Positions 1-64,000 of a DNA stretch of 64,000 bases are shown here, in pieces. The notes beneath the pieces were generated by a model that saw only the letters and a list, made by a program, of their open reading frames with translations, was not told where the DNA came from and ran no database searches. The stretch is from Akkermansiaceae bacterium. GTDB lineage: Bacteria > Verrucomicrobiota > Verrucomicrobiia > Verrucomicrobiales > Akkermansiaceae. The DNA is taken from NCBI GenBank assembly GCA_903919975.1, contig CAIXKE010000039.1:1-64000 (forward strand). Reading direction: 5' to 3'. Made by a program: the position numbers and the translations under genes. How positions within the stretch are numbered: position 1 is the first letter of the stretch; each line of letters starts with the position of its first letter.

Positions 1-105
1 AAGAGCGCCAAGGAAACTCCACATGGGTTCACTGAAATCCGTTTCGATTCCTCATACACGATCTATCTTCTTGTTTAACTTGGCGCACTTGGCGTCTTGG
101 CGGTG
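1..105. repeat. Short CTTGGCG-type repeats, possible inverted pair
   Basis: The first bases hold GCGCCAAGG (about 5-13). Positions 79-105 hold tandem CTTGGCG units (CTTGGCGCACTTGGCGTCTT and onward) in the opposite sense, so the two ends form a short inverted pair. No open reading frame lies between them. Such units often flank small mobile or hypothetical genes in related genomes. Here the left arm is cut by the window edge, so the full element cannot be judged. Confidence 0.35.
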
Positions 106-140
106 AAAAACTCTTCATTTTCCCTAATGTAGGCACCCTG

Positions 141-478
141 GTGGGCATCCTATGAAATGAGGATAGGCAGGAGCGGGGAACCTGTCAGGGTAGAGGCTTC
201 ACACGCTTGAGCCAGTTTCTTCCACTTTGCAGTCCGGTCGGCAGTGATTCCAACCCTCAAGCCGCTGCCACCGCCATGAAGAACGATATGTTAAATTTCA
301 CCCGCCACGACCGCCGGTCTGTCATCGCCGTGTTCACGGTGTTCGCTTGACTCCCGCTACAACATGCACGCCGACGACATGGATTTTCAAATCGAGGCAG
401 ACTTCATCGGGATCATGTGTCCTTGGCTGCCACAGGTCTCTAACCAATTCCGTGAGCGCGTGGGCCGTGTGATTTAGG
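141..478 (+). pseudogene. Internally deleted relic of an ADP-ribosylglycohydrolase gene
   Basis: This is a degenerate second copy of the gene at 6410-7978, including its upstream region. Bases 141-349 match 6275-6483, covering the leader, the start codon at 276 and the first 24 codons. Bases 350-478 match 6852-6979. The intervening 368 bases are missing, which shifts the frame and makes a TGA stop exactly at the junction (348-350). Similarity ends near 478 at a TAG. What remains encodes the signal-peptide start and the metal-site segment around His-Ala-Asp-Asp. This is clearly non-functional as a glycohydrolase. The order suggests a tandem duplication followed by decay. Confidence 0.85.
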
Positions 479-828
479 ACGCTTGCGGAGCATGCGCCCT
501 GCTTTCCAGTCTACCATGATTTAGTGCGAAAAGTCTATGCATATCGCTGATTTATCCATGGAAACCGAGATGAACTTATGGCAAGTATAAGCCTCAACAA
601 CGTCACCGCATTGAGTTATTCATTTAAAACAAGCTAAATCCATGATTCAATCAATTCCTTGGCAGCTCACCTGCCGCACTCCTCGCGGCCTTTGTCGTCG
701 CCGGGTCCGCTTCCTCCGCCGTCGCCGCTAATGGCGGGTAGCTCGTTAGAGCCGATGCTAATGAATAGCCCACTGAATACCGCACGATCAATTCATTCTC
801 CGTCATCCTGTTCCAATCGCACCTCTTG
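479..828. other. Intergenic stretch with decayed coding traces
   Basis: No intact gene is visible. An ATG at 642, after a one-base shift, leads into a frame that reads like a signal peptide (SSPAALLAAFVVAGSASSAV) and stops at TAG 739-741. This looks like the dead 5' end of another secreted-protein gene. A minus-strand open frame at 651-851 has no recognisable features. Confidence 0.4.
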
Positions 829-3800
829 ATGCATTGCTCACCTTCCAACATGAATCCTTATACCACCCAGCACAGTTTGAATCGCCTGAGGACCTTCGAT
901 ATTCAAGGTTTTTGGCGGATTTCCGGCACCCGCGGGAAATTCATAGTCTTCGCGATCACGCTGGCCCTGGCGCTTAGCCACCAAGACCTGCGCGCCGCGG
1001 CAAGCCGGACGGAACAATACGAGCAGGCCTTGTCGCTGGCGAAGTCTTCCGGCAAGGACATCGTGGTGTTCCAGCGCGGCAGTGATTGGAACCGACTCAG
1101 CGAAACGCTCTATCAGAATGTCTGGATGAAGGATGAATTCGCCACGGAACTTGGCGATGGTTTTGTGCTGGTGGCGGTGGACCGTCCGGAGGCGGCCACG
1201 GGGTCGCAGGCGTTGCGGCTCGCGAATTTGTCGGACGCGAAGACGCCACTGCCGGCCAACGAAGTGACCGCCGTGGAATCGGCCGCGAAGGTTGCTTTCG
1301 GCGCACGTCCTGACGGAGCCTTCCTGGCGAAAGCCAGTCCCAATCCGGACAAGGATACCTTGACTCTCCAGCTCAAGGTCAAAGGCGGTGGTCGCGTCCT
1401 GCGCGTGGATTTTTCACCCGATTCCAGCCTGCCCGCCACCGGCCCGGGACGGGCGCCTAACGGCAACTTCTGCGTCTCGGAAATTGTGGTTCGCAATCCC
1501 GATAAGCAGCTCGCCATCACCGCCGCCTGGGCCAATTCCGGCAGGCCGGAACAAGGCGCATGGCGGGCCATCGACGGCATCGCAGACCAGCCGGACAACT
1601 TCTGGAATGCCCTAACCAACGGCAGTCATCGCAGCACTCTGTTTCTCCTGTTGAAAGAAGCGCTCCGGCCTGGAGAAACCCTTTCAATCGAGCTCCAAAG
1701 CCTCAGCGGCAGCAAGCAACATGTGCCGGGCTGTGTGCGGGTGGCCTCGCTCAATGACGCCGCGATGGAAGCCGATGTGCGTGCGTGCGCCGAGCAGGAA
1801 CGCAAGGCCGCGCTGAATGTGAAATACACTTGGTGGGACACCACCTACTGCCCGCGCATCGCCCTGCTGGACCGTGAGGGCCGTGCCGTCGCCTGTGAGA
1901 ACAAGCCGCGGCTGGGCCTGACACCCAAGAGCATGGCGGCACGGGTCAAGGAATTGCGCGCGATCCGCGAGAAACGCGATGCCTTGTGGGCCAAGGCGGA
2001 AGCTGCGCGAGGCCCGATCCGAGCGGAGTTGTTGCGTCAGGGGCTCGATGCGATGACGATCGCCAACTGGCCGGGCAACGACAAATGTTATGTGCCGGTT
2101 CATGACCTGATCCGCGCGGCCGACCCCAAGGACGAGAGCGGCGCGCTGCGTTGGCTCACCTTCGGCGGTGACCCGCGCGATGGTTTTAAGTGGGCCGAAC
2201 CGAGTTGGTTGCAGGTCATGGCAAAGAAACCACTCACCGACGCGAATTTCAAAGAAGCCCTGGCGCGCATCGACAAGGAACTCAAGGACCCGCGCAATCG
2301 GATCCTCGATAACGAACGCATCCAGCGCATCATGGTTGGCAAATACCTCGTTTATAGCCGCTGGCCGAAGCACGAGCAACAACGGTTCGATGTGCAGCGC
2401 GAAATCGCCGCGTTTGACCCCGATACCTTCTGGGGTATCGGCGCCAGGGGCGAACTCGGCCTGCACTTCCATTCCACCACGCCCATGCTGACCTACGGCT
2501 GGGGCGGTAAACAGGTGAAGCCCGGATCTAACATCTGGGAGATGACCGATACCGCGTATTTTTTCGACCACGCCGGACCCTACAAGCTGCGCATCACTAC
2601 AACGGGCGGCAAAGACACGGTGTCAATCCAGCGCGTCGCCTTGCTCGACGGCACCACGGTTCTATCAGATTCGCGGCCGGCAGCCCGCCTCGGTCCGGGT
2701 AGCCCGCCAGTGGAAGTGGACCTGGACTTGAAGGCGTGGCGGGCCGACCGCACGCTGGTACTGCGCGTCGAGCTGGAGGCCGCTGACGGCCAAACCCAGA
2801 GCGCGGGCGCGTTCGCAGTGGAACCGCAATTGTTGCCAGCACCCGCCCTCGCCCACAAGCCGGCGGCGACCGACGCCGGTTCGCGGATGCTGGCGCGCGG
2901 CGAGATCCTTCCTCTCTATCGGAAAATTAGCGGTTTGCTGCTGGCGGAAGCGGCCAAGGGCGATGCCGGTATCGCGCGGCTCACCAGCACGCCCCCGCTG
3001 CGCGCGAACTTGGCGCAGGCGACTTTGATCCGTCTCTGCGGCGTGGGAAATCTTGAGAGTATTGCCAAACAGGATGGCGGCGCGGCGTTCTTGCAGTGCT
3101 TCTTCAAAGACACGGCATGGCTGGAATCGTTTCTCGGATCGGGCAAGGCCGTGTGGCCGGTCGCCTTGGAAAACCTCTATCTGTTATGGTGGCACGGCGC
3201 GGGATGGGAGCAACCGTTGAACCAGCGCCTCGCCACCGCGATCGCGCTGCAATGGGGGAAAGTCGCGCCCTACCGGGTGGTGGATCGATTCCGGCATATC
3301 CAACAGGCATTGCGTGACGGACTGATGCATATCAGCTTCGAGAGCTTGGACGTGCGCGAAATGCGCTGGACGGTTCCCAACTATGGATCAGCCAAGGATT
3401 TTCAATTTCTGTTGGATGACCGGCAGACCTTGTTGCGGGATTATCTCGGCGCGCACGGCGGTGTCCGCTACGTCAGCTTCAATGTCTATGGCGTGTCGTG
3501 CCAAGACAGTTGGAATTATGTCGGCCCGTGGGCGCATGTCTATGGCAACGGCACGGACAACCGGCCGTTTCCCGCGCATCGCCAGATGGGTGGAGTGTGT
3601 GGCACGGTTTCCACCTACGGTTCGGCCACAGCCCAGGTCCATGGCATTCCGTCAACCGCCATTGGCCAGCCCGGGCATTGCGCCTATGTCGTCCGGGTCG
3701 GCAAGGAATGGCCGGTCGGCAACAGCGTGACATGGCCAAGCGACGCGAGTGTGCCCGGCTGGGAAGGCACGAACTATCCCACCATGACCGGACTTTACGA

Positions 3801-5076
3801 ACCGGTGAACCAGGATCGCGAAAGCTTCATGAAGGCCACGCGCCTGGGATGGTTGGCGCAATTGCAGTTTGAGCGTGCCAATCTGCAATGCACCATCGAG
3901 ACTCTGCCTGCACCGACGTCCACCGACTGGATGAAAACCTATCAACAGGCGATTTCCGCGCAACCGACCAACTATGGCATCTGGCTCGACTATATAAAGC
4001 TGTTGGAAGCCTCCAAGGATATGCCGTCCGCGACCTGGCTCGATCTGGGGCAACGGGCTGCACGCACCTTCTCCGCCTACAACGAGGCCGGTTGGACCTT
4101 GACCCGGCGTTGCCTCGACAAGGCGTTTCCGACAATGAAGCCCGCCTCGCGGATGGAGGTCTTGCTCGCGTGCAACCGGGAACTGCGGCAGGAGAATTGG
4201 TATAAGCCCGTTAGCTTCCCTTACGAAGGCATTCTCGACTGGCAGAACAAAAGCCTAGGCGATCCGGCATTGGGTGTGGAGTTGTTCGGAAATCTGTTAG
4301 CGATTCATCACAGCGAAAAACCGAACGGTAACTTCATTTTCGGTAACGTGATGAGCTGGGGGGCGAAGCGTTTCGCCGGCAATCCAGCGACGGCTCCGGC
4401 TTATGCCAAAGCGATGGCGGCGTTCTTCCAGGCCAAGGGCGAGTCGCTCGACAATAATCTGTTAGTTGACACCGTGAAGACCAGTATCCGCAAGGCCAGC
4501 GAGGCCGGCGACATTGCGAGCTATCATCTCTGGGCCGACATGGCGGAGAAACTGCTACCGCCACTCAAGCCCGACGACGTGCACCTAAAACCGGCCCAAG
4601 TGGCGGCCTTTCCGAAATACCAGCCGTTCCCCGGACACCTGTTGAGCCAGGATGGAATGCTGCAAACCAGCAGCGCACACCCGGACGACCGGCCGCTGTC
4701 CTACCGGCAGGTTCTGAGCGGTGGGTCCATCGGTTGGTTCGACACCGCGAGCGACAAGAAGCCGTGGGCGCAGGTGCAGTTGCCTGGCGAGGGGGAACTA
4801 GCAGGTATTGTCCTAGTCGGCCGCCATGAATACCCGCGGAACGATGGGGGCTATCAGGCGGCGCCGCTCAAGGTGTCGGTCTCGCTGGACGGCAAGGCGT
4901 GGACGGAAGTCGCGTCGTTTGATAAGGACGAGATGGTTTTCCGGGTGGACCTGCAAGGAAGGAACCTGCTGGCGCGTTATGTGCGGGCCGAGCGTGTTCC
5001 CGCACCGCAGGAGACCAAGCCCTTCGAGCGCTTCAATCTCCGCGGGTTTATGGTTTACGGGAGGAAGTTGTATTGA
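829..5076 (+). CDS. Large secreted multidomain protein (thioredoxin-like, transglutaminase-like core, discoidin C-terminus)
   Basis: A 1415-residue protein. The N-terminus carries a hydrophobic export segment (FIVFAITLALAL) ending near a Leu-Arg-Ala-Ala site. It is followed by a thioredoxin-fold-like stretch (SGKDIVVFQRGSDWNR) with no CXXC pair. The central part holds a Cys-His region: GGVCGT with Cys near residue 922 and GQPGHCAYV with His near 948, reminiscent of transglutaminase-like cysteine peptidases. The last 130 or so residues (PWAQVQLPGEGELAGIVLVG, SLDGKAWTEV) read like an F5/8 type C sugar-binding domain, and a second such module may lie near residues 220-320. Substrate and function are unknown. 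The start at ATG 829 is uncertain: TTG 826 and ATG 850 are alternatives and none has a clear ribosome site. Confidence 0.75.
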   Translation: MHCSPSNMNPYTTQHSLNRLRTFDIQGFWRISGTRGKFIVFAITLALALSHQDLRAAASRTEQYEQALSLAKSSGKDIVVFQRGSDWNRLSETLYQNVWMKDEFATELGDGFVLVAVDRPEAATGSQALRLANLSDAKTPLPANEVTAVESAAKVAFGARPDGAFLAKASPNPDKDTLTLQLKVKGGGRVLRVDFSPDSSLPATGPGRAPNGNFCVSEIVVRNPDKQLAITAAWANSGRPEQGAWRAIDGIADQPDNFWNALTNGSHRSTLFLLLKEALRPGETLSIELQSLSGSKQHVPGCVRVASLNDAAMEADVRACAEQERKAALNVKYTWWDTTYCPRIALLDREGRAVACENKPRLGLTPKSMAARVKELRAIREKRDALWAKAEAARGPIRAELLRQGLDAMTIANWPGNDKCYVPVHDLIRAADPKDESGALRWLTFGGDPRDGFKWAEPSWLQVMAKKPLTDANFKEALARIDKELKDPRNRILDNERIQRIMVGKYLVYSRWPKHEQQRFDVQREIAAFDPDTFWGIGARGELGLHFHSTTPMLTYGWGGKQVKPGSNIWEMTDTAYFFDHAGPYKLRITTTGGKDTVSIQRVALLDGTTVLSDSRPAARLGPGSPPVEVDLDLKAWRADRTLVLRVELEAADGQTQSAGAFAVEPQLLPAPALAHKPAATDAGSRMLARGEILPLYRKISGLLLAEAAKGDAGIARLTSTPPLRANLAQATLIRLCGVGNLESIAKQDGGAAFLQCFFKDTAWLESFLGSGKAVWPVALENLYLLWWHGAGWEQPLNQRLATAIALQWGKVAPYRVVDRFRHIQQALRDGLMHISFESLDVREMRWTVPNYGSAKDFQFLLDDRQTLLRDYLGAHGGVRYVSFNVYGVSCQDSWNYVGPWAHVYGNGTDNRPFPAHRQMGGVCGTVSTYGSATAQVHGIPSTAIGQPGHCAYVVRVGKEWPVGNSVTWPSDASVPGWEGTNYPTMTGLYEPVNQDRESFMKATRLGWLAQLQFERANLQCTIETLPAPTSTDWMKTYQQAISAQPTNYGIWLDYIKLLEASKDMPSATWLDLGQRAARTFSAYNEAGWTLTRRCLDKAFPTMKPASRMEVLLACNRELRQENWYKPVSFPYEGILDWQNKSLGDPALGVELFGNLLAIHHSEKPNGNFIFGNVMSWGAKRFAGNPATAPAYAKAMAAFFQAKGESLDNNLLVDTVKTSIRKASEAGDIASYHLWADMAEKLLPPLKPDDVHLKPAQVAAFPKYQPFPGHLLSQDGMLQTSSAHPDDRPLSYRQVLSGGSIGWFDTASDKKPWAQVQLPGEGELAGIVLVGRHEYPRNDGGYQAAPLKVSVSLDGKAWTEVASFDKDEMVFRVDLQGRNLLARYVRAERVPAPQETKPFERFNLRGFMVYGRKLY

Positions 5077-5110
5077 TCCACACGCGCCTGCTGAACCTGA
5101 GGATGAAACC

Positions 5111-6184
5111 ATGATGAAGCCTACAGCCCAGCAATCCAATCCATCCGCCGATGCCTTTCCGCGTGGCTTCGCCAGTGACAATTTCGCGGGGATTCATCCG
5201 CGGATTCTGGAGCGCATCGCCACCGTCAACCACGGCCACGCGATGGCCTACGGCGAAGACGCCGTGACCGTCCGGGCCCGCGCGGCATTCGACCGCTTGT
5301 TTGGACACCAGGTCTGCAGTCACCTCGTTTTCAACGGCACCGCCGCCAATGTCCTCGCGCTGATGGCATTCCAGAAGCCATACGGTGCGGTGCTTTGCTC
5401 GGACCTCGCACACCTCTGGAATGACGAAAGCACCGCTCCGGAACGCGCCCTGGGCATGAGGGTGATGCCCTTGAAAAGCGTGGATGGGAAGATCGACCCC
5501 GCCGCCCTGGCGGAGGTGTTAGGGCGTGGCCACGGAGTCCACGGGGTGCTTCCCGTGGCCCTGACACTCACCCAACCGACGGAGGTCGGCACGCTCTACA
5601 CCCTCGATGAATTGCGCTGCCTCATTGCGATGGCTCATGCCCATGGCGTGGGCGTGCATGTCGATGGCGCCCGCCTCGGTTGCGCCGTGGCCGCGCTGGG
5701 CATCAGCCCGCGGGAGATGCTGCTTGAGAGCGGCGTGGATGTCCTCAGCTTCGGCGGGACCAAACAAGGCATGCTCTGCGGCGAGGCCGTGGTCTTTCTG
5801 AAGCCCGGCTTGGACGCGGACTTTCCCTTCTGGCAGAAGCACACGATGCAGTTGGCCTCCAAGATGCGCTTCATCTCCGCGCAATTCGAAGCCCTACTGG
5901 AGGACGATCTTTGGATCGCGAACGGACGCCTGGCCAACATCATGGCGGAGCGTCTCCATCTTGCAGTTAGGGAACTTTCGTTTGTCGAAGTGGCCTTTCC
6001 CGTGCAGGTCAACTCGGTGTTTGCCCGGATTCCGGCGGCGCTGGTCGAACCGTTCCAGCGCGAGACGTTTTTCTGGCCTTGGGACGAGCGCGCGGGCCTG
6101 GTGCGCTGGATGTGCGCCTTCGATTCCGAAGGCGAGGATATCGACCGTTTCGTGGCAACGTTGAAACGGATGGGGAGCTCCTGA
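5111..6184 (+). CDS. Low-specificity threonine aldolase / beta-eliminating lyase family protein
   Basis: A 357-residue PLP enzyme of fold type I. It would split L-threonine or a related beta-hydroxy amino acid into glycine and an aldehyde in the cytoplasm. Supporting segments are RGFASDNFAGIHPRI at the start, HVDGARLG (the Asp that contacts the pyridine nitrogen), and SFGGTKQG, whose Lys (residue 218) should form the Schiff base. Length is normal for the family. ATG 5111 follows the upstream gene by 34 bases; ATG 5114 is an equal alternative. An open frame continues upstream inside the previous gene but carries no family similarity. Neighbours give no pathway clue. Confidence 0.85.
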   Translation: MMKPTAQQSNPSADAFPRGFASDNFAGIHPRILERIATVNHGHAMAYGEDAVTVRARAAFDRLFGHQVCSHLVFNGTAANVLALMAFQKPYGAVLCSDLAHLWNDESTAPERALGMRVMPLKSVDGKIDPAALAEVLGRGHGVHGVLPVALTLTQPTEVGTLYTLDELRCLIAMAHAHGVGVHVDGARLGCAVAALGISPREMLLESGVDVLSFGGTKQGMLCGEAVVFLKPGLDADFPFWQKHTMQLASKMRFISAQFEALLEDDLWIANGRLANIMAERLHLAVRELSFVEVAFPVQVNSVFARIPAALVEPFQRETFFWPWDERAGLVRWMCAFDSEGEDIDRFVATLKRMGSS

Positions 6185-6262
6185 CTCATGAGATTTTAAT
6201 CTTCTTATTTTTCGACGAGGGCGTCGAAAACCCCACGCGGGGGCGCGTGTGCTCCCGCTAGC

Positions 6263-6290
6263 TTGATCGCCCTGTCGGGCATCGTATAAA
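6263..6290 (+). promoter_or_regulatory. Candidate sigma-70 type promoter
   Basis: TTGATC (6263-6268) and TATAAA (6285-6290) are separated by 16 bases, upstream of the ADP-ribosylglycohydrolase gene. The -10 region and the following leader are partly preserved in the decayed copy at 141-275 (TATGAAAT at 151). The predicted leader is about 110 bases long. Confidence 0.4.
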
Positions 6291-6409
6291 ATAAGGATAT
6301 GCGGGATCTGGGAAGCTGTCAGGGTAGAGGCTTCACTCGCTTGAGCCAGTTTCATCCGCCGCGCAGTCCAGCCGGCGGCGAACCCAACCCTCAAGCCGCT
6401 GCCACCACC

Positions 6410-7978
6410 ATGAAGAACGATATGTTAAATTTCACCCGCCACGACCGCCGGTCTGTCATCACCGTTTTCACGGTGTTCGCTTGTCTTCTTGCGCAGACCA
6501 GACCCACCCAAGCCGCATCGCACACGCTTTCACGCGAAGTGTTGCGCGACAAAATTCGCGGCGCGTGGGCGGGACAGATGATCGGCGTGACTTACGGCGC
6601 AGCCACCGAGTTTAAGTCAAGGGGCAGGATTCACGACGATCCGATTAAGCCGGCGGACCTTTCCAATGCCATCGTGCAGGACGATCTCTACGTCGAGATG
6701 ACGTTTGTGCAAGTCATGGACACCATTGGCCTCAACGCCACTACCGCCGAATACGGCGAGGCGCTCAAGAATTCCAAATACGAACTCTGGCACGCCAACG
6801 CCGGCGCGCGCCGCAATCTCAACCGTGGTCTCGCCGCGCCGTTGTCTGGTGACCCCCGCTACAACATTCACGCCGACGATATTGATTTTCAAATCGAGGC
6901 AGACTTCATCGGAATCATGTGTCCCGGGTTGCCACAGGCATCTAACCAATTCTGCGAGCGCGTGGGCCGCGTGATGAATTACGGCGACGGCCTTTACGGC
7001 GGCATGTTCGTTTGCGGCATGTATGCGGCGGCGTATTTCGAAACAGACCCGCGAAAGGTCGTCTCGGCGGGTTTGGCGTGCATTCCCGCGGGTAGCCCCT
7101 ACGCGCAACTCATCAGCGACCTGCTCGCGTGGTCGGCGCAGGAGCCAAACGACTGGCGCAAGGTCTGGCAGCAGATCGAGACCAAGTGGAACAAGAACGA
7201 CGTTTGCCCCGAAGGCGTGGACAACGCCTTCAACATCGACGCCAAACTCAACGGCGCATACATCGCGTTCGGCCTGCTTTATGGACGCGGCGACTGGCAG
7301 CAAACGATGGAAATCGCCACCCGGTGCGGTCAGGATTCCGATTGCAATCCCTCCAGCGCCTGCGGCGTGCTTGGCGCGATGATCGGTTTCACCAAAATCC
7401 CGGGTCCCTACAAACCCGAGTTGGCCAAGCTCGCCGAAACGAAATTCGATTTCACCGAATACTCGTTCAACGACATCGTGAAATCCACCGAGGCGCGCAC
7501 CCTCCAAATCATCCGTCAAGCTGGCGGTCAGGTGAGCGAGCGCGAGGTCGTGATTCCACGCCAATCGCCCATGCCGCCCGAGCTGGCGCTGTGCAACTTC
7601 GGCGTTCCGGTGAAAGTCGTGAAGTGCCAGGACGTCGCGTGGGCGTGGCAAGGCAACTGGCACGCAACTCCCAATGCCCGGGTAGCCGACGGCGCTGGCG
7701 GCGAAGCGACGCTCCAGTTTGACGGCAGCGGCCTGGCGCTGGTCGGCAATCTTTCGCAGGATGGCGGACGCGCGGATGTCTATCTCGACGGCGTGAAAAG
7801 CGATCTCGTAGCGGACGCCTACATCGTGCCGCGGACCCATGACAACGACCTTTGGCGCATTCAGGGACTGAAGCCCGGCCCCCACACGCTCCGCCTCGTC
7901 ATGCGCGATGATGCCGACCCGCACAGCAAAGGCCGGAAACTCACGATCCATTACGCAGTGGTGTATCGAACGGAGTGA
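6410..7978 (+). CDS. Secreted ADP-ribosylglycohydrolase family protein with C-terminal beta domain
   Basis: A 522-residue protein starting at ATG 6410, the codon shared with the degenerate copy at 276. A signal peptide (VFTVFACLLAQTRPTQA) is followed by the ADP-ribosylglycohydrolase fold (DraG/ARH type). Motif segments are LRDKIRGAWAGQMIG, the acidic metal-site segments DDLYVEMTF and HADDIDFQIEADF, and the C-terminal metal motif GQDSDCN. After residue 400 comes a beta-rich region (LQFDGSGLALVG, VYLDGVKSDL) resembling a carbohydrate-binding module. Export argues against a role in protein de-ADP-ribosylation inside the cell. Action on extracellular ADP-ribose-like or sugar substrates is an inference. 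A partial duplicate lies 6 kb upstream. Confidence 0.85.
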   Translation: MKNDMLNFTRHDRRSVITVFTVFACLLAQTRPTQAASHTLSREVLRDKIRGAWAGQMIGVTYGAATEFKSRGRIHDDPIKPADLSNAIVQDDLYVEMTFVQVMDTIGLNATTAEYGEALKNSKYELWHANAGARRNLNRGLAAPLSGDPRYNIHADDIDFQIEADFIGIMCPGLPQASNQFCERVGRVMNYGDGLYGGMFVCGMYAAAYFETDPRKVVSAGLACIPAGSPYAQLISDLLAWSAQEPNDWRKVWQQIETKWNKNDVCPEGVDNAFNIDAKLNGAYIAFGLLYGRGDWQQTMEIATRCGQDSDCNPSSACGVLGAMIGFTKIPGPYKPELAKLAETKFDFTEYSFNDIVKSTEARTLQIIRQAGGQVSEREVVIPRQSPMPPELALCNFGVPVKVVKCQDVAWAWQGNWHATPNARVADGAGGEATLQFDGSGLALVGNLSQDGGRADVYLDGVKSDLVADAYIVPRTHDNDLWRIQGLKPGPHTLRLVMRDDADPHSKGRKLTIHYAVVYRTE

Positions 7979-8160
7979 CGCCATTGATAAGGTCGCTTGG
8001 ATTTTTAAAACTTATAACGGTTAGGTTCCCGGTTTGAACCGCGCCCGCGACAAATACGACGCTCCGCACGCCATCAAGTAATCAACCTCTTGTCGTTGTC
8101 GCACTTGCCGGATTTCCGATGGAGTAGGCCGAGTGAATGGTCTGAAGCACTATCGGTGTT

Positions 8161-8750
8161 TCAATTGGTGGCCTCGGGCGTGATGTAAACCAGAGAGGAA
8201 TTCTCTATCAACTAGATGACGTAAAGAGTCAGTGACATCCGGGTGACGACTCGGGGTGTGCCAGCGCCGGAGACGCGCGATCCGGTCTGCCATTTGAAGA
8301 TTTGGATCAGGGGGCGGTCGTTCGCGTCGTGCTTCACTAGAATGCTATGCGGCGATAGACTGCGGAGGATAATTTTGCTGCCGTGCGCGTAGGACATCAT
8401 CTCGGTGATATGCTGCAAGATTTTCAGACGCTGATTGACCGGCAGTGCGTCGCATTCATCCCTGGGAAATCGTCCAACCGGACGCTTTCCTCATCACGGC
8501 GGAGGATGAGTAAGGGTGCGTATATGCACTCGGTGGAAGGGTCCGCCTTGAGAATGGCGGGATGTGGGAAAATGCCATGAGGTCGCAAACTGGACGGAAG
8601 TCCGACGCCGCGTGGAAATACCGTCCCATCCAACCCGTTGGCTCGGATTCTTTGAAGGCCTTGGCCCAATCCTGCACGCCCATCTTCAAGGCCGGTCCTA
8701 TCGACGAAAAACGCGCTGCGGCTTTCCTTGATATGCGGGAAAACCAACGC
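8161..8750 (-). pseudogene. Broken protein-kinase gene (PglW/NERD-kinase-like remnant)
   Basis: Reading the minus strand across frames gives kinase-like pieces in the right order: LRRDEESVRLDDF, then after a frameshift near 8445 VNQRLKILQHITEMMSYAHG, the catalytic-loop-like ILRSLSPHSILV, IQIFKWQTG at the DFG position, and after a stop at 8212-8214 SLVYITPEA at the APE position. An upstream piece (DWAKAFKESEPTGW) is in yet another frame near 8690. Segments such as RSLSPHSILV and IFKWQTG recall the kinase of PglW-type BREX proteins. That link is from memory of the family and not tested. At least two frameshifts and one stop make it non-functional. Confidence 0.5.
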
Positions 8751-8765
8751 TATCCGACGCCAGTT

Positions 8766-9323
8766 TCATAGTTGATAATGTAAAGCTTCCCATGCGATCA
8801 TGGTGCGTTTTCGGTGGGCTCCCCAACGGTATTGGCCGGGGTTGCCGTCTGAGCGGATGACGCGGTGGCAGGGGATGAGAAACGAGATGGAGTTGCGGCC
8901 GACGGCGCTGCCGGTGGCTCGGGCGGCGTTTGGAAACCCGGCGGCGGTGGCGAGTGCGCCGTAACTGACGAGCGCGCCGTACGGAATACGCAAAAGGGTG
9001 CGCAAGATTTGGAGTTGGAAGGGCGTGCCGTGGATGAGGAGTTTGAAGGGTGAGGTGAGGGCTGGCGTGGGGGTGAAAATTTTCTCGCTGAGGTGGTGGG
9101 CGCGCGCGTTGTCCCATGAGATTTCCGCAAACGGCCATTCAGTTTTCATTTCCTCGATGGCGATTTCGCGGTTTCCGTCGTCGAAAAACGACAAGTGGCA
9201 AATGCCGTTTGGAGTTTCGCCGATGAGGTAATTTCCGAACGGGGTGGTGCTTACTCCGGCACGGATGGATTTGATTTTGCCCGGAGTAGTGGCTTCGAGC
9301 GTGATTTGCGGGGCGTGTTCCAT
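8766..9323 (-). CDS. ogt: Methylated-DNA--protein-cysteine methyltransferase (O6-alkylguanine repair)
   Basis: A 185-residue protein. The C-terminal half has the hallmark active-site segment FLIPCHRVIRS; Cys152 would accept the alkyl group in a suicidal reaction. Other family segments are GTPFQLQILRTLLRIPYGAL (helix-turn-helix DNA-binding part) and AARATGSAVGRN (Arg finger and Asn hinge region). The N-terminal 90 residues form the less conserved domain. No Ada-type Cys-rich regulatory domain is fused, so this is the constitutive Ogt type. It is divergent from the downstream fusion gene by about 100 bases, allowing separate promoters. Confidence 0.92.
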   Translation of the reverse strand: MEHAPQITLEATTPGKIKSIRAGVSTTPFGNYLIGETPNGICHLSFFDDGNREIAIEEMKTEWPFAEISWDNARAHHLSEKIFTPTPALTSPFKLLIHGTPFQLQILRTLLRIPYGALVSYGALATAAGFPNAARATGSAVGRNSISFLIPCHRVIRSDGNPGQYRWGAHRKRTMIAWEALHYQL

Positions 9324-9420
9324 CGGCGGGATTGAGAGGTTTGGCGTGTTGTGGATCGTTGCGGTTTAGGCGTTTCGCTTGCTCCCTTGCGCACTTCGTG
9401 CTCATTTTCCGGGCGTGTCA

Positions 9421-11202
9421 ATGGTCACCAATATTTCGACGTATCGTTTTGCAGAGCTCACGGGGTTGAAAATCTTACGCGAGGAATTGCAGGCGGATTG
9501 TAAGGCGTGGGGGCTCAAAGGCACGATCCTTTTGAGCACTGAGGGAGTCAATTTATTCGTGGCCGGTGCGGCGGAATCGGTTGACCGCTTGGTGGCGAAA
9601 CTTCGAGCGATTCCGGGTCTGGAGGATCTTGCGCCAAAGGTGAGCCTGAGCGAGACGCAGCCGTTCAACCGAATGCTGGTGCGATTGAAGAAGGAAATCA
9701 TTGCGTTTGGTGTCGAGGGCGTTCGGCCGGCGAATTACACGTCGCCGAAGATCGCGGCGAAGGAGCTCAAGCGTTGGTTGGATGAGGGGCGGCCGGTGAC
9801 GCTGCTCGATACGCGCAACGACTACGAGGTGAAACTCGGGACTTTCAAGGGCGCGATCGATCCGGACATCAAGACGTTCCGCGGGTTTCCGGATGCCGTT
9901 AGAAAACTGTCGGATGAGCTCAAGGATCAGCCTGTGGTCATGTTTTGCACTGGTGGCATCCGATGTGAGAAAGCCGGGCCGTTCATGGAGATGGAGGGGT
10001 TTAAAAACATCTATCAACTTGATGGCGGCATCTTGAAATATTTTGAAGAATGCGGTGGCGATCACTACGACGGCGATTGTTTCGTATTCGACCAACGCGT
10101 CGGCGTGGATCCCGCGTTGTGCGAAAGCGAGCACGCGGTGTGCTTTGCCTGCCTCGCGCCGTTAGATGTTACGGATCAGGAAGATCCGCGTTATGTGCAG
10201 GGCAAGAGCTGTCCGCATTGTTTTAAGGGTGAGCCTGAGTTGCTGGCGGAACGGATTGCCACGCGTGAGGCGAAACTGCGTGCGGTGTGCGACCCTCTGC
10301 CAGGATCGCTGCTGCAGGAAAACCGTCGACCGGTGAACATCCCGGCGAGTCATGACAAGCGGCCGCTGTTGGAAGTGTTGATCGATTTGTTTCCGCAGAT
10401 TTCCCCGTCGGAGTGGGAGGAGCGCTGCGATGCCGGGCGTTTTATGAACTATGGTGGAGTGGTGCGCGGCAAAGAGCACATCGTCCGGGCGGGTGAGCGG
10501 GTAGTGCAGATTTTTCCGCCGGATATCGAGCCGCCGGTGGCCACGGACATCCGGGTGATTTATGAGGATGAGTCCTTGATTGTTGTGAAAAAACCCGCAC
10601 CGCTGCCGATGCATGCGAGTGGGAGATTCCATCGCAACACATTGCAACATCTGATGAATCTCGCTTGCGAGCCGCCACATATTCCGCGGCCGGTGCATCG
10701 TTTGGACGCGAACACGACGGGCATCGTGTTGTTTGCGCGCACCCGGCATTTTTGCCGTTTGCTGCAACGTCAGTTCATCGAGGGAAAGGTGGAAAAAGTG
10801 TATCTCGTCCGCGTGACAGGTCATCCCGAAGCAGATGTGTTTTTCTCCGATGCCCCGATTTCCGCAGAGCCGGGTATGCTCGGCACGCATGCGGTGGATG
10901 AGGATGACGGCCAGACATCGCGCACGGATTTCAAAGTCATTGATCGCCGGGCGGATGGGACGGCGCTTCTGGAAGCGGTTTTGGGAACCGGTCGCACGAA
11001 CCAGATTCGGATTCACCTTTGGCACCTCGGGTATCCAGTAGTCGGCGATCCGGCCTATCTGCCGGACGGTCTGATCGGTGACACGCAGACGCTCGATGTC
11101 GATGCTCAGCCACTCCAGCTTCATGCATGGAAGCTATCGTTCGCGCATCCGCGGACCAGCGAGACGATGCGCTTCGAAACCGAGCGCCCGGACTGGGCGT
11201 AG
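9421..11202 (+). CDS. TrhO-like tRNA uridine-34 hydroxylase fused to an RluA-family pseudouridine synthase
   Basis: One 593-residue frame combines two RNA-modifying enzymes. Residues about 1-90 are the TrhO/YceA N-terminal domain (ISTYRFAELTGLKILREEL). Residues about 120-215 are a rhodanese domain with the catalytic loop VVMFCTGGIRCEKAG (Cys176). A Cys-rich tail with CFAC and CPHC follows. From about residue 320 an S4-like segment leads into an RluA catalytic domain with PVHRLDANTTGIVLFAR, where Asp429 is the expected nucleophile. TrhO makes 5-hydroxyuridine at tRNA position 34; RluA-type enzymes make pseudouridine in rRNA or tRNA. The target of the second half is not evident. ATG 9421 is chosen because TrhO proteins begin just before ISTYRF. 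Confidence 0.9.
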   Translation: MVTNISTYRFAELTGLKILREELQADCKAWGLKGTILLSTEGVNLFVAGAAESVDRLVAKLRAIPGLEDLAPKVSLSETQPFNRMLVRLKKEIIAFGVEGVRPANYTSPKIAAKELKRWLDEGRPVTLLDTRNDYEVKLGTFKGAIDPDIKTFRGFPDAVRKLSDELKDQPVVMFCTGGIRCEKAGPFMEMEGFKNIYQLDGGILKYFEECGGDHYDGDCFVFDQRVGVDPALCESEHAVCFACLAPLDVTDQEDPRYVQGKSCPHCFKGEPELLAERIATREAKLRAVCDPLPGSLLQENRRPVNIPASHDKRPLLEVLIDLFPQISPSEWEERCDAGRFMNYGGVVRGKEHIVRAGERVVQIFPPDIEPPVATDIRVIYEDESLIVVKKPAPLPMHASGRFHRNTLQHLMNLACEPPHIPRPVHRLDANTTGIVLFARTRHFCRLLQRQFIEGKVEKVYLVRVTGHPEADVFFSDAPISAEPGMLGTHAVDEDDGQTSRTDFKVIDRRADGTALLEAVLGTGRTNQIRIHLWHLGYPVVGDPAYLPDGLIGDTQTLDVDAQPLQLHAWKLSFAHPRTSETMRFETERPDWA

Positions 11203-11212
11203 GGTGGATTTT

Positions 11213-11563
11213 TCAGGAATCCTGCTGCGACTCGCTATTGCAACCGGCACCATTATGGTTGTTGTGGAGGAGCAGGTAAGCTCCGGCAGCAAGCAGTCCG
11301 AGTGCGGCGGCACCTCCCACCCATGCGGCGGCGGGTTGTTTGATTTGGCTTTTGAGAGAGTTCAGTTGTTCGGCAGTGAAAGTCCGGCCTGCGGCCAAAC
11401 TGGTTTTCGCTTGGTCCGCCAGTTTGTATGCGCTGGCCGGGAGTGTGTGGCGCGCCGTGTGCGTGAATAAATTTCCAACATCCTGCCGAAGCAGGGAAAC
11501 GTCTTCACTGACACGCGAGAGCAAATCATTGGCACGGGGATCTTGGAGCATGTTGGCTTTCAT
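11213..11563 (-). CDS. Small single-pass membrane protein, hypothetical
   Basis: A 116-residue protein with a helical N-terminal half (SRVSEDVSLLRQDVGNLF), a Gly/Ala-rich membrane segment (AAALGLLAAGAYLLL) and a short polar tail. The layout resembles the ElaB/YqjD/DUF883 tail-anchored proteins such as the one at 47513-47920, though without convincing sequence identity. It ends 10 bases from the convergent fusion gene. The function is unknown; a stress-related membrane role would be a guess. Confidence 0.6.
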   Translation of the reverse strand: MKANMLQDPRANDLLSRVSEDVSLLRQDVGNLFTHTARHTLPASAYKLADQAKTSLAAGRTFTAEQLNSLKSQIKQPAAAWVGGAAALGLLAAGAYLLLHNNHNGAGCNSESQQDS

Positions 11564-11677
11564 AATTGGATGGGGAAATATACCCGCCTATAATTTAATC
11601 ACATTCCGCGAAAGCACAAGGCGTGATAGGAATCCGCCTCAGATTGCCGTGTTTTATGTCTGTGGATTACAAGTCGC

Positions 11678-12334
11678 TTATGACGCGGGGCAGGCGATTT
11701 CAACAATCGCTTGGATCTGCGCGGTCACATCATCCAGAGGGCCATTCGAATCGATGACTCGGGCGAATGGTTCATCTTTGAGTGAGAGAAAAATCTCGCG
11801 GCATCGTTCGAGGCTCTCGCGTTTTTCGAATTCGTTGGTGCTATCTCCACGGTGGCCGATGCGTTGGTGGGCGGTGTTCACATCGAGGTCGAGGATCAGT
11901 AGCAGATCCGGCACGGGCGCGAATGCTTCGTTTATGCGGCGGATTTCCGCAGGATCGAAGCCGCGGGCTCCCTGGTAGGCCATGGTTGAGAAGTAATAGC
12001 GATCGAGGATGACGACTTTTCCGGCGGCGAGGGCGGGGGCGATTTTCTGCTCCACGTGCTGGCGTCGGTCGTTGAGGAAATATTGGAGTTCCTCTTCGGG
12101 CGAGAGCCGGCCGGTGGCGGCGGATTCGCGGAGCTTGCGGCCCCAGGGACCGTCGGTTGGTTCGTAGCTGAGCACGACATCGCGGCCGCGTGAAGCAAAC
12201 CAATCGCCGAGGCGGCGGGCTTGAGTGGATTTTCCGGTGCCATCGATGCCTTCGAGCACGATGAAAAGGCCGGGCTTCCGGGCATGGGAAGAAGGGGAGA
12301 TCGATGAAGGATCAGGCGTGAGTGATGAGCTCAT
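11678..12334 (-). CDS. tmk: Thymidylate kinase
   Basis: A 218-residue cytoplasmic enzyme that phosphorylates dTMP to dTDP. It shows the P-loop FIVLEGIDGTGKSTQA, the DR(Y/H) nucleotide-site segment VILDRYYFSTMAYQGA and the product-domain segment LLLILDLDVNTAHQRIG. ATG 12334 starts a protein with about 20 extra Ser/Pro-rich residues before the conserved core. The frame stays open another 165 bases upstream, but that part is proline- and basic-rich without family similarity. Confidence 0.93.
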   Translation of the reverse strand: MSSSLTPDPSSISPSSHARKPGLFIVLEGIDGTGKSTQARRLGDWFASRGRDVVLSYEPTDGPWGRKLRESAATGRLSPEEELQYFLNDRRQHVEQKIAPALAAGKVVILDRYYFSTMAYQGARGFDPAEIRRINEAFAPVPDLLLILDLDVNTAHQRIGHRGDSTNEFEKRESLERCREIFLSLKDEPFARVIDSNGPLDDVTAQIQAIVEIACPAS

Positions 12335-12625
12335 GGGTGCACAGGGAAGGTGTTGGAGTCGGGTGTGGATAAGGAGCGGCGGGAAATTGAATCCGCCCGT
12401 TGATTTGTCACGAGAAGGATTGTCTGATCCGCAGGGGATTTGGCCATCCCAAAGCGATTTTAACGTTTTAACAGGGAAATTCGCTTTAGATTCATGCATT
12501 CATAAGGGAATGCGGCAGTGGGGATGAGGGCGGCCCGTACGTTGAAATGCGTGAAACTCCTTAGATTTGGTCTCTCAAACAGCCAATTGTCGGTGCCCTA
12601 TAAAATCGGATAGCCTACGTTCACC

Positions 12626-13333
12626 ATGAAAAACATCCTATTGCTTCCATTCGTGCTGACGTTGCCTGCCTTTGCTGGCCCTTCACCCAGTCAGCCTGCA
12701 GCCCCGGCCCCCAGCCTCTACACTTGGTTCGCCGGTGCTTCGGTGGGTTATCTGACGGAATTAGAAGAACCCATGTATAACTTGCACGTAGGCACTGACA
12801 CGAGTTGGAATCTCGGTGGTTGGAACGTCGCGTTGTTTACGGAAATCGGCTATGTTGAAAAAGATGAGGATTGGTCCGGTAGTGAGGTGGTTACGGTCTT
12901 CAATGGTTTTGCGTTGGACGATGGCGACAGCTTTGATCTCGGCGAATTGGAGGATGTTCTTTCTGATATTTCGGACTTTACCCCATACGACACCAGTTAC
13001 GATCTCGATATCATGCCGATCACGCTCAATGCTAAATTCGAGCGTCAACTCACCGGCAATCTGAACGCCTACTTTGGAGGTGGCCTGGGTGTCGCCCGCG
13101 TGGGGTTGGACGTGGACTTCGGTGGAGGCTTCGATATTTCCGACGACGATTGGGTTTTCACAGGTCAGCTCTTCACCGGCTTGAATTACAATGTGAATCA
13201 GAACATCGAAGTCTATGGCGGAGCGCGCTGGATTTACTTCGACGATGTCAGCTTCAGTGACAATGACATCAGCGGCAATCTGGATCTTGGCGACGATTTT
13301 CTCTTCGAGTTGGGGGCCCGCTTTAATTTCTGA
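12626..13333 (+). CDS. Outer-membrane beta-barrel protein, hypothetical
   Basis: A 235-residue protein with a signal peptide (MKNILLLPFVLTLPAFAG) and alternating beta-strand segments rich in Tyr, Gly and Asp (NAYFGGGLGVARVGLDVDFG, IEVYGGARWIYF). It ends FLFELGARFNF; a terminal aromatic is typical of outer-membrane barrels of the OmpW/OprF-like porin superfamily. The unusual Asp content in the loops suggests cation binding or salt adaptation. A TATAAAAT box lies at 12599. A strong hairpin terminator follows. Confidence 0.75.
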   Translation: MKNILLLPFVLTLPAFAGPSPSQPAAPAPSLYTWFAGASVGYLTELEEPMYNLHVGTDTSWNLGGWNVALFTEIGYVEKDEDWSGSEVVTVFNGFALDDGDSFDLGELEDVLSDISDFTPYDTSYDLDIMPITLNAKFERQLTGNLNAYFGGGLGVARVGLDVDFGGGFDISDDDWVFTGQLFTGLNYNVNQNIEVYGGARWIYFDDVSFSDNDISGNLDLGDDFLFELGARFNF

Positions 13334-13359
13334 GGTGTTTGATTCAAATCGTGTGTTTC

Positions 13360-13394
13360 AAAGGTCGCCTGGAGTTTTCCGGGCGGCCTTTTTC
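13360..13394 (+). terminator. Rho-independent terminator after the barrel-protein gene
   Basis: A 10-bp stem pairs AAAGGTCGCC (13360-13369) with GGCGGCCTTT ending near 13391, with one G-U pair and an 11- to 12-base loop. A run of T follows at 13389-13393. Confidence 0.8.
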
Positions 13395-13553
13395 CAATCG
13401 AAAGGGGCATGTATCCGTTGACGGGGGAAGGGAGGTGGAGTGTCGGTATTCCCTGATCCCCGGAATTGCTTCGGAATCATGGATTTTCCGGTCATGAAAA
13501 CAATCTTGCTCCCGAGATCGACACGGGGGATGCTGGCCGCGCAGTCAAAGAGC

Positions 13554-16124
13554 ATGGCAAGCAAGGACAACAAAAAGCGCGGTGAGGCGGAGGAATCATC
13601 GCGTTGGTCGAACGAGATCACGGGAATCATCTGGATCGCGGTGGGCCTGATGATGTTGCTTTCCTTGGTGAAATATAGCCCGGCGGACCTGCCGCGAGTA
13701 GGCCTTTTTGAGGCATTCGCGGACAAATCCGGGGCGGAGGGTGAGAATTTGATCGGGCCGGTGGGAGGGATTCTGGGGTTCGTTCAGCTCGTTCTTTTCG
13801 GAGCGGCAGGTTATCTCATCTCGGTGGGGTTCATTTGGTTTGGCGTCGTGAAGCTGGCATTGGACGGACGGATTTGGCCGAGAACGGTGTTGGGTTTCGG
13901 TGTTTTGCTGGTGAGCGGGGCTGCGTGGCTTGATGCGGCGGACTTTTTTTTCAAAGACTGGGCGCAGAATTGCAAGATTCCGGGTGGGCCCGGCGGAGTG
14001 ATCGGCGAAGGGATTGGTGGATTTGTGTTGGTGAATCTCATTGGTCGCGCAGGCACGATGATCGCCACTGGTGCCGCCTATCTGGTGGCGATGATTTTGC
14101 TGACTGACCAGCAACCGGTTCGTTTCGTAAAAGGTTGCTGGAGGTTGCTGTGCCAAAAGATCCATGAGTGGCGTGCGAACCGCGGCGAACTGGGTAAAAT
14201 TGCGGCACGTGAGGCTGAACTGCTTGCCGAACGTGAGCGCCAGCGCGAACAACGGCGGAAGGAACGGGAGAGTTCTAAATCTGCCAGCGCGAAGGGTGAT
14301 GACGCATTTCAAGCACAGACCGAACTTCCGCTTCGTGAGACCCCGGTGCCTCAGATCATTGATGCGTCCCAGCGCCGTGCCACTGACCCCGTGATTCCCG
14401 GGAGCAAGCCGTTTGAGCGCAAGAAGGCGGGTCACCAGTTTCTTTCGGTCACGGGTTATGAAAACTACGAGCTGCCAGGTTTTGATTTGCTGGATGCCGT
14501 GGAAGAGGAAGAGGCGCCAGAGGCCAATCGGGATGAACTCCTCACCAACCAGCGGGTCATCATCGAGACTCTCAAGGCATTCGGGATCGATGTGACGCCA
14601 GGCGATATCACCCGTGGCCCGACGATTACACGTTACGAAATCTATCCGTCCACGGGGCTGCGTGTTTCGCGCATCTCGCAATTGGAAGCCGACATCGCCC
14701 GCGCCACCTGCGCCGAGCGCATCAATATTCTCGCTCCTATTCCAGGTAAAGACACGGTTGGCATCGAGATCGCCAATTCACAGAAAGTCGCGGTTCCACT
14801 GCACGAACTCCTGCATGATCCCGAGTTCCGCTCCGCCAAGAAAAAAATCCCGTTGGCTCTGGGCAAGGATGTGTATGGCAAGACGGTCATCGGGGATCTC
14901 GCGGCGATGCCTCATTGTCTCGTCGCAGGCGCCACCGGCTCCGGCAAGTCGGTGTGTATCAATTCGATCATAGCCTCGATGCTGTTCAAATTCGGTCCTG
15001 ACGAATTGCGGTTTATCATGGTCGATCCGAAGGTGGTCGAAATGCAGATGTATAATCGTTTGCCGCATCTCGTTGTGCCGGTCGTCACCGATCCCAAGAA
15101 AACCGTGGCGGCACTCAAGTGGGTGGTCAATGAGATGGAAAAACGCTACCGGATCTTCGCCAAAGAGGGCGTCCGGAATTTCGACAGCTTTAATAATCGG
15201 CCGAAAAAGGAAAAAACTGCACCCGTCACGGCGAATGCGGAAATTGAAATTCCTGACGAGCCAGGTGATTTTGCCGACACCGACGGGGGATTGGATGTGG
15301 TGCCGACTGGATTGGATTCGTCCGTCCCGGCGAGTCACCAGCCGCCGCCATGGTCGATCGATGAAGTGGATGACGAGCAAATGGATTCGATCGCGGAGGC
15401 ACTCGCATCCGGCGAACTCGGAGCCGAGGCTGATGAGGATGATGCTGAGTTTCAAGTCGATGAAGACCGGATTCCCGACCGGTTTCCGTATATTGTCGTG
15501 TTGATCGACGAGTTGGCGGACCTGATGCAGACTGCGCCCGCCGACGTGGAGATGTGCATTGCGCGTATTGCCCAAAAAGCCCGAGCCGCAGGGATTCACC
15601 TGATCATCGCTACCCAGACACCGCGCGCCGATGTGGTGACCGGCATCATTAAGGCCAATATTCCTTGCCGGATCGCCTTCCAAGTTTCGTCCGCGCTCGA
15701 TTCCCGTGTCATTTTGGACGTCAAGGGTGCTGACAAACTGGTGGGTAAGGGCGACATGCTCTATCTCCCGCCCGGCTCCGCCAAATTGGAGCGTGCGCAG
15801 GGTGCCTACGTCACGGATGCTGAAATTGAACGCATCATCGACCACTGTGCGGCGCAAGGGAAACCTAGGTTTGAAACCGACATTCATGCATCCCTTAGCG
15901 GCGATGACGCCGACGAAGACGATGATGTTTCGGAAGCTGACGAGGAATTGATCATGAAATGCATTGAGGTGGTGCGTCAGGAGCAGAAGGCGAGCACATC
16001 GCTACTGCAACGCCGTCTTCGCCTTGGTTACACCCGTGCCGCTCGGATGGTCGATATCCTCGAACAACGTGGCATTGTCGGCCCGGGCGATGGTGCGAAG
16101 GCTCGCGAAGTCTTTCTCAAGTGA
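13554..16124 (+). CDS. ftsK: DNA translocase FtsK/SpoIIIE
   Basis: An 856-residue cell-division DNA pump that moves chromosome ends through the septum. The N-terminus has four membrane segments (for example GIIWIAVGLMMLLSLV and FVQLVLFGAAGYLISVGFIW). A charged linker follows, then the motor: Walker A GATGSGKSVCIN (Lys465), Walker B-like YIVVLIDELADLM and the RADVVTGIIKANIP segment. The last 65 residues form the winged-helix gamma domain (SLLQRRLRLGYTRAARMV) that reads KOPS-like sites. An acidic insert of about 95 residues (roughly 545-640) splits the motor before the Walker B strand. ATG 13554 (MASKDNKKRG) is chosen over upstream ATGs because the preceding residues look non-coding. Confidence 0.93.
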   Translation: MASKDNKKRGEAEESSRWSNEITGIIWIAVGLMMLLSLVKYSPADLPRVGLFEAFADKSGAEGENLIGPVGGILGFVQLVLFGAAGYLISVGFIWFGVVKLALDGRIWPRTVLGFGVLLVSGAAWLDAADFFFKDWAQNCKIPGGPGGVIGEGIGGFVLVNLIGRAGTMIATGAAYLVAMILLTDQQPVRFVKGCWRLLCQKIHEWRANRGELGKIAAREAELLAERERQREQRRKERESSKSASAKGDDAFQAQTELPLRETPVPQIIDASQRRATDPVIPGSKPFERKKAGHQFLSVTGYENYELPGFDLLDAVEEEEAPEANRDELLTNQRVIIETLKAFGIDVTPGDITRGPTITRYEIYPSTGLRVSRISQLEADIARATCAERINILAPIPGKDTVGIEIANSQKVAVPLHELLHDPEFRSAKKKIPLALGKDVYGKTVIGDLAAMPHCLVAGATGSGKSVCINSIIASMLFKFGPDELRFIMVDPKVVEMQMYNRLPHLVVPVVTDPKKTVAALKWVVNEMEKRYRIFAKEGVRNFDSFNNRPKKEKTAPVTANAEIEIPDEPGDFADTDGGLDVVPTGLDSSVPASHQPPPWSIDEVDDEQMDSIAEALASGELGAEADEDDAEFQVDEDRIPDRFPYIVVLIDELADLMQTAPADVEMCIARIAQKARAAGIHLIIATQTPRADVVTGIIKANIPCRIAFQVSSALDSRVILDVKGADKLVGKGDMLYLPPGSAKLERAQGAYVTDAEIERIIDHCAAQGKPRFETDIHASLSGDDADEDDDVSEADEELIMKCIEVVRQEQKASTSLLQRRLRLGYTRAARMVDILEQRGIVGPGDGAKAREVFLK

Positions 16125-16230
16125 GGGTTCTGCGGCTTTCGGCCGTGAAATCAAAAAAATCGTTATTTTCCGATTGTCAAAGCTCGTTCGGCCGCTCTTA
16201 CTTCCGCCCCGCCCGCAAGGGAGGTAGTGA

Positions 16231-16306
16231 GGCCCGATAGCTCAGTTGGTAGAGCAGCGGATTGAAAATCCGCGTGTCGCTGGTTCGAATCCGGCTCGGG
16301 CCACCA
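16231..16306 (+). tRNA. tRNA-Phe (GAA), CCA encoded
   Basis: A complete cloverleaf: acceptor GGCCCGA (16231-16237) pairs with TCGGGCC (16296-16302), the anticodon stem is GCGGA/TCCGC with the loop TTGAAAA giving anticodon GAA, the T-arm carries GGTTCGAATCC, the discriminator A is at 16303 and CCA at 16304-16306. The 3' part of this gene is the integration site of the island that follows. Confidence 0.97.
16260..16305 (+). repeat. attL: tRNA-Phe 3' attachment repeat (left end of island)
   Basis: These 46 bases, from the anticodon loop through the discriminator and first CC, recur without mismatch at 43920-43965. The intact tRNA gene is kept on this side. Together the two copies bound about 27.7 kb carrying an integrase, recombinases and defence genes. 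Confidence 0.93.
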
Positions 16307-16307
16307 T

Positions 16308-16357
16308 CCTAACCACTTGAGGTTGTGTGGGTTAGGTCTCCTAAGGAAGGTTTTTTT
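16308..16357 (+). terminator. Terminator-like hairpin after tRNA-Phe
   Basis: CCTAACC (16308-16314) pairs with GGTTAGG (16330-16336), and further bases pair inside. A run of seven T follows at 16351-16357 after a 14-base spacer. The distance from stem to T-run is long, so a normal rho-independent terminator is only plausible. It lies just inside the island. Confidence 0.35.
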
Positions 16358-16653
16358 CTAACTGCTTAAATCGGCGGTGCAGTTATGTCGCAGTTTGCGG
16401 ACGGGATTTCCCCTGATTAAGTCAACCAAGAGAGACGGCTGTTGCGATATCAGAACAGTTCCTGCTGACGGGTTGAGTTGGGTTCGCTCCTCTTCAGCGG
16501 ACTGTCGCGGGTGTGGACGTTCAAGGTGGCCTTGATGACGTAGACGTTGCACATGGTTATAGTGCCGACGATTCCGGTGCGGCTACAATGTGGATTTCGG
16601 TGCGCCGCCTCTGTCTGATGCCTCGCCAGTGTGCTTTCATGCGCGGTAGAGCA

Positions 16654-17313
16654 ATGAGTGTCTCAATCAATCATATTCCCGGTAATTCCGTGGGTCGCAG
16701 CTTGGGATGCGGTCGGTCCGATGTCCCTAGGATTTCCGGGGATGGTGTGGCTCAATCCATGGAGGCGGATGTATGGACGTCGACTGCTGATGAACCTCGC
16801 GGCCGTAGTGGCAGACAGACTGCTCCTTTACGGCGTGGCACGGAGCTTTCTCGAGTTCGTGGCTACCGCACCCGAGAGGAGCTGATTCGATTGCGCGTCT
16901 ACGAAGGTAAGAGCCTGAAGGAATGCGCCTGCCTACTGGGCCGCCATTACAACCGGGTGCGGATCCTGTGGCAGGAGATCGTCGCCAAGTCGAACGGTGA
17001 CGATGGGGTGCCGGCGGAACACCTGGCAAACGTGCGGGCGTATGTGGACATTCACCTGCGGCGTGTGATCCAGGAGGCATCGTGTCGGATCTCCGAAGGC
17101 GCAGCCTATGGTGCCGTCGTGGTCGCCGGGCTGAAGGCTTTAATGGAGCTTCACGGTGTCAAACATGAGGAGGTCTCTCCTGAAGGCATGACTCTTGCGG
17201 ATGTGGGGCGGGAGGTTCGGGTGGTGTCGCCGCTACTAGCTGGGAAGCTGGAGCGTTTGGAGAGACTTGGGGCACGGGTGGTGGCAGCTGCTGTCCGCGA
17301 CGGTGATAGTTGA
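16654..17313 (+). CDS. Helix-turn-helix protein of the island, terminase-small-subunit-like layout
   Basis: A 219-residue protein. The middle reads as a helix-turn-helix (TREELIRLRVYEGKSLKECA followed by CLLGRHYNRVRILWQEIVAK), and the C-terminal half is helical (NVRAYVDIHLRRVIQEAS). The layout resembles phage or plasmid DNA-binding proteins such as terminase small subunits, but no family is recognised with confidence. The start is uncertain: the frame is open from 16513, ATG 16654 is chosen, and ATG 16759 is possible. The next gene starts 5 bases after its stop, suggesting one transcript. The 347 bases between the tRNA and this start hold no other gene. Confidence 0.5.
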   Translation: MSVSINHIPGNSVGRSLGCGRSDVPRISGDGVAQSMEADVWTSTADEPRGRSGRQTAPLRRGTELSRVRGYRTREELIRLRVYEGKSLKECACLLGRHYNRVRILWQEIVAKSNGDDGVPAEHLANVRAYVDIHLRRVIQEASCRISEGAAYGAVVVAGLKALMELHGVKHEEVSPEGMTLADVGREVRVVSPLLAGKLERLERLGARVVAAAVRDGDS

Positions 17314-17318
17314 TTCAT

Positions 17319-17609
17319 ATGGATCGGTCGGTTATGTTGTCCGATGCCATGAATGCGAAAACCATCATACAGCCGGTAGCCCCGCTCTGGGGCGACGCCA
17401 AAGCCGTTCACAGCTATTTTGGACTCGGCAGGTCCACCCTCTATGCGCTGGTTGCAAAAGGGAAAATCAGGTCATCTTCGCTACGCGAGCGGGGAAAAAT
17501 GCGGGGCAAGCGACTTTTCAGCTTTCCAAGCATCGAGGCTTTCGTCGAGGCGCGTGCGACTGGAGGCGAGGAGGGACCAAATAAACCCCTGCCGGATGTT
17601 GGTATTTGA
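17319..17609 (+). CDS. Excisionase-like DNA-binding protein
   Basis: A 96-residue protein with a MerR/excisionase-type winged helix: AVHSYFGLGRSTLYALVAKG followed by the wing KIRSSSLRERGKMRGKRLFS and SIEAFVEA. Such proteins select a helical target through the helix pair before the wing and commonly control excision of, or transcription from, integrated elements. It sits directly behind the HTH gene and 110 bases before a serine recombinase, so a role in recombination control fits. ATG 17319 is preferred; ATG 17334 and TTG 17310 are alternatives. Confidence 0.65.
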   Translation: MDRSVMLSDAMNAKTIIQPVAPLWGDAKAVHSYFGLGRSTLYALVAKGKIRSSSLRERGKMRGKRLFSFPSIEAFVEARATGGEEGPNKPLPDVGI

Positions 17610-17718
17610 GCAACGGGAAATCCTTGCTGAAACGCCAATTTCTGAGGGCTGAAAATAGAAGCGGAAGGGACCACGAATACACTGGATTAGTAGGTCCGTT
17701 AGAGCGAACACACCGGAC

Positions 17719-18384
17719 ATGGAAACGAAGCCATGCCCAGTTGTTCCGGTCGCCATTCTCGTCCGGGTGTCCACCAAGCGTCAGGAAACCGAGCGTCAGG
17801 TTCATGAGCTGCGAGCCTTGGCGGTTGAGCGAGGTTGGCAGGTGATCGAGGTGGTGGAGGAGGATGGCGTGTCGGGTGCTGCGAAGGATGCCGACCGACA
17901 TGGGCTGGCTCGGGTGGAGGTTCTGGCTGCGGCGGGGGCGATCTGTAAGGTGTTGGTGCACGAGGTGTCGCGGGTGGGACGCCGGCCGGCAGTGGTGCAT
18001 GGTTTTGTGGAGAGATTGCTGGATCTGAAGGTGTCGCTCTACTGGCACTCGCAGCGGGTAGAGACGATGCTTGAAAACGGTAGGCGGAATCCTGCGGCGG
18101 GGATGATGCTGGCGGTTTTGGCGGAGATGGCACTGGCGGAGCGGGAGACCTTGCGGGAGCGGGTGATGTCCGGTTTGGATGCGGCGCGGCGCGCCGGGAA
18201 GGTGCTCGGACGTCCTGTGGGGACGGTGATGAGCCGTGAGCAGTTGCTGGAGCGCCACGCTGATGTGGTGCGGTTGCTGCGGGCTGGGAAGTCCCTGCGG
18301 GATGTGGCAGCGCGAACTTGCAAGGGGACCACGACGGTAAAGCGAATCAAGGCGATGGTGCAAGTAGAGCGCACAGCACAGTGA
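17719..18384 (+). CDS. Serine recombinase (resolvase/invertase family)
   Basis: A 221-residue small serine recombinase. The N-terminus has the catalytic strand VAILVRVSTKRQETERQ, where the Ser of RVS would attack DNA. It is followed by HEVSRVGRRP, whose position matches the SRxxR motif, and helix E (MMLAVLAEMALAERETLRER). The last 45 residues form a helix-turn-helix (LLRAGKSLRDVAARTCKGTTTVKRI). It may resolve or invert DNA within the element, or it may be left over from another element. The island also has a tyrosine integrase at the other end, so two recombination systems share it. Confidence 0.85.
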   Translation: METKPCPVVPVAILVRVSTKRQETERQVHELRALAVERGWQVIEVVEEDGVSGAAKDADRHGLARVEVLAAAGAICKVLVHEVSRVGRRPAVVHGFVERLLDLKVSLYWHSQRVETMLENGRRNPAAGMMLAVLAEMALAERETLRERVMSGLDAARRAGKVLGRPVGTVMSREQLLERHADVVRLLRAGKSLRDVAARTCKGTTTVKRIKAMVQVERTAQ

Positions 18385-18863
18385 TCAACGTGGAGATTCC
18401 AGGGGGACCGAAGTGCTAGTGCTATTCGCCGAAGCGGAAATCCCGGGGGTCGCCGGATTGACCGCGCCTTGCTCGGGTTGTAAGCCGCGCTGTCCAGATC
18501 CCTCCATGTCTCCGGGCGAGCGTTGTCTGGTAGCGCTCCCGACAGCGGGTGCTCGTCGTTGTAGAAGATCTCCTCCGGGTAAGTCGGGAATGTTTCCCCT
18601 GTCGATAGGTCGCTGTCCTGTTTCGGGTATCCCTCCGCTTTGAGCTCCGCCCATGCTGCTTCGGCGGAATCCTCCGGCGGGCTGAATCCCAGCTTGGCCA
18701 TCAGCTCCGGGGGCCATGTCTCCGGCGGTCCCTGGTCCATCTGGTCGGCGTCCTCCTAGCTGAAGGTTCCCGCCATCTGGGCGGCTCTCATTCCCATCAG
18801 GATTTGCATTTTGTCCGGCGGCCACTGGGCTGCCTGCGGGGTTGTGGAGTCCGAGTGTTTCAT
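18385..18863 (-). pseudogene. Disrupted hypothetical island gene (in-frame TAG and probable frameshift)
   Basis: ATG 18863 opens a frame beginning MKHSDSTTPQAAQWPPDKMQ. It is stopped by TAG at 18756-18758 and resumes in the same frame (EDADQMDQGPPETWPPELMA, then FSPPEDSAEAAWAELKAEGY). Around 18470 a switch of frame gives a natural-looking tail (NPATPGISASANSTSTSVPL) that stops at 18385, next to the convergent recombinase stop. Without the switch the frame runs on antisense to the recombinase. The product resembles small acidic phage structural or assembly accessory proteins in composition only. Its function is unknown. Confidence 0.5.
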
Positions 18864-18952
18864 AGCGGGAATCAATGTGTTCTGCGACGACGGTAAAGTT
18901 AGGGGTTCATGGTGGTGAACTTATGAAACCAGACGGTGTCTGATTGCCAAGT

Positions 18953-19156
18953 TCACCGGATCGCGGGGCTCGCTCCGTATGGGGCCAGCTTTTGCTGCAG
19001 TTCCGATGGCCACTCCACGAACGGTTTGCCCAAGATGATCTCGCCTTCTTCTTGGCTGATCATCTCGTCGGTCAAGGCTCCCTTGATTTTCATCGTTCCG
19101 AGCATGGTGTTGAGGACAAGTTCTCCTTCTGGCGTTAGGGGTGAGTCGTGATTCAT
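18953..19156 (-). CDS. Small acidic hypothetical protein
   Basis: A 67-residue protein (MNHDSPLTPEGELVLNTMLG onward) with an acidic middle (DEMISQEEGEIILGK) and no membrane segment. It lies between two other short minus-strand genes at the left end of the island, in the same order as small phage or element control genes. No family is recognised. Confidence 0.5.
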   Translation of the reverse strand: MNHDSPLTPEGELVLNTMLGTMKIKGALTDEMISQEEGEIILGKPFVEWPSELQQKLAPYGASPAIR

Positions 19157-19204
19157 GGCAGGGCAAGATGCCGTAAAGTCTCCGGTTAGTCGAGATGGTA
19201 TTAA

Positions 19205-19531
19205 TCACGGCTCTAGCTCTGGTGGGTTGCCAGAAGCAATTCTGCGGGCCTCGGCGATAGCATCGGCGGCGTTTTTTAGCAGCATAAGGAGGCTCTGCTG
19301 CTGCTTGTTTGTCTCACGTTTGGTGCCGGCGACGTATCGCTCGATGAAGGCATCGAGACTGGGACGGTTTATGATCCGCCTGCCGCGGCTGTTGCCGGGG
19401 AGGATGACATTTGCCGAGATGGTGTAGCCCTCGCGGATGTAGTTACAGATGGTGCCGTCGGAGAGTCCAGAATACTTGCAGGCTCCCTCGATTGTGAACC
19501 ACTGAGGTGCGATGTGTTGGTGGGGTTTCAT
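19205..19531 (-). CDS. HTH DNA-binding protein, excisionase-like
   Basis: A 108-residue protein with a winged-helix start: WFTIEGACKYSGLSDGTICN, then a wing with SRGRRIINRPSLDAFIERYV. The C-terminal helix is rich in Gln, Ala and Leu and may oligomerise. It resembles the excisionase or MerR-like helper proteins of integrated elements. It is transcribed in the same direction as DISARM and ends 48 bases before the small acidic gene. It could regulate the left-end genes. Confidence 0.6.
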   Translation of the reverse strand: MKPHQHIAPQWFTIEGACKYSGLSDGTICNYIREGYTISANVILPGNSRGRRIINRPSLDAFIERYVAGTKRETNKQQQSLLMLLKNAADAIAEARRIASGNPPELEP

Positions 19532-19714
19532 ATGGTGGATTCATGAAACCAGACGGAGGCCGATACGGGAATAGCCGCCCCGAGCCGCGCCATGCACCCA
19601 AATAAAAGAAGCGTCCAAATTGTGATGGAAACGGGAATTAGAGTTTCTCGACGATCATAATGCCTAGCCTTCGAAGCGGCGACCGACAACAAGCAGGTGA
19701 TATCGAAAAACGAA

Positions 19715-20497
19715 TTATATATGGGAAATCGTTCCGTTCTGGATGAGCGTTTCAAAATGCCCAAGAATATCCGCCACCGTTCTGGGGTCCTTGATGACCA
19801 CCCCCATCTCCATATTACGATTGAAGGCATCATCGGTGAGATTGGCACTCCCGATGATCGCTGTATTGTCGATGACGGCACATTTCACGTGAAGCTTGCC
19901 GGGTTTGCCGGCTTGATTTCGATCACGATTTTCAAGTGGCCAGTGGAGGAGTCTAACTTTTTCGAGGCAGACATCCTTGAATGCTTTGGCCGCGTCGAAG
20001 CTGAGTTGCCCCGCAGATGCTTGCTCGCTTTCCAACAGAAGCGTCACTTCAACTCCGCGATCGATGGCATTACTGAGGTGCTCGCACAATAGTGGTACTC
20101 GGTGTGCGGAGAAGGTCACGAGGAAAATGCGTTGCTTGGCTTTGGCCAGCAGGTCGTAAAGAACCTGATCAATCCGTCGGATGGGAAACGTCCCGTTGGC
20201 GGGGCCGCTCCAGACGATGTCGAGGATCTGCGGAGAGGATGAGACCCAGGCGTCGATCACCTCAAAGGCCGTGGCAATCTCTGCCCATGATGAAAAGATA
20301 TGATGCTTGAGCGCCTGTCTCAGAGCCCAGCTTTGATCCGGATTTAGAAATGATCCGGCGATATTGGACGCGGCGGTTCCTGTGGGCTCGCCTGATGCTA
20401 TTCTACAACTCTCCGCGAGGGAGAGCCAGACATGTCGAGGAATCCGTTCCCGAATCACTCGCAGTTTGTCGATGAACTCTGGCGGTAAAGGGTTCAT
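19715..20497 (-). CDS. drmC: DISARM protein DrmC (phospholipase D-like)
   Basis: A 260-residue PLD-superfamily protein. One HKD-type motif is plain: LHVKCAVIDNTAIIGSANLT with His203 and Lys205. An upstream helix-strand unit reads RVPLLCEHLSNAIDRGVEVT. Its start codon overlaps the drmB stop as ATGA (20494-20497), so translation is probably coupled. In DISARM, DrmC accompanies DrmA and DrmB in both classes; in published work it was reported as not essential for protection. A nuclease role is assumed from the fold. It is the last gene of the minus-strand defence cluster. Confidence 0.88.
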   Translation of the reverse strand: MNPLPPEFIDKLRVIRERIPRHVWLSLAESCRIASGEPTGTAASNIAGSFLNPDQSWALRQALKHHIFSSWAEIATAFEVIDAWVSSSPQILDIVWSGPANGTFPIRRIDQVLYDLLAKAKQRIFLVTFSAHRVPLLCEHLSNAIDRGVEVTLLLESEQASAGQLSFDAAKAFKDVCLEKVRLLHWPLENRDRNQAGKPGKLHVKCAVIDNTAIIGSANLTDDAFNRNMEMGVVIKDPRTVADILGHFETLIQNGTISHI

Positions 20498-22317
20498 TGC
20501 TCGGTGAAGAATTCGACTCCCTTGGCGGCGAAGGTGCCGAAGAGCGCATTACGGTCGAGATAGCGGTTTCCTTTTTCACAGGAAGTCTCTGGTGCAAACA
20601 GGCAGGCGTGACAACTGGCTCCGTGTATGCCGCGGCCATCGCCGGTCGGTGGGTGTTCGGAGCAGATTGGATCCGAGCCGCAGATTCGGAGTGTTTCCAG
20701 AGCCTGATGAATTTGCCGTCCCAGACTGGTGGGGTCGCCGAGTTGCGCCAAACCTCCGAGTGTGCCTTCACTGTCCGAGGCCGCGGTGTATAACAGGATG
20801 CCAGCCATTGGGCCGTGTTCCTCGCCGGACGGCAGGCAGTAAATGCGCTCACGGATGCTGGCCGCGGTGTATCCGCATTCCAAGGCGATCTGGCGCATCA
20901 GGGCGTGGGAAAGCGAGTGGATCAGCACAAAGCGCATCCCGGGAAAATGATCGCCCGGTGGGTTCTGGTTGCGCATCGCTCGCCACACCTTGTGGGCTTC
21001 ATAGAACTCCATTTCGAGACGCTTCACCTCTGGCTTGGCCTCCCACGCTTGCAACGCCTTTTCGTTGAGTCGCACAAAGATCCCTTCGCCTCGGACTTCG
21101 GAGGCAGGTAGCCAGGTAGGACTCTTTCTGCATAGCGGAGTCTGACGATCATCATCCTGTTGATCAGCCTCACTGAAGTCACCCTTGGATTCCAGCCGGG
21201 TAAAGGCGATGAGGGTTCTGACTTCACGCACCATTTCCACGAGTGTCGTTTTTTCGAACAAATGTTGGTATCCCAATGGTGCTGGAACCCTACGCCCCCG
21301 GAACTCATCGGTGTCGGGCAAAGGTGATGTGTTAGCTAGAAGATCCCACTCAGGAATCTTCAAATCGGCCGGTTCGGTTTGCACCGAAGCACCTGCAAGT
21401 TTCGTTTGGATGGCTGCCCATACTTGTTCCACCGTAATTCCGATAAACGCTGGAAAATTCTGCGGCAGCAGAGCCCATTTGGCCACATCGAGTGAGGGAA
21501 TGTCTTTGAGCTTCACCCAATGTTTGTCGACGAGTTGGCTGATCTTGTCGACGGCTCGCGGAATCGTCAGTGCCGACATTACAATCGGGAACCAACTATT
21601 GGATGCGCCGAGCAGAATCGTCCTAGCCTGTTCCTTGCAGCCCTTTGGATCATCATATCTTAGATGGGGATGATGCCCGCGGCACTGGATGCTGTATTTG
21701 TCTGTGTCAAATGCGTCCGCCATACGGCGGTCCCGCTGGCATGTTTCACATTTGACAATAATGTCGGAGGCATCTCCCGCCACCCCGAATTCCCGGATGG
21801 TCAGGCGCGCACCCGTGCAAGGCTTGTTCTGATGGTGGACGAATTCAACCCAAGGGAAGTCCGATAGATGACCTTCCCGGCAGGCGAGAAGAAAACGAAC
21901 CGGTATGACATTCGGAGGCCTCTGGGCTTTGCAGCTTTGATGCACATAGTGCGTCCGGTCTGGGCGATACAGATCTTGGATCAATTTGAAGTGCCCTGAA
22001 TCGATCGTTCCGAGAAGTGAACAAAACGGACAGCGCAACCACCGGGGGAATGGAGCTACGGGCACTCCCTTTGCCGCTGCGGTGGGATCGTTGTCATCAT
22101 CGAACGTGACCGGCGGCAACATCAGCCTGCGCACCTGTTGGCCCATGCGTTGTTGCACAGCGGCGAGCAATCGTTCTTCGACGATCTCTTTGCATTGATT
22201 TTCGTCCCAATCATCCAGCCCGAGAATCAGGGCTGACATGTTGGGAAGGTCCATGATCGCGCCCACCCCGAAGGTGTAGATCAACTGGCTGGGTCTGAGT
22301 TCTCCGAGTTCGTTCAT
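20494..22317 (-). CDS. drmB: DISARM protein DrmB (DUF1998)
   Basis: A 607-residue protein of the DUF1998 type. It starts with LRPSQLIYTFGVGAIMDLPN and has paired cysteines near the front (RCPFCSLL) and around residue 205 (CETCQRD). The C-terminal DUF1998 core includes FVLIHSLSHALMRQIALECG and a Cys cluster SCHACLFAPETSCEKGNRYL, likely a metal site. DrmB partners the DrmA helicase; the pair binds DNA and is the core of all DISARM systems. Start and stop overlap both neighbours by four bases (ATGA), forming a coupled drmA-drmB-drmC unit. Confidence 0.92.
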   Translation of the reverse strand: MNELGELRPSQLIYTFGVGAIMDLPNMSALILGLDDWDENQCKEIVEERLLAAVQQRMGQQVRRLMLPPVTFDDDNDPTAAAKGVPVAPFPRWLRCPFCSLLGTIDSGHFKLIQDLYRPDRTHYVHQSCKAQRPPNVIPVRFLLACREGHLSDFPWVEFVHHQNKPCTGARLTIREFGVAGDASDIIVKCETCQRDRRMADAFDTDKYSIQCRGHHPHLRYDDPKGCKEQARTILLGASNSWFPIVMSALTIPRAVDKISQLVDKHWVKLKDIPSLDVAKWALLPQNFPAFIGITVEQVWAAIQTKLAGASVQTEPADLKIPEWDLLANTSPLPDTDEFRGRRVPAPLGYQHLFEKTTLVEMVREVRTLIAFTRLESKGDFSEADQQDDDRQTPLCRKSPTWLPASEVRGEGIFVRLNEKALQAWEAKPEVKRLEMEFYEAHKVWRAMRNQNPPGDHFPGMRFVLIHSLSHALMRQIALECGYTAASIRERIYCLPSGEEHGPMAGILLYTAASDSEGTLGGLAQLGDPTSLGRQIHQALETLRICGSDPICSEHPPTGDGRGIHGASCHACLFAPETSCEKGNRYLDRNALFGTFAAKGVEFFTEQ

Positions 22318-25300
22318 GAGGGGTCGCTTTGGCTGTTGGAGGTGAATTGGCGGAGACCGCGTGGATTCGGATCAAGGATCAGGTTCACCGTTCCTTCGAC
22401 GTCCCGGAGACTGTTCAAGCACGTGAACTCCTCCCATTCCGCGGCCCCGGTTTCTTTGAGCAGTCCGATCACGCCGTCAGGACCGTCTCTGTAACCCAAC
22501 GCATAGTCATGCTGGTTGTGAACCAAGCTGAGCCACTTGTCCCGCCGTTCATCGAGCATTTTGCGGACGAGGACACCGACTGATGGATCTCCGATCGCCT
22601 TCTCCGCCCGGTCGATGATCCGTTGCATGATCAAGGGCATGTCAGGGTCCGTGTCGGTGAGTTTTCCGGCGTCTTCGTTGGCGTTGAGACTCTGGTCTTT
22701 CAAGCGCATCATGGCGACGAGAATGCCGGCCAACCCACGCTTGAGCGCAGGCGCGGAAAACGGTGTGACAGAAAGCGCCTCGACGTGTTTGTAAAAGGTA
22801 TCGTGGTAATGCTCGAAGGTCTCGTGATGGGATAAATCCCGCGGGCGTGCCCAGTTGAAAAGCGTGATGACGAGTCCCGGGCCACTGCGTGAGCGGCCCA
22901 CACGGCTGCTTGCCTGAATGTATTCAGAGGTGGTTTTCGGCTGACCGGCCACCACCATCAACCCGAGACGCTCGATGTCGACGCCCACCGAAATCATGTT
23001 GGTTGCAAGCAGCACATCATAGGGCCGCGGCGATGGCTGGATTCCAGCTTTGCGGTCTGCCTCGCGCTTGATTTCATGCGCTTTGTTGAACGTCGTTTCC
23101 AGCCGTTCAAGGATGCCGGGAATGTCAGTTCCGGACTTGCGGGATGTAAGCTCCTCGACAGCACCCATCCAGATCCGTCGTTTGGCGAGACCACGTTGAT
23201 CCGCATCACGCACACGGCTCCGGATGTCGTCCTCGACCAAGCGGCGGGTTCCCGCAAGTTCGCGGATCGAGTTGAAGTAACCAGCTAGAGTCATCCACGG
23301 GTCAGCGAGATTGTCGTATTTCTCATAAAGCACCTGAGCTGCACCCAACAGCGCGGTGTAAACACGGATCATGGCCACGGGATAGCGACGGCCAAAGGCA
23401 CAGATGCCCAGATAGCGGCGGCCCGGATATTGTTCCCCGGCGTGGCGGCGCAGCGAGAAGAAGCTGTCGTCGATCGACGTGCCCTGCGGTGGGAAAATCT
23501 CCACCTTGCGGAGGAAGGTCTTCTTGATCTGATCGCCGGCTCTGCGGATCGTCGCGGTGGAGGACACGACCTTGGGGCGGACTCGTTTGCCATCCACCGT
23601 CCAGGTGCAGAGTTCGTCCACTGCGGTTTCGTAAAGCGCGACCATCGAGCCGAGCGGACCGCTGATGAGGTGAAGCTCGTCTTGAATAATTAGATCCGGC
23701 GGCCTGAGCGGCGCATGGTCCTGCCTTTTTACTCCAGGCTGGCCTTTGTATTTAATGTGGGTGCCGCTGTCCTCCTTCTCCACTTCTGGGGAGAGGAAGC
23801 CGTGGCGCTCACACAGGCCACTGACCTGTCCGAACAAATGCTGTACCTCGCCCTTCCATGGCATCTGGGCGAACTTGTCCACCGTGGCGATGAGCAACGA
23901 TGGCGGGCGGCGATAGATTTCCTCGTCCACCACCATCACGGGCAATCCTTCCTTCGGGGACTTTGCCTCGCTGAATTCGCAACCGCCCGTCGCATCGCTG
24001 CAATAGGTCACGCAGCGGCCGATCTCGCTGGTGCCTTCATAGACCTTGATGTGGTGCTCGCGGATTACCCGGCCACACCACGGGCAGGAAATGAGCTGAT
24101 GGGGGGTGCCGCGGACGGTAGGCTTGCCGCCGGTCGAACTTTGGCGAAGCGCCTCCGCAGCGGAAGCCAGGCTATTTGGTGTGGCCTTCGATCCCACCCA
24201 CAAGCCAAGCCGGAATGGAATGGTGCCCCACTTTTCGAGGTTCGAGCGACGGATTGTTTCGCAGGCGCAGATGAGTGCCGTGGCCCGTTGGAATTGCTGA
24301 AGGGTGAGTAGGCGTAGCGTGTAACGCATCAGCACGGCGATTCCGTGATCACCGCAGCGGCCTTCGATCTCACCTTGCAGACGCCGCAGTGCCAATGTGT
24401 AGGCCGTAAGGCCCAAGTAGGCTTCCGTTTTGCCACCGCCGGTAGCAAACCAAAGCAAGTCGGCCACCGCATCCGTTTCATGCGTGCGGTCTTCGTGATC
24501 GAGCCGGGTGAGTCCCGGCAGATTGAGAATGACGAAGGCGAGCTGGAACACACGCCAACTCCGGTTACGAGGAATGTCCAAAGGATCCACCGGGGCACCC
24601 GGCTGAAGTTCCTTCTTCCGAACGAGCCGGGAATACGTCGAGCGCACCCGCTGCTGCCACATCGCCCGATTGGCAAACCGGAAGGATTCTTCAGCGAGTG
24701 GGTCCGAGGCGATCAGATCGATCCCTTCACGCAGCCTCTCGCAGGCACGTTGGCAGTTCGCGATGGCGAGGGCCGCGGCGTCCTGGTGGTGTTGGAGGCG
24801 CTGGGTTGGATCGGCCGGCTTCAGCACCTCGCGTGTGATCCACTGTTCATAAGCCGTGTGGAGTTGGTCGAGAGAGGCGAGTAAATCCGCCTTGGGCATC
24901 TCCGCCAGTTCCTTCATGTCCAGAATCACGCCACCGATGTCTGGGTTGTCATCCACATCCGGTGGTGTCTGCTGTTCGACTTCCGCCTGCGGAATGAATT
25001 CCGTCTCCACCGCGGTGGCGCGAACGGCGTCCGGTTGCGGAAGTGTGGTGTGGACAGATACCCCGTGACCGACGACGAACTCCGGGCGAAACCGATAGAG
25101 CATCTCTAGCGTTTCCGATTCCTCGCGCGTCATCGCGTCCATTCGCGAGAAATCCCGCTGCTCATCGTGGCGTTGGAGGAACACCGGGCGCGAGGGGCTG
25201 CCCGCGGAACGGGCGCGGACCTTCGGCTGAAACACCCACGCCTCGTCTTTTTTGTGATCTTGTTTGGGCGAAACATTGCGGAGGAAAACCGTCACCAGCC

Positions 25301-25850
25301 ACCCCTGGCCGTTCTTGCGGACTTTCCCTTGCACCACGACAGATGGATCGTTCGTGGGATCCGGTTCATAGGGTCCAAATAGACCGGGCTTAAGCTCCAC
25401 AACAAGCGGTTCTCCTTCATGCGGTTCCCGCTTCCACACCAATGCTGGCTCGCCGTTGAGCTTCTTCACCTGCTTCTCGCTCTTCACCCGGCGGTAGCGA
25501 CCCCATTGGCTTTCGATGACGATGGCTTCCTCCGTGGCCTCCACCATGAAGCTCATGCCGATGGTGCTGGGAAAAAACGAGTCCTTGGCACTGGTCGAAG
25601 CGTCGGTGGTTCCTACCTCCTGATCGTCCGCGCCGTCAGTGCCAAGACGATCCATCATCTCGCCCTCGACCACCGCGGACTGCGGGGCCAGCAGGCCGAC
25701 GAGATAGCGCCCGTAGGCATGATCTTCCCGTTGGTCGAGTTCCTCTTCCGGTCCTTCGGCAGGTCCGAGCAGGTCCTTGACCACCATCGCGGTGAGTTCA
25801 TCGCGGATGGCGTAAGGGGATGGTGGATTCAGTGTTGCCGGTGTCTGCAT
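22314..25850 (-). CDS. drmA: DISARM helicase DrmA
   Basis: An 1178-residue superfamily 2 helicase. It has a long N-terminal region, then Walker A ATGGGKTEAYLGL (Lys474), a DELH box (Asp724-His727, QDELHLISGPLGSM), motif III SSTATIRRAG, and the C-terminal lobe with LLATNMISVGVDIERLGL and QASSRVGRSRSGPG (motifs V and VI). DrmA loads on DNA with DrmB and is the shared engine of class 1 and class 2 DISARM. Here it stands 42 bases behind a PIN gene and not next to drmMI, as the usual class 1 order would have it. The stop overlaps the drmB start. Confidence 0.93.
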   Translation of the reverse strand: MQTPATLNPPSPYAIRDELTAMVVKDLLGPAEGPEEELDQREDHAYGRYLVGLLAPQSAVVEGEMMDRLGTDGADDQEVGTTDASTSAKDSFFPSTIGMSFMVEATEEAIVIESQWGRYRRVKSEKQVKKLNGEPALVWKREPHEGEPLVVELKPGLFGPYEPDPTNDPSVVVQGKVRKNGQGWLVTVFLRNVSPKQDHKKDEAWVFQPKVRARSAGSPSRPVFLQRHDEQRDFSRMDAMTREESETLEMLYRFRPEFVVGHGVSVHTTLPQPDAVRATAVETEFIPQAEVEQQTPPDVDDNPDIGGVILDMKELAEMPKADLLASLDQLHTAYEQWITREVLKPADPTQRLQHHQDAAALAIANCQRACERLREGIDLIASDPLAEESFRFANRAMWQQRVRSTYSRLVRKKELQPGAPVDPLDIPRNRSWRVFQLAFVILNLPGLTRLDHEDRTHETDAVADLLWFATGGGKTEAYLGLTAYTLALRRLQGEIEGRCGDHGIAVLMRYTLRLLTLQQFQRATALICACETIRRSNLEKWGTIPFRLGLWVGSKATPNSLASAAEALRQSSTGGKPTVRGTPHQLISCPWCGRVIREHHIKVYEGTSEIGRCVTYCSDATGGCEFSEAKSPKEGLPVMVVDEEIYRRPPSLLIATVDKFAQMPWKGEVQHLFGQVSGLCERHGFLSPEVEKEDSGTHIKYKGQPGVKRQDHAPLRPPDLIIQDELHLISGPLGSMVALYETAVDELCTWTVDGKRVRPKVVSSTATIRRAGDQIKKTFLRKVEIFPPQGTSIDDSFFSLRRHAGEQYPGRRYLGICAFGRRYPVAMIRVYTALLGAAQVLYEKYDNLADPWMTLAGYFNSIRELAGTRRLVEDDIRSRVRDADQRGLAKRRIWMGAVEELTSRKSGTDIPGILERLETTFNKAHEIKREADRKAGIQPSPRPYDVLLATNMISVGVDIERLGLMVVAGQPKTTSEYIQASSRVGRSRSGPGLVITLFNWARPRDLSHHETFEHYHDTFYKHVEALSVTPFSAPALKRGLAGILVAMMRLKDQSLNANEDAGKLTDTDPDMPLIMQRIIDRAEKAIGDPSVGVLVRKMLDERRDKWLSLVHNQHDYALGYRDGPDGVIGLLKETGAAEWEEFTCLNSLRDVEGTVNLILDPNPRGLRQFTSNSQSDPS

Positions 25851-25892
25851 GATTTTTGAGGGATATGATTTTCGCAGGTGTGACTTGAACGA

Positions 25893-26393
25893 TCAGCCAC
25901 CAGACCATTTTTCGATACGCGTCCGGCAATCCGCTTGCGGCAGAAAACTACCGCTTTCCAGGATCTTCCTAAGTGCTTCCAAAGCTTCCGAATATGCCAA
26001 CGCATCTCTGGCGACGAGTTCATCCAACACCCACAAGGTTCCTTTCACCTCCATTTTTTCAGCGAGGGCTTTCTTCCGGAGTGTGCCGTCTCCTGTCATC
26101 AGAACCGCGTCCATTTTTCTGGCCAGGAGGGCCACCGATGCATCAGGGATACTCACGCCCCAAGTTCGGGCCAGTTTTTCCGCGGCACTCCACTCGTTGG
26201 CCGCTGTATCGGAAATGATCAATGCCCCTCGCGAAACCAAGCCATTGGCCGCCGCTTTCTGGTCTGCGTCCGTGAGTTCGGTCAATACGAGGGATGTCGT
26301 GTGAATCTCATAACCCTGCGCGAACCAAATCTCCAGCAAGACGCCGTGAAACAGGTCGATCAACAGGTTCGCATCATGCACTAGAATCCTCAT
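25893..26393 (-). CDS. PIN-domain ribonuclease, probable toxin
   Basis: A 166-residue PIN-domain protein. Acidic metal-site residues are seen in order: Asp8 in HDANLLIDLF, Glu in TSLVLTELTD, Asp in SIPDASVALLARKMDA and Asp in VLMTGDGTLRKKA. PIN toxins cut tRNA, rRNA or mRNA in the cytoplasm. It begins 12 bases after the stop of the XRE-ImmA gene, the spacing of a toxin-antitoxin operon. It lies inside the DISARM cluster, just before drmA, where it could act as an abortive back-up or simply stabilise the island. Which one applies cannot be read from sequence. Confidence 0.85.
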   Translation of the reverse strand: MRILVHDANLLIDLFHGVLLEIWFAQGYEIHTTSLVLTELTDADQKAAANGLVSRGALIISDTAANEWSAAEKLARTWGVSIPDASVALLARKMDAVLMTGDGTLRKKALAEKMEVKGTLWVLDELVARDALAYSEALEALRKILESGSFLPQADCRTRIEKWSGG

Positions 26394-26405
26394 GAATCAG
26401 CAGGT

Positions 26406-27491
26406 TCAGGCGAAGGACTCCTTGAAAATCTGACGGAACTGCTCAAGCGGCAGGCCCAACAGAGCCGCTCCGCGGGAACTGCTCACGACCCCTTCCGCCA
26501 CGCATTGCAGAACCATCTGTCGCATTCGACCATGGCTTTCGGTGTCCTCGAACATTTCGTCACCCGGTTCACCGACCTCCCGTTTCCTCCAGCCGCGGAT
26601 GCCGGCCTGCATGAAGAACCGCTCGTAAACAGCCTGGCTGATCAGGTCTAGGCGGCAGGCCCGATACATGATCGCCATCATGGAGACCCCGAAGTAAGTT
26701 TTCAGTTCCAACAGTTCACCCAGGGAAATCCCGCTTCGGCGGCCGCCAAACATCGTTTTGAAATGCTCTTCGGGCATCAGGAATGCCGAGGCGAATGGCT
26801 TCACCAGTTTTTCCTGATCCGCCTCCGGAAGGCTCTCCGGAATGGGTAACACGATATGCCCCAGCTCGTGGGCCAGCGTCATCCGCTTGCGCGGCACGTT
26901 CCGGCCCAGCCAGCTTGCGACAACGATGATCGGTTCGCCGTTCGCATCGCAGGAAAATCCATCGAAGGCAGGATCGTCCGTTTCCACCTCATGCACCTTG
27001 ATCCCCTTTAACTCGATGAATTGCTGGAGGTTGGGAATGGGATCCGTTCCCAGATTCCATTTGCACCGCAACTCCAAGGCGAAGCGTTCCACGTCTTCTT
27101 CCCGGGTAATTTCCTCACCCGCAAAGGGCGGCGCATAGGGAATTCTCGCGTTCAGCAGCTCCTCCAACTCCAGATAACGTGAGAAAAAGTCGCGGGCCTT
27201 TTCCTCAATCGCCTGCCGCCTGCCGACTCCCAAGCTGGCTTTCCGCCGGAAACTGAGACCCGAAAACTCCACCTCGTAAGATCGGAAAAAGAAATCCGCA
27301 GGCTGTTTGAGCACCTCCACCAAGCGCGCCAGAACGGCACCATCCGGCATCGTCTCGCCCTTTTCGTAGCGCGAAAGCATCGTGTGCGACGGCACTCCTC
27401 CCAAGGCTTCGGAGAGTTCGCGAAACGACAACCGGGCGATCTTTCGAGCCTGGCCTAGGCGACGGGAGAAGGTTTGGAGCACATCGGACAT
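26406..27491 (-). CDS. XRE-family regulator with ImmA/IrrE metallopeptidase domain
   Basis: A 361-residue protein. Residues about 1-65 form an XRE helix-turn-helix (LSFRELSEALGGVPSHTMLS, RYEKGETMPDG). Residues about 170-260 form an ImmA/IrrE peptidase with the zinc motif HELGH (208-212). The C-terminal end (SSSRGAALLGLPLEQFR) resembles the helix-turn-helix of UPF0175-type antitoxins, which pair with PIN-like toxins. It is followed at once by the PIN gene. The likely role is repressor and antitoxin that may cleave itself or a partner upon stress. A 195-base gap upstream probably holds its own promoter. Confidence 0.88.
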   Translation of the reverse strand: MSDVLQTFSRRLGQARKIARLSFRELSEALGGVPSHTMLSRYEKGETMPDGAVLARLVEVLKQPADFFFRSYEVEFSGLSFRRKASLGVGRRQAIEEKARDFFSRYLELEELLNARIPYAPPFAGEEITREEDVERFALELRCKWNLGTDPIPNLQQFIELKGIKVHEVETDDPAFDGFSCDANGEPIIVVASWLGRNVPRKRMTLAHELGHIVLPIPESLPEADQEKLVKPFASAFLMPEEHFKTMFGGRRSGISLGELLELKTYFGVSMMAIMYRACRLDLISQAVYERFFMQAGIRGWRKREVGEPGDEMFEDTESHGRMRQMVLQCVAEGVVSSSRGAALLGLPLEQFRQIFKESFA

Positions 27492-27686
27492 GTTTACATT
27501 CTAAGAATTAAAAACCCACCTGTAAACTTCGATTCCGTCTTTTTTTCGGCCCGTTGAGTCCACCTCCTACCGCCCGGCAGGACGGATGTTTGTCCGGGTG
27601 TGGCCGGGTTGCTGATGATGCAAACCGAGAAATTGATTGAAGTTTAGTCATTTGGGGGCCTCCCGAGCACCGTCGCCCGATGGAAA

Positions 27687-28457
27687 TCATGGCCGGATTT
27701 GGCCGGGATTCTCGGGACCGGACAGCATCGTCTTGGCCACTTCTTCCATTCGCTCGCGAAACTCCCTGAAACTCGGCATTTCGATCTGCTGAACATCGAC
27801 GCGACCCTTGGCTACGAATTCGGCTAGATCCCCGGCATTTGATTGAGACCCGATGGCCTCATCGAGCAGGTCCTTGGCCGGGTTCGGGCTATCGTCGTTT
27901 CCGGAGAGGGCTTCAAACCGGTCGCATTCCTGATAAGGGTGCTCCTGCAATGCACACAGGAGCCATGCCTCGCTTTTCGGTTTAGGCACCATGGGCACGC
28001 CATTTGGAAAGCTCTCCGCTGCAAAACCACTCTGCATCGACCTGACTTTCGCATCGCGTTGCGACCTGTCGGCGCTGCGTGTGCCGTCAGCATCACGGAA
28101 AAGAACGCCTCCCGTTTGACATTGCTCGCTTTCGGCAACTTCCTTGGCGATCCGGGCCAGAGACCTGGCGTTCTCGAAAAAGTAGGCTGTCTCCTGCTTG
28201 CGATCTCCTCTGCCGAGCAAGGTGAGTGACCTCGGCTTAGCGGCTTTGGCCTGGCGCTGATACGTGAGCAATGCCGCTTTCGCCACAAACATCATCCCGC
28301 CTCCGTTGATCGGTTCGTATCCCCAGATCGGCTCCACCAGCTTGTTGATCATCATGCCCATCGGCCCCCAAGCCACCTCGTCCGTTGGTGTGGGGCATTG
28401 CTGAGATTGTGTGGCTCCGATGTCCGTTGGCCCTTCGCCGGACACCAGCAGGATCAT
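27687..28457 (-). CDS. TOPRIM-like protein (DUF4276-type), partner of the adjacent ATPase
   Basis: A 256-residue protein. The N-terminus MILLVSGEGPTDIG carries Glu8 and Asp12 in the position of the TOPRIM glutamate, and VLFRDADGT (Asp122, Asp124) matches the TOPRIM DxD motif. These are the metal ligands of OLD-, primase- and topoisomerase-type nucleases. The start overlaps the stop of the SMC-like ATPase gene by four bases (28454-28457), so the two are translationally coupled. ATPase plus TOPRIM pairs are known defence modules (PARIS AriA-AriB; OLD proteins combine both in one chain). The DUF4276 name is from resemblance only. Confidence 0.7.
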   Translation of the reverse strand: MILLVSGEGPTDIGATQSQQCPTPTDEVAWGPMGMMINKLVEPIWGYEPINGGGMMFVAKAALLTYQRQAKAAKPRSLTLLGRGDRKQETAYFFENARSLARIAKEVAESEQCQTGGVLFRDADGTRSADRSQRDAKVRSMQSGFAAESFPNGVPMVPKPKSEAWLLCALQEHPYQECDRFEALSGNDDSPNPAKDLLDEAIGSQSNAGDLAEFVAKGRVDVQQIEMPSFREFRERMEEVAKTMLSGPENPGQIRP

Positions 28458-29635
28458 GCCTCACCTCCATCTTTGTCGGCGAGTTCCGCGGAGAGCGCGG
28501 TGAGGTCGGTATCCACGAAGGCTTCACCGGGACCGAGACCGTCCATTTTCCATGTGACCCGCGTCAGATCAAAGAACCGTTTGGCCTCGGTGGCACCGCG
28601 CTTGTTCTTGTAGAGGAAAATCACGCCCTCGCGGGCTTTGTCGTCCGGCAGGAAGTTGAGGATCAGCGGGCTGTGGGTGGTGATCAATACCTGCCGTTCA
28701 CTAGATAGTTCCAACAGGAAATCCATGAGCTGGCCGACGATCTGTTGGTTCACGCCATTCTCGATCTCATCGAACAACACCACCGAGTGCTTCGCATAGG
28801 CTTGGGCGAGAATTCCAACCACACGCAGTAATCCGTCGTTCACGTGCGAGGCTCCGAATTCGGAGGAAGGGCTGTAGTCTTCCTTGAGCACTAGATTCTT
28901 CCAACCCGCCTTCAGGCTCTTGACCGTTAGTGATTCCAAATGGGGATAGAAAGCACGCAACTGCCGACTCAAACCAGAGAGATCATCGGAATTGAGGCTG
29001 CTGAGGAATGCCGACAGCTTCTCGCCACCACTCCCGATGTCATTCGCGGACTTAGCCCGCTTACGCATGAGGTGAGGCGACAGCAGTTCAAGTGATTTCA
29101 AGCCGAGCAATCCATTCTTCAGCGAGGCAAGCGCCGGATGAACATCCGCCAGCGTCAGCACCGACAGTACCGAGCCTTCAAACAAAATCGTGGCTCCGCT
29201 GATGGCAGTCTTGAGTTCAAAATTACTGTTGGCGATCTTGAGGACCTGTCCTTCAAAAATCATGAGTTTCTTTCCTATCTCAGGCAGCCGGACCGACTCG
29301 TAGGTGCATTTTTCTTGTTGGAGATTGTAGCGCGCCTCCCACTCGATCGGGCCATGATCCTTGTCCAGCCAGGTCACGCTAATCAGGATGGTTTGTTTGT
29401 TCCTTTTCCACGCAGTTTGAAGGTCGGATGGTTGCCACTCCCTCGCCGCGAGCCAGGCGTTGACCTTGCCGGATACCAGTTGGCCGATGAAATCCAATGC
29501 CTGCAACAGAGTGGACTTACCGGAACCGTTCAAACCCACCAAAACCGTCAGCGGCGCGAGGGTGGCTCCAGGTTCGGAAGGAAGATGAAAATCCTCCAAG
29601 GATTTGAAATTTTCAATGTGGAGACGGGTAATCAT
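28454..29635 (-). CDS. SMC/ABC-type AAA ATPase of a defence module
   Basis: A 393-residue ATPase. It begins with the RecF/SMC-like strand MITRLHIENFKSLEDF, has Walker A VGLNGSGKST (Lys40), a signature-like GSGGEKLSAFL, Walker B VVLFDEIENG near residue 296, and the His switch ITTHSPLILNFL. No zinc hook or long coiled coil is present. This is the AAA_21-like class found in OLD, PARIS, RloA and Gabija-like systems. Overlap with the TOPRIM-like gene supports a two-component sensor-effector. It follows the HEPN-like gene by 43 bases in the block inserted into DISARM. Confidence 0.85.
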   Translation of the reverse strand: MITRLHIENFKSLEDFHLPSEPGATLAPLTVLVGLNGSGKSTLLQALDFIGQLVSGKVNAWLAAREWQPSDLQTAWKRNKQTILISVTWLDKDHGPIEWEARYNLQQEKCTYESVRLPEIGKKLMIFEGQVLKIANSNFELKTAISGATILFEGSVLSVLTLADVHPALASLKNGLLGLKSLELLSPHLMRKRAKSANDIGSGGEKLSAFLSSLNSDDLSGLSRQLRAFYPHLESLTVKSLKAGWKNLVLKEDYSPSSEFGASHVNDGLLRVVGILAQAYAKHSVVLFDEIENGVNQQIVGQLMDFLLELSSERQVLITTHSPLILNFLPDDKAREGVIFLYKNKRGATEAKRFFDLTRVTWKMDGLGPGEAFVDTDLTALSAELADKDGGEA

Positions 29636-29678
29636 TGCGGTGTTTCAGTTGAAATTTGGCTAGGGCGGTGCGGCGACA

Positions 29679-30422
29679 TCATGGCTTGAAAAAAACCGCT
29701 TTGTCGAGTTGCCGCCAGAGAAAGGAAATGAAGCTCAGGATGTCCATGGCGTCCTCCTTACTGATCGGCCAGTCCAAGGCGGTTTCATGCGCGTGGGGAT
29801 TACGGATGGCCTGCATCAGGCCGGCGGAGAGGAACTTGATACCGTCTTGGACGTTACGGTCTGTGTCCGACTGGCAAGGGGTGACTTTCAGGACGCCTTT
29901 GTCCGCGCCCCACACCTCCAGCATGAGCGGTTGACCATCCTTGCAACTTTGAGCCTTTTCCTTCACCGCATTGTTGTAGGCCTTTGCGGATTCGAAAACG
30001 GCATGAAAGTAGTGGCCTTGGAGAAACAAGGTGCGCGCGTGTTTGAAGACCTCCCGGTGAAAGCCGCGGGAACCGAATTCCGGCTCACTGCCCAATCCCC
30101 TGCCGGAGGCTAGAACGCCTTGGCTCCGGAGAATTCGATCCAAGTCCGGCTTCAGATTGTCCGGGGTGATCGACTGGCTAAAGTCGATCAGGAGTTTTTG
30201 GCGCTTCTCGGACTCCATCTCCTCACGGGCCAGCGAGAGAATCCAATCAAAGATTAATTTAGAGCATTTTGAGGTGATCGAGGAATTAGGGAAATCCTCT
30301 CGATGAAAACGAAACAAGGCCGCGGCCTGCCGGCCGATTTCGTTGACGGTGCAGTCACGCTTTAACAATTCACCCACTGAGGTGGCGATGACGCGATAGT
30401 TGGGCTGTTGGCTAGTAGTCAT
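29679..30422 (-). CDS. TIGR02391/Ymh-type protein with HEPN-like RX4H motif
   Basis: A 247-residue protein starting at ATG 30422. The C-terminal half matches the TIGR02391 pattern: FHREVFKHARTLFLQGHYFH, then AVFESAKAYNNAV, DGQPLMLEVW, and LMQAIRNPHAHE. The last segment contains Arg207 and His212 in an RX4H arrangement, as in HEPN ribonucleases. The N-terminal half is helical and unassigned. It begins 13 bases after the stop of the reverse transcriptase gene. The two very probably share a transcript, and an RT with a HEPN-type effector would suit an abortive defence. RNase activity is inferred from the motif. Confidence 0.75.
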   Translation of the reverse strand: MTTSQQPNYRVIATSVGELLKRDCTVNEIGRQAAALFRFHREDFPNSSITSKCSKLIFDWILSLAREEMESEKRQKLLIDFSQSITPDNLKPDLDRILRSQGVLASGRGLGSEPEFGSRGFHREVFKHARTLFLQGHYFHAVFESAKAYNNAVKEKAQSCKDGQPLMLEVWGADKGVLKVTPCQSDTDRNVQDGIKFLSAGLMQAIRNPHAHETALDWPISKEDAMDILSFISFLWRQLDKAVFFKP

Positions 30423-30435
30423 GCGGTTTCCGAAT

Positions 30436-32007
30436 CTAGTAACCCTCACCGCCACCTCCACCATCGCCCGGAATGTGGCGAAGTAGAATTTGTGGAGTGG
30501 TATTGGTATTAAAAAAGGAGACGTTCTGGTTTCGGAGAAAATCAAATTGTGAATGTGCTCCAAGGGCGTCCACGCCAGAGGGAGGAACTAGCCAGCCTTG
30601 TTTATTGCCCTCATAGCAAAGGAGCCAATGTCGACCGAACAACTCCGATGGCTCGGCAAACGTGTGCAGACGGGTGAACGATGCTGGATTGCCAAGGTTA
30701 TTGTTTGCCATGCTGAAGGCCATCAATGCCACAGGGGAATCTTCGCAGGCGTCAACAGCTGCCTCAACCGCACACGACATGGGTATGTCGAGGTGTCTCA
30801 TCATCCACAGCGCCCAAAGGGCTTCGCTGGCTTGGCCAAGCGGCAGGCGCTCAAGAATGGTGTGTTCAAGGCAATCTTTCCAAAGTTTGATGTCCACCGT
30901 TCGGTGCTCAATCGTTCTGTAGTAAAAAATCTGATCACAAACCTGCGGCAGGCAAGCTGGTTCGCCGCGGACGCATTGGCTGAGAAGGTATTGAAAAATC
31001 TGCCAGTTGTCCTCATCCACATCCACGGCATTGAGACGGGGAATGGCGTATTTGAAAACGCCCTCGTTAGGAGCGGCCCTTGCTAACTCGAAGGCATTGT
31101 CGAAATAGGCGGTGAGATCGGTTCGTTGCCCTCTGGTGCCGGCATCCCTGAAAACGAAGGTGCGGAGTCGGGATGTCCACAGTGGTTCGATCGGATGAGG
31201 AAGCTCGATGATTTCTGTTTTTGTTGGATTCAAGGCCAGCTCATACTTGCTCAAGATCGATTGCAATGTGCTGATCACTTGCTCCGCTTCCGAGCGCTGG
31301 TTGACCACAAACTCGTAGTCATCGATGAATCGAATACCTCTCAAGCCGGGGATCGCGGCGATAAGCTCATGATCGACTGCTGCCAAAATACACTCTGCCA
31401 ACAAGAGGGAGGTATCCGGTCCGATTGGGATCCCGACCGTTTGCTGATCGTTGATATTCCGCACACAGGTGTCTAGCCTGTCGGACCAAATGGTATTGAG
31501 AGTGTTTGTGGCTTTCGCCTGCTTGACGACATCTTTCCCTTCGATCGCCCATGGAACGGAATGGGTGTAGATCGATGGGTAAAAACGATTGATGTCTGCG
31601 TGGACTAGAAAGCGGCCGGCTGCTCTCAGCTCGGCACGACGCATCGTTCTCGCTGTGAAATCGTGAGATGCCGAAATGGCTCGCTCAGTTCCTGTATCCA
31701 CAGGCTGGGTAAGAGAAAACGGAGATCTTTGGGCACTCAGTTGAAGTGCGGTCCAATTCTGAACCACGAATGAACACAGCCTTGCATAATGAACAGGATT
31801 GGGAATGCCAAGATGCCTCCGGAGACCACCGCTACGCACCATGTTGTGAACGCACATTTCAGCGTTCCTCGGAGTTCCACCAGAAATTGGGGTCACCAAT
31901 CCATCGTTCGGACCTGTCGCAGCAGAGGCAAATGCCGTGGTGGAAAATGCCGGTGGCAATTCTCTGGGGAAATACCCGCGGGCCAGTAGGTGTTGAAGAG
32001 TCGGCAT
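30436..32007 (-). CDS. Reverse transcriptase of the defence-associated (UG/Abi-like) kind
   Basis: A 523-residue protein. Motif A is HADINRFYPSIY with Asp138. An RT2-like segment TVGIPIGPDTSLLLAE follows. Motif C is RFIDDYEF with Asp229 and Asp230, so FxDD rather than the YADD usual in retrons and group II introns. After the palm and thumb come about 200 helical residues with no maturase or endonuclease domain, as in UG/Abi-type defence RTs; the tail ends in a Gly-rich run. No msr-msd-like RNA or intron domain V is seen beside it. ATG 32007 lies 10 bases behind the drmMI stop; longer frames upstream merely shadow drmMI. The subgroup cannot be named from sight. Confidence 0.87.
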   Translation of the reverse strand: MPTLQHLLARGYFPRELPPAFSTTAFASAATGPNDGLVTPISGGTPRNAEMCVHNMVRSGGLRRHLGIPNPVHYARLCSFVVQNWTALQLSAQRSPFSLTQPVDTGTERAISASHDFTARTMRRAELRAAGRFLVHADINRFYPSIYTHSVPWAIEGKDVVKQAKATNTLNTIWSDRLDTCVRNINDQQTVGIPIGPDTSLLLAECILAAVDHELIAAIPGLRGIRFIDDYEFVVNQRSEAEQVISTLQSILSKYELALNPTKTEIIELPHPIEPLWTSRLRTFVFRDAGTRGQRTDLTAYFDNAFELARAAPNEGVFKYAIPRLNAVDVDEDNWQIFQYLLSQCVRGEPACLPQVCDQIFYYRTIEHRTVDIKLWKDCLEHTILERLPLGQASEALWALWMMRHLDIPMSCAVEAAVDACEDSPVALMAFSMANNNLGNPASFTRLHTFAEPSELFGRHWLLCYEGNKQGWLVPPSGVDALGAHSQFDFLRNQNVSFFNTNTTPQILLRHIPGDGGGGGEGY

Positions 32008-32017
32008 GATGGAATGT

Positions 32018-35000
32018 TTAGCCGAACAAGTCGGGTTGTGCGGGTGGGAACAAGTCGGCTGGTGGTTCGTAGCCTTTGGCTTTTTTCGTGGCGCGTTTGG
32101 TGCCGGTCTTCTTGGCTTTGGCCTTGCTCTTCTTCTCGTGCAATCCGGCGGCGAGTTCTTCGGCGTAGCGCTGGTGGTTGAGGGCGAGCAGGCGGTCGAG
32201 GACTTCCCTGCGGGCGGACTCGCTGAGGGTGTAGCGGATTCCTGGCTTGGTGACGTGGAAGCCGTGACCCAAGTCCAAATCACTCCAGCCGTAGGCCGCA
32301 GCTACGGCTTGGTCCATCTCGATATGAAGGGCTCGCAGGCGTGCAACATCCTCTGACTTTTCGCCGCTGTCGTGGAAGCGATTATAGGTGGTGGTCAAAC
32401 CTTCGATTCTCGCCGCAATCAAGTCCTTCCTAAAATCGTGATATGTCAAACCAGCGCTCGCTAAGGGCTCGAGTTTTTCTGGATGCGGGAATGTCTCGAA
32501 ACAGTCCGTTACGTTGTAACGTGGGCGGTCTTCAAGTTTGGAACCATGCTTTAAAGCCCAAGCTGCGTGTAGGGACGATTGAAGCAGTGCGAAATAGTCA
32601 AAGCCATCGTAGGCAAACACATTCAGAGCATTCGAGTAGATATAAGTGGAAGGAACGAATGCGAACGCATGATGTTTGCTGACAGCGGATGCAACCAGCA
32701 CTCGCTTTGTTCTCTCAATCGCTCCGTAGAGGTCGACCGTTGGCCCAGTAAACTTCCACCACAGGTCACGTCGCTGACGAGCCATGCCATTTGTTGGGAC
32801 GATTTTGTCGCGTTCAGGCTTAACCCGCTGTCGAAGTAGTTCCAGACAAAGAGGGAACTCCTCACAGGCTTCGAGCGACCAGTCTCGAAAATAGATGACC
32901 CATCGTCCCGGACTTAATGTGGGTGAAAAATTTAGTTCTTCTCCCGTCATGTAGGGAAACAGAACGCGCCTGTATTTGTCGTCGGATTCCCTTAGCCTTT
33001 GAACTTCATCGGGCTCAAGAAAAAATCCATCACCCAGCGGGACAGAACCCTTGAAGCATTTCCCACGATTGGTGAATAGCGCTGAAGGTGGAGCGCTTGA
33101 CTTGATGGCTTCCAAACTTGTGGAAATATGTTCGACCTCGAATCCATCGAGATTAAACGTGCCATTCCAAGCTCCGCAAAACATGTGGATAGGCGATATG
33201 CGAACGCTGGCTGTGCCTGGCCATAACTGATTTGCTACCGCTCGGTATAGCGTCATGCCGCGATTCACCAGATGATCCAATGCTGTTTCGCGTGTGTCGG
33301 CTTCAGAGATCGTGTTTGTAAGGACAAAACCAACAGATCCATTCTGTTTGGTGAGCGCAACCGCATGGATGAGGAAATAGGCACACAAGTCGGCGTTTTT
33401 GCGGGCGTGTGGCCAATTCCTTTTCAGAAAATGGCTGAAGGGGATTGATATTCGTATTGAAATTCGCAGTGCCCATAAGAACGGCGGGTTTCCGACAAAA
33501 GCATTGAAGCCCCCTTGCTGGAAAACTTCGGGGAACTCGATTGGCCAGTGGAATGTCCTCTGTCCGTGGAGTTGCTGGCGGGCGTAATTAGACAGCAGAC
33601 TGATCGACGGAGCTGGGAAAATCATCGCAGCATCTGCATCCTTTTTCAGCAATAGCTGCAATTTCTCGGCTTCGTCCGCTCGCTGTTCCTCGTATGCCTC
33701 ACCGTCGAGTCCACGCAGTTCGAGCGCGAGCAGGCAATCTGAGATCGCCTTAACTTTTGCGATGGAGATCTCCGCTTCGGCGTGTAAACGGTTCTTGGCT
33801 TCTATCTGGGTATGATCATTGGAAGGCAATTCTTCAAGAGTGCGGCGTTTGGTCGCCGCTTCCTCGACGTAGCGGAATAGGTTGGCTGTGCCGAATGTGA
33901 TCTGCCGATCTCCAGTGCGTAGGCTGAAGTTTTCGATTTGCTTTAGCGAAGACACCCCGACCAGTGAATCGCCGCACTTGAGCGCATGGTCAAGGAAGGT
34001 GAAGGGGCGGTCCTTTTGCAGGGTGATGAGCCAGAGTGAAAGCTTGGCCATTTCCACCGCCATGGGGTTGATGTCCACGCCGTAGAGGCAACGGTCGGCC
34101 ACATAGCGGCGGGCGAGGGCAACACGCTCGGCGGGGTCGTTCGGCAGAAGGCGTTCGCCTGCGGAACCGACGGAGAAGTCGCCATCCGGGGTGATGAGGA
34201 TGGAGCCGACGTGATCTTTTTCCGCGAGTTCCCAAGCTTCGCAGAGGCGGTCGGCGAGGTAGCGGCAGGTTTGGACGAGGAAGGCCCCGGAGCCCATGGC
34301 GAGATCGCAGATCTTGAGGGCGAGGATTTCCTTGGGCGACTTGAGTTTCCATTCCGCCACGGGCAGGCCTTCGGCGGGGCCGATGTAAACCAGGGGATCG
34401 AGGGTGTGCTTGACGACGGGATCGGTGAGCGACTTGGGTGTATAGTGGGTGCCGCTGCTGCGGCGATCGGTGCCCGCGGTGACGAAGACGGCACCGGGAC
34501 GGATGACGGCGAGGCGGCTGAAGTCGTCGGTGCGCAGCAGCCCGGCGAAGGGGCGGATGCGGTGGGCGAGGCGCGGGTCCTGGCCGCAGGCGAGGAGGAG
34601 GGAGTGATCGTGGATCGAGGATGGTAGATCGAGGATGAAAGAGGCGGCAGACGCTTCCGCTTTGGCTTTGCCGCGGGCGGTGGGTTTGCGGTAGCCGAGG
34701 GCGGATTCGAGGGCGTTGGTGCTGCGGCCGGTTTCTTCCTTGAGGAAGTCGATGAGGGCGGCGGGAGCGGTGGGGGTGTCGTGGTAGGAGACCTTGCGGG
34801 TGGGGAACTCGACGATGGAGGTGCCGTCGTCTGCCACCATGCGTTCGTTGGTGAGCGGGGCGGGTTCGGCGGCGTTGGGGTCGATGCCAGCGAGTTCCTC
34901 CAGCTTGGATAGCGGGATTTCCGGTTCATTTTTACCATCGAGGCCAAGGGTGACTTCGGTGGCGCGGCGGGCGGTGTGATCGAGAAGGCCTTCGTAAACG

Positions 35001-36301
35001 TGGCCGATTTGTTCGATGTCGAGGGCGCGGAAGGAGACGCGCCGTGCTTCCGCGGGGCCGCCGCCGGGGACTTTCACGCGGAGGAGTTGGAGGGCTTCGA
35101 GCAGGTGGAGGACCACGCGGTTGTTCACCGCCAGCGGGTGGGCCGGGGTTTCGCGCCAGCGGCTGTCGGCATCGCGGCCTTCGAGGAAGGGGAAGCGGTC
35201 GGGATCGAAGAGCGAGCCGCCATAGGCAGGGAGTCGCATCGCCTCGTGCTGCACGCCGCCGTGGACGGCGCGGAAGGTGGCGAGCAGGCGCGACCAGGCA
35301 TCGTGGCGGCGTTCGAGGACTTCCTCGCCGTGCTGGTCGGCACGTTCGCGCAGGAGTTCCCGCAGGGTGGAGACGGCGTAGTGCTGGTCGAACAGCGGAT
35401 CGCCGAGCAGAAGCAGGCCGCGTTCCTCGGCGGAGAAGAGGAAGACGAGCCGCATCATCAAGGTGAGCGCGGCATCATAGACTTCCTTTTCCGGGACGCT
35501 GGCGAGCAGGGAGCGGTTGGATTCGGCGTCGATCTGATCGAAGGCCTGGACAAGCATTTCCACCGCGCGACGGACCTGTCGGCCGAGTTGATCGGTGACT
35601 TCCTGCTGGTCCTTGGCGCTCTCCGCGTAGAGGGCGGCGAGCGTTTCCCCGGCTGCGACGCCGAAGAAGCGGCGCAGGCAGAGCAGGCTGTGGAAGGCGC
35701 GCAGGGTGATGGGTTCCTGCATCCAGATGTCGGCATACCACGAGGCGAAGCCGCTGGTCTCGCCGCGGGGGGCGTAAACGACCATCCAGTGCTCGCCATT
35801 GGTGACGAGCCCGAGCGGGACGCCTGAGGCGTGGAGCAACTCGGTAATGCGGGTGGCCGGGGAGGCTTTCCAGATCTTACCGGCGACGGGTTTCTCCAAA
35901 TCCTGGGCGGGCGGATAGGTGACGACGAGAAGCTGCGGGGTGGTGTCCCCGTCTCCACCCGGCGGACGGCGCAGGACGAGGTCCGGGCGGAGGGTTTCGC
36001 CGAAGTGCGGCTGGCTGGCTTCGAGGCCGGCGGGGATGGACTGGCCCTCGGCGATGAAGTCGGCAGGCCATTCGAGGAGGTTTTCCAGAACGTGGCGGAT
36101 CCACGCGGTGTGGACGTGGAGCAGAGGTCGGCCGCGTTCGAGCCAGTCTTCGTAGTTCTCCCGTAAGGCCGCGGCGCGGGTGGCGTCCCGGAGGTCGAGC
36201 CCCTGCGGGAACACGCGCAGGAGCACCGGCATGGAAAGGAACGGGCCGGAGGATTCGACGAGCGAGAGCCATTCGGCGTGGTGGCGGGCGGGGGTGATCA
36301 T
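32018..36301 (-). CDS. drmMI: DISARM class 1 adenine methyltransferase DrmMI
   Basis: A 1427-residue N6-adenine DNA methyltransferase. The SAM site reads ICDLAMGSGAFLVQ (from about Asp666) and the catalytic loop FVGNPPFLW (Asn938-Phe941). An upstream segment GTHYTPKSLTDPVVKHT is typical of Eco57I-like methylases, and the long N-terminal region matches the DISARM class 1 size. The tail is Lys-rich (KSKAKAKKTGTKRATKKA). It marks host DNA so the DISARM machine spares it. Its start overlaps the drmD stop by ATGA (36298-36301). The reverse transcriptase starts just behind its stop, where drmA would be expected. Confidence 0.93.
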   Translation of the reverse strand: MITPARHHAEWLSLVESSGPFLSMPVLLRVFPQGLDLRDATRAAALRENYEDWLERGRPLLHVHTAWIRHVLENLLEWPADFIAEGQSIPAGLEASQPHFGETLRPDLVLRRPPGGDGDTTPQLLVVTYPPAQDLEKPVAGKIWKASPATRITELLHASGVPLGLVTNGEHWMVVYAPRGETSGFASWYADIWMQEPITLRAFHSLLCLRRFFGVAAGETLAALYAESAKDQQEVTDQLGRQVRRAVEMLVQAFDQIDAESNRSLLASVPEKEVYDAALTLMMRLVFLFSAEERGLLLLGDPLFDQHYAVSTLRELLRERADQHGEEVLERRHDAWSRLLATFRAVHGGVQHEAMRLPAYGGSLFDPDRFPFLEGRDADSRWRETPAHPLAVNNRVVLHLLEALQLLRVKVPGGGPAEARRVSFRALDIEQIGHVYEGLLDHTARRATEVTLGLDGKNEPEIPLSKLEELAGIDPNAAEPAPLTNERMVADDGTSIVEFPTRKVSYHDTPTAPAALIDFLKEETGRSTNALESALGYRKPTARGKAKAEASAASFILDLPSSIHDHSLLLACGQDPRLAHRIRPFAGLLRTDDFSRLAVIRPGAVFVTAGTDRRSSGTHYTPKSLTDPVVKHTLDPLVYIGPAEGLPVAEWKLKSPKEILALKICDLAMGSGAFLVQTCRYLADRLCEAWELAEKDHVGSILITPDGDFSVGSAGERLLPNDPAERVALARRYVADRCLYGVDINPMAVEMAKLSLWLITLQKDRPFTFLDHALKCGDSLVGVSSLKQIENFSLRTGDRQITFGTANLFRYVEEAATKRRTLEELPSNDHTQIEAKNRLHAEAEISIAKVKAISDCLLALELRGLDGEAYEEQRADEAEKLQLLLKKDADAAMIFPAPSISLLSNYARQQLHGQRTFHWPIEFPEVFQQGGFNAFVGNPPFLWALRISIRISIPFSHFLKRNWPHARKNADLCAYFLIHAVALTKQNGSVGFVLTNTISEADTRETALDHLVNRGMTLYRAVANQLWPGTASVRISPIHMFCGAWNGTFNLDGFEVEHISTSLEAIKSSAPPSALFTNRGKCFKGSVPLGDGFFLEPDEVQRLRESDDKYRRVLFPYMTGEELNFSPTLSPGRWVIYFRDWSLEACEEFPLCLELLRQRVKPERDKIVPTNGMARQRRDLWWKFTGPTVDLYGAIERTKRVLVASAVSKHHAFAFVPSTYIYSNALNVFAYDGFDYFALLQSSLHAAWALKHGSKLEDRPRYNVTDCFETFPHPEKLEPLASAGLTYHDFRKDLIAARIEGLTTTYNRFHDSGEKSEDVARLRALHIEMDQAVAAAYGWSDLDLGHGFHVTKPGIRYTLSESARREVLDRLLALNHQRYAEELAAGLHEKKSKAKAKKTGTKRATKKAKGYEPPADLFPPAQPDLFG

Positions 36302-39300
36302 CGCTTGCCTCCTTTTTCAAGCTGGGCAACGGCGCGATAGGGAACAAGGAAGGTCACGGCGAGCGGGAACAGGCGGGGTTGTGGGTTGGCGTAGCGGCTA
36401 CGAAGGTGGGCGGTCTCGCGTTCGAGTTCGGCGGGGATTTGTTTGACCCGGTGGCGGAGACTGTCGAGGTCGCGTTGGCGCTGGGCTTTTTCGTTTTCGG
36501 TCCAATCGAATTCGAGCTGAGGGCCGTGCTTTTTGTCGAGGGTCTCGCGGATGGAGCGTTCGAGCTCCCTCATGACGGAGGTGAGGTGAGCGATCTCACT
36601 TTCCGAACGGTCGTCGAGGAAAGTCTGGAGGTTTTTCGTGCGTTCGTTCATCCGGACGTCGAGTGCCTTGGTCAGTGGCTCCTCAATATTTTTCCACAGG
36701 CCCTTCAAGGTGTCTTCGATGAACCCGGGGGCCGCCGCATCCTCGGCCGCGGCGATGGCGCTGGCGGTTTCTCCGACGTTCATGCGCTTGAAGCGACCTT
36801 CCTGGATGACGCCGCCTGCGGTGATAATTTCCTCGTGGACGCGGCGGTTGTCGCCACCGAGGACAAGGAGGCGGCCGTGGATGATGACGGCGGGAGTTTG
36901 CAGGGCACTGTCCGGCACCATGCGGGCGGTGAAACGCTGGAGTTTTTTCGAGCGGTCCATCGACCAGACTTCCGCCCGCAGGAGGCGGAGGCACATCTGG
37001 ACGAGGCGGTGGTTCAGGTGGCAGAGAACCACATCGTCGCGGCCGGTAGCCAGCGAGTGATCGAAAACGATGGGGCGCACCTTGTGGGTGTGCGGATGGG
37101 CGAGGCCCTCGGCGCAATAGGCCCATGAGCCGCTGAGCGGTGGGAGCGCCCACGCCTCTTGAATTCCCTCGACGTCGGCGGGGATTAAAGGTGGTTGCCC
37201 GGCGAGAGACAGGCCTGTTTCGACAACACTGCGGATGCGCTCGGGTGTGAGGTGGAGTTCGCGCCGGGTATCGTGAAGCTGGCTCGCGAGTTTTTCTAGC
37301 TGCTCGCGGAGCTTGCGCTCGAATTTGAGGAGGGCTTTGGCAGGAGCGGCGTCGCTTTCGGCACGGGACGTGTCGAGCGTGCGACGCCGGCCCATCATGG
37401 CTTCCTCGACTTGATCGGCGATGACCGGGCCGACCTTCCCGAGATCCTCGCGGATGGCCTCGACCTTGATGGCGGCGCGGAGAAGGAATTCAAGGTCGCC
37501 TTCCAAGTCACCCGGCGCTTGGCCAGGCTTGGTGGCATCGAAGCCCTTGCCGACGAAGTGATAGATGAGGACTTCGTCGTTTTTCTGCCCATGGCGATCG
37601 ACCCGTCCATTGCGCTGTTCCATGCGGTTCGGATTCCAGGGAATCTCGTAGTGGATGAGGCGATGGCAGTGGTTCTGGAGGTTGACGCCTTCGGACGCGG
37701 CGTCGGTGGCGAGAAGGATGCGGATCGGCGACTCGAAAGGGTCCGCTTGGAAGGCTGCTTTGATTTTCTCGCGTTCGTCCAAGGGCAGGCCGCCGTAGAT
37801 GGTGAGCAGGCGGTCGTTAGCAGCAAGACCTTCCGCGGCGAGGATGCCGTGGAGCCATTTCTGGGTGGCCCGGTATTCTGTGAAAATGATGACGCGCTCG
37901 TTGGACCACTTGCCGCCGGGCTTGAGGGTTTTGTGGAGCCAGTCGATCAGTTCCTTGGCCTTGGTGTCGGCTTGGCTCGCTGCCGCCGCGGCCCAGTGGC
38001 GGAGATCCTTGAGGATGCCGTCTTCCTCGCTGGTGAGCGGGGCGCTGTGGCGCGTGGCGGTTTCCACCTTTTCCGCGGAGTCCTCTTCGTATTCGTCGTC
38101 ATCTTGATACTCGTCATCCGCGCTGAGGCGCTGCATCCACGATGAGCCGCTAGACGGGGTGCCTGCGCCGACGGACTTCGCGTGCTTTTCGAGGGTAGAG
38201 GCGAAAGCAGCCGGACAGGAAAACAGGCGTTTCTTGAGCAGCTTGAGAACGAATTCCGCGGCGAAGCGCTGGGAGGGCGTTTCCGCGGACTTGGCGCGGA
38301 GTTCCGTGTAGCGCTGGAGGTTTTTGTGAACCTGGCGCTCGGCCTCGGTGTAGGGAACATCGATGTGTTTCACCAAGCGCTCGGCGAAGCGCCGGGAACC
38401 GTCCCAACGAAGTTTCAACTCGGACTTGAGGCGGCGGACCATGACGGCCTCAAGCTGGGCCTTGTTGATGTCGGTGCCGACGGCGAAGCGCTGGTTGTCG
38501 AGAAGTTCCAACAGGGCGGAGAAACTTTCGCTATAACCGTTGTGCGGGGTGGCGGAGAGGAAGAGCTTGTGCTCAAAGAACGGAGTCAGCCCGCGGATGG
38601 CTTGGGTGCGCTGGGAGTCGATGGCATATTTTCCGCGGCCGGAGGGGGCAACGTTATGGCACTCGTCAACGATCATCAGGTCGTAAGGTCGCGGATATAC
38701 GGATTCGTCACCGGACGGCAGGGTTTCCCGGAACTGGCGCATCGGGCGCTCGCGTTTGAGGAAGTCGATGGAGGTGATCAACCGCGGGAAGTGTGCCCAC
38801 GGGTTGACGTGAATGCCGCGCTTGCGGCGAAGTTCACCAAGGAGGTCGCGGTCCACGATGCGGAATTCGAGACCGAACTTATCCCGCATTTCCTCTTTCC
38901 ACTGCACCTGGATGGAGGAAGGGCAGATGATTAGGATCGTGCGTGCACGGTGGCGTAGAATCAGTTCCTGTGCCACGAGACCGGCTTCGATGGTTTTCCC
39001 GAGGCCTACGTCGTCGGCGATCAGGAGATTGACCCGTGGCATCTGGAGGGCGCGGACGACAGGATCGAGTTGGTAATCGTCCACTTCGATCCCGGAACGG
39101 AAGGGAGCTTGGAGTGCCTTATCGTCGGCTTGGGAGACGGAACCCCAGGTGACGGCATCGAGAAAAGCGTCAAAAGTGCGAGGCGTATCGAACGCCTCAA
39201 GCTGGGGTAAGCCCGATTTTTCCGGGCAGTGTGTACCTGGCTCCATCTCCCAGATCACTTGGAGTTCCTCGCCTAACCCCTCATCTTCCACGGAAGATAG

Positions 39301-39435
39301 GCTGATGAGATGCTCTTTCCGGATGCCTCCGTCTGCCGATTCCGCCGGCAGGTCCGACATTCTGACATCAGAAACGACAAAAGGTCGTTGGCGGACATAG
39401 ACCACTTGGCCAGGTTCTGGAGTGGCTGAAATCAT
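36298..39435 (-). CDS. drmD: DISARM class 1 SNF2-like helicase DrmD
   Basis: A 1045-residue SNF2-family ATPase. Walker A reads IADDVGLGKTIEAG (Lys147), the DEAH-type box is DECH (257-260, VDECHNVAP), motif III is FLSATPHNG, and the second lobe has LLATDAASEGVNLQ and MEQRNGRVDRHGQ. DrmD together with drmMI defines class 1 DISARM. It is the first gene of the minus-strand cluster. The 560 bases upstream have no drm gene and should hold the main promoter, though no clean -35/-10 pair stands out. The stop overlaps the drmMI start. Confidence 0.93.
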   Translation of the reverse strand: MISATPEPGQVVYVRQRPFVVSDVRMSDLPAESADGGIRKEHLISLSSVEDEGLGEELQVIWEMEPGTHCPEKSGLPQLEAFDTPRTFDAFLDAVTWGSVSQADDKALQAPFRSGIEVDDYQLDPVVRALQMPRVNLLIADDVGLGKTIEAGLVAQELILRHRARTILIICPSSIQVQWKEEMRDKFGLEFRIVDRDLLGELRRKRGIHVNPWAHFPRLITSIDFLKRERPMRQFRETLPSGDESVYPRPYDLMIVDECHNVAPSGRGKYAIDSQRTQAIRGLTPFFEHKLFLSATPHNGYSESFSALLELLDNQRFAVGTDINKAQLEAVMVRRLKSELKLRWDGSRRFAERLVKHIDVPYTEAERQVHKNLQRYTELRAKSAETPSQRFAAEFVLKLLKKRLFSCPAAFASTLEKHAKSVGAGTPSSGSSWMQRLSADDEYQDDDEYEEDSAEKVETATRHSAPLTSEEDGILKDLRHWAAAAASQADTKAKELIDWLHKTLKPGGKWSNERVIIFTEYRATQKWLHGILAAEGLAANDRLLTIYGGLPLDEREKIKAAFQADPFESPIRILLATDAASEGVNLQNHCHRLIHYEIPWNPNRMEQRNGRVDRHGQKNDEVLIYHFVGKGFDATKPGQAPGDLEGDLEFLLRAAIKVEAIREDLGKVGPVIADQVEEAMMGRRRTLDTSRAESDAAPAKALLKFERKLREQLEKLASQLHDTRRELHLTPERIRSVVETGLSLAGQPPLIPADVEGIQEAWALPPLSGSWAYCAEGLAHPHTHKVRPIVFDHSLATGRDDVVLCHLNHRLVQMCLRLLRAEVWSMDRSKKLQRFTARMVPDSALQTPAVIIHGRLLVLGGDNRRVHEEIITAGGVIQEGRFKRMNVGETASAIAAAEDAAAPGFIEDTLKGLWKNIEEPLTKALDVRMNERTKNLQTFLDDRSESEIAHLTSVMRELERSIRETLDKKHGPQLEFDWTENEKAQRQRDLDSLRHRVKQIPAELERETAHLRSRYANPQPRLFPLAVTFLVPYRAVAQLEKGGKR

Positions 39436-39772
39436 CTTGGCTGCATTCTTTTCTATCGAATGCCGGGTTGTCAGGCACTAAACATGAATTGGTCTACTTA
39501 ATTGGCTGCCGGTCTCCCGATGAGGCTCTTCCACTCCATGCCGGACTGGCAAGAGGACCCTGATTTCCCCTGTCTGCCGTCGTCCGTCTTAGTGGTGCAT
39601 GGATCAGGTCGTTTCGGCGATATGTTTCCCGGCCGTCGGGATTCACCCAAACCACGGGGAGGTGAAATGGGCCGGAATCTTGCCCGATGGGGCCTTTCAA
39701 CTGGAAAGGCGGGTTTGGACTTGTTGATTCTGTTGGGAAATGTTTTACCGGAGCTGTCCGGAGTGATCCGGT
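39436..39772. other. Region upstream of drmD without a recognisable gene
   Basis: Short open frames on both strands (such as 39502-39804 and 39498-39797) have poor, proline- and arginine-rich composition and overlap each other, so none is supported. The stretch should carry the minus-strand promoter of the DISARM cluster. A CTGACA box is readable there but no good -10 partner lies at the right distance. Confidence 0.4.
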
Positions 39773-39967
39773 CCGGGGCGTTAGAACCTCGCAACAAGCG
39801 GTAGGCGTTGACCGAAACAGCGCCGCCTCCAGACTGAAGGGTCGGGGAGGCGGTGGCGCATGTCCAGGTCTCTCCTACGGGGGCGGCTAAAGGCGCCCGC
39901 GCTCGTCTTGTTGCGAGTTCTAAACTCCCCGGCCACCCTGAGAAATCGGGGTGGCTGGTTTTGTTTT
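39773..39967 (+). ncRNA. Candidate structured RNA or foldback element with terminator
   Basis: A long-range imperfect inverted repeat brings together 39773-39798 (CCGGGGCG then TTAGAACCTCGCAACAAG) and 39907-39932 (CTTGTTGCGAGTTCTAA then ACTCCCCGG), about 22 of 26 positions pairing. Inside lies a very stable hairpin, 39820-39830 with 39846-39859 (GCGCC..GCCTCC with GGAGGC..GGCGC), and a smaller GGGCG/CGCCC hairpin near 39875-39898. Directly after the 3' arm stands a classic terminator. The arrangement fits a free-standing small RNA, but a foldback transposable element or a single-stranded recombination site could look the same. No known RNA family is recognised. Confidence 0.45.
39929..39967 (+). 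terminator. Rho-independent terminator after the structured element
   Basis: CCGGCCACCC (39929-39938) pairs with GGGTGGCTGG (39949-39958) over 10 bp with one G-U pair. The sequence TTTTGTTTT follows. It points to a plus-strand transcript ending here, although no protein gene precedes it on that strand. Confidence 0.8.
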
Positions 39968-39997
39968 ATCCCTACTCGGCAATCGACCATTGATACC

Positions 39998-40690
39998 ATG
40001 AAAGTCCTAGTTGTTCTCATTTCAATCGGCGTTTTGCTGCTTCCTTTCATTCCAATGTTTATGATCCACGACAAAAGGCTGAAAGCATTGAAAAAATTGA
40101 AATATCAAACACCAGATTCGCAAAAAGAGATCTCCTTCAGCCTGTGGAAGGAGCATGTTAAAGGTAATATCATTAGTTCTAATATGGCAGCATTCAGTTT
40201 AGCATTATTCATGACTCCTCACTTGTTTTTTGATTCACCGCCAGTCGAGAGCTATGGACATGCGTTGGAGCAAGGATATAACTCATCTCCTCAATTTTCC
40301 CTGATCACGGTCGCGTTTGTTATCGGTGCAATAGTATTTGCCATCGCTGCGGCGGACCACACTAGCAAAGCCAACAAGCTCGCAAAGCAGATCGGTTTAG
40401 AGTCCGGTTACAAATGGATTGAAAAAATCGTTAAAAATAGCTCCGCGCCTTCTTCTTTAGCGCCGCCCTCCCCAGAGGAAGTGAATTCGCGCTCCATTCC
40501 TTCTTTGTCGCCGCAGGAGAAAAATCTCGTCAAGGCCGTCATGAATGGAGCCTCCATCGAACGGGCAGCCATACAGTCTGAAATCCGCATCGAGCAGGCA
40601 AAGGCCGTATACAGTGCTTTTTACATGGCATACATGGAACAATCCGAGAATCGGAGGGACGAATTTCTGCAAAAAACCATTGGGCTATAA
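39998..40690 (+). CDS. Membrane protein of unknown function in the island
   Basis: A 230-residue protein with three hydrophobic stretches: VLVVLISIGVLLLPFIPMFM at the start, an amphipathic helix near MAAFSLALFM, and SLITVAFVIGAIVFAIAAAD. The last 80 residues are polar and contain a short helix-turn-helix-like unit (MNGASIERAAIQSEIRIEQA). It is AT-richer than its neighbours, which hints at separate acquisition. It starts 30 bases after a strong terminator and is divergent from DISARM. No family is recognised. A membrane effector triggered by nearby defence genes is possible but unproven. Confidence 0.65.
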   Translation: MKVLVVLISIGVLLLPFIPMFMIHDKRLKALKKLKYQTPDSQKEISFSLWKEHVKGNIISSNMAAFSLALFMTPHLFFDSPPVESYGHALEQGYNSSPQFSLITVAFVIGAIVFAIAAADHTSKANKLAKQIGLESGYKWIEKIVKNSSAPSSLAPPSPEEVNSRSIPSLSPQEKNLVKAVMNGASIERAAIQSEIRIEQAKAVYSAFYMAYMEQSENRRDEFLQKTIGL

Positions 40691-40847
40691 TTCCGTATTC
40701 ATTACCGCCGGTCCGATAGCACCAGACGGATCCTCAATCTGACGCGTGCGTCCTGTGTGGAGTCGTGGAGTTCGGATCATCCGAGGTTTCTGTGAGATGG
40801 GGTTTATAGTGAGGGTGGCCAGAAGGGAAAGGATATAGGTGGTTCTT

Positions 40848-42320
40848 TTATTCCTTCTTGTTTGCTTCCTTTTCTCTCTTTGGGGTGTCCAGCTTCACCT
40901 TTGGACACACACCAAGGGCTTCGTGCGCGGATTTTACGAGGTGCTCAGCTACGGCGCTTCCTGCGTGGGCCGGGACAATCAAGGAGTCATGGATTGTGAC
41001 TATGGGGATTTCGCCTAGGCCGAAGGTCACTTGTGGCACAATGGAACCAAACATCAATTCTGTCTCCATTCGTTGCAAGCGCTTGGCTAGCCGCATGTCG
41101 CTGTGATGAAGACTGAACAGGGCATTTGCCGCAGTAGGAACAAGACAGCGGAATGCATCGAAAATCTTGGTGTGCATAAAGTGCCTCCACCCGAAAAGTA
41201 GATTCTGGCAGACCAAGCGCTTAAATTCCGCATCTTCGATTTCGGCGAGCTCCTTGGAGATTTTGAGAAACTGGTAGAATTTCCCGCCGCATGTCATGTC
41301 GAGGAGTTTGTTGACGTCGCTCTTTGAAATATTCATTTCGGAGGCGTGATCCCGAAAGTAGACTGCCAGCAATAGGGGTTGGCAGTTACTGATGTCCACT
41401 TCGGCTGTAGGCTGTCCGTCGAACTCCAGTATTTTTCGGACATCCTTGGGCAGATGGCTGGCTTTGTGAAATAGCCTGCCGCTATGCTCGCCAACCTTGC
41501 AGCCAACTCGGCCGACGGAGAAGCAATCAATCGCCAACCGCCATTTAAGGGCTCGTGCTCCGGTGACTCCCTTTTGTTTGATGACGTCTTCGATGTCGAA
41601 GTCTAGGGGCAGACACAGCGAACCCAAGCTGGTCTCGATATACTGCAAACTCTCGATAGGATAGGAAACACCCGCGGCGGCGTGGGATTGAGCAAGCGTT
41701 TGCGATTTTCGTGTTTTTGGATACCGAGGCCATGACAGCGTGACTTTCTCGGTTTCTTCGGAACACCAGTCGGCCAGTTTGAATCCGTTGCAGTGACTCC
41801 CTGCATAGTAGGTGCGCGTCTTTTCCCAGATGCCGCCAGCTGTCAGAATTTCCCGGATTCGTTTTCCTTTCCGGGAGCCGACAAGTCGATCATGAACTCT
41901 GGCTGATATCTGAAAGGAATCATCAGTTTCCGCATGGAGGACTTGGCGTCGTAGTGCCCAGGCCATGGTCAGAAGGATTGAGTTGAACGAGATATTGGGG
42001 TTTTGTCGTAGATGGCTGGCGAGGGCATGTTTGAGGCGATCCTGATTCGGAACCCAGCATAGAGTTGGCATTTGGGGGCGATGAAAATCACCAGAGAAAG
42101 TCTCAATGATTTGTTTCAGTTCTAAGTTGCTGGGCATGACGTAGCTCGCCTCTTGTTGTCTGGAGCCAGCGATTCGCTTGAGTGGCAGGTCGTTTTCATG
42201 ACGGCGCAGGGTTCTGGTGGAAATCCCAAGCATGGCGGCTAGCGCAGTGCGAGTGATGGGATTTCCGGAACGGTCGTCAGCTAAGACATTATCTACCGAC
42301 ACGATGATCGGCGGTTTCAT
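40848..42320 (-). CDS. Mobile-element replication protein with family A-like polymerase palm motifs
   Basis: A 490-residue protein starting at ATG 42320, which overlaps the stop of the preceding small gene (ATGA). The N-terminus has a helix-turn-helix-like unit (TRTALAAMLGISTRTLRRHE). The C-terminal half carries AEVDISNCQPLLLAVYF (Asp309) and IPIVTIHDSLIVPAHAG (Asp445). These match motif A and motif C (HDS/HDE) of family A DNA polymerases and T7-type RNA polymerases. No exonuclease domain is present. Proteins of this sort on integrated elements are annotated only as hypothetical. A replicase or primer-making role for the island is inferred from the motifs and from the position next to integrase and excisionase-like genes. 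Confidence 0.55.
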   Translation of the reverse strand: MKPPIIVSVDNVLADDRSGNPITRTALAAMLGISTRTLRRHENDLPLKRIAGSRQQEASYVMPSNLELKQIIETFSGDFHRPQMPTLCWVPNQDRLKHALASHLRQNPNISFNSILLTMAWALRRQVLHAETDDSFQISARVHDRLVGSRKGKRIREILTAGGIWEKTRTYYAGSHCNGFKLADWCSEETEKVTLSWPRYPKTRKSQTLAQSHAAAGVSYPIESLQYIETSLGSLCLPLDFDIEDVIKQKGVTGARALKWRLAIDCFSVGRVGCKVGEHSGRLFHKASHLPKDVRKILEFDGQPTAEVDISNCQPLLLAVYFRDHASEMNISKSDVNKLLDMTCGGKFYQFLKISKELAEIEDAEFKRLVCQNLLFGWRHFMHTKIFDAFRCLVPTAANALFSLHHSDMRLAKRLQRMETELMFGSIVPQVTFGLGEIPIVTIHDSLIVPAHAGSAVAEHLVKSAHEALGVCPKVKLDTPKREKEANKKE

Positions 42321-42556
42321 TGGGCGCTGCTGTTCCATTGGATGCCCAGAGCAGCGGCGACGGCATCGGGGTTGAAGCGGACGCATTTGCGGCCCAGCCG
42401 GATGCAGGGGATGCGTCCTTGCTCGGCAAGCTGGAGGATGTATCGTCCGGTTACGGACAATCTGCGGGCTATGGCGGGGGCTGCGACAAACTCGGGAGCT
42501 TGTTCGACAATCGGTTTATTGTTCGGAGTCTTCATGACCCCGCCTAATGTTTCCAT
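42317..42556 (-). CDS. Excisionase-like helix-turn-helix protein
   Basis: A 79-residue winged-helix protein: VAAPAIARRLSVTGRYILQL, then AEQGRIPCIRLGRKCVRFNP. This is the MerR/excisionase-type pattern ending in a helix that reads a specific site. ATG 42535 (MKTPNNKP) is an alternative start. It lies 51 bases behind the tyrosine integrase gene and overlaps the polymerase-like gene by four bases, making an integrase, excisionase-like, replication-like operon. It would be expected to steer excision and control these genes. Confidence 0.75.
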   Translation of the reverse strand: METLGGVMKTPNNKPIVEQAPEFVAAPAIARRLSVTGRYILQLAEQGRIPCIRLGRKCVRFNPDAVAAALGIQWNSSAQ

Positions 42557-42607
42557 TTTTCCGCCCTTCGGGAGAGGCGGCGAAAAACTTTCTTTTGGGC
42601 TGCCGCG

Positions 42608-43795
42608 TTACGCGACCGATTCGAGACTCGGAATCACGACGCCGGGAGGTAATACCTGCCAGTATGGAAGCGCGTCTTTCTTAGTGAGAGCCTTGTGGTA
42701 ATGCTCGAAAAACACGGCTATGTGCCCATGTCCCATGTCGGCCTTGAGGGAGTCGAGGTCATTTTCGGTGGCGAGCATGTAGCTGCCGAAGGAGTGGCGG
42801 AGCGCGTCCTGCTTTTCCCGGCCATCGATTCCGGCTTCCTTTCGCACCTTGGCGCTCTTGTAGCGCCAGCGTGGGGGGATGATTTTGCCCTTCATTTTCT
42901 CAGTCGGCACGGTGGCGATCCACGCCGCCAGTGTGGGCTGGATGCGCACGTTGCGTCGGTTGGCTTTCTTTGCGAGAGAGGCACCGATTCGAATATTGTG
43001 CAGCTCGGTGGAGACATCCTCCCATTTGAGTTTAGTGATCTCCTCGGGACGGATGCCGGCAAAGGCCATGAATGCAAATGGAATGGCACAACCAGCGCAG
43101 AGGCGATCCTTCTCGCCTTTCGGATAGTCCTTGCAGGCCGCGAAGAGATCCTTGAGTTCGTCCGGGGTGTAGGTGACCACCTCGTCATTGGTTTCTGGAT
43201 TCCGCCGTGTCTGGATGGACTTGACCGGATTGCTGCTGATCGCTCCCGACTTGACCACGTCACCCAGAACCGCGGAGATGTAACGCATGCCGACTTTCCA
43301 GCGGGTCTGACCTTTTGTGGTTTCGTCGAGAGCCTTGACGATATCCTTGCCGGTGATGTCGTGGGTGTTCATCTTCATGAACCAGTCCGGCAGTGCTTTT
43401 TTCCACGCCTTGAAATCGCCAAGGGTCCGCTTGCGGTGATGCAGGCGATGTTTGATGGCCGCGGTCCAGGCGGTAGAGAGGGTGGGGGCCTTGCCGCGTT
43501 TGTCATGATGTGCGACGTAGAACGCGGCCACTTGTGCCAGTGTGGCATCGTGGTCGACAAGCAACTCGCGAGCCCTGATGGCGTCCGCTGCCAGTTCGGG
43601 GGCGATGTCGATGGCTTTGGCCTGTATGCCCTTGCTGATCTCCCGCAGGCGTTGGCTTTCCGTTTTCGCCTCGTCGCGGGTCTTGAAGTAACGGCGGCGG
43701 AATCGCCCGGTGTCTGACACGCTGCCTGGGACACAAACGAGCCAGCCTTTGGGGCTTTTTTTGTATTCAAATGAAGGGGGACGCGGCATGATCAT
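42608..43795 (-). CDS. Tyrosine recombinase (island integrase)
   Basis: A 395-residue phage-type integrase. The N-terminal arm-binding part is Lys/Arg-rich, a SAM-like core-binding domain lies around residues 85-170 and the catalytic domain follows: GIRPEEITKLKWEDV with the first Arg, DALRHSFGSYML with the second Arg and His, and GHGHIAVFFEHYH with the final His and the Tyr nucleophile. The usual His two positions before the second Arg is replaced (QDALRH). Its stop-to-start order runs away from attR, 125 bases from the 46-bp repeat. It should drive integration into the tRNA-Phe gene. ATG 43789 is an alternative start. Confidence 0.93.
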   Translation of the reverse strand: MIMPRPPSFEYKKSPKGWLVCVPGSVSDTGRFRRRYFKTRDEAKTESQRLREISKGIQAKAIDIAPELAADAIRARELLVDHDATLAQVAAFYVAHHDKRGKAPTLSTAWTAAIKHRLHHRKRTLGDFKAWKKALPDWFMKMNTHDITGKDIVKALDETTKGQTRWKVGMRYISAVLGDVVKSGAISSNPVKSIQTRRNPETNDEVVTYTPDELKDLFAACKDYPKGEKDRLCAGCAIPFAFMAFAGIRPEEITKLKWEDVSTELHNIRIGASLAKKANRRNVRIQPTLAAWIATVPTEKMKGKIIPPRWRYKSAKVRKEAGIDGREKQDALRHSFGSYMLATENDLDSLKADMGHGHIAVFFEHYHKALTKKDALPYWQVLPPGVVIPSLESVA

Positions 43796-43919
43796 AGCCC
43801 CATCGGCGGGGCAATTGAATTACTGCACTATCGCAGTTAAAAGACCAGAAGATTCGGATTATGGTGAATATGTTCAGATGGTTATGCCGTAACATCAAAG
43901 ACTTAGGTAAAGCGGCAGT

Positions 43920-43965
43920 GATTGAAAATCCGCGTGTCGCTGGTTCGAATCCGGCTCGGGCCACC
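43920..43965 (+). repeat. attR: duplicate of tRNA-Phe 3' end (right end of island)
   Basis: Identical over 46 bases to 16260-16305. Only the 3' half of the tRNA is present and no acceptor 5' strand precedes it, so this copy is not a working tRNA gene. It marks the right junction of the integrated element; the integrase gene stands just inside. Confidence 0.93.
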
Positions 43966-44351
43966 TTCATATCGTTTGATGTGTGTGGTTTTGATCTCCT
44001 GAGTGTAGGAGTATTTCTAACGGGTCAACTATTGGCGGGGTCATTGGCTTGAACAGGCTCACCCGCCAGACCGTTTTAAGAGCAGGGGGCATGGATCATG
44101 TATTGAAAAATCATGAGCGGGTGGATCGGGGTTGGCACCGAGAAAGTTATGGAAAGGAGGTGCGAAACGGGACGCCGATGTCCATGAGCTGGCAAATGAG
44201 ATGAGCGGATGTGCTTTGCTTTGGCTTGCCATGGGCACGGCGGACAGGTTCCGCCGCTCCGATAGAACCCATACTCAGCGATAATAATCTAATTCTGCGT
44301 CCACTCTAGGCGACCGAGGTATGGCTGTGTCGAAAGAGTCGCTGTGGCGGG
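43966..44351. other. Non-coding stretch right of the island
   Basis: No supported gene is present. An AAGGAGGTG sequence near 44156 looks like a ribosome site, but it is followed only by a seven-codon frame. This DNA probably was the original sequence downstream of tRNA-Phe before insertion. Confidence 0.5.
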
Positions 44352-45461
44352 TCAATGTGACAGTGGGCTTTCGCCGGAAGCTTCGCCGAGTTCGGCGAGA
44401 TTTTCGGGGAGGAAGCGCTTAAAGCGAGCTTTGTCGATGGCTTTCATGTAGGCCTCCTCTGGTGAAATCATGCCTTCGCAGAGTTTCAACCAGATGGACT
44501 CATCCATGAATTGCATGCCTTCGCTCTTACCTCCGGTGATTACATCATAGAGTTTTTGGGTGGCACCTTCACGGATGATCGCGGAGACGGCAGGGGTGGC
44601 GAACATGATTTCATGCACGGCAGTGCGGCCGGGTTTGTCGATGCGCTTACAAAGAAGTTGTGCGACGACGCCGCGAAGCGAGGCAGCGAGCATGGTGCGG
44701 ACTTGTGACTGTTGATCAGCTGGAAATACGTCGATAATCCGGTCAACGGTTTTGCGTGCGTTATTGGTGTGAAGGGTGCCGAAGACGAGCAATCCGGTTT
44801 CCGCGGCGGTGAGGGCGAGGGAAATGGTCTCTAGGTCGCGCATTTCGCCGACGAGGACGATATCCGCGTCCTGCCGAAGCGAGGCACGCAGACCGTCGGC
44901 GAAAGAAGGAGTCTGCATCGGGACCTCACGTTGGGTGATGATCGATTGCTTGTTCCGATGGACGAACTCGATGGGTTCTTCGACGGTGATGATGTGCCGA
45001 CTAAAGTTGGTATTGATGTAATCTAACAGTGCTGCGAGAGTGGTGGATTTGCCGGAGCCGGTGGGGCCGGTGATGAGAACCAGGCCTGAGCGCATGTGGC
45101 CGAATTCTTTGACAACGGCGGGCACGCCTAAGGATTCAAGCGAGGCGATTTCGGTGGGGATGAGGCGGAAGACCGCGCCGAGGCCATTTTGTTGTTTGAG
45201 GTAGTTGCAACGGAAGCGTGAGTCTTCGTCCATTTCATAGGCGAAGTCCAAATCTCCGGTTTCGAGGTAGCGACTGAAAGCTTTGGGATCGCAGATTTCC
45301 GAGAGGAGTTCTTTGAATTGGGCGCCTTCGAGAACAGGTTGGCCTGGGATTGGGGAGACCCCGCCATGGATGCGCACTTTAGGCGGTTGGCCTTCGGATA
45401 GATGAAGATCGGAGCCTTTGCTGGAGATCAGGTATGCGAATAATTCGTCAATGCGGGCCAT
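44352..45461 (-). CDS. pilT: Type IV pilus retraction ATPase PilT
   Basis: A 369-residue hexameric ATPase that powers pilus retraction at the inner membrane. The N-terminal PAS-like domain (KGSDLHLSEGQPPKVRIHG) is followed by the RecA-like motor: Walker A LITGPTGSGKSTTLAAL, Walker B-region VLVGEMRDLETI and the His box FGTLHTNNARKTVDRI. The C-terminal retraction motif is AVSAIIREG, matching the AIRNLIRE element. It lies 92 bases behind a second PilT-like gene in the same direction. Confidence 0.93.
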   Translation of the reverse strand: MARIDELFAYLISSKGSDLHLSEGQPPKVRIHGGVSPIPGQPVLEGAQFKELLSEICDPKAFSRYLETGDLDFAYEMDEDSRFRCNYLKQQNGLGAVFRLIPTEIASLESLGVPAVVKEFGHMRSGLVLITGPTGSGKSTTLAALLDYINTNFSRHIITVEEPIEFVHRNKQSIITQREVPMQTPSFADGLRASLRQDADIVLVGEMRDLETISLALTAAETGLLVFGTLHTNNARKTVDRIIDVFPADQQSQVRTMLAASLRGVVAQLLCKRIDKPGRTAVHEIMFATPAVSAIIREGATQKLYDVITGGKSEGMQFMDESIWLKLCEGMISPEEAYMKAIDKARFKRFLPENLAELGEASGESPLSH

Positions 45462-45553
45462 GTGGAGACATGTTGAATTTAGAGGATCAATTAGAAACTA
45501 CGATGGGACGGGTTAGGACTTGATGTTGTGGTCTGGTAGTTTATCCGGCAGGT

Positions 45554-46636
45554 TCAGGACTCTAGGAAATGAGCCGTCTGCGCTTTGTCGTCCGCTCGGT
45601 AGACGAGTTCCTCGCGCGAGATGATGCCATGCGTGTAGAGTGTTCGGAGAGACTCATCCATGGTGATCATGCCGACATTTTTACCGGTTTGCATGACACC
45701 TGGAAGCATGAAGGTTTTTCCTTCGCGGATGCAGTTGGAGACGGCCGGGGTATTGACGAGAAGTTCGAGGGCGAGAACGCGGCCGGAGCCATCCGCCTTG
45801 GGAACGAGTTGTTGGGAGAGGATACCACGCAGGGATTCCGAAACCATAATGCGGATCTGATCGCGTTGATCGGCGGGGAATACGTCGAGGACGCGGTCGA
45901 GTGTGCGGGGAGCATTGCCGGTGTGGAGGGTTCCCAATACCAAGTGCCCGGTTTCGGCGGCGGTAAGTGCGAGCTGAATGGTTTCCAAGTCGCGCATTTC
46001 TCCGACCATGATGACATCGGGGTCTTCACGCAGGGCACCGCGGAGGGCTCTGCCGAAAGATTCGGTATGGGAGTGGACCTCTCGCTGGTTGACATGGCAA
46101 CCTTTGGACTCGAACACGAATTCGATGGGATCTTCGAGTGTAAGAATGTGATCCTCTCGGTCGCGATTGATGAAATCAACGAAGGCGGCGAGGGTGGTGG
46201 ATTTGCCGGAACCTACCGAGCCAGTGATGAGGATAATGCCGTTTTGATAGCGAGTGAGCGGAAGGATGTGTTCCAGGGGGAGCCCGATTTCTTCGAGTGA
46301 CCGGACATTGTGATTGATGATGCGGAACACCATGTCATAGCCGAGTCGTTGTTTGACGACGGAAGCACGGTAGCGGCCTTTGGTTGAGGAGTATGCGAAG
46401 TCTACGTCGCCTTTGTCCTGAAGGCGTTGCCACTCTTTTTCCTGGAGGAAAGAGCGGGCGAGGCGTTCCGTATCCTGGGGGCTGAGGGGGGCATGATCGA
46501 CCCAAATGGGGGCTAATTGTCCAAATCGGCGCCAGGCGGGTGGATATGCGGTGGCTAGATGAATATCGGAGCAATCGTAATCGCGTCCGATTTGAAGATA
46601 TTGGTCAACGTGATCCAGAACCTGGTGAGTGGACAT
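45554..46636 (-). CDS. PilT/PilU-like pilus ATPase
   Basis: A 360-residue homologue of the neighbouring PilT: YDCSDIHLATAYPPAWRRFG at the front, Walker A ITGSVGSGKSTTLAAF, VIMVGEMRDLETIQLAL, the His box LGTLHTGNAPRTLDRV and AVSNCIREGKTF at the retraction-motif position. It differs enough from the first copy to be an old paralogue. Genomes with type IV pili often carry such PilT and PilU partners. The first 31 bases of its frame overlap the end of the upstream small membrane gene. Confidence 0.9.
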   Translation of the reverse strand: MSTHQVLDHVDQYLQIGRDYDCSDIHLATAYPPAWRRFGQLAPIWVDHAPLSPQDTERLARSFLQEKEWQRLQDKGDVDFAYSSTKGRYRASVVKQRLGYDMVFRIINHNVRSLEEIGLPLEHILPLTRYQNGIILITGSVGSGKSTTLAAFVDFINRDREDHILTLEDPIEFVFESKGCHVNQREVHSHTESFGRALRGALREDPDVIMVGEMRDLETIQLALTAAETGHLVLGTLHTGNAPRTLDRVLDVFPADQRDQIRIMVSESLRGILSQQLVPKADGSGRVLALELLVNTPAVSNCIREGKTFMLPGVMQTGKNVGMITMDESLRTLYTHGIISREELVYRADDKAQTAHFLES

Positions 46637-47036
46637 GAGCTGGGTTTGGAGGATTGGTGAGGTTGACGCGGGCTGGAGATGGGCGGATGTTTTCGGAGAG
46701 GCGCGCAGTCCATTGTTTGATTTGACCGCTTAGCCAAAGTTTTGCGAGTGGGCGGGCGGCGGTCAAGGTGAGACCCAGCAAGGCACCGGAAATTCCGCGA
46801 CTTTTTTGGGTCGTTGCGGCAGGCCGTCGGCGGAAGAGCAGACTGGCGGCGAGGCCGGAACCGAGTGAACCGAGCAACCAAGCCAATGGGTGCTGCTGCA
46901 GTGAGTTGCGGATGCGAGAGGGAAAATCAAGCCGATGTTTGAACGCTGCGGCCTCGGAATCCAAGCAGGAACGCGAGGCTTGGCTGAGGCGGATCAATCG
47001 TTGAATTTCTGGGTTTTCTGGAAGTTTTCTAGCCAT
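46605..47036 (-). CDS. Hypothetical small envelope protein next to the holin-like gene
   Basis: A 143-residue protein starting at ATG 47036 (MARKLPENPEIQRLIRLSQA). It is basic, with one weak membrane segment (LAWLLGSLGSGLAASLLF) and a Pro/Asn-rich tail. The start overlaps the end of the phage-holin-family gene by 43 bases, and the end overlaps the PilT-like start. This pattern of DUF883-like, PF07332-like and short basic gene recalls the yqjD-yqjE-yqjK cluster of proteobacteria. The family is unassigned. Confidence 0.6.
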   Translation of the reverse strand: MARKLPENPEIQRLIRLSQASRSCLDSEAAAFKHRLDFPSRIRNSLQQHPLAWLLGSLGSGLAASLLFRRRPAATTQKSRGISGALLGLTLTAARPLAKLWLSGQIKQWTARLSENIRPSPARVNLTNPPNPAHVHSPGSGSR

Positions 47037-47446
47037 TCGCGATCTTTTTGGAATTCGGAGCGGGTGACGGGGAACGACGGGCGGCCTTGGGTTTTGGCGG
47101 ATTGCGCGAAGATGACGGCAGCCTGCAAGTGGGCGGCAGCGGCGGCCATTGCGATCCAATACCATGGCCAGCCAGTGGCGTGGGAGATGGCGGCGATTCC
47201 TCCGGCGAGTAGCAAAGCCCAGCTGAATAACACGCAGCCCACGACTGCGATGACGCGGATGAAGCGCCGCACGCCATCGGCGGCGGCGTCTTTGAATTCC
47301 AACTGGATCAATGCAACGCGGGACGCAATGAGGGAGAGGATCGCTTCCCGCCAATTGGAGGGGGAAGGAGAGCCCTCACTCAGAGGAGGGCCGGGATTTC
47401 CCGCTGATGGCGGAACTTCACGGGAGTCTGCTGGATTCATTGGCAT
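46994..47446 (-). CDS. Phage holin family / YqjE-like membrane protein
   Basis: A 150-residue protein. After a Pro/Ser-rich start comes a helical part (WREAILSLIASRVALIQLEF) and two closely spaced membrane helices (RVIAVVGCVLFSWALLLAGG and WPWYWIAMAAAAAHLQAAVI). This is the layout of the PF07332 (DUF1469) family, which despite the name is a normal chromosomal membrane protein. It stands 66 bases downstream of the DUF883-like gene. Confidence 0.72.
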   Translation of the reverse strand: MPMNPADSREVPPSAGNPGPPLSEGSPSPSNWREAILSLIASRVALIQLEFKDAAADGVRRFIRVIAVVGCVLFSWALLLAGGIAAISHATGWPWYWIAMAAAAAHLQAAVIFAQSAKTQGRPSFPVTRSEFQKDREWLENFQKTQKFND

Positions 47447-47512
47447 GCGATCGAAAGGACTCGTTCGAAACCGGGTTCAAAGAGCGGGAAGCCAGGGGGT
47501 GGCATGCGGAGT

Positions 47513-47920
47513 TCAGCGGCGCACGATCAATCCGATGAGGAAGCCAATGCCGAGTGCGCTAACGACGCACTTGGTGGGATTCTGGCGGATGTAGTCTTCG
47601 GAGGTGACGTGGAGTTCCTTGGCTCTCACGCGGGTATCCTGCCATTGTTCGGTGGCGGATTCCCTGAGGTGTTGGGCGCGCTCGGTGGCGGCGGCCTTAA
47701 AGGCGGCAGCCTTTTCGGCGGCGGTTTCGCGCAAATGCTGGGCGGAGTCCACGGCACGTTCCTTGAGAATGGCGGCTTTGGATTCAGCGGTTTGCACGAA
47801 TTCCCGGGCTTTTTCACCAGCCGCGGTGCGCAGGTCGTTGGCGGCTTGGGCGATGGAGGGAGTGGTGTGGAGGTCCGCTTCGGCAGCGGGGTTATCGGTG
47901 TTGGAGAATGTATTGGACAT
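47513..47920 (-). CDS. ElaB/YqjD/DUF883 family tail-anchored protein
   Basis: A 135-residue protein starting at ATG 47920 (MSNTFSNTDN). A long charged amphipathic helix with a repeated pattern (AAEKAAAFKAAATERAQHLR) ends in VTSEDYIRQNPTKCVVSALG, then GFLIGLIVRR. That last part is the conserved family signature: a membrane anchor preceded by the segment NP. In E. coli relatives bind stalled ribosomes at the membrane in stationary phase; whether that holds here is unknown. It is the first gene of a three-gene envelope cluster. Confidence 0.8.
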   Translation of the reverse strand: MSNTFSNTDNPAAEADLHTTPSIAQAANDLRTAAGEKAREFVQTAESKAAILKERAVDSAQHLRETAAEKAAAFKAAATERAQHLRESATEQWQDTRVRAKELHVTSEDYIRQNPTKCVVSALGIGFLIGLIVRR

Positions 47921-48023
47921 GGTGAATTTTTTGTTTTGGGTGAATCGGTATGATTTATCCCGTAGACAGATTACTGACACCAGAAGGCGTGTTGTGCAAG
48001 GAGTGACTTTGAAAAAACCTGAA

Positions 48024-50507
48024 TCAATCTTTATCTTCCCGCACGACTTTGGCCTTGGGGGCGGATAGTAGAAGTTCTTGCTGTTGGGCTCCTGGCGCGG
48101 TGAATATGACGTTTTCCCACTTGGTGTCTTTCAATGGACCGGTCCCCCGGAACTGGAACATATGATAGAACGGACGCAGCGGAATAGTGAACAAACCGAG
48201 TAGTCCCCGTGCATTCATGCGCATCGTCATATCGATGGTCCGGGCTTTCATATCAACCTCGCCCTCGCCGGCGAATACGAGCGAGGTGGTGGAGGTGCTG
48301 AAATTCCCGGTAGAGAGGATTCCATCTTTGATATTGAAGTTGCAGAACGCATTCTTCGCGCGTTCGAATCCGGCGCGGCGGTCGCCGAGGATCCCTCCGA
48401 TCAAGGGGCTCAGCGGCCCGAACATGGGCACGGAAAACAACTCGGTTTTTTCGAGTGCGAACAATCCGATGCCGTTCATTGTTTCCACTTTGCCGTCAGT
48501 TAGATCAAATTCGATACGTCCGGTGAGTTGGCCACCACCCTTTATTTCGAATCCATAGGTGGAGGTGAGTGCGGGAATGGAAAGGCGGGTCCAGTTCATT
48601 TCGCCTGTAAGTTTCCCATTGCCGAGGAAATCGAATTGGGCGGCGATCGGGCCGTCAAAGGTATTGAGTTTCAAGTCACCGATGGTCACGCGTTGGTTGC
48701 GGATTTTGACGGTTCCGGAGGCGGCTGATAGAGTGAGGTTTTCCCCGAGGAACCGGTAGTCCGCCTCGCCGCCGGTTTGGAAGGAAATGTCGAGAGAGGT
48801 TCGGCCCTGAGGGGTGACATCCACCACGCCTGAGCCCTTGAGGTCCGGCGGTTCGTGGAAACGATATTGCTCGAGGGAATCGGCCACTTTTGGAGCAAAC
48901 AAGCGGACGAGAGGAGCCGCCCAGATGTTGCCGGTGACATTTTCGACAAAGACGGATTTTTCCGGTGCGTCATACCGTATTCTGCCGATTTTCGCAGTGC
49001 CTTGTTTCGGGCCGCTGAAGGCTTTGCGCAAGGGGTAGTCCTGATAGTTGAAGTCCACGGTTCCATCATAGAAGTCGAGTTCGTGGTGGCTCAGTGAAAA
49101 ATTGCAATCCGCATGCTGGATTGGAACGCCCTTGTAACTTACGTTTTCCACGCTTCCGGAGCCGGTGTAGACCCAGGAGGTGTGATCGTTCGCATCAAAG
49201 CCACCCTCGATTTTCACATGAATGCGGGCATCCTTGTGATCTGTGAAATCACCGATCACATGCTCCAGCGGTTTGCCGATAAAAAACGGTTTGAAGAGTT
49301 GCTCCGGCAGGGTGGAGTCCAAGGCTAGGCGGACAAGCGGCCACTGGATCATGGCTTTGCCGGTCGCTTCGCCATCCGGGCGGCGCAAATGCACATCCCT
49401 CAGAAATAGATCGTTGTCACGCCATGCGAAGGAGCTCTCCAAAGTATCGAACTGGACGCCTCGCAGCAATACGGAATCGCAACACGCATGGCCCGTCATT
49501 TGGAATTGTGGAGCGTTGTTTTCGTCTATATGAAACTCACCTTCGGCGTCGATGGTTTGTCGTCCGCCGATGAGGATGTCGCGAAGTGGCGGTACATCAA
49601 GCCAGGCTTTGAGGAGTGGAGTGATTTCCAAAGATGAGTGGAGATCAAAGCGGCCATTGCGCTCGCTCAGGTCGTAATCGACACGACCCTCCAGAGTTCC
49701 GCGTGAGTCTTTGGCGTGCAGCGAAGTAACGGTGAGGAGGTCTCCGGTGATTTCGGCTGAGGCGGCAAATTCATCCAAGTTGTGCTGGTTTTTTCCGATA
49801 TCGGTGGCCAGCAGCGAGAGTTTAGCGACGATGGATGAAGGCGAATTCGCATCGCCATCGAGGAAAATTCGCAGGTGGGGAGGGGATTCTTTGTCGAAAC
49901 TCCACTTGTTGATTTCTCCAATAATCCGGGCGATCATCAACCGGCGTTTTCCCAACTGGCCTTCGTCGGGTGGATTTTTTTCCTGTTGTTGGTAGCCGAT
50001 GAGGCGGGCGTTGAGGCTGACTTGGATTCCGGCAATGAAGCCGGTGGCGTTGCGGATCTCGATGCGGCGGCCACCCGGGATGAAAACAACGCCATTCGCA
50101 CGGCTGATATTTAAAACCTCGCCATCCGGTTTTGTGGGATCGAGCGGCAGGACCAGATCGGCATCGATGAGCTCGATTTTGGTGAGGTGGATGATTCCGC
50201 GGGTGAGTTTGGTTTTATCGAAATTCAGAACCACTTGTTCGAGTCGGGAAATTTCGTGATGGAAGAGCGGGTCGGAAAATACCCGGATTTTCGAGGCGAC
50301 GACTCCGCGCAGAGGATGGTATCTCAGGCTGCCGATTTTGACATAGGCGCCTTGTTTGCTGACTTCCCGCTCGATGGCGTCGCGCCAAGATTCGGGAAGG
50401 CCGGTGCGGTTGGCCCACCACAGCGTGCCGATGGCCGCCAAAACCGTCGCTGCAATCAGCAGGAAGGTTAGGGAACGGAGGTTCCGGGCGAGGTGAAATC
50501 GATACAT
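48024..50507 (-). CDS. AsmA-like large envelope protein
   Basis: An 827-residue protein with one N-terminal membrane helix (LTFLLIAATVLAAIGTLWW) and a long beta-rich periplasmic part made of repeating strands. Near the C-terminus are GNFSTSTTSLVFAGEGEVDM and TIDMTMRMNARGLLGLFTIP, the kind of ending seen in AsmA/TamB-like (DUF3971, AsmA_2) proteins. Such proteins bridge the membranes and are linked to lipid transfer and outer-membrane assembly. ATG 50507 (MYRFHLARN) is chosen since the 19 upstream residues lack a plausible signal. Confidence 0.75.
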   Translation of the reverse strand: MYRFHLARNLRSLTFLLIAATVLAAIGTLWWANRTGLPESWRDAIEREVSKQGAYVKIGSLRYHPLRGVVASKIRVFSDPLFHHEISRLEQVVLNFDKTKLTRGIIHLTKIELIDADLVLPLDPTKPDGEVLNISRANGVVFIPGGRRIEIRNATGFIAGIQVSLNARLIGYQQQEKNPPDEGQLGKRRLMIARIIGEINKWSFDKESPPHLRIFLDGDANSPSSIVAKLSLLATDIGKNQHNLDEFAASAEITGDLLTVTSLHAKDSRGTLEGRVDYDLSERNGRFDLHSSLEITPLLKAWLDVPPLRDILIGGRQTIDAEGEFHIDENNAPQFQMTGHACCDSVLLRGVQFDTLESSFAWRDNDLFLRDVHLRRPDGEATGKAMIQWPLVRLALDSTLPEQLFKPFFIGKPLEHVIGDFTDHKDARIHVKIEGGFDANDHTSWVYTGSGSVENVSYKGVPIQHADCNFSLSHHELDFYDGTVDFNYQDYPLRKAFSGPKQGTAKIGRIRYDAPEKSVFVENVTGNIWAAPLVRLFAPKVADSLEQYRFHEPPDLKGSGVVDVTPQGRTSLDISFQTGGEADYRFLGENLTLSAASGTVKIRNQRVTIGDLKLNTFDGPIAAQFDFLGNGKLTGEMNWTRLSIPALTSTYGFEIKGGGQLTGRIEFDLTDGKVETMNGIGLFALEKTELFSVPMFGPLSPLIGGILGDRRAGFERAKNAFCNFNIKDGILSTGNFSTSTTSLVFAGEGEVDMKARTIDMTMRMNARGLLGLFTIPLRPFYHMFQFRGTGPLKDTKWENVIFTAPGAQQQELLLSAPKAKVVREDKD

Positions 50508-50553
50508 GAGGCGTGTTCGGCGCAGGCTAGGACACGCTGCGGCGAAAAGCAAC

Positions 50554-51228
50554 TCAGGGCACAAGGCCGGCCTCGCGAAAGGAATAGTAGGCGGCCCTGC
50601 CCGGCGAGGGTTTGCCGATAATGACGTGATCGAGGAAATGCACTTGCATCAGGGTGGCCGCCTCGACGAGGCGGCGCGTCACCATTTCATCGGCGCGGCT
50701 GGGACTGGGGTCGCCGGAGGGATGGTTGTGAATCAGGATGAATCCGTGCGCGCCGCGGGTGATCACTGGGCGGAGTATTTCGCGTGGATGGGCGGTGGAC
50801 TCGCTCACGCTGCCGATGGAAACCACGGTGGTGCCCACGTGGCGGAGGCGGGTGTCCACCACGGCTACGACGACTTGTTCTTGGGTGAGGTGGCGGAGTT
50901 GGGGGCCGAAAAACTCATGGATAAGCTCCGGGCTATCGAGTGGCGTGCAGCGGAGTTGCTCGCGGGCAACGCGGGTGCCGAGTTCGAAGGCGGCGGCGAG
51001 TTTGGAGGCTTTGGCGAGGCCGAGGCCGTGTTCTTTGGCGAGTTCGGAGACGGGCATGCCACCCAATGCGCCCATGGAACCATATTTGTGAATCAAACTC
51101 CGACCGATATCGATGGCGCTGAGACCTTTGGTGCCGGTGGAAATGAACAGGGCCATCAGCTCGGCATTATCCAGCGCGGCTGGACCTAGTTGGGCGAGTT
51201 TTTCGCGTGGGCGTTGATCATATGGCAT
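50554..51228 (-). CDS. radC: RadC family JAB-domain protein
   Basis: A 224-residue protein. The N-terminal helix-hairpin-helix part contains MPYDQRPREKLAQLGPAALD and ELAKEHGLGLAKASKLAAAF. The JAB/MPN part has the metal motif FILIHNHPSGDPSPSRAD near residues 160-175, close to the RadC consensus. The biochemical role is not settled despite the DNA-repair name. ATG 51228 fits the family start. It is divergent from the DCC-family gene. Confidence 0.92.
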   Translation of the reverse strand: MPYDQRPREKLAQLGPAALDNAELMALFISTGTKGLSAIDIGRSLIHKYGSMGALGGMPVSELAKEHGLGLAKASKLAAAFELGTRVAREQLRCTPLDSPELIHEFFGPQLRHLTQEQVVVAVVDTRLRHVGTTVVSIGSVSESTAHPREILRPVITRGAHGFILIHNHPSGDPSPSRADEMVTRRLVEAATLMQVHFLDHVIIGKPSPGRAAYYSFREAGLVP

Positions 51229-51405
51229 ATCCTGAATCCGTGGCGATGCGGTGCGTGACTCGAAATTGGAGGAGGACGGATGGTGGCAATCGGGTATTTT
51301 GGTGATCACTTGAACAGTATTTCGGCGGAGGCGATAGAAGGCAAGCAAATCCGCATCAGGGGATTTTCAGTAGCGCACAGGCAGCTGCGGTCTATGATTC
51401 CAAGC

Positions 51406-51804
51406 ATGCGCTGGATCTTGTTTTTCGATGGTGATTGCGCGGTTTGCTCAAAATCCGTGCGCTGGGTGGCCCGCTTGGACAAGAAAGCGGGGATTTCATT
51501 CGCCCCGCTGCATGGCGAACTGGCCGGAAAATTGGGACTATCCCATCATGCGGCGGCAAGCGGTGGATCGATGGTCTTGCGTCGTGAGGTGGACGGTAAG
51601 GTCTTTACAGAGAGCGACTCATGGATCGAATTAGCCCATGCTTTAGGCGGGTTCTGGCGGGTATTCATCTTGATTTCGCTCATTCCAAAAAGTTGCCGTG
51701 ACGGGTTCTATCGATGGATTGCCCGCAATCGTTACCGGTGGTTTGGACGAGCGAAGGCTTGTCAGTGGGCCGATCCGGAATTGCGCAAACGTCTATTGGA
51801 CTAG
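51406..51804 (+). CDS. DCC-family thiol-disulfide oxidoreductase (DUF393)
   Basis: A 132-residue protein beginning MRWILFFDGDCAVCSKSVRW, which holds the family-defining D-x-DCxxC motif at the front of a thioredoxin-like fold. A hydrophobic stretch (WRVFILISLIPKSCRDGFY) follows, with the family-typical RNRYRWFG near the end. Substrates of this family are unknown. ATG 51394 is an equally possible start; the frame is open from 51280. Confidence 0.85.
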   Translation: MRWILFFDGDCAVCSKSVRWVARLDKKAGISFAPLHGELAGKLGLSHHAAASGGSMVLRREVDGKVFTESDSWIELAHALGGFWRVFILISLIPKSCRDGFYRWIARNRYRWFGRAKACQWADPELRKRLLD

Positions 51805-51879
51805 GCGTGGCAAAGATTGCACTCGCGCGCAATCCCGCCTTGAAATGCCGGAATTGGCGTGCATTCTCGCCGCCCTCCC

Positions 51880-53175
51880 ATGGCAGGACCTTCATTTCAA
51901 GCACTTCCAGGTTTCCGTGATTTCATTCCTCGTGAATGCGCGGTTCGCAATTATTTGTTTGAGACGTGGCGTTCCGTGGCCCGCCGTTGCGGCTACGTCG
52001 AATATGAATCGCCGATTTTGGAGGACACCGCGCTGTATTTGAAAAAGTCCGGTGGCGAGCTATCCGCGCAGCTTTTCCGCTTCGAAGATCAAGGCGGGCG
52101 CGATGTCACTTTGCGTCCCGAGGTCACCGCCTCGCTGGCACGGCTCGTTGCCGAGCATCAACGCCATTTTCCGAAACCACTCAAGTGGTTCGAGATCGGC
52201 CAGTGTTTCCGCTACGAAAAACCACAAAAGGGCAGGGGACGCGAATTCCACCAGTTCAATGTCGATATTCTCGGCGAGGGCGGGCCAGCCGCCGATGCGG
52301 AACTGATCTCCTTGGCCATCGAGACGATGCTCGCCTTTGGCTTTGTTGCCGGCGATTTTGTCGTCCGCGTTTCCGATCGCCATGCATGGATCGACTTCGC
52401 CAGCCAACATGGCGTGGCCGAGGAATCGATCCCGGATTTCCTGAATATCGTGGATAAGATCGAACGTGAGAAACCGGAGGTTCTAACGCAAAAACTGGCG
52501 GCATTTTCTCTAACGGCGGAGCAAGTGCGGTCCTTCATCGCCGATCCCACAAACGCCTCGCCCGCCTACCTCGCTATCCGCGAGGATCTCACGGCTCGTG
52601 GACTCGGCGATTTCATCGAGTTGGATCTCTCGATCGTCCGCGGCCTTGCTTATTACACTGGCGTTGTCTTCGAGGTGTTCGATTCCAAAAAGTCGATGCG
52701 AGCCGTCGCTGGCGGCGGGCGATATGACACCTTGATTGCCACGATTTCCGATGGTGCCGTCGATCTTCCTGCTACGGGTTTTGCGATGGGCGATTACGTT
52801 ATCCGCAACCTGATCGAGGAAACGACCCACGCAGCGATGCAAATGGAAGTCTGGCTCCAGCGCAACGCCGCCGCCTGCGAGGTGTTTGTCGTCGTTGCCG
52901 ATGAGACCAAGCGCGCCGAGTCGCTTAAACTCGTCACCGAGCTCCGCCGTGCTGGTATTTCCGCCGATTTTTCGCTCAATCCGGCGAAGGTCGCCAAACA
53001 ATTTCAAAGCGCCGAGAAATCCGGAGCCCGCTTCGCTCTCGTGGTCGGCACCGAGTATCCCGAGCTCAAACTCAAAATCCTCGCCAGCCGCTGCGAAGAA
53101 TCCGGCAATGCCGAATCCGCCATCGACTGGCTAAGCAACCGCCTCCAACAACCCGATGGGCCGCTGCTTGCTTGA
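51880..53175 (+). CDS. hisS: Histidyl-tRNA synthetase
   Basis: A 431-residue class II synthetase that charges tRNA-His. Motif 1 surrounds LPGFRDFIPRECAVRNYLFE, motif 2 reads WFEIGQCFRYEKPQKGRGR with EFHQFNVDILG, the histidine-binding stretch is SIVRGLAYYTGVVFEVF and motif 3 is AVAGGGRYDTL. The C-terminal anticodon domain ends near 53140. ATG 51880 is chosen since the conserved part begins directly after it. HisS and aspS are usually adjacent; here a small gene with inverted flanks separates them. Confidence 0.95.
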   Translation: MAGPSFQALPGFRDFIPRECAVRNYLFETWRSVARRCGYVEYESPILEDTALYLKKSGGELSAQLFRFEDQGGRDVTLRPEVTASLARLVAEHQRHFPKPLKWFEIGQCFRYEKPQKGRGREFHQFNVDILGEGGPAADAELISLAIETMLAFGFVAGDFVVRVSDRHAWIDFASQHGVAEESIPDFLNIVDKIEREKPEVLTQKLAAFSLTAEQVRSFIADPTNASPAYLAIREDLTARGLGDFIELDLSIVRGLAYYTGVVFEVFDSKKSMRAVAGGGRYDTLIATISDGAVDLPATGFAMGDYVIRNLIEETTHAAMQMEVWLQRNAAACEVFVVVADETKRAESLKLVTELRRAGISADFSLNPAKVAKQFQSAEKSGARFALVVGTEYPELKLKILASRCEESGNAESAIDWLSNRLQQPDGPLLA

Positions 53176-53180
53176 AGAAA

Positions 53181-53220
53181 TTCAACCACAGATTAACAGG
53201 ATGGACACAGATGGAAGAGA
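53181..53220 (+). repeat. Left inverted flank of the GxxExxY unit
   Basis: These 40 bases (beginning TTCAACCACAGATTAACAGG) match the reverse complement of 53621-53660 at 36 of 40 positions by hand alignment. It lies immediately after the hisS stop codon. Confidence 0.85.
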
Positions 53221-53233
53221 TGGGATTCATGTG

Positions 53234-53542
53234 ATGGAAACCGAACGAATTATCGGTTGTGCGTTTGCCGTCCTGAATGCTCTGGGGCATGGGTATCATG
53301 AAAAACCTTATGAGGAGGCTATTGTCGTCGATTTTAGGCATCATGGAATTTCCTTCGATCAACAAGCACGCTATCCGATCCTCTACCGGGATTCCAAAGT
53401 TGGAGAATACATTCCTGATCTTATCGTTTTTGGAAAGGTAGTGGTTGATGCCAAGACCATTGATCGCATCACGGATCACGAAGTCGGACGCATGTTGAAC
53501 TACCTTCGCGTCACAGGTCTTCACCTGTGGATTAATCCTTAA
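53234..53542 (+). CDS. GxxExxY family protein (PD-(D/E)XK-like)
   Basis: A 102-residue protein (start METERIIGCAFAVLN). The signature GHGYHEKPYEEAI contains the GxxExxY motif, and IPDLIVFGKVVVDAKT matches the D-x(n)-DxK strand pair of PD-(D/E)XK nucleases. The family (TIGR04256) is scattered in many copies through some genomes and has no proven function. ATG 53201 is an alternative start lying in the left flank. The unit with its flanks interrupts the hisS-aspS pair. Confidence 0.85.
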   Translation: METERIIGCAFAVLNALGHGYHEKPYEEAIVVDFRHHGISFDQQARYPILYRDSKVGEYIPDLIVFGKVVVDAKTIDRITDHEVGRMLNYLRVTGLHLWINP

Positions 53543-53620
53543 TTTTAAATACGCGAAACTTCAATTCCGCCGTGTCATACTGACTCCGCCATCCGCCCCA
53601 AATCTTAATTCTTAATTCAA

Positions 53621-53660
53621 TCTCTTCCATCTGTGTTCATCCCGTCCATCTGTGGTTGAA
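53621..53660 (+). repeat. Right inverted flank of the GxxExxY unit
   Basis: TCTCTTCCATCTGTGTTCAT followed by 20 more bases is the inverse of 53181-53220. It ends 18 bases before the aspS start codon, so the aspS leader now lies partly in this repeat. Confidence 0.85.
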
Positions 53661-53678
53661 ACTATAATTCCTTATATC

Positions 53679-55484
53679 ATGCGTACCCACCACTGCAACG
53701 AACTCCGCGAGTCCCACATCGGCCAAACCGTCACACTCATCGGCTGGGTGAACTCCGCCCGCGATCACGGCGGTGTGATCTTCATCGACCTCCGCGACCG
53801 TGAAGGTCTAACGCAATGCGTGTTCCATCCGGAAGAAAATCCGGAGCTCGCGAAACTTTCCCACACTCTGCGTGAGGAAGATGTTGTGCAAGTCACCGGC
53901 ATTATTTCGGCCCGTCTCGAAGGCACGGTCAATGACAAGATCGGCACCGGTAGCATCGAGATCGTCGCCAACGAACTGCGCATCGTCAACAAGGCGGACG
54001 TGCTGCCATTCCAACTCGACAAGGAGCTTTCTAACGAGGACTTGCGGATGAAATACCGTTATCTCGATCTGCGCCGCGCCCGCATGAGCAAGAACATCCG
54101 CCAGCGCAGCGTGATTACTTCCGCCGCCCGCCGCTATCTCGATCAATCCGGATTTTTTGAAATCGAAACGCCTATCCTCTCGAACCCGACTCCTGAAGGC
54201 GCGCGCGATTTCCTCGTGCCCTCGCGCTTGAATCCCGGTCGTTTCTACGCGCTACCACAGGCGCCGCAACAATACAAGCAACTCATGATGGTGGCAGGCC
54301 TGGAGAAATACTATCAGATTGCCCGCTGCTTCCGCGATGAGGATCTGCGCGCCGATCGTCAGCCGGAGTTCACGCAAATCGACATCGAGGCCAGTTTCAT
54401 CGGTCAGGAAGATATCATTTCGCTGGTGGAAGGTTTGCTGGCATCCATGTTCCAAGCCGGCCTCGGCGTGGAAATTCCGACGACCTTTCCGCGCATGACC
54501 TATGCGGATGCGATGGACATCTACGGTTCCGACAAACCGGACACGCGCTATGAGATGAAGATCACCGACTTGGCTGACGTCTTCGCAGCCACGGAGTTCA
54601 AGATTTTCCGCAGCATTCTGGATGGCGGCGGTGTGGTTCGCGCGATCAATGCGAAAGGCTTCGCGAGCATCACGACCGGCCAAATGAACCGCCTCAACGA
54701 GATTGCCGTGCAAGCCGGTCTTCCCGTGAAAAACCTCGCGTTCATCAAATACGAAAACGGCGAATACAAGAGCCCGCTCTGGAAAATTTTTAGCGAAACG
54801 GAAAAGCAAGCGGTCGTCGCCAAGCTGGATCTAGCAGATGGAGACATCGTGTTTTTCGCCGCCGGTTCACGTGAATCCGTCAGCACCATTCTCGGCCGTG
54901 TCCGCTCCGAGTGCGCGGTGATGATGGAAATCCTCAAGGACTCCAAGGCCTTCAACTTCCTGTGGGTGGTTGATTTCCCGTTGCTCGCCCTTGATGAGGA
55001 AAGCGGCCACTGGGGCGCGGTGCATCATCCGTTCACCCGCCCGCATCCCGATGACATGGCGAAACTCGAAGCTGGCGACTACGCTAACGTCCGTGCCGTG
55101 GCCTACGATGTCGTCCTCAACGGATACGAACTCGGCGGCGGCTCGATCCGGATTCACGAAAAGGATCTCCAAGCGCAGATGTTCAGCGTGTTAGGTGTGG
55201 GCCCGGAAGAACAACAAATCAAGTTCGGCCACATTCTGGACGCCTTCCGCTTCGGTGCGCCGCCACACGGCGGCCTCGCCCTCGGCCTTGACCGCATCGC
55301 GATGCTCGTCGCCGGTGAGGACAGCATCCGTGAAGTCATCGCTTTCCCGAAAAACAACAAGGGTGCAGACCTCATGGCCCACAGTCCATGCCAGATCGGC
55401 CACAAGGAACTCCGTGAGGTCTATGTGCAATCCACTTGGAAAGATCCCAAGCTCACCCAGGAAAAGACTGTGGTTGAAAGCTGA
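53679..55484 (+). CDS. aspS: Aspartyl-tRNA synthetase, bacterial type
   Basis: A 601-residue class IIb synthetase. It has the OB-fold anticodon domain (TVTLIGWVNSARDHGGVIFI), motif 2 FRDEDLRADRQPEFTQIDIE, the bacterial GAD insertion domain around residues 290-420, and motif 3 GLALGLDRIAMLVAGEDSIR. The length is typical of bacterial AspRS. ATG 53679 directly precedes the conserved RTHHCNELR start. Confidence 0.96.
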   Translation: MRTHHCNELRESHIGQTVTLIGWVNSARDHGGVIFIDLRDREGLTQCVFHPEENPELAKLSHTLREEDVVQVTGIISARLEGTVNDKIGTGSIEIVANELRIVNKADVLPFQLDKELSNEDLRMKYRYLDLRRARMSKNIRQRSVITSAARRYLDQSGFFEIETPILSNPTPEGARDFLVPSRLNPGRFYALPQAPQQYKQLMMVAGLEKYYQIARCFRDEDLRADRQPEFTQIDIEASFIGQEDIISLVEGLLASMFQAGLGVEIPTTFPRMTYADAMDIYGSDKPDTRYEMKITDLADVFAATEFKIFRSILDGGGVVRAINAKGFASITTGQMNRLNEIAVQAGLPVKNLAFIKYENGEYKSPLWKIFSETEKQAVVAKLDLADGDIVFFAAGSRESVSTILGRVRSECAVMMEILKDSKAFNFLWVVDFPLLALDEESGHWGAVHHPFTRPHPDDMAKLEAGDYANVRAVAYDVVLNGYELGGGSIRIHEKDLQAQMFSVLGVGPEEQQIKFGHILDAFRFGAPPHGGLALGLDRIAMLVAGEDSIREVIAFPKNNKGADLMAHSPCQIGHKELREVYVQSTWKDPKLTQEKTVVES

Positions 55485-55650
55485 TACCAAGTCTGGGGAG
55501 TCCTCAATTGATGCGTGGAAAATTGGAGGAATGGATCACAATTCCCGATTTTTCTCCTAGCCCACGGCGGAACGTCGATTACTCTGCGTCCGACCATGAG
55601 CACGGCGGCGTCCCGCTGATTTTTCGTTTTAATTCCCGTATCGCATTCCT

Positions 55651-56403
55651 ATGAATCTGACACTCAAAGTATGGCGGCAGGCCGGCCCGAACGTCCAAGG
55701 CAAAATCGAAACCTATGATGCACCGGGGATTCCCTCGGAGGCATCGTTTCTTGAAATGCTTGATATCGTCAACGAGCGCTTGGTGCTCAAGGGCGAGGAG
55801 CCAATCCATTTCGATCACGATTGCCGCGAAGGGATTTGCGGAACTTGTTCGCTGACCATCAATGGCATTCCGCACGGCAAGGACCGCGGTGTGACGACCT
55901 GCCAGGTCCACATGCGTAAATTCTCTGATGGCGACACCATCTGGATCGAGCCGTTCCGGGCGAATCCTTTCCCGGTCATTCGCGATCTCATGGTGGATCG
56001 TGAAGCTTTCGATCGAATCATCGCTGCCGGTGGTTACGTGGATGTCCGCACCGGCTCGGCCGTGGATGCCAACAACATCCCGATTCCCAAGGATGACGCC
56101 GACTCTTCATTCGATGCGGCCGCCTGCATCGGCTGTGGTGCCTGCGTGGCATCCTGCAAAAACGCTTCGGCTATGTTGTTTGTTGCTGCCAAGGTTTCCC
56201 ACCTCGGTCACCTGCCGCAAGGCCAACCGGAGCGCGACAAACGCGTGCTGGCAATGGTCCGCCAGATGGATGCCGAGGGCTTTGGAAATTGCACCAATCA
56301 ATATGAGTGCGAAGCCGCCTGTCCGAAGGAAATCAGCGTCGAGCACATCGCCCGCCTCAACCGCGATTACACGATGGCCGTCCTACGCGAGCAGCTTACG
56401 TGA
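55651..56403 (+). CDS. sdhB: Succinate dehydrogenase / fumarate reductase iron-sulfur subunit
   Basis: A 250-residue electron-carrying subunit of respiratory complex II. Cluster ligands are all visible: CREGICGTC plus the later Cys in GVTTCQVHM for the 2Fe-2S site, [13 protein letters not shown] for 4Fe-4S, and [11 protein letters not shown] for 3Fe-4S. Subunits A and C/D are not adjacent in this window, so the complex genes are either elsewhere or split. It follows aspS by 166 bases. Confidence 0.93.
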
Positions 56404-56458
56404 AAAAACGCGCAACAGAAGGATGGAATACATTCCCCGCCAGAGCCTCCAATCAATC

Positions 56459-56992
56459 ATGAGCCTCTATTCTACCTTCGCCGTCATTTCCTGCGTTTTC
56501 TCACTTGCGGCCTGCAATGCGGAGGACGACAAGAAGGTTGTTATGGAAACTACTTCAGAGACGCCAGCACAGCCAAGCGGTAAGGTCGTAAAAACCGACG
56601 AGGAATGGAGAAAGCTGCTCACGCCCGAGCAATACCGCATTCTTCGCAAATCCGGCACCGAGGCCCCGAACGGTGCGGTTTACAAGGAGTTCAAACACCA
56701 TGGCGAGGGAGCTTATCATTGCGCGGGTTGCGGAGTTCTGTTGTTTTCTTCTAACCAAAAATTTGATTCCGGTTGCGGTTGGCCGTCGTTTTTCGATCCG
56801 GCCAAGGCGGAAAACGTGACGACCAAGAAGGACATCAGCCTCGGGTCGGTGCGCATCGAGGTGAACTGCGCAAAATGCGATGGCCACCTCGGCCATGTTT
56901 TCGAAGGCGAAGGCTTCGACACGCCGTCCGACAAACGCTACTGCATCAACGGAGTGGGCCTGAAATTTGTCCCGGCCAAAAAGCCGGATTGA
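56459..56992 (+). CDS. msrB: Peptide methionine-R-sulfoxide reductase MsrB, lipoprotein-like
   Basis: A 177-residue protein that reduces the R form of oxidised methionine. The N-terminus looks like a lipoprotein signal (STFAVISCVFSLAACNAED, lipobox LAAC), placing it in the envelope. The domain shows the structural zinc pairs YHCAGCGVLL and NCAKCDGHLGHVFEGEG, the substrate-site GCGWPSFFDP, and the catalytic Cys in DKRYCINGVGLKF. ATG 56423 is an alternative start with 12 extra residues; the lipobox favours 56459. Confidence 0.9.
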   Translation: MSLYSTFAVISCVFSLAACNAEDDKKVVMETTSETPAQPSGKVVKTDEEWRKLLTPEQYRILRKSGTEAPNGAVYKEFKHHGEGAYHCAGCGVLLFSSNQKFDSGCGWPSFFDPAKAENVTTKKDISLGSVRIEVNCAKCDGHLGHVFEGEGFDTPSDKRYCINGVGLKFVPAKKPD

Positions 56993-57001
56993 AACGGCAG
57001 T

Positions 57002-57581
57002 ATGAATGCCTGCCTAATCCGACTTGTTGTTCCGCTGTTTCTTGTGTCGATGCTGTCCGCGCAGGTAGAGCGAAGCGGTGGATCGGGTGCTTTGAAGGCG
57101 GAGGCCGGCGGATTTGAGATTCCGAAGCAGGCGATGAATGCGATTTTGGTGATGCGTCGGGATGATGGTGCGGCGCTTCGGATATCGAGTGGACAATGTG
57201 AAGTCGTGGGAGACTCCGGATTGGCGGCGATTCGTTGAGCAGGGCGAGAGGATTGCGCGGGTGGAATCCACCAGTCGGGATTTGCTGGTGCTGGTCGAGA
57301 GCGGATTCAGCATTTGGAATGAAAACGAGCAGATCGGGAAGATTATGGGTTCATTTCAGAAAAACGTGAACGCGGCCAGCAACGAGAAAGATGCCTATGG
57401 CGATGTATCCAAAGTTTTCACCGATTAGAAACAGATTGCGCTGGCGGATTTGAACGCCGCCGCCTCGGACCGTTCGATGCATTGGTGGTGGAAACACACG
57501 TTGGAAGAACACAAGAGCCTCCGCACCAATCTCGACAAGGGGTTTGAAAAGCGCGCTGCAGAGGCGAAGCAGAAGCGTTGA
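57002..57581 (+). pseudogene. Disrupted secreted hypothetical protein gene
   Basis: ATG 57002 begins a signal peptide (MNACLIRLVVPLFLVSMLSA). The frame stops at 57236, but another frame entered around 57160-57200 continues with plausible sequence (VKSWETPDWRRFVEQGERIA, GFSIWNENEQIGKIMG). It reaches TAG at 57427-57429 and then resumes in the same frame to a TGA at 57579-57581 (LADLNAAASDRSMHWWWKHT). One frameshift and one in-frame stop therefore separate it from an intact gene of about 190 residues. The function is unknown. Confidence 0.6.
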
Positions 57582-57607
57582 GTCTCAATAGGAGGGCTGT
57601 TTGTGAA

Positions 57608-58555
57608 TCACTCCACGCCTTGGCGTTGACGATACTCCCTGGGTGAGAATCCGGTGACTTTGCGGAATTGGCGGGTGAAATAGTTGCTATCGTTGAATCC
57701 GACATCAAAGGCGATTTCCGTGATTCGTTTGTCGCCGTGGCGGAGCATTCCGCAAGCGCGGTGAACGCGTTGGTTGATGAGCCAAGCGAGCGGAGAGGTG
57801 CCGGTGGCCCTTTGAAAAACCCTAAGAAAACTGCGGCGAGACATGTGAGCGATACTGGCCAATTTCTCCAGATCCACTTCGTTATGGATGTTTTGCTCCA
57901 AGTGGGAAAGCGCCTCGCCGATCTGCAAAAGCGCCCGATTGTCGGGCGAGGGACTGCGACCATAACACCGCGCCAGGTGGCCGATGATTTGCATGAATCC
58001 GGCAGTGGCCATGAAGCCGAAACCAGGCTCCCGAATATTCAATTCCGCCTCCAAGCGGTCAACCATCTCGATGATCTGGGTCAGTTCCTTGCCTTTCAGT
58101 CGCAGACGGCCACGGGTAGGTTGGCGCAGGCGACGGGCCGGCTCCAGGGTGAAAAGCGCGTGGTAGCCGGCGACTGAAGGTAGGTCGAGCAAGCGCATTT
58201 TCAACTGGTTGGGTTGATAGAGTAAGTTCACCAGACGAAGTTCCTTGAGATCGCGGTATTCGTGCTCGTGAGGACCAGCGATGACAAAAACATCGCCTGC
58301 GGTGAGTTCCCAAGAGTCCTGCCCGGTCACATGCAGTCCGGTGCCGCCGGTGACGATCACCAACTCGGCAAACTCATGGGCGTGAGCCTCGAAGGCTTCT
58401 TGCGGCTCGCGTCGTTCGATGCTGATCGGGAAGCCATCGGGATGAAACCATTCGTCAATTCGTAAAACTCGCTTCACTGGCGAGATCGTGCTTGTTTTTG
58501 GCGAGACAGTAGAGGTTTTTTTCAGGATTTCGCATTCAGACTCATGTTTATCCAT
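57608..58555 (-). CDS. AraC-family transcriptional regulator, likely rhamnose-responsive
   Basis: A 315-residue regulator. The N-terminal cupin reads [20 protein letters not shown] and would sense the sugar. The C-terminal double helix-turn-helix reads [20 protein letters not shown] and [20 protein letters not shown] followed by FSPREYRQ. It is divergent from rhaA with only 20 bases between ATG 58555 and the rhaA start. A GTG at 58477 just before the conserved [12 protein letters not shown] would leave about 98 bases for promoter and operator. The residues between these two starts are low-complexity and lie over two repeated half-sites, so the shorter form may be the real one. Confidence 0.88.
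58478..58506 (+). promoter_or_regulatory. Candidate AraC-type operator half-sites, 21 bp apart
   Basis: TGGCGAGA occurs at 58478-58485 and again in the same direction at 58499-58506. The 21-base period is two DNA turns, as for tandem half-sites of AraC-type activators. They lie 70-98 bases before the rhaA start. Confidence 0.45.
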
Positions 58556-58575
58556 TCACAAATCCCGCAAGTCTC

Positions 58576-59844
58576 ATGGCCAAACCATCCAAACTCACCG
58601 CCCAGTCCTATTCATCCGCCAAAGCCCGCTACGCCGAAATGGGAGTCGATACCGAAGCCGCGATGGCCGCGCTCGTCCGCATTCCGATTTCCTTGCATTG
58701 CTGGCAAGGTGATGACGTCGGCGGATTTGAAAGTACCGGCGAAGGCCTCAGCGGCGGCATCGCCGTGACCGGAAACTACCCTGGCAAGGCCCGCACGCCA
58801 GATGAACTCCGCGCGGATCTCGACAAAGCGCTCTCGCTCATCCCCGGCAAACATCGCCTAAATCTGCACGCGTTCTACGGCGAATTCGGCAACAAGAAAG
58901 TCGATCGCAATGAAATCCGTCCGGAGCATTTCAAAGGCTGGATCGATTGGGCGAAATCGAACGGCATGGGCATGGATTTCAACCCGACCTGCTTCTCTCA
59001 CCCGAAGGCGGCCGATGGTTTCACCCTCTCGCATCCGAAGAAGGCGATCCGTGATTTCTGGATCGAGCATTGCATCGCATCCCGCGAAATCGGAGCGGCC
59101 ATGGGCAAGGCGCTCGGTTCGCCGACCGTGACCAACGTCTGGATTCCGGATGGTTTCAAGGACACGCCGGTTGATCGGCTTTCCCCACGCCAACGCCTTT
59201 CCGATTCGCTCGACAAGGTGTTCGCGAAAAAACTCAACCCGAAACACCACCTCGATGCCGTGGAGTGCAAGCTTTTCGGGATTGGCAGCGAGAGTTACGT
59301 GGTCGGCTCGCATGAATTCTACATGGGCTACGCCATCAAAAACCAGAAGGTGCTCTGCCTCGACGCCGGCCATTTCCATCCTACCGAAGGCATCGCTGAC
59401 AAGCTCAGTTCAGCACTGATGTTTGTTCCGGAAATCCTTCTGCACGTCAGCCGCGGCGTCCGTTGGGACAGCGACCACGTCGTCACGCTCGACGACGCGT
59501 TGCAGTCGATCGCAGCCGAACTGGTGCGCAACAAATTGCTTTCCCGCACACACATCGGCCTGGATTTCTTCGATGCCAGCATCAACCGCATCGCCGCCTG
59601 GTCGATCGGCACGCGTAACACGCTCAAGGCCCTGCTGATCGCCCTGTTGGAGCCGCCGGCGCTGCGTGAAGCCGAGAAATCGGGCGACTACACCTCGCGC
59701 CTGGCGCTGATGGAGGATGCGAAAGGCTTGCCATGGGGCGCAGTTTGGGATGCATATTGCGAGTCGCAGAACGTTCCGTCCGGAACGGATTGGCTGGCCG
59801 AAGTGAAGCAGTATGAAAGCTCGGTGCTGAGCAAGCGTGCTTAA
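58576..59844 (+). CDS. rhaA: L-rhamnose isomerase
   Basis: A 422-residue cytoplasmic enzyme converting L-rhamnose to L-rhamnulose with Mn2+. Family segments are [15 protein letters not shown] near the start, [28 protein letters not shown], and the metal-binding stretch [14 protein letters not shown] with [14 protein letters not shown]. The length is normal. No rhamnulokinase or aldolase gene follows in this window, so the rest of the pathway is elsewhere. The gene is read with rhaT 43 bases downstream. Confidence 0.95.
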
Positions 59845-59887
59845 TCAATCCATGGTTCTCTTTAAATCCACCTAACGAAATCCATTT

Positions 59888-61507
59888 ATGAATCCTATTC
59901 TCGGTGTCCTTTTCCATTGGCTCGGCGGCCTCGCCTCCGGATCGTTCTATGTTCCATTTCGCGGTGTGAAGCGCTGGTCGTGGGAAACCGCATGGCTCGT
60001 TGCCGGTGTATTTTCCTGGCTTGTTGCTCCCTGGTTCTTTGCGCTCCTGAACACCACTGATACAATCACGGTTCTCAAAGAAACTCCCGGCAGCGTCTGG
60101 TTTTATGCATACCTATTCGGTGCGCTGTGGGGTTTCGGCGGCCTGACATTCGGTCTCACCATGCGCTACCTCGGTATGTCCCTTGGTATGGCCGTGGCTC
60201 TCGGATATTGCACGGTGTTCGGCACGCTGATCCCACCCATTTTCAAAGGGGAATTCTTCTCCAAGCTGATTGAACCTGAAAACGGCCGCTGGGTGCTGGC
60301 AGGTCTCGCGGTTTGCGTCATCGGCATCGTCGTCACCGCACTTGCCGGCCGCGCGAAGGAAGGCGAAATGAGCGAGGAACAAAAACGTGACACCGTGAAA
60401 GAGTTCGATTTCAAAAAAGGCATCCTCGTTGCGACGTTCTCCGGCATCATGAGCGCCTGTTTCGCCTTCGGACTCAGCGCCGGAGATAAAATACGCGAAA
60501 TCACCTACAAAGTGGACATCGTCAACAGCGCTGCTGCTGAAGGTAAATCCGTCATCCGCACCGACGAACCGACTGCCCAGGAAGTGGATGCTCTGCTCGC
60601 ATCCATTAAATCGGCGAATCTTTTCACCGAAAAGGAAAAGCCCTCACTTGGCGGCCTGATCGGCATTCTAGAGGAACCCCTCACGCTGAGCATGAAGCTT
60701 GCCGAAGCGGCAGGAGATCCGAAGGCAAAACCCGAGGTGAAGACCAAACTCGAGGCAAAAATCAACGAAGCCAATCCAAAAGCTGCCACCGCCCTCACCG
60801 CCATTCAATTGGCTTCCACTCCGCTCGCCAAAAGGCTCACCGATTATGCAGGCGCGATCCAAGGTCTGGCTCAGTTCAAAACAATCGATGAACTCGCCAC
60901 ATTCTCGGAAAAGGAAACAGCCATCAACGTGACCATGTCGGGTGCCGACTTTGATACAATCCACGCCAAACACCACCTGTGGACCGGCCTTCCGGTATTG
61001 ATTGTCGTTCTGCTAGGCGGTTTCACGACTAACTTCGTCTGGTGTCTGCTGCTCAACATCCGCAATCGCACGGGCTATGAATACTTCGCCGCGCAACAGC
61101 GCCACCCTGCGCACGGCAAGGACCAGTCGGTGATCGAAAATCCCACCGACGCACCAGCCATGGAGATGGCGGAACAAGCGAAGCTCGGCAGCAATGGCAA
61201 TGGACTCCGCATCCCGCGCATCTCGAACTATCTGTTCGCCGCTCTCGCTGGTGTGACTTGGTATTTCCAATTCTTCTTTTACTCGATGGGAGAAACACAA
61301 ATGGGCGAATACAAGTTCAGCTCATGGACGTTGCACATGGCTTCGATCATCATTTTCAGTTCGATCTGGGGACTCGCCTTGCGCGAGTGGAAGGGCGCCA
61401 GCGCCAAGTCCAAAGGTCTTCTTTTTGCCGGTTTGGCCATCTTGGTGCTATCCACCATAATCATTGGCTACGGAAACATGATTGGGGACGTTTCGGGCGG
61501 ACATTAA
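59888..61507 (+). CDS. rhaT: RhaT-like L-rhamnose/proton symporter, enlarged
   Basis: A 539-residue membrane transporter. The front matches RhaT (HWLGGLASGSFYVPFRGVKR, WSWETAWLVAGVFSW), with further family segments MRYLGMSLGMAVALGYC and LLGGFTTNFVWC. RhaT of enteric bacteria has about 344 residues. The surplus lies mainly between roughly residues 198 and 357, an Ala/Lys/Glu-rich soluble stretch between two membrane helices (after SAGDKIREITYK, before HLWTGLPVLIVV), plus a smaller polar insert near 400-440. It follows rhaA and would import rhamnose for it. Confidence 0.88.
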   Translation: MNPILGVLFHWLGGLASGSFYVPFRGVKRWSWETAWLVAGVFSWLVAPWFFALLNTTDTITVLKETPGSVWFYAYLFGALWGFGGLTFGLTMRYLGMSLGMAVALGYCTVFGTLIPPIFKGEFFSKLIEPENGRWVLAGLAVCVIGIVVTALAGRAKEGEMSEEQKRDTVKEFDFKKGILVATFSGIMSACFAFGLSAGDKIREITYKVDIVNSAAAEGKSVIRTDEPTAQEVDALLASIKSANLFTEKEKPSLGGLIGILEEPLTLSMKLAEAAGDPKAKPEVKTKLEAKINEANPKAATALTAIQLASTPLAKRLTDYAGAIQGLAQFKTIDELATFSEKETAINVTMSGADFDTIHAKHHLWTGLPVLIVVLLGGFTTNFVWCLLLNIRNRTGYEYFAAQQRHPAHGKDQSVIENPTDAPAMEMAEQAKLGSNGNGLRIPRISNYLFAALAGVTWYFQFFFYSMGETQMGEYKFSSWTLHMASIIIFSSIWGLALREWKGASAKSKGLLFAGLAILVLSTIIIGYGNMIGDVSGGH

Positions 61508-61560
61508 TCCCGGCGTGATGCGTCACGGCGGCTTGGTTTTTCGCCAAGTCGCTGTGGATT

Positions 61561-62541
61561 ATGACTGTGTGTGAACATGCCGGGCATTCCCGTCTTGTTT
61601 TTCCATCTAAAGCGGGTTTCGGTTTCTCCATGCGGCGTTTCCACCATAGCGGGTTTGAGGATGCGGGTGCGCTGGCGGCTCTTAAAAACCACCAGCGGAT
61701 TTCCGTTTGCATTCCCACGCTCAACGAGGCGGAAACCATCGGGACGATTGTGGGGAATATCCGCGAGCACCTGATGGAGCGGGTGCCATTGGTGGATGAA
61801 ATCCTTGTGATCGATTCCGACTCCAGTGACCAGACCCGCGCGATTGCCACCCGCGCCGGAGCCCGGGTTTTCCGCTCATCGGAAATCGCCCCCGAGTTGG
61901 GAACGCATCCAGGTAAGGGCGAAAACCTATGGAAGGCCTTGCATGTTGCAGCTGGCGATCTCATCTGCTACATCGATGGCGATATCGCGAATTTCCATCC
62001 GGGGTTTGTCACCGGCCTGGTCGGGCCGCTTCTAACGGATCCTGAAATCGATTATGTGAAGGCCTATTACGAGCGGCCGCTGGCTCAGGGCGATGAACTT
62101 CATTCGACGGGTGGCGGGCGGGTTTCCGAAATCCTAGTGCGGCCATTGATCTCCATGTTCTATCCGGAGCTCACGCCGATTCTTCAGCCACTTTCCGGCG
62201 AATACGCCGCACGCCGCAGTTTGTTGGAAACGCTGGAATTTCCCACAGGTTACGGCGTGGAAATCGCCCATCTCATCGATCTTGCGCGCTACGGAAAACT
62301 CCAGCGCATCGCCCAGACCGACCTTGTCCGGCGCATCCACCGCAACCGCGACGATGGCGAACTCGGCGACACTGCCTTCGCCATCCTGCGGGTGATGATG
62401 CGCCGTCTCGAACGCGATGGGAAACTCAAGCTCAGCACCCCACCGACGGATCTTCACCAGCGCTGGCTGATCGATGAGGAAGCTGTCCGGAAGATTTCAA
62501 AACACATTCCAGAGCCCGAGCGCCCGGCGCTGCGAGTTTAG
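61561..62541 (+). CDS. Glucosyl-3-phosphoglycerate synthase-like glycosyltransferase
   Basis: A 326-residue family 2/81-type glycosyltransferase. The nucleotide-sugar site reads ISVCIPTLNEAETIGTIV, with EILVIDSDSSDQT, and the metal-binding DxD-type motif is CYIDGDIANFHP. The acceptor side has LQPLSGEYAARRSLLE and GYGVEIAHLID as in GpgS enzymes. GpgS makes the precursor of glucosylglycerate, a compatible solute, and of methylglucose polysaccharides. The start is uncertain: ATG 61561 gives 23 residues more than ATG 61630 (MRRFHHSG). Confidence 0.85.
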   Translation: MTVCEHAGHSRLVFPSKAGFGFSMRRFHHSGFEDAGALAALKNHQRISVCIPTLNEAETIGTIVGNIREHLMERVPLVDEILVIDSDSSDQTRAIATRAGARVFRSSEIAPELGTHPGKGENLWKALHVAAGDLICYIDGDIANFHPGFVTGLVGPLLTDPEIDYVKAYYERPLAQGDELHSTGGGRVSEILVRPLISMFYPELTPILQPLSGEYAARRSLLETLEFPTGYGVEIAHLIDLARYGKLQRIAQTDLVRRIHRNRDDGELGDTAFAILRVMMRRLERDGKLKLSTPPTDLHQRWLIDEEAVRKISKHIPEPERPALRV

Positions 62542-62737
62542 TCATTCACTCCATGTAGCCGTCCAAGCTCGATTCCTTTTCCCGCGGTGTCGTTCAGTCT
62601 AATGGTGCCGCTATTGATGGAAGTGGATTCATCCTTGAATGGAAAGTGTCTATTCTTAAGTGAGCTGTTATCACAGGAACACCGAATTGCACATTGCATT
62701 GTCAGCCGGTTTGTTCGAATTTCCCTCTGATCTCAAC

Positions 62738-64000
62738 ATGAATTTAACAATCAACTCCATCACTCTGGTTCTCGCCGGATTCACCGCCGCCGGAGCGTTT
62801 GCTGCTCCGGTGAAGCTCATCACGCTGGATCCCGGGCATTTTCATGCGGGGTTGGTGCAGAAGTCGATGATTGAGGGAGTGGATCCCGAGGTGCATGTCT
62901 ATGCGCCGGCGGGGCCGGAGTTGGATCGGCATCTGGCGATGATCAAAGGTTTCAATAGTCGGGCTGAGAACCCGACACACTGGGAAACCAAAGTGCATTC
63001 CGGCCCGGATTTTCTAGCGGAAATGTTACGCGATCGGCCCGGAAATGTGGTGGTGATTTCGGGAAACAACGCGAAGAAGTCGCGCTATATTTTGGAATGT
63101 GTGAAGGCGGGGCTGAATGTCATGGCAGACAAGCCGATGGCGATCGATCCTACGGGATTCGCCCAGATCGAGGAGGCTTACCGGGTGGCGGCGGAGAAAA
63201 AGCTCGTTCTGTTGGACATCATGACCGAGCGCCATGAGATCAGCACAATGTTACAAAAGGAGCTTTCACGTTTTCCGGATGTCTTCGGAGAACTGGACAA
63301 GGGCAGTCCCGATCGTCCTGCGGTAACCAAGGAAAGCGTCCATCATTATTCCAAACTGGTGAACGGAGCGCCTCTGCAGCGTCCGCCATGGTTTTTTGAT
63401 CCGAAACAACAGGGCGAGGCCATCGTTGATGTGACGACGCACTTGGTGGATCTCGTGCAGTGGGAGTGTTTCCCGAATGACGTGATCAAGTCGTCCGACG
63501 TGAAAATTCTATCAGCGCGGAGTTGGGATACGCCGATTACCTTGGGCGAGTTCACCAAAACCACCAAGCTCGACGCATGGCCGGATTATCTGAAGTCACT
63601 CGTGGATGCGAATGGAGTGCTGCAAACACGGGCAAACGGCGAGTTCACTTACACGCTGCGCGGCGTGCATGCGAAGGTCTCGGTGTTGTGGAAATTCGAA
63701 GCGCCGGCAGGTGCTGGTGATACGCATGACTCGCTGATGCGCGGCACCAAAGCCTCGCTGCACATCCGCCAAGGTGCGGAGCAGGGCTACAAACCGGTGC
63801 TTTACATCGAGCCTGCGGGCAAACCGGATGATGCTTGGCGCGTAGCTCTAACCGCAGCCATTGCGAAAATTTCAGAATCCTTCCCGGGTGTTGCGGTGAA
63901 GGAAACGGGCGATCGTTGGGAGGTTGTAATTCCGGACAAATTCAAGGTCGGTCATGAGGCGCATTTCGGCCAGGTGACCGGAGATTTTCTCGGCTACTTG
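62738..64000 (+). CDS. Exported Gfo/Idh/MocA-type oxidoreductase, partial (runs off the window)
   Basis: 421 codons without a stop, from ATG 62738 to the window edge. A signal peptide (MNLTINSITLVLAGFTAAGA) precedes a Rossmann-type domain with VVVISGNNAKKSRYILECVK, AGLNVMADKPMAI (the conserved Lys-Pro of the family) and TTHLVDLVQWECF. The later part fits the 'putative oxidoreductase C-terminal' domain that often accompanies sugar-oxidising members. The likely role is NAD(P)-linked oxidation of a sugar or sugar derivative, outside the cytoplasm if exported. The 3' end is missing. Confidence 0.85.
   Translation, partial: MNLTINSITLVLAGFTAAGAFAAPVKLITLDPGHFHAGLVQKSMIEGVDPEVHVYAPAGPELDRHLAMIKGFNSRAENPTHWETKVHSGPDFLAEMLRDRPGNVVVISGNNAKKSRYILECVKAGLNVMADKPMAIDPTGFAQIEEAYRVAAEKKLVLLDIMTERHEISTMLQKELSRFPDVFGELDKGSPDRPAVTKESVHHYSKLVNGAPLQRPPWFFDPKQQGEAIVDVTTHLVDLVQWECFPNDVIKSSDVKILSARSWDTPITLGEFTKTTKLDAWPDYLKSLVDANGVLQTRANGEFTYTLRGVHAKVSVLWKFEAPAGAGDTHDSLMRGTKASLHIRQGAEQGYKPVLYIEPAGKPDDAWRVALTAAIAKISESFPGVAVKETGDRWEVVIPDKFKVGHEAHFGQVTGDFLGYL

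Follow-up and report, generated by a model that had tools for sequence, protein, structure and literature searches.

A DRT6-type reverse transcriptase between drmMI and drmA of an island-borne class 1 DISARM operon in an Akkermansiaceae bacterium

The window, that is, the whole 64,000-nucleotide stretch of Akkermansiaceae DNA that was analyzed, contains a complete class 1 DISARM system. All five genes of the known system, drmD, drmMI, drmA, drmB and drmC, occur on a single strand in the known order, but here six added genes (6.2 kb) separate drmMI from drmA. The gene run, on the minus strand throughout, is drmD, drmMI, a reverse transcriptase (RT) gene, ymh, PDC-M25A, PDC-M25B, HTH-M78, a PIN-like gene, drmA, drmB and drmC, with gaps of -4, 10, 13, 43, -4, 195, 12, 42, -4 and -4 nt in that order. 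The drmD gene (36298..39435) encodes an SNF2-like helicase of 1045 aa (NCBIfam NF038317, 1340 bits) and overlaps by 4 nt with drmMI (32018..36301), which encodes the class 1 DISARM adenine methyltransferase of 1427 aa (PADLOC DrmMI, 1674 bits). At the other end of the run lie drmA (22314..25850; helicase, 1178 aa; NCBIfam DISARM_DrmAS, 1355 bits), drmB (20494..22317; 607 aa; NCBIfam DrmB_fam, 668 bits) and drmC (19715..20497; PLD nuclease, 260 aa; 231 bits in the NCBIfam/PADLOC comparison and 183 bits with NCBIfam DrmC_I). DrmD, DrmA, DrmB and DrmC, the Drm proteins with an NCBIfam model, passed its cut-off.

Among the added genes, the RT gene (30436..32007) directly follows drmMI. At 13 nt 3' of it begins a Hypoth_ymh or PD-Lambda-3_B-like gene (29679..30422; 247 aa; PF09509, 5e-34; PADLOC PD-Lambda-3_B, 7.6e-26), followed by the AAA ATPase gene PDC-M25A (28454..29635; 393 aa; PADLOC, 3.7e-127) and by PDC-M25B (27687..28457; 256 aa; PADLOC, 7.3e-84), which overlap by 4 nt. 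The last two are an RmrA-like gene with HTH and M78 (ImmA/IrrE) domains (26406..27491; 361 aa; PF06114, 3.6e-13; PADLOC RmrA, 5.3e-47) and, adjoining it, a PIN-like gene (25893..26393; 166 aa) whose match to PF01850 (9e-4) is under the Pfam cut-off.

The cluster is bracketed by a 46-bp exact direct repeat. The left att copy (16260..16305, plus strand) is the 3' half of a tRNA-Phe gene, and the right att copy (43920..43965, plus strand) lies next to the tyrosine integrase gene of the island (42608..43795, minus strand; PF00589, 3.9e-12). The DISARM-RT cluster is the cargo of an integrative element of about 27.7 kb at tRNA-Phe.

The RT open reading frame extends on the minus strand from an ATG at 32007 to a TAG at 30438-30436, and the plus strand of 30436-32007 is full of stops and noncoding for protein. 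The original prediction of a 523-residue RT with FIDD at motif C, placed 10 nt behind drmMI, was correct: drmMI ends at 32018, the product matches Pfam RVT_1 (3.6e-9) and has DINRFYPSIYTH as motif A and RFIDD as motif C. The first residues, MPTL, are identical in a close relative (L057/L002). Across 46 aligned sequences, in which relatives range from 26 to 80% identity, the catalytic aspartates D138, D229 and D230 never vary. The GC3 of the RT gene is 0.555, versus 0.70 to 0.74 in drmD, drmMI and drmA; drmB (0.62) and drmC (0.59) are lower too. No sigma-70-like promoter was detected immediately 5' of the RT gene, and matches in the region did not exceed the level of shuffled sequences. Judging from the gene spacing, the RT gene is probably transcribed with DISARM, as had been proposed.

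The RT is assigned to DRT6 (UG12), with a soft border between DRT6 and DRT4. The best PADLOC profile was Drt6 (PDLC03748; 530.6 bits, E value of 1.1e-159, residues 2-506). A Drt4 profile came second with an almost equally high score (496 bits), which is why the border is considered soft, and the RT missed the NCBIfam Drt4 equivalog cut-off (266.3 versus 450 bits). A PDB sequence search placed 9wy8 first (2e-60) and UG15/DRT4 next (2e-34). The AlphaFold2 model (pLDDT 92.5, pTM 0.91) has a C-terminal part consisting of helices throughout, like DRT4, DRT6 and AbiK. Its best Foldseek/VIA match was 9wy8, the "hexameric DRT6" (Z of 43.8, rmsd of 1.8 Å over 491 aligned residues), ahead of DRT4 (Z of 35), UG15 (Z of 32) and AbiK (Z of 27); group II or DGR RTs reached a Z of about 15 across about half of the residues. 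In a quick tree of 83 rows, with long branches present, the RT fell within a 71-row DRT6 clade together with the 9wy8 sequence (SH-aLRT 95), and UG15 fell outside. The RT thus resembles DRT6 in sequence and fold over its full length, in its catalytic aspartates and in being a single gene without a noncoding RNA, but it differs in lying within a DISARM operon, and its identity to the solved protein is only 28%. DRT4 (UG15; 9vdo and 9l9s) also matches over the whole length (Z of 32 to 35), and its chemistry is probably alike, but its scores are lower and it lies outside the clade of the RT. AbiK shares the RT and the helical C-terminal part but only 15 to 18% identity.

An origin as a group II intron, retron or DGR enzyme was considered and rejected on the profile scores and the missing RNA element, and the fold ranking agrees. 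The group_II_RT_mat score was 44.5 (cut-off 300) and the retron_St85 score 30.6 (cut-off 235). Across the whole window, Rfam detected a tRNA-Phe only and neither retron nor intron RNA, and with only 10 and 13 nt of noncoding DNA flanking the RT gene there is no space for a noncoding RNA. These results bear out the expectation of a UG/Abi-type defense RT without such an RNA beside it, and the tree, which had been suggested as a check, places the RT in the DRT6 clade.

Several related class 1 loci have drmA right behind drmMI, indicating that the RT of the window sits in an inserted stretch, where class 1 DISARM would continue with drmA, as originally stated. The distance between the two genes is 13 nt in L165, which is the closest of the intact DISARM loci detected in other phyla (drmD 1345, drmMI 1417 and drmA 1538 bits), -4 nt (an overlap) in L168 and L174, 152 nt in L175 and 86 nt in L176. 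Other loci carry diverse genes at this place. Four Verrucomicrobiota genomes (L136, L137, L140 and L141) have a HATPase_c_3 gene of about 627 aa behind drmMI; the L136 protein has a TIR-type SpbK match at its C terminus, and the L136 gap also holds AbiGi. A further Verrucomicrobiota locus (L138, 9199-16031) contains pAgo-II, SIR2-like, AbiJ_NTD5 and AlbA_2 genes. Elsewhere the gap holds a weakly LmuB-like gene (L144), an HTH-M78 gene with a 171-aa gene (L169), XisHI (L170), a PIN gene (L171) or HATPase and O-methyltransferase genes (L173), and in some relatives it is filled by toxin-antitoxin genes. Because its content differs among loci, being near-empty or made up of unrelated genes, the drmMI-drmA gap is an accessory slot. 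A relative of the RT of the window, sought at this position in other DISARM loci as had been proposed, was absent from every other slot examined.

Some further features of these slots were observed. The HTH-M78 (RmrA-like) and PIN-like pair of the window (25893-27491) lies just 5' of drmA, and a comparable pair occupies the same place in L169. Kinship of the two pairs was considered and rejected, with HTH proteins weakly similar (32% over 119 aa, 2e-5) and partners not. The genome of the window contains a second DISARM-like operon (L148; G000:C14:161001-181000) with drmD, drmMI, drmA and drmB; in its slot lie a gene of 689 aa that matches no Pfam family and an open reading frame of 145 aa. In Thiocapsa marina (L163, 8445-17397), a 558-aa open reading frame is inserted into drmMI and splits it, and the gene ahead of drmA is an anti-restriction gene of the ArdC-like type.

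The closest relative of the RT is found in Verrucomicrobiaceae UBA7681 (L056). It is 80% identical, is open across 526 codons and has UvrD-like and OLD-like genes as neighbors. Directly 5' of it lies a degenerate drmMI 3' end, in which 91 of 126 aligned bases are identical in six blocks and the frame is broken. This stub ends in LFG-stop 11 nt 5' of the RT start, compared with 10 nt in the window. It scored 76, against a mean of 23.6 for about 6000 random windows; among the random-window matches listed, those scoring at least 73 were the drmMI of the window itself or C-terminal drmMI positions in other loci. In the 80 upstream regions of the RT relatives, the next best score was 35, indistinct from chance, and in two other close relatives, L057 and L179, drmMI is absent from the position immediately 5' of the RT. 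A drmA gene was not matched in the L056 genome at an E value of 1e-20. The shared junction indicates that the linkage of drmMI and the RT gene is older than the genome of the window and common to two diverged lineages. Since the RT pair is saturated at fourfold sites (32.5% identity) and the stub is still 72% identical, drmMI probably remained functional and under constraint for a long period following the divergence of the lineages, its decay in L056 being late, as read from a short alignment. The stub suggests long coresidence of the RT with drmMI, and a functional link is possible. The RT has stayed intact in L056 after the loss of DISARM, which argues that it works alone.

Scanning about 85,000 genomes yielded 168 RT relatives, and the best 80 of the 168 were kept. 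With the DISARM proteins of the window as the query, DISARM was found within 10 kb of only 1 of these 80. In this case, Thiocapsa marina (L087), the RT gene is not part of the operon but sits upstream of drmD, from which a helicase gene on the opposite strand separates it. The other 79 had no DISARM within the flanks at hand, both full 10-kb flanks being present for only 40 of the 80. A DrmA search in the genomes of 30 of the 80 gave two matches, those of L087 and L057, the latter at a distant locus. No viral relatives were found in a scan of viral contigs using the RT alone; phage records gave partial RT matches only, at less than 31% identity, and plasmid relatives were at most about 30% identical. 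The single occurrence near DISARM among 80 relatives indicates that there is no dedicated RT-DISARM system. The suggestion that the RT may work with DISARM as one system was therefore not supported, also in view of the unrelated genes in the slots of other loci and of the nearest relatives, which keep an intact RT without adjacent DISARM.

The RT is best explained as an autonomous single-gene DRT6 passenger, inserted with other defense modules in the drmMI-drmA slot of an island-borne class 1 DISARM, and we give this reading a probability of roughly 0.75. Reviews describe DRT4 as a single-gene polymerase that is primed by Tyr, works without a template and produces random single-stranded DNA, and DRT6 as its structural homologue with a phage activator in common, whose products are incompletely characterized there; in this mode the RT is sufficient and a noncoding RNA is not used (PMC13213688, PMC13314766). 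The gaps of 10 and 13 nt and the tRNA-only Rfam result fit this mode. By analogy with DRT4 and DRT6, the RT, presumably translated from the drmD-drmMI transcript given the spacing, would form a hexamer and would make protein-primed (Tyr-primed), untemplated single-stranded DNA, whose buildup on infection would block the cell as an abortive defense. Two independent defenses would then be stacked, with methylation-sensing restriction by DISARM first and abortive DNA synthesis as the second layer.

DRT6-type RT genes repeatedly follow restriction genes, in other phyla as well. In L069, L119 and L122 the RT gene is located between hsdS and hsdM inside a type I hsd operon, with a 4-nt overlap with hsdS in L119 and L122 and a 0-nt gap in L069. 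Others lie behind hsdR-like and hsdM genes (L061 and L062), a type ISP gene (L095), Mrr (L090 and L116) or GmrSD (L133). By an approximate count based on open reading frames, 28 of the 77 assessable RT genes have a same-strand open reading frame at most 150 nt upstream. These counts stand without a background rate for defense islands, and hence no enrichment is claimed. AbiK, and also AbiA, have already been recorded with restriction-modification genes (PMC8934634).

This pattern, together with the 10-nt spacing behind drmMI, the same junction in L056 and the probably long constraint on drmMI after the split, could also reflect coupling of the RT to DISARM as a backup effector, silenced by or sensing the state of DrmMI or DISARM. 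PrrC, a guard of a type I restriction-modification enzyme, is a precedent (PMC2610378). Such coupling is unlikely, since the RT of L056 outlived DISARM, the nearest relatives stand alone, the other DISARM slots are without the RT and many unrelated modules occupy the same slot. The more general form of this idea, in which a DRT6 behind a methylase or specificity gene of DISARM or type I restriction-modification would stay silent as long as the host enzyme is intact, producing toxic single-stranded DNA once a phage disables it, is likewise doubtful. If true, DRT6 would be a DNA-synthesizing counterpart of PrrC, coupled to methylation-dependent systems.

The original prediction had also named a single chance event as a way in which it could fail. 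A single recent insertion, linked to DISARM only by the common island, would agree with the rarity of DISARM near the best 80 of the 168 relatives, with the integrase and 46-bp att repeats of the mobile island and with the variable slot content. The tight codirectional spacing and the L056 stub, with a junction older than the genome of the window and shared by two diverged lineages, speak against it, and a chance neighborhood is considered improbable. Dependence of the RT on the downstream ymh and PDC-M25 genes as a four-gene embedded system, to which the 13-nt spacing of ymh and the codirectional M25A and M25B point, is less probable still, because no ymh-like sequence was found behind the RT in L056 or L057, PDC-M25 is a separate PADLOC candidate pair and the known DRT4 and DRT6 systems are single-gene.

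The interpretation as an autonomous DRT6 passenger relates the locus to known embedded defense modules (preprint by Payne et al., cited through PMC12255303 and PMC11411939). As in "guilt-by-embedding" cases such as DarTG2 or TgvAB in type I restriction-modification, a whole defense module is nested in a multigene restriction operon, but here DISARM acts as the host operon for a DRT passenger. A DRT6 within DISARM was not found in the literature searched, in which the primary DRT4, UG/Abi-survey and embedding papers were represented by papers citing them. The finding identifies the interval between drmMI and drmA in class 1 DISARM as an accessory slot for whole defense modules. L056 provides a natural experiment in which a DRT6 has outlasted the operon that hosted it, and the dependence of an embedded abortive system on the surrounding restriction system becomes directly testable.
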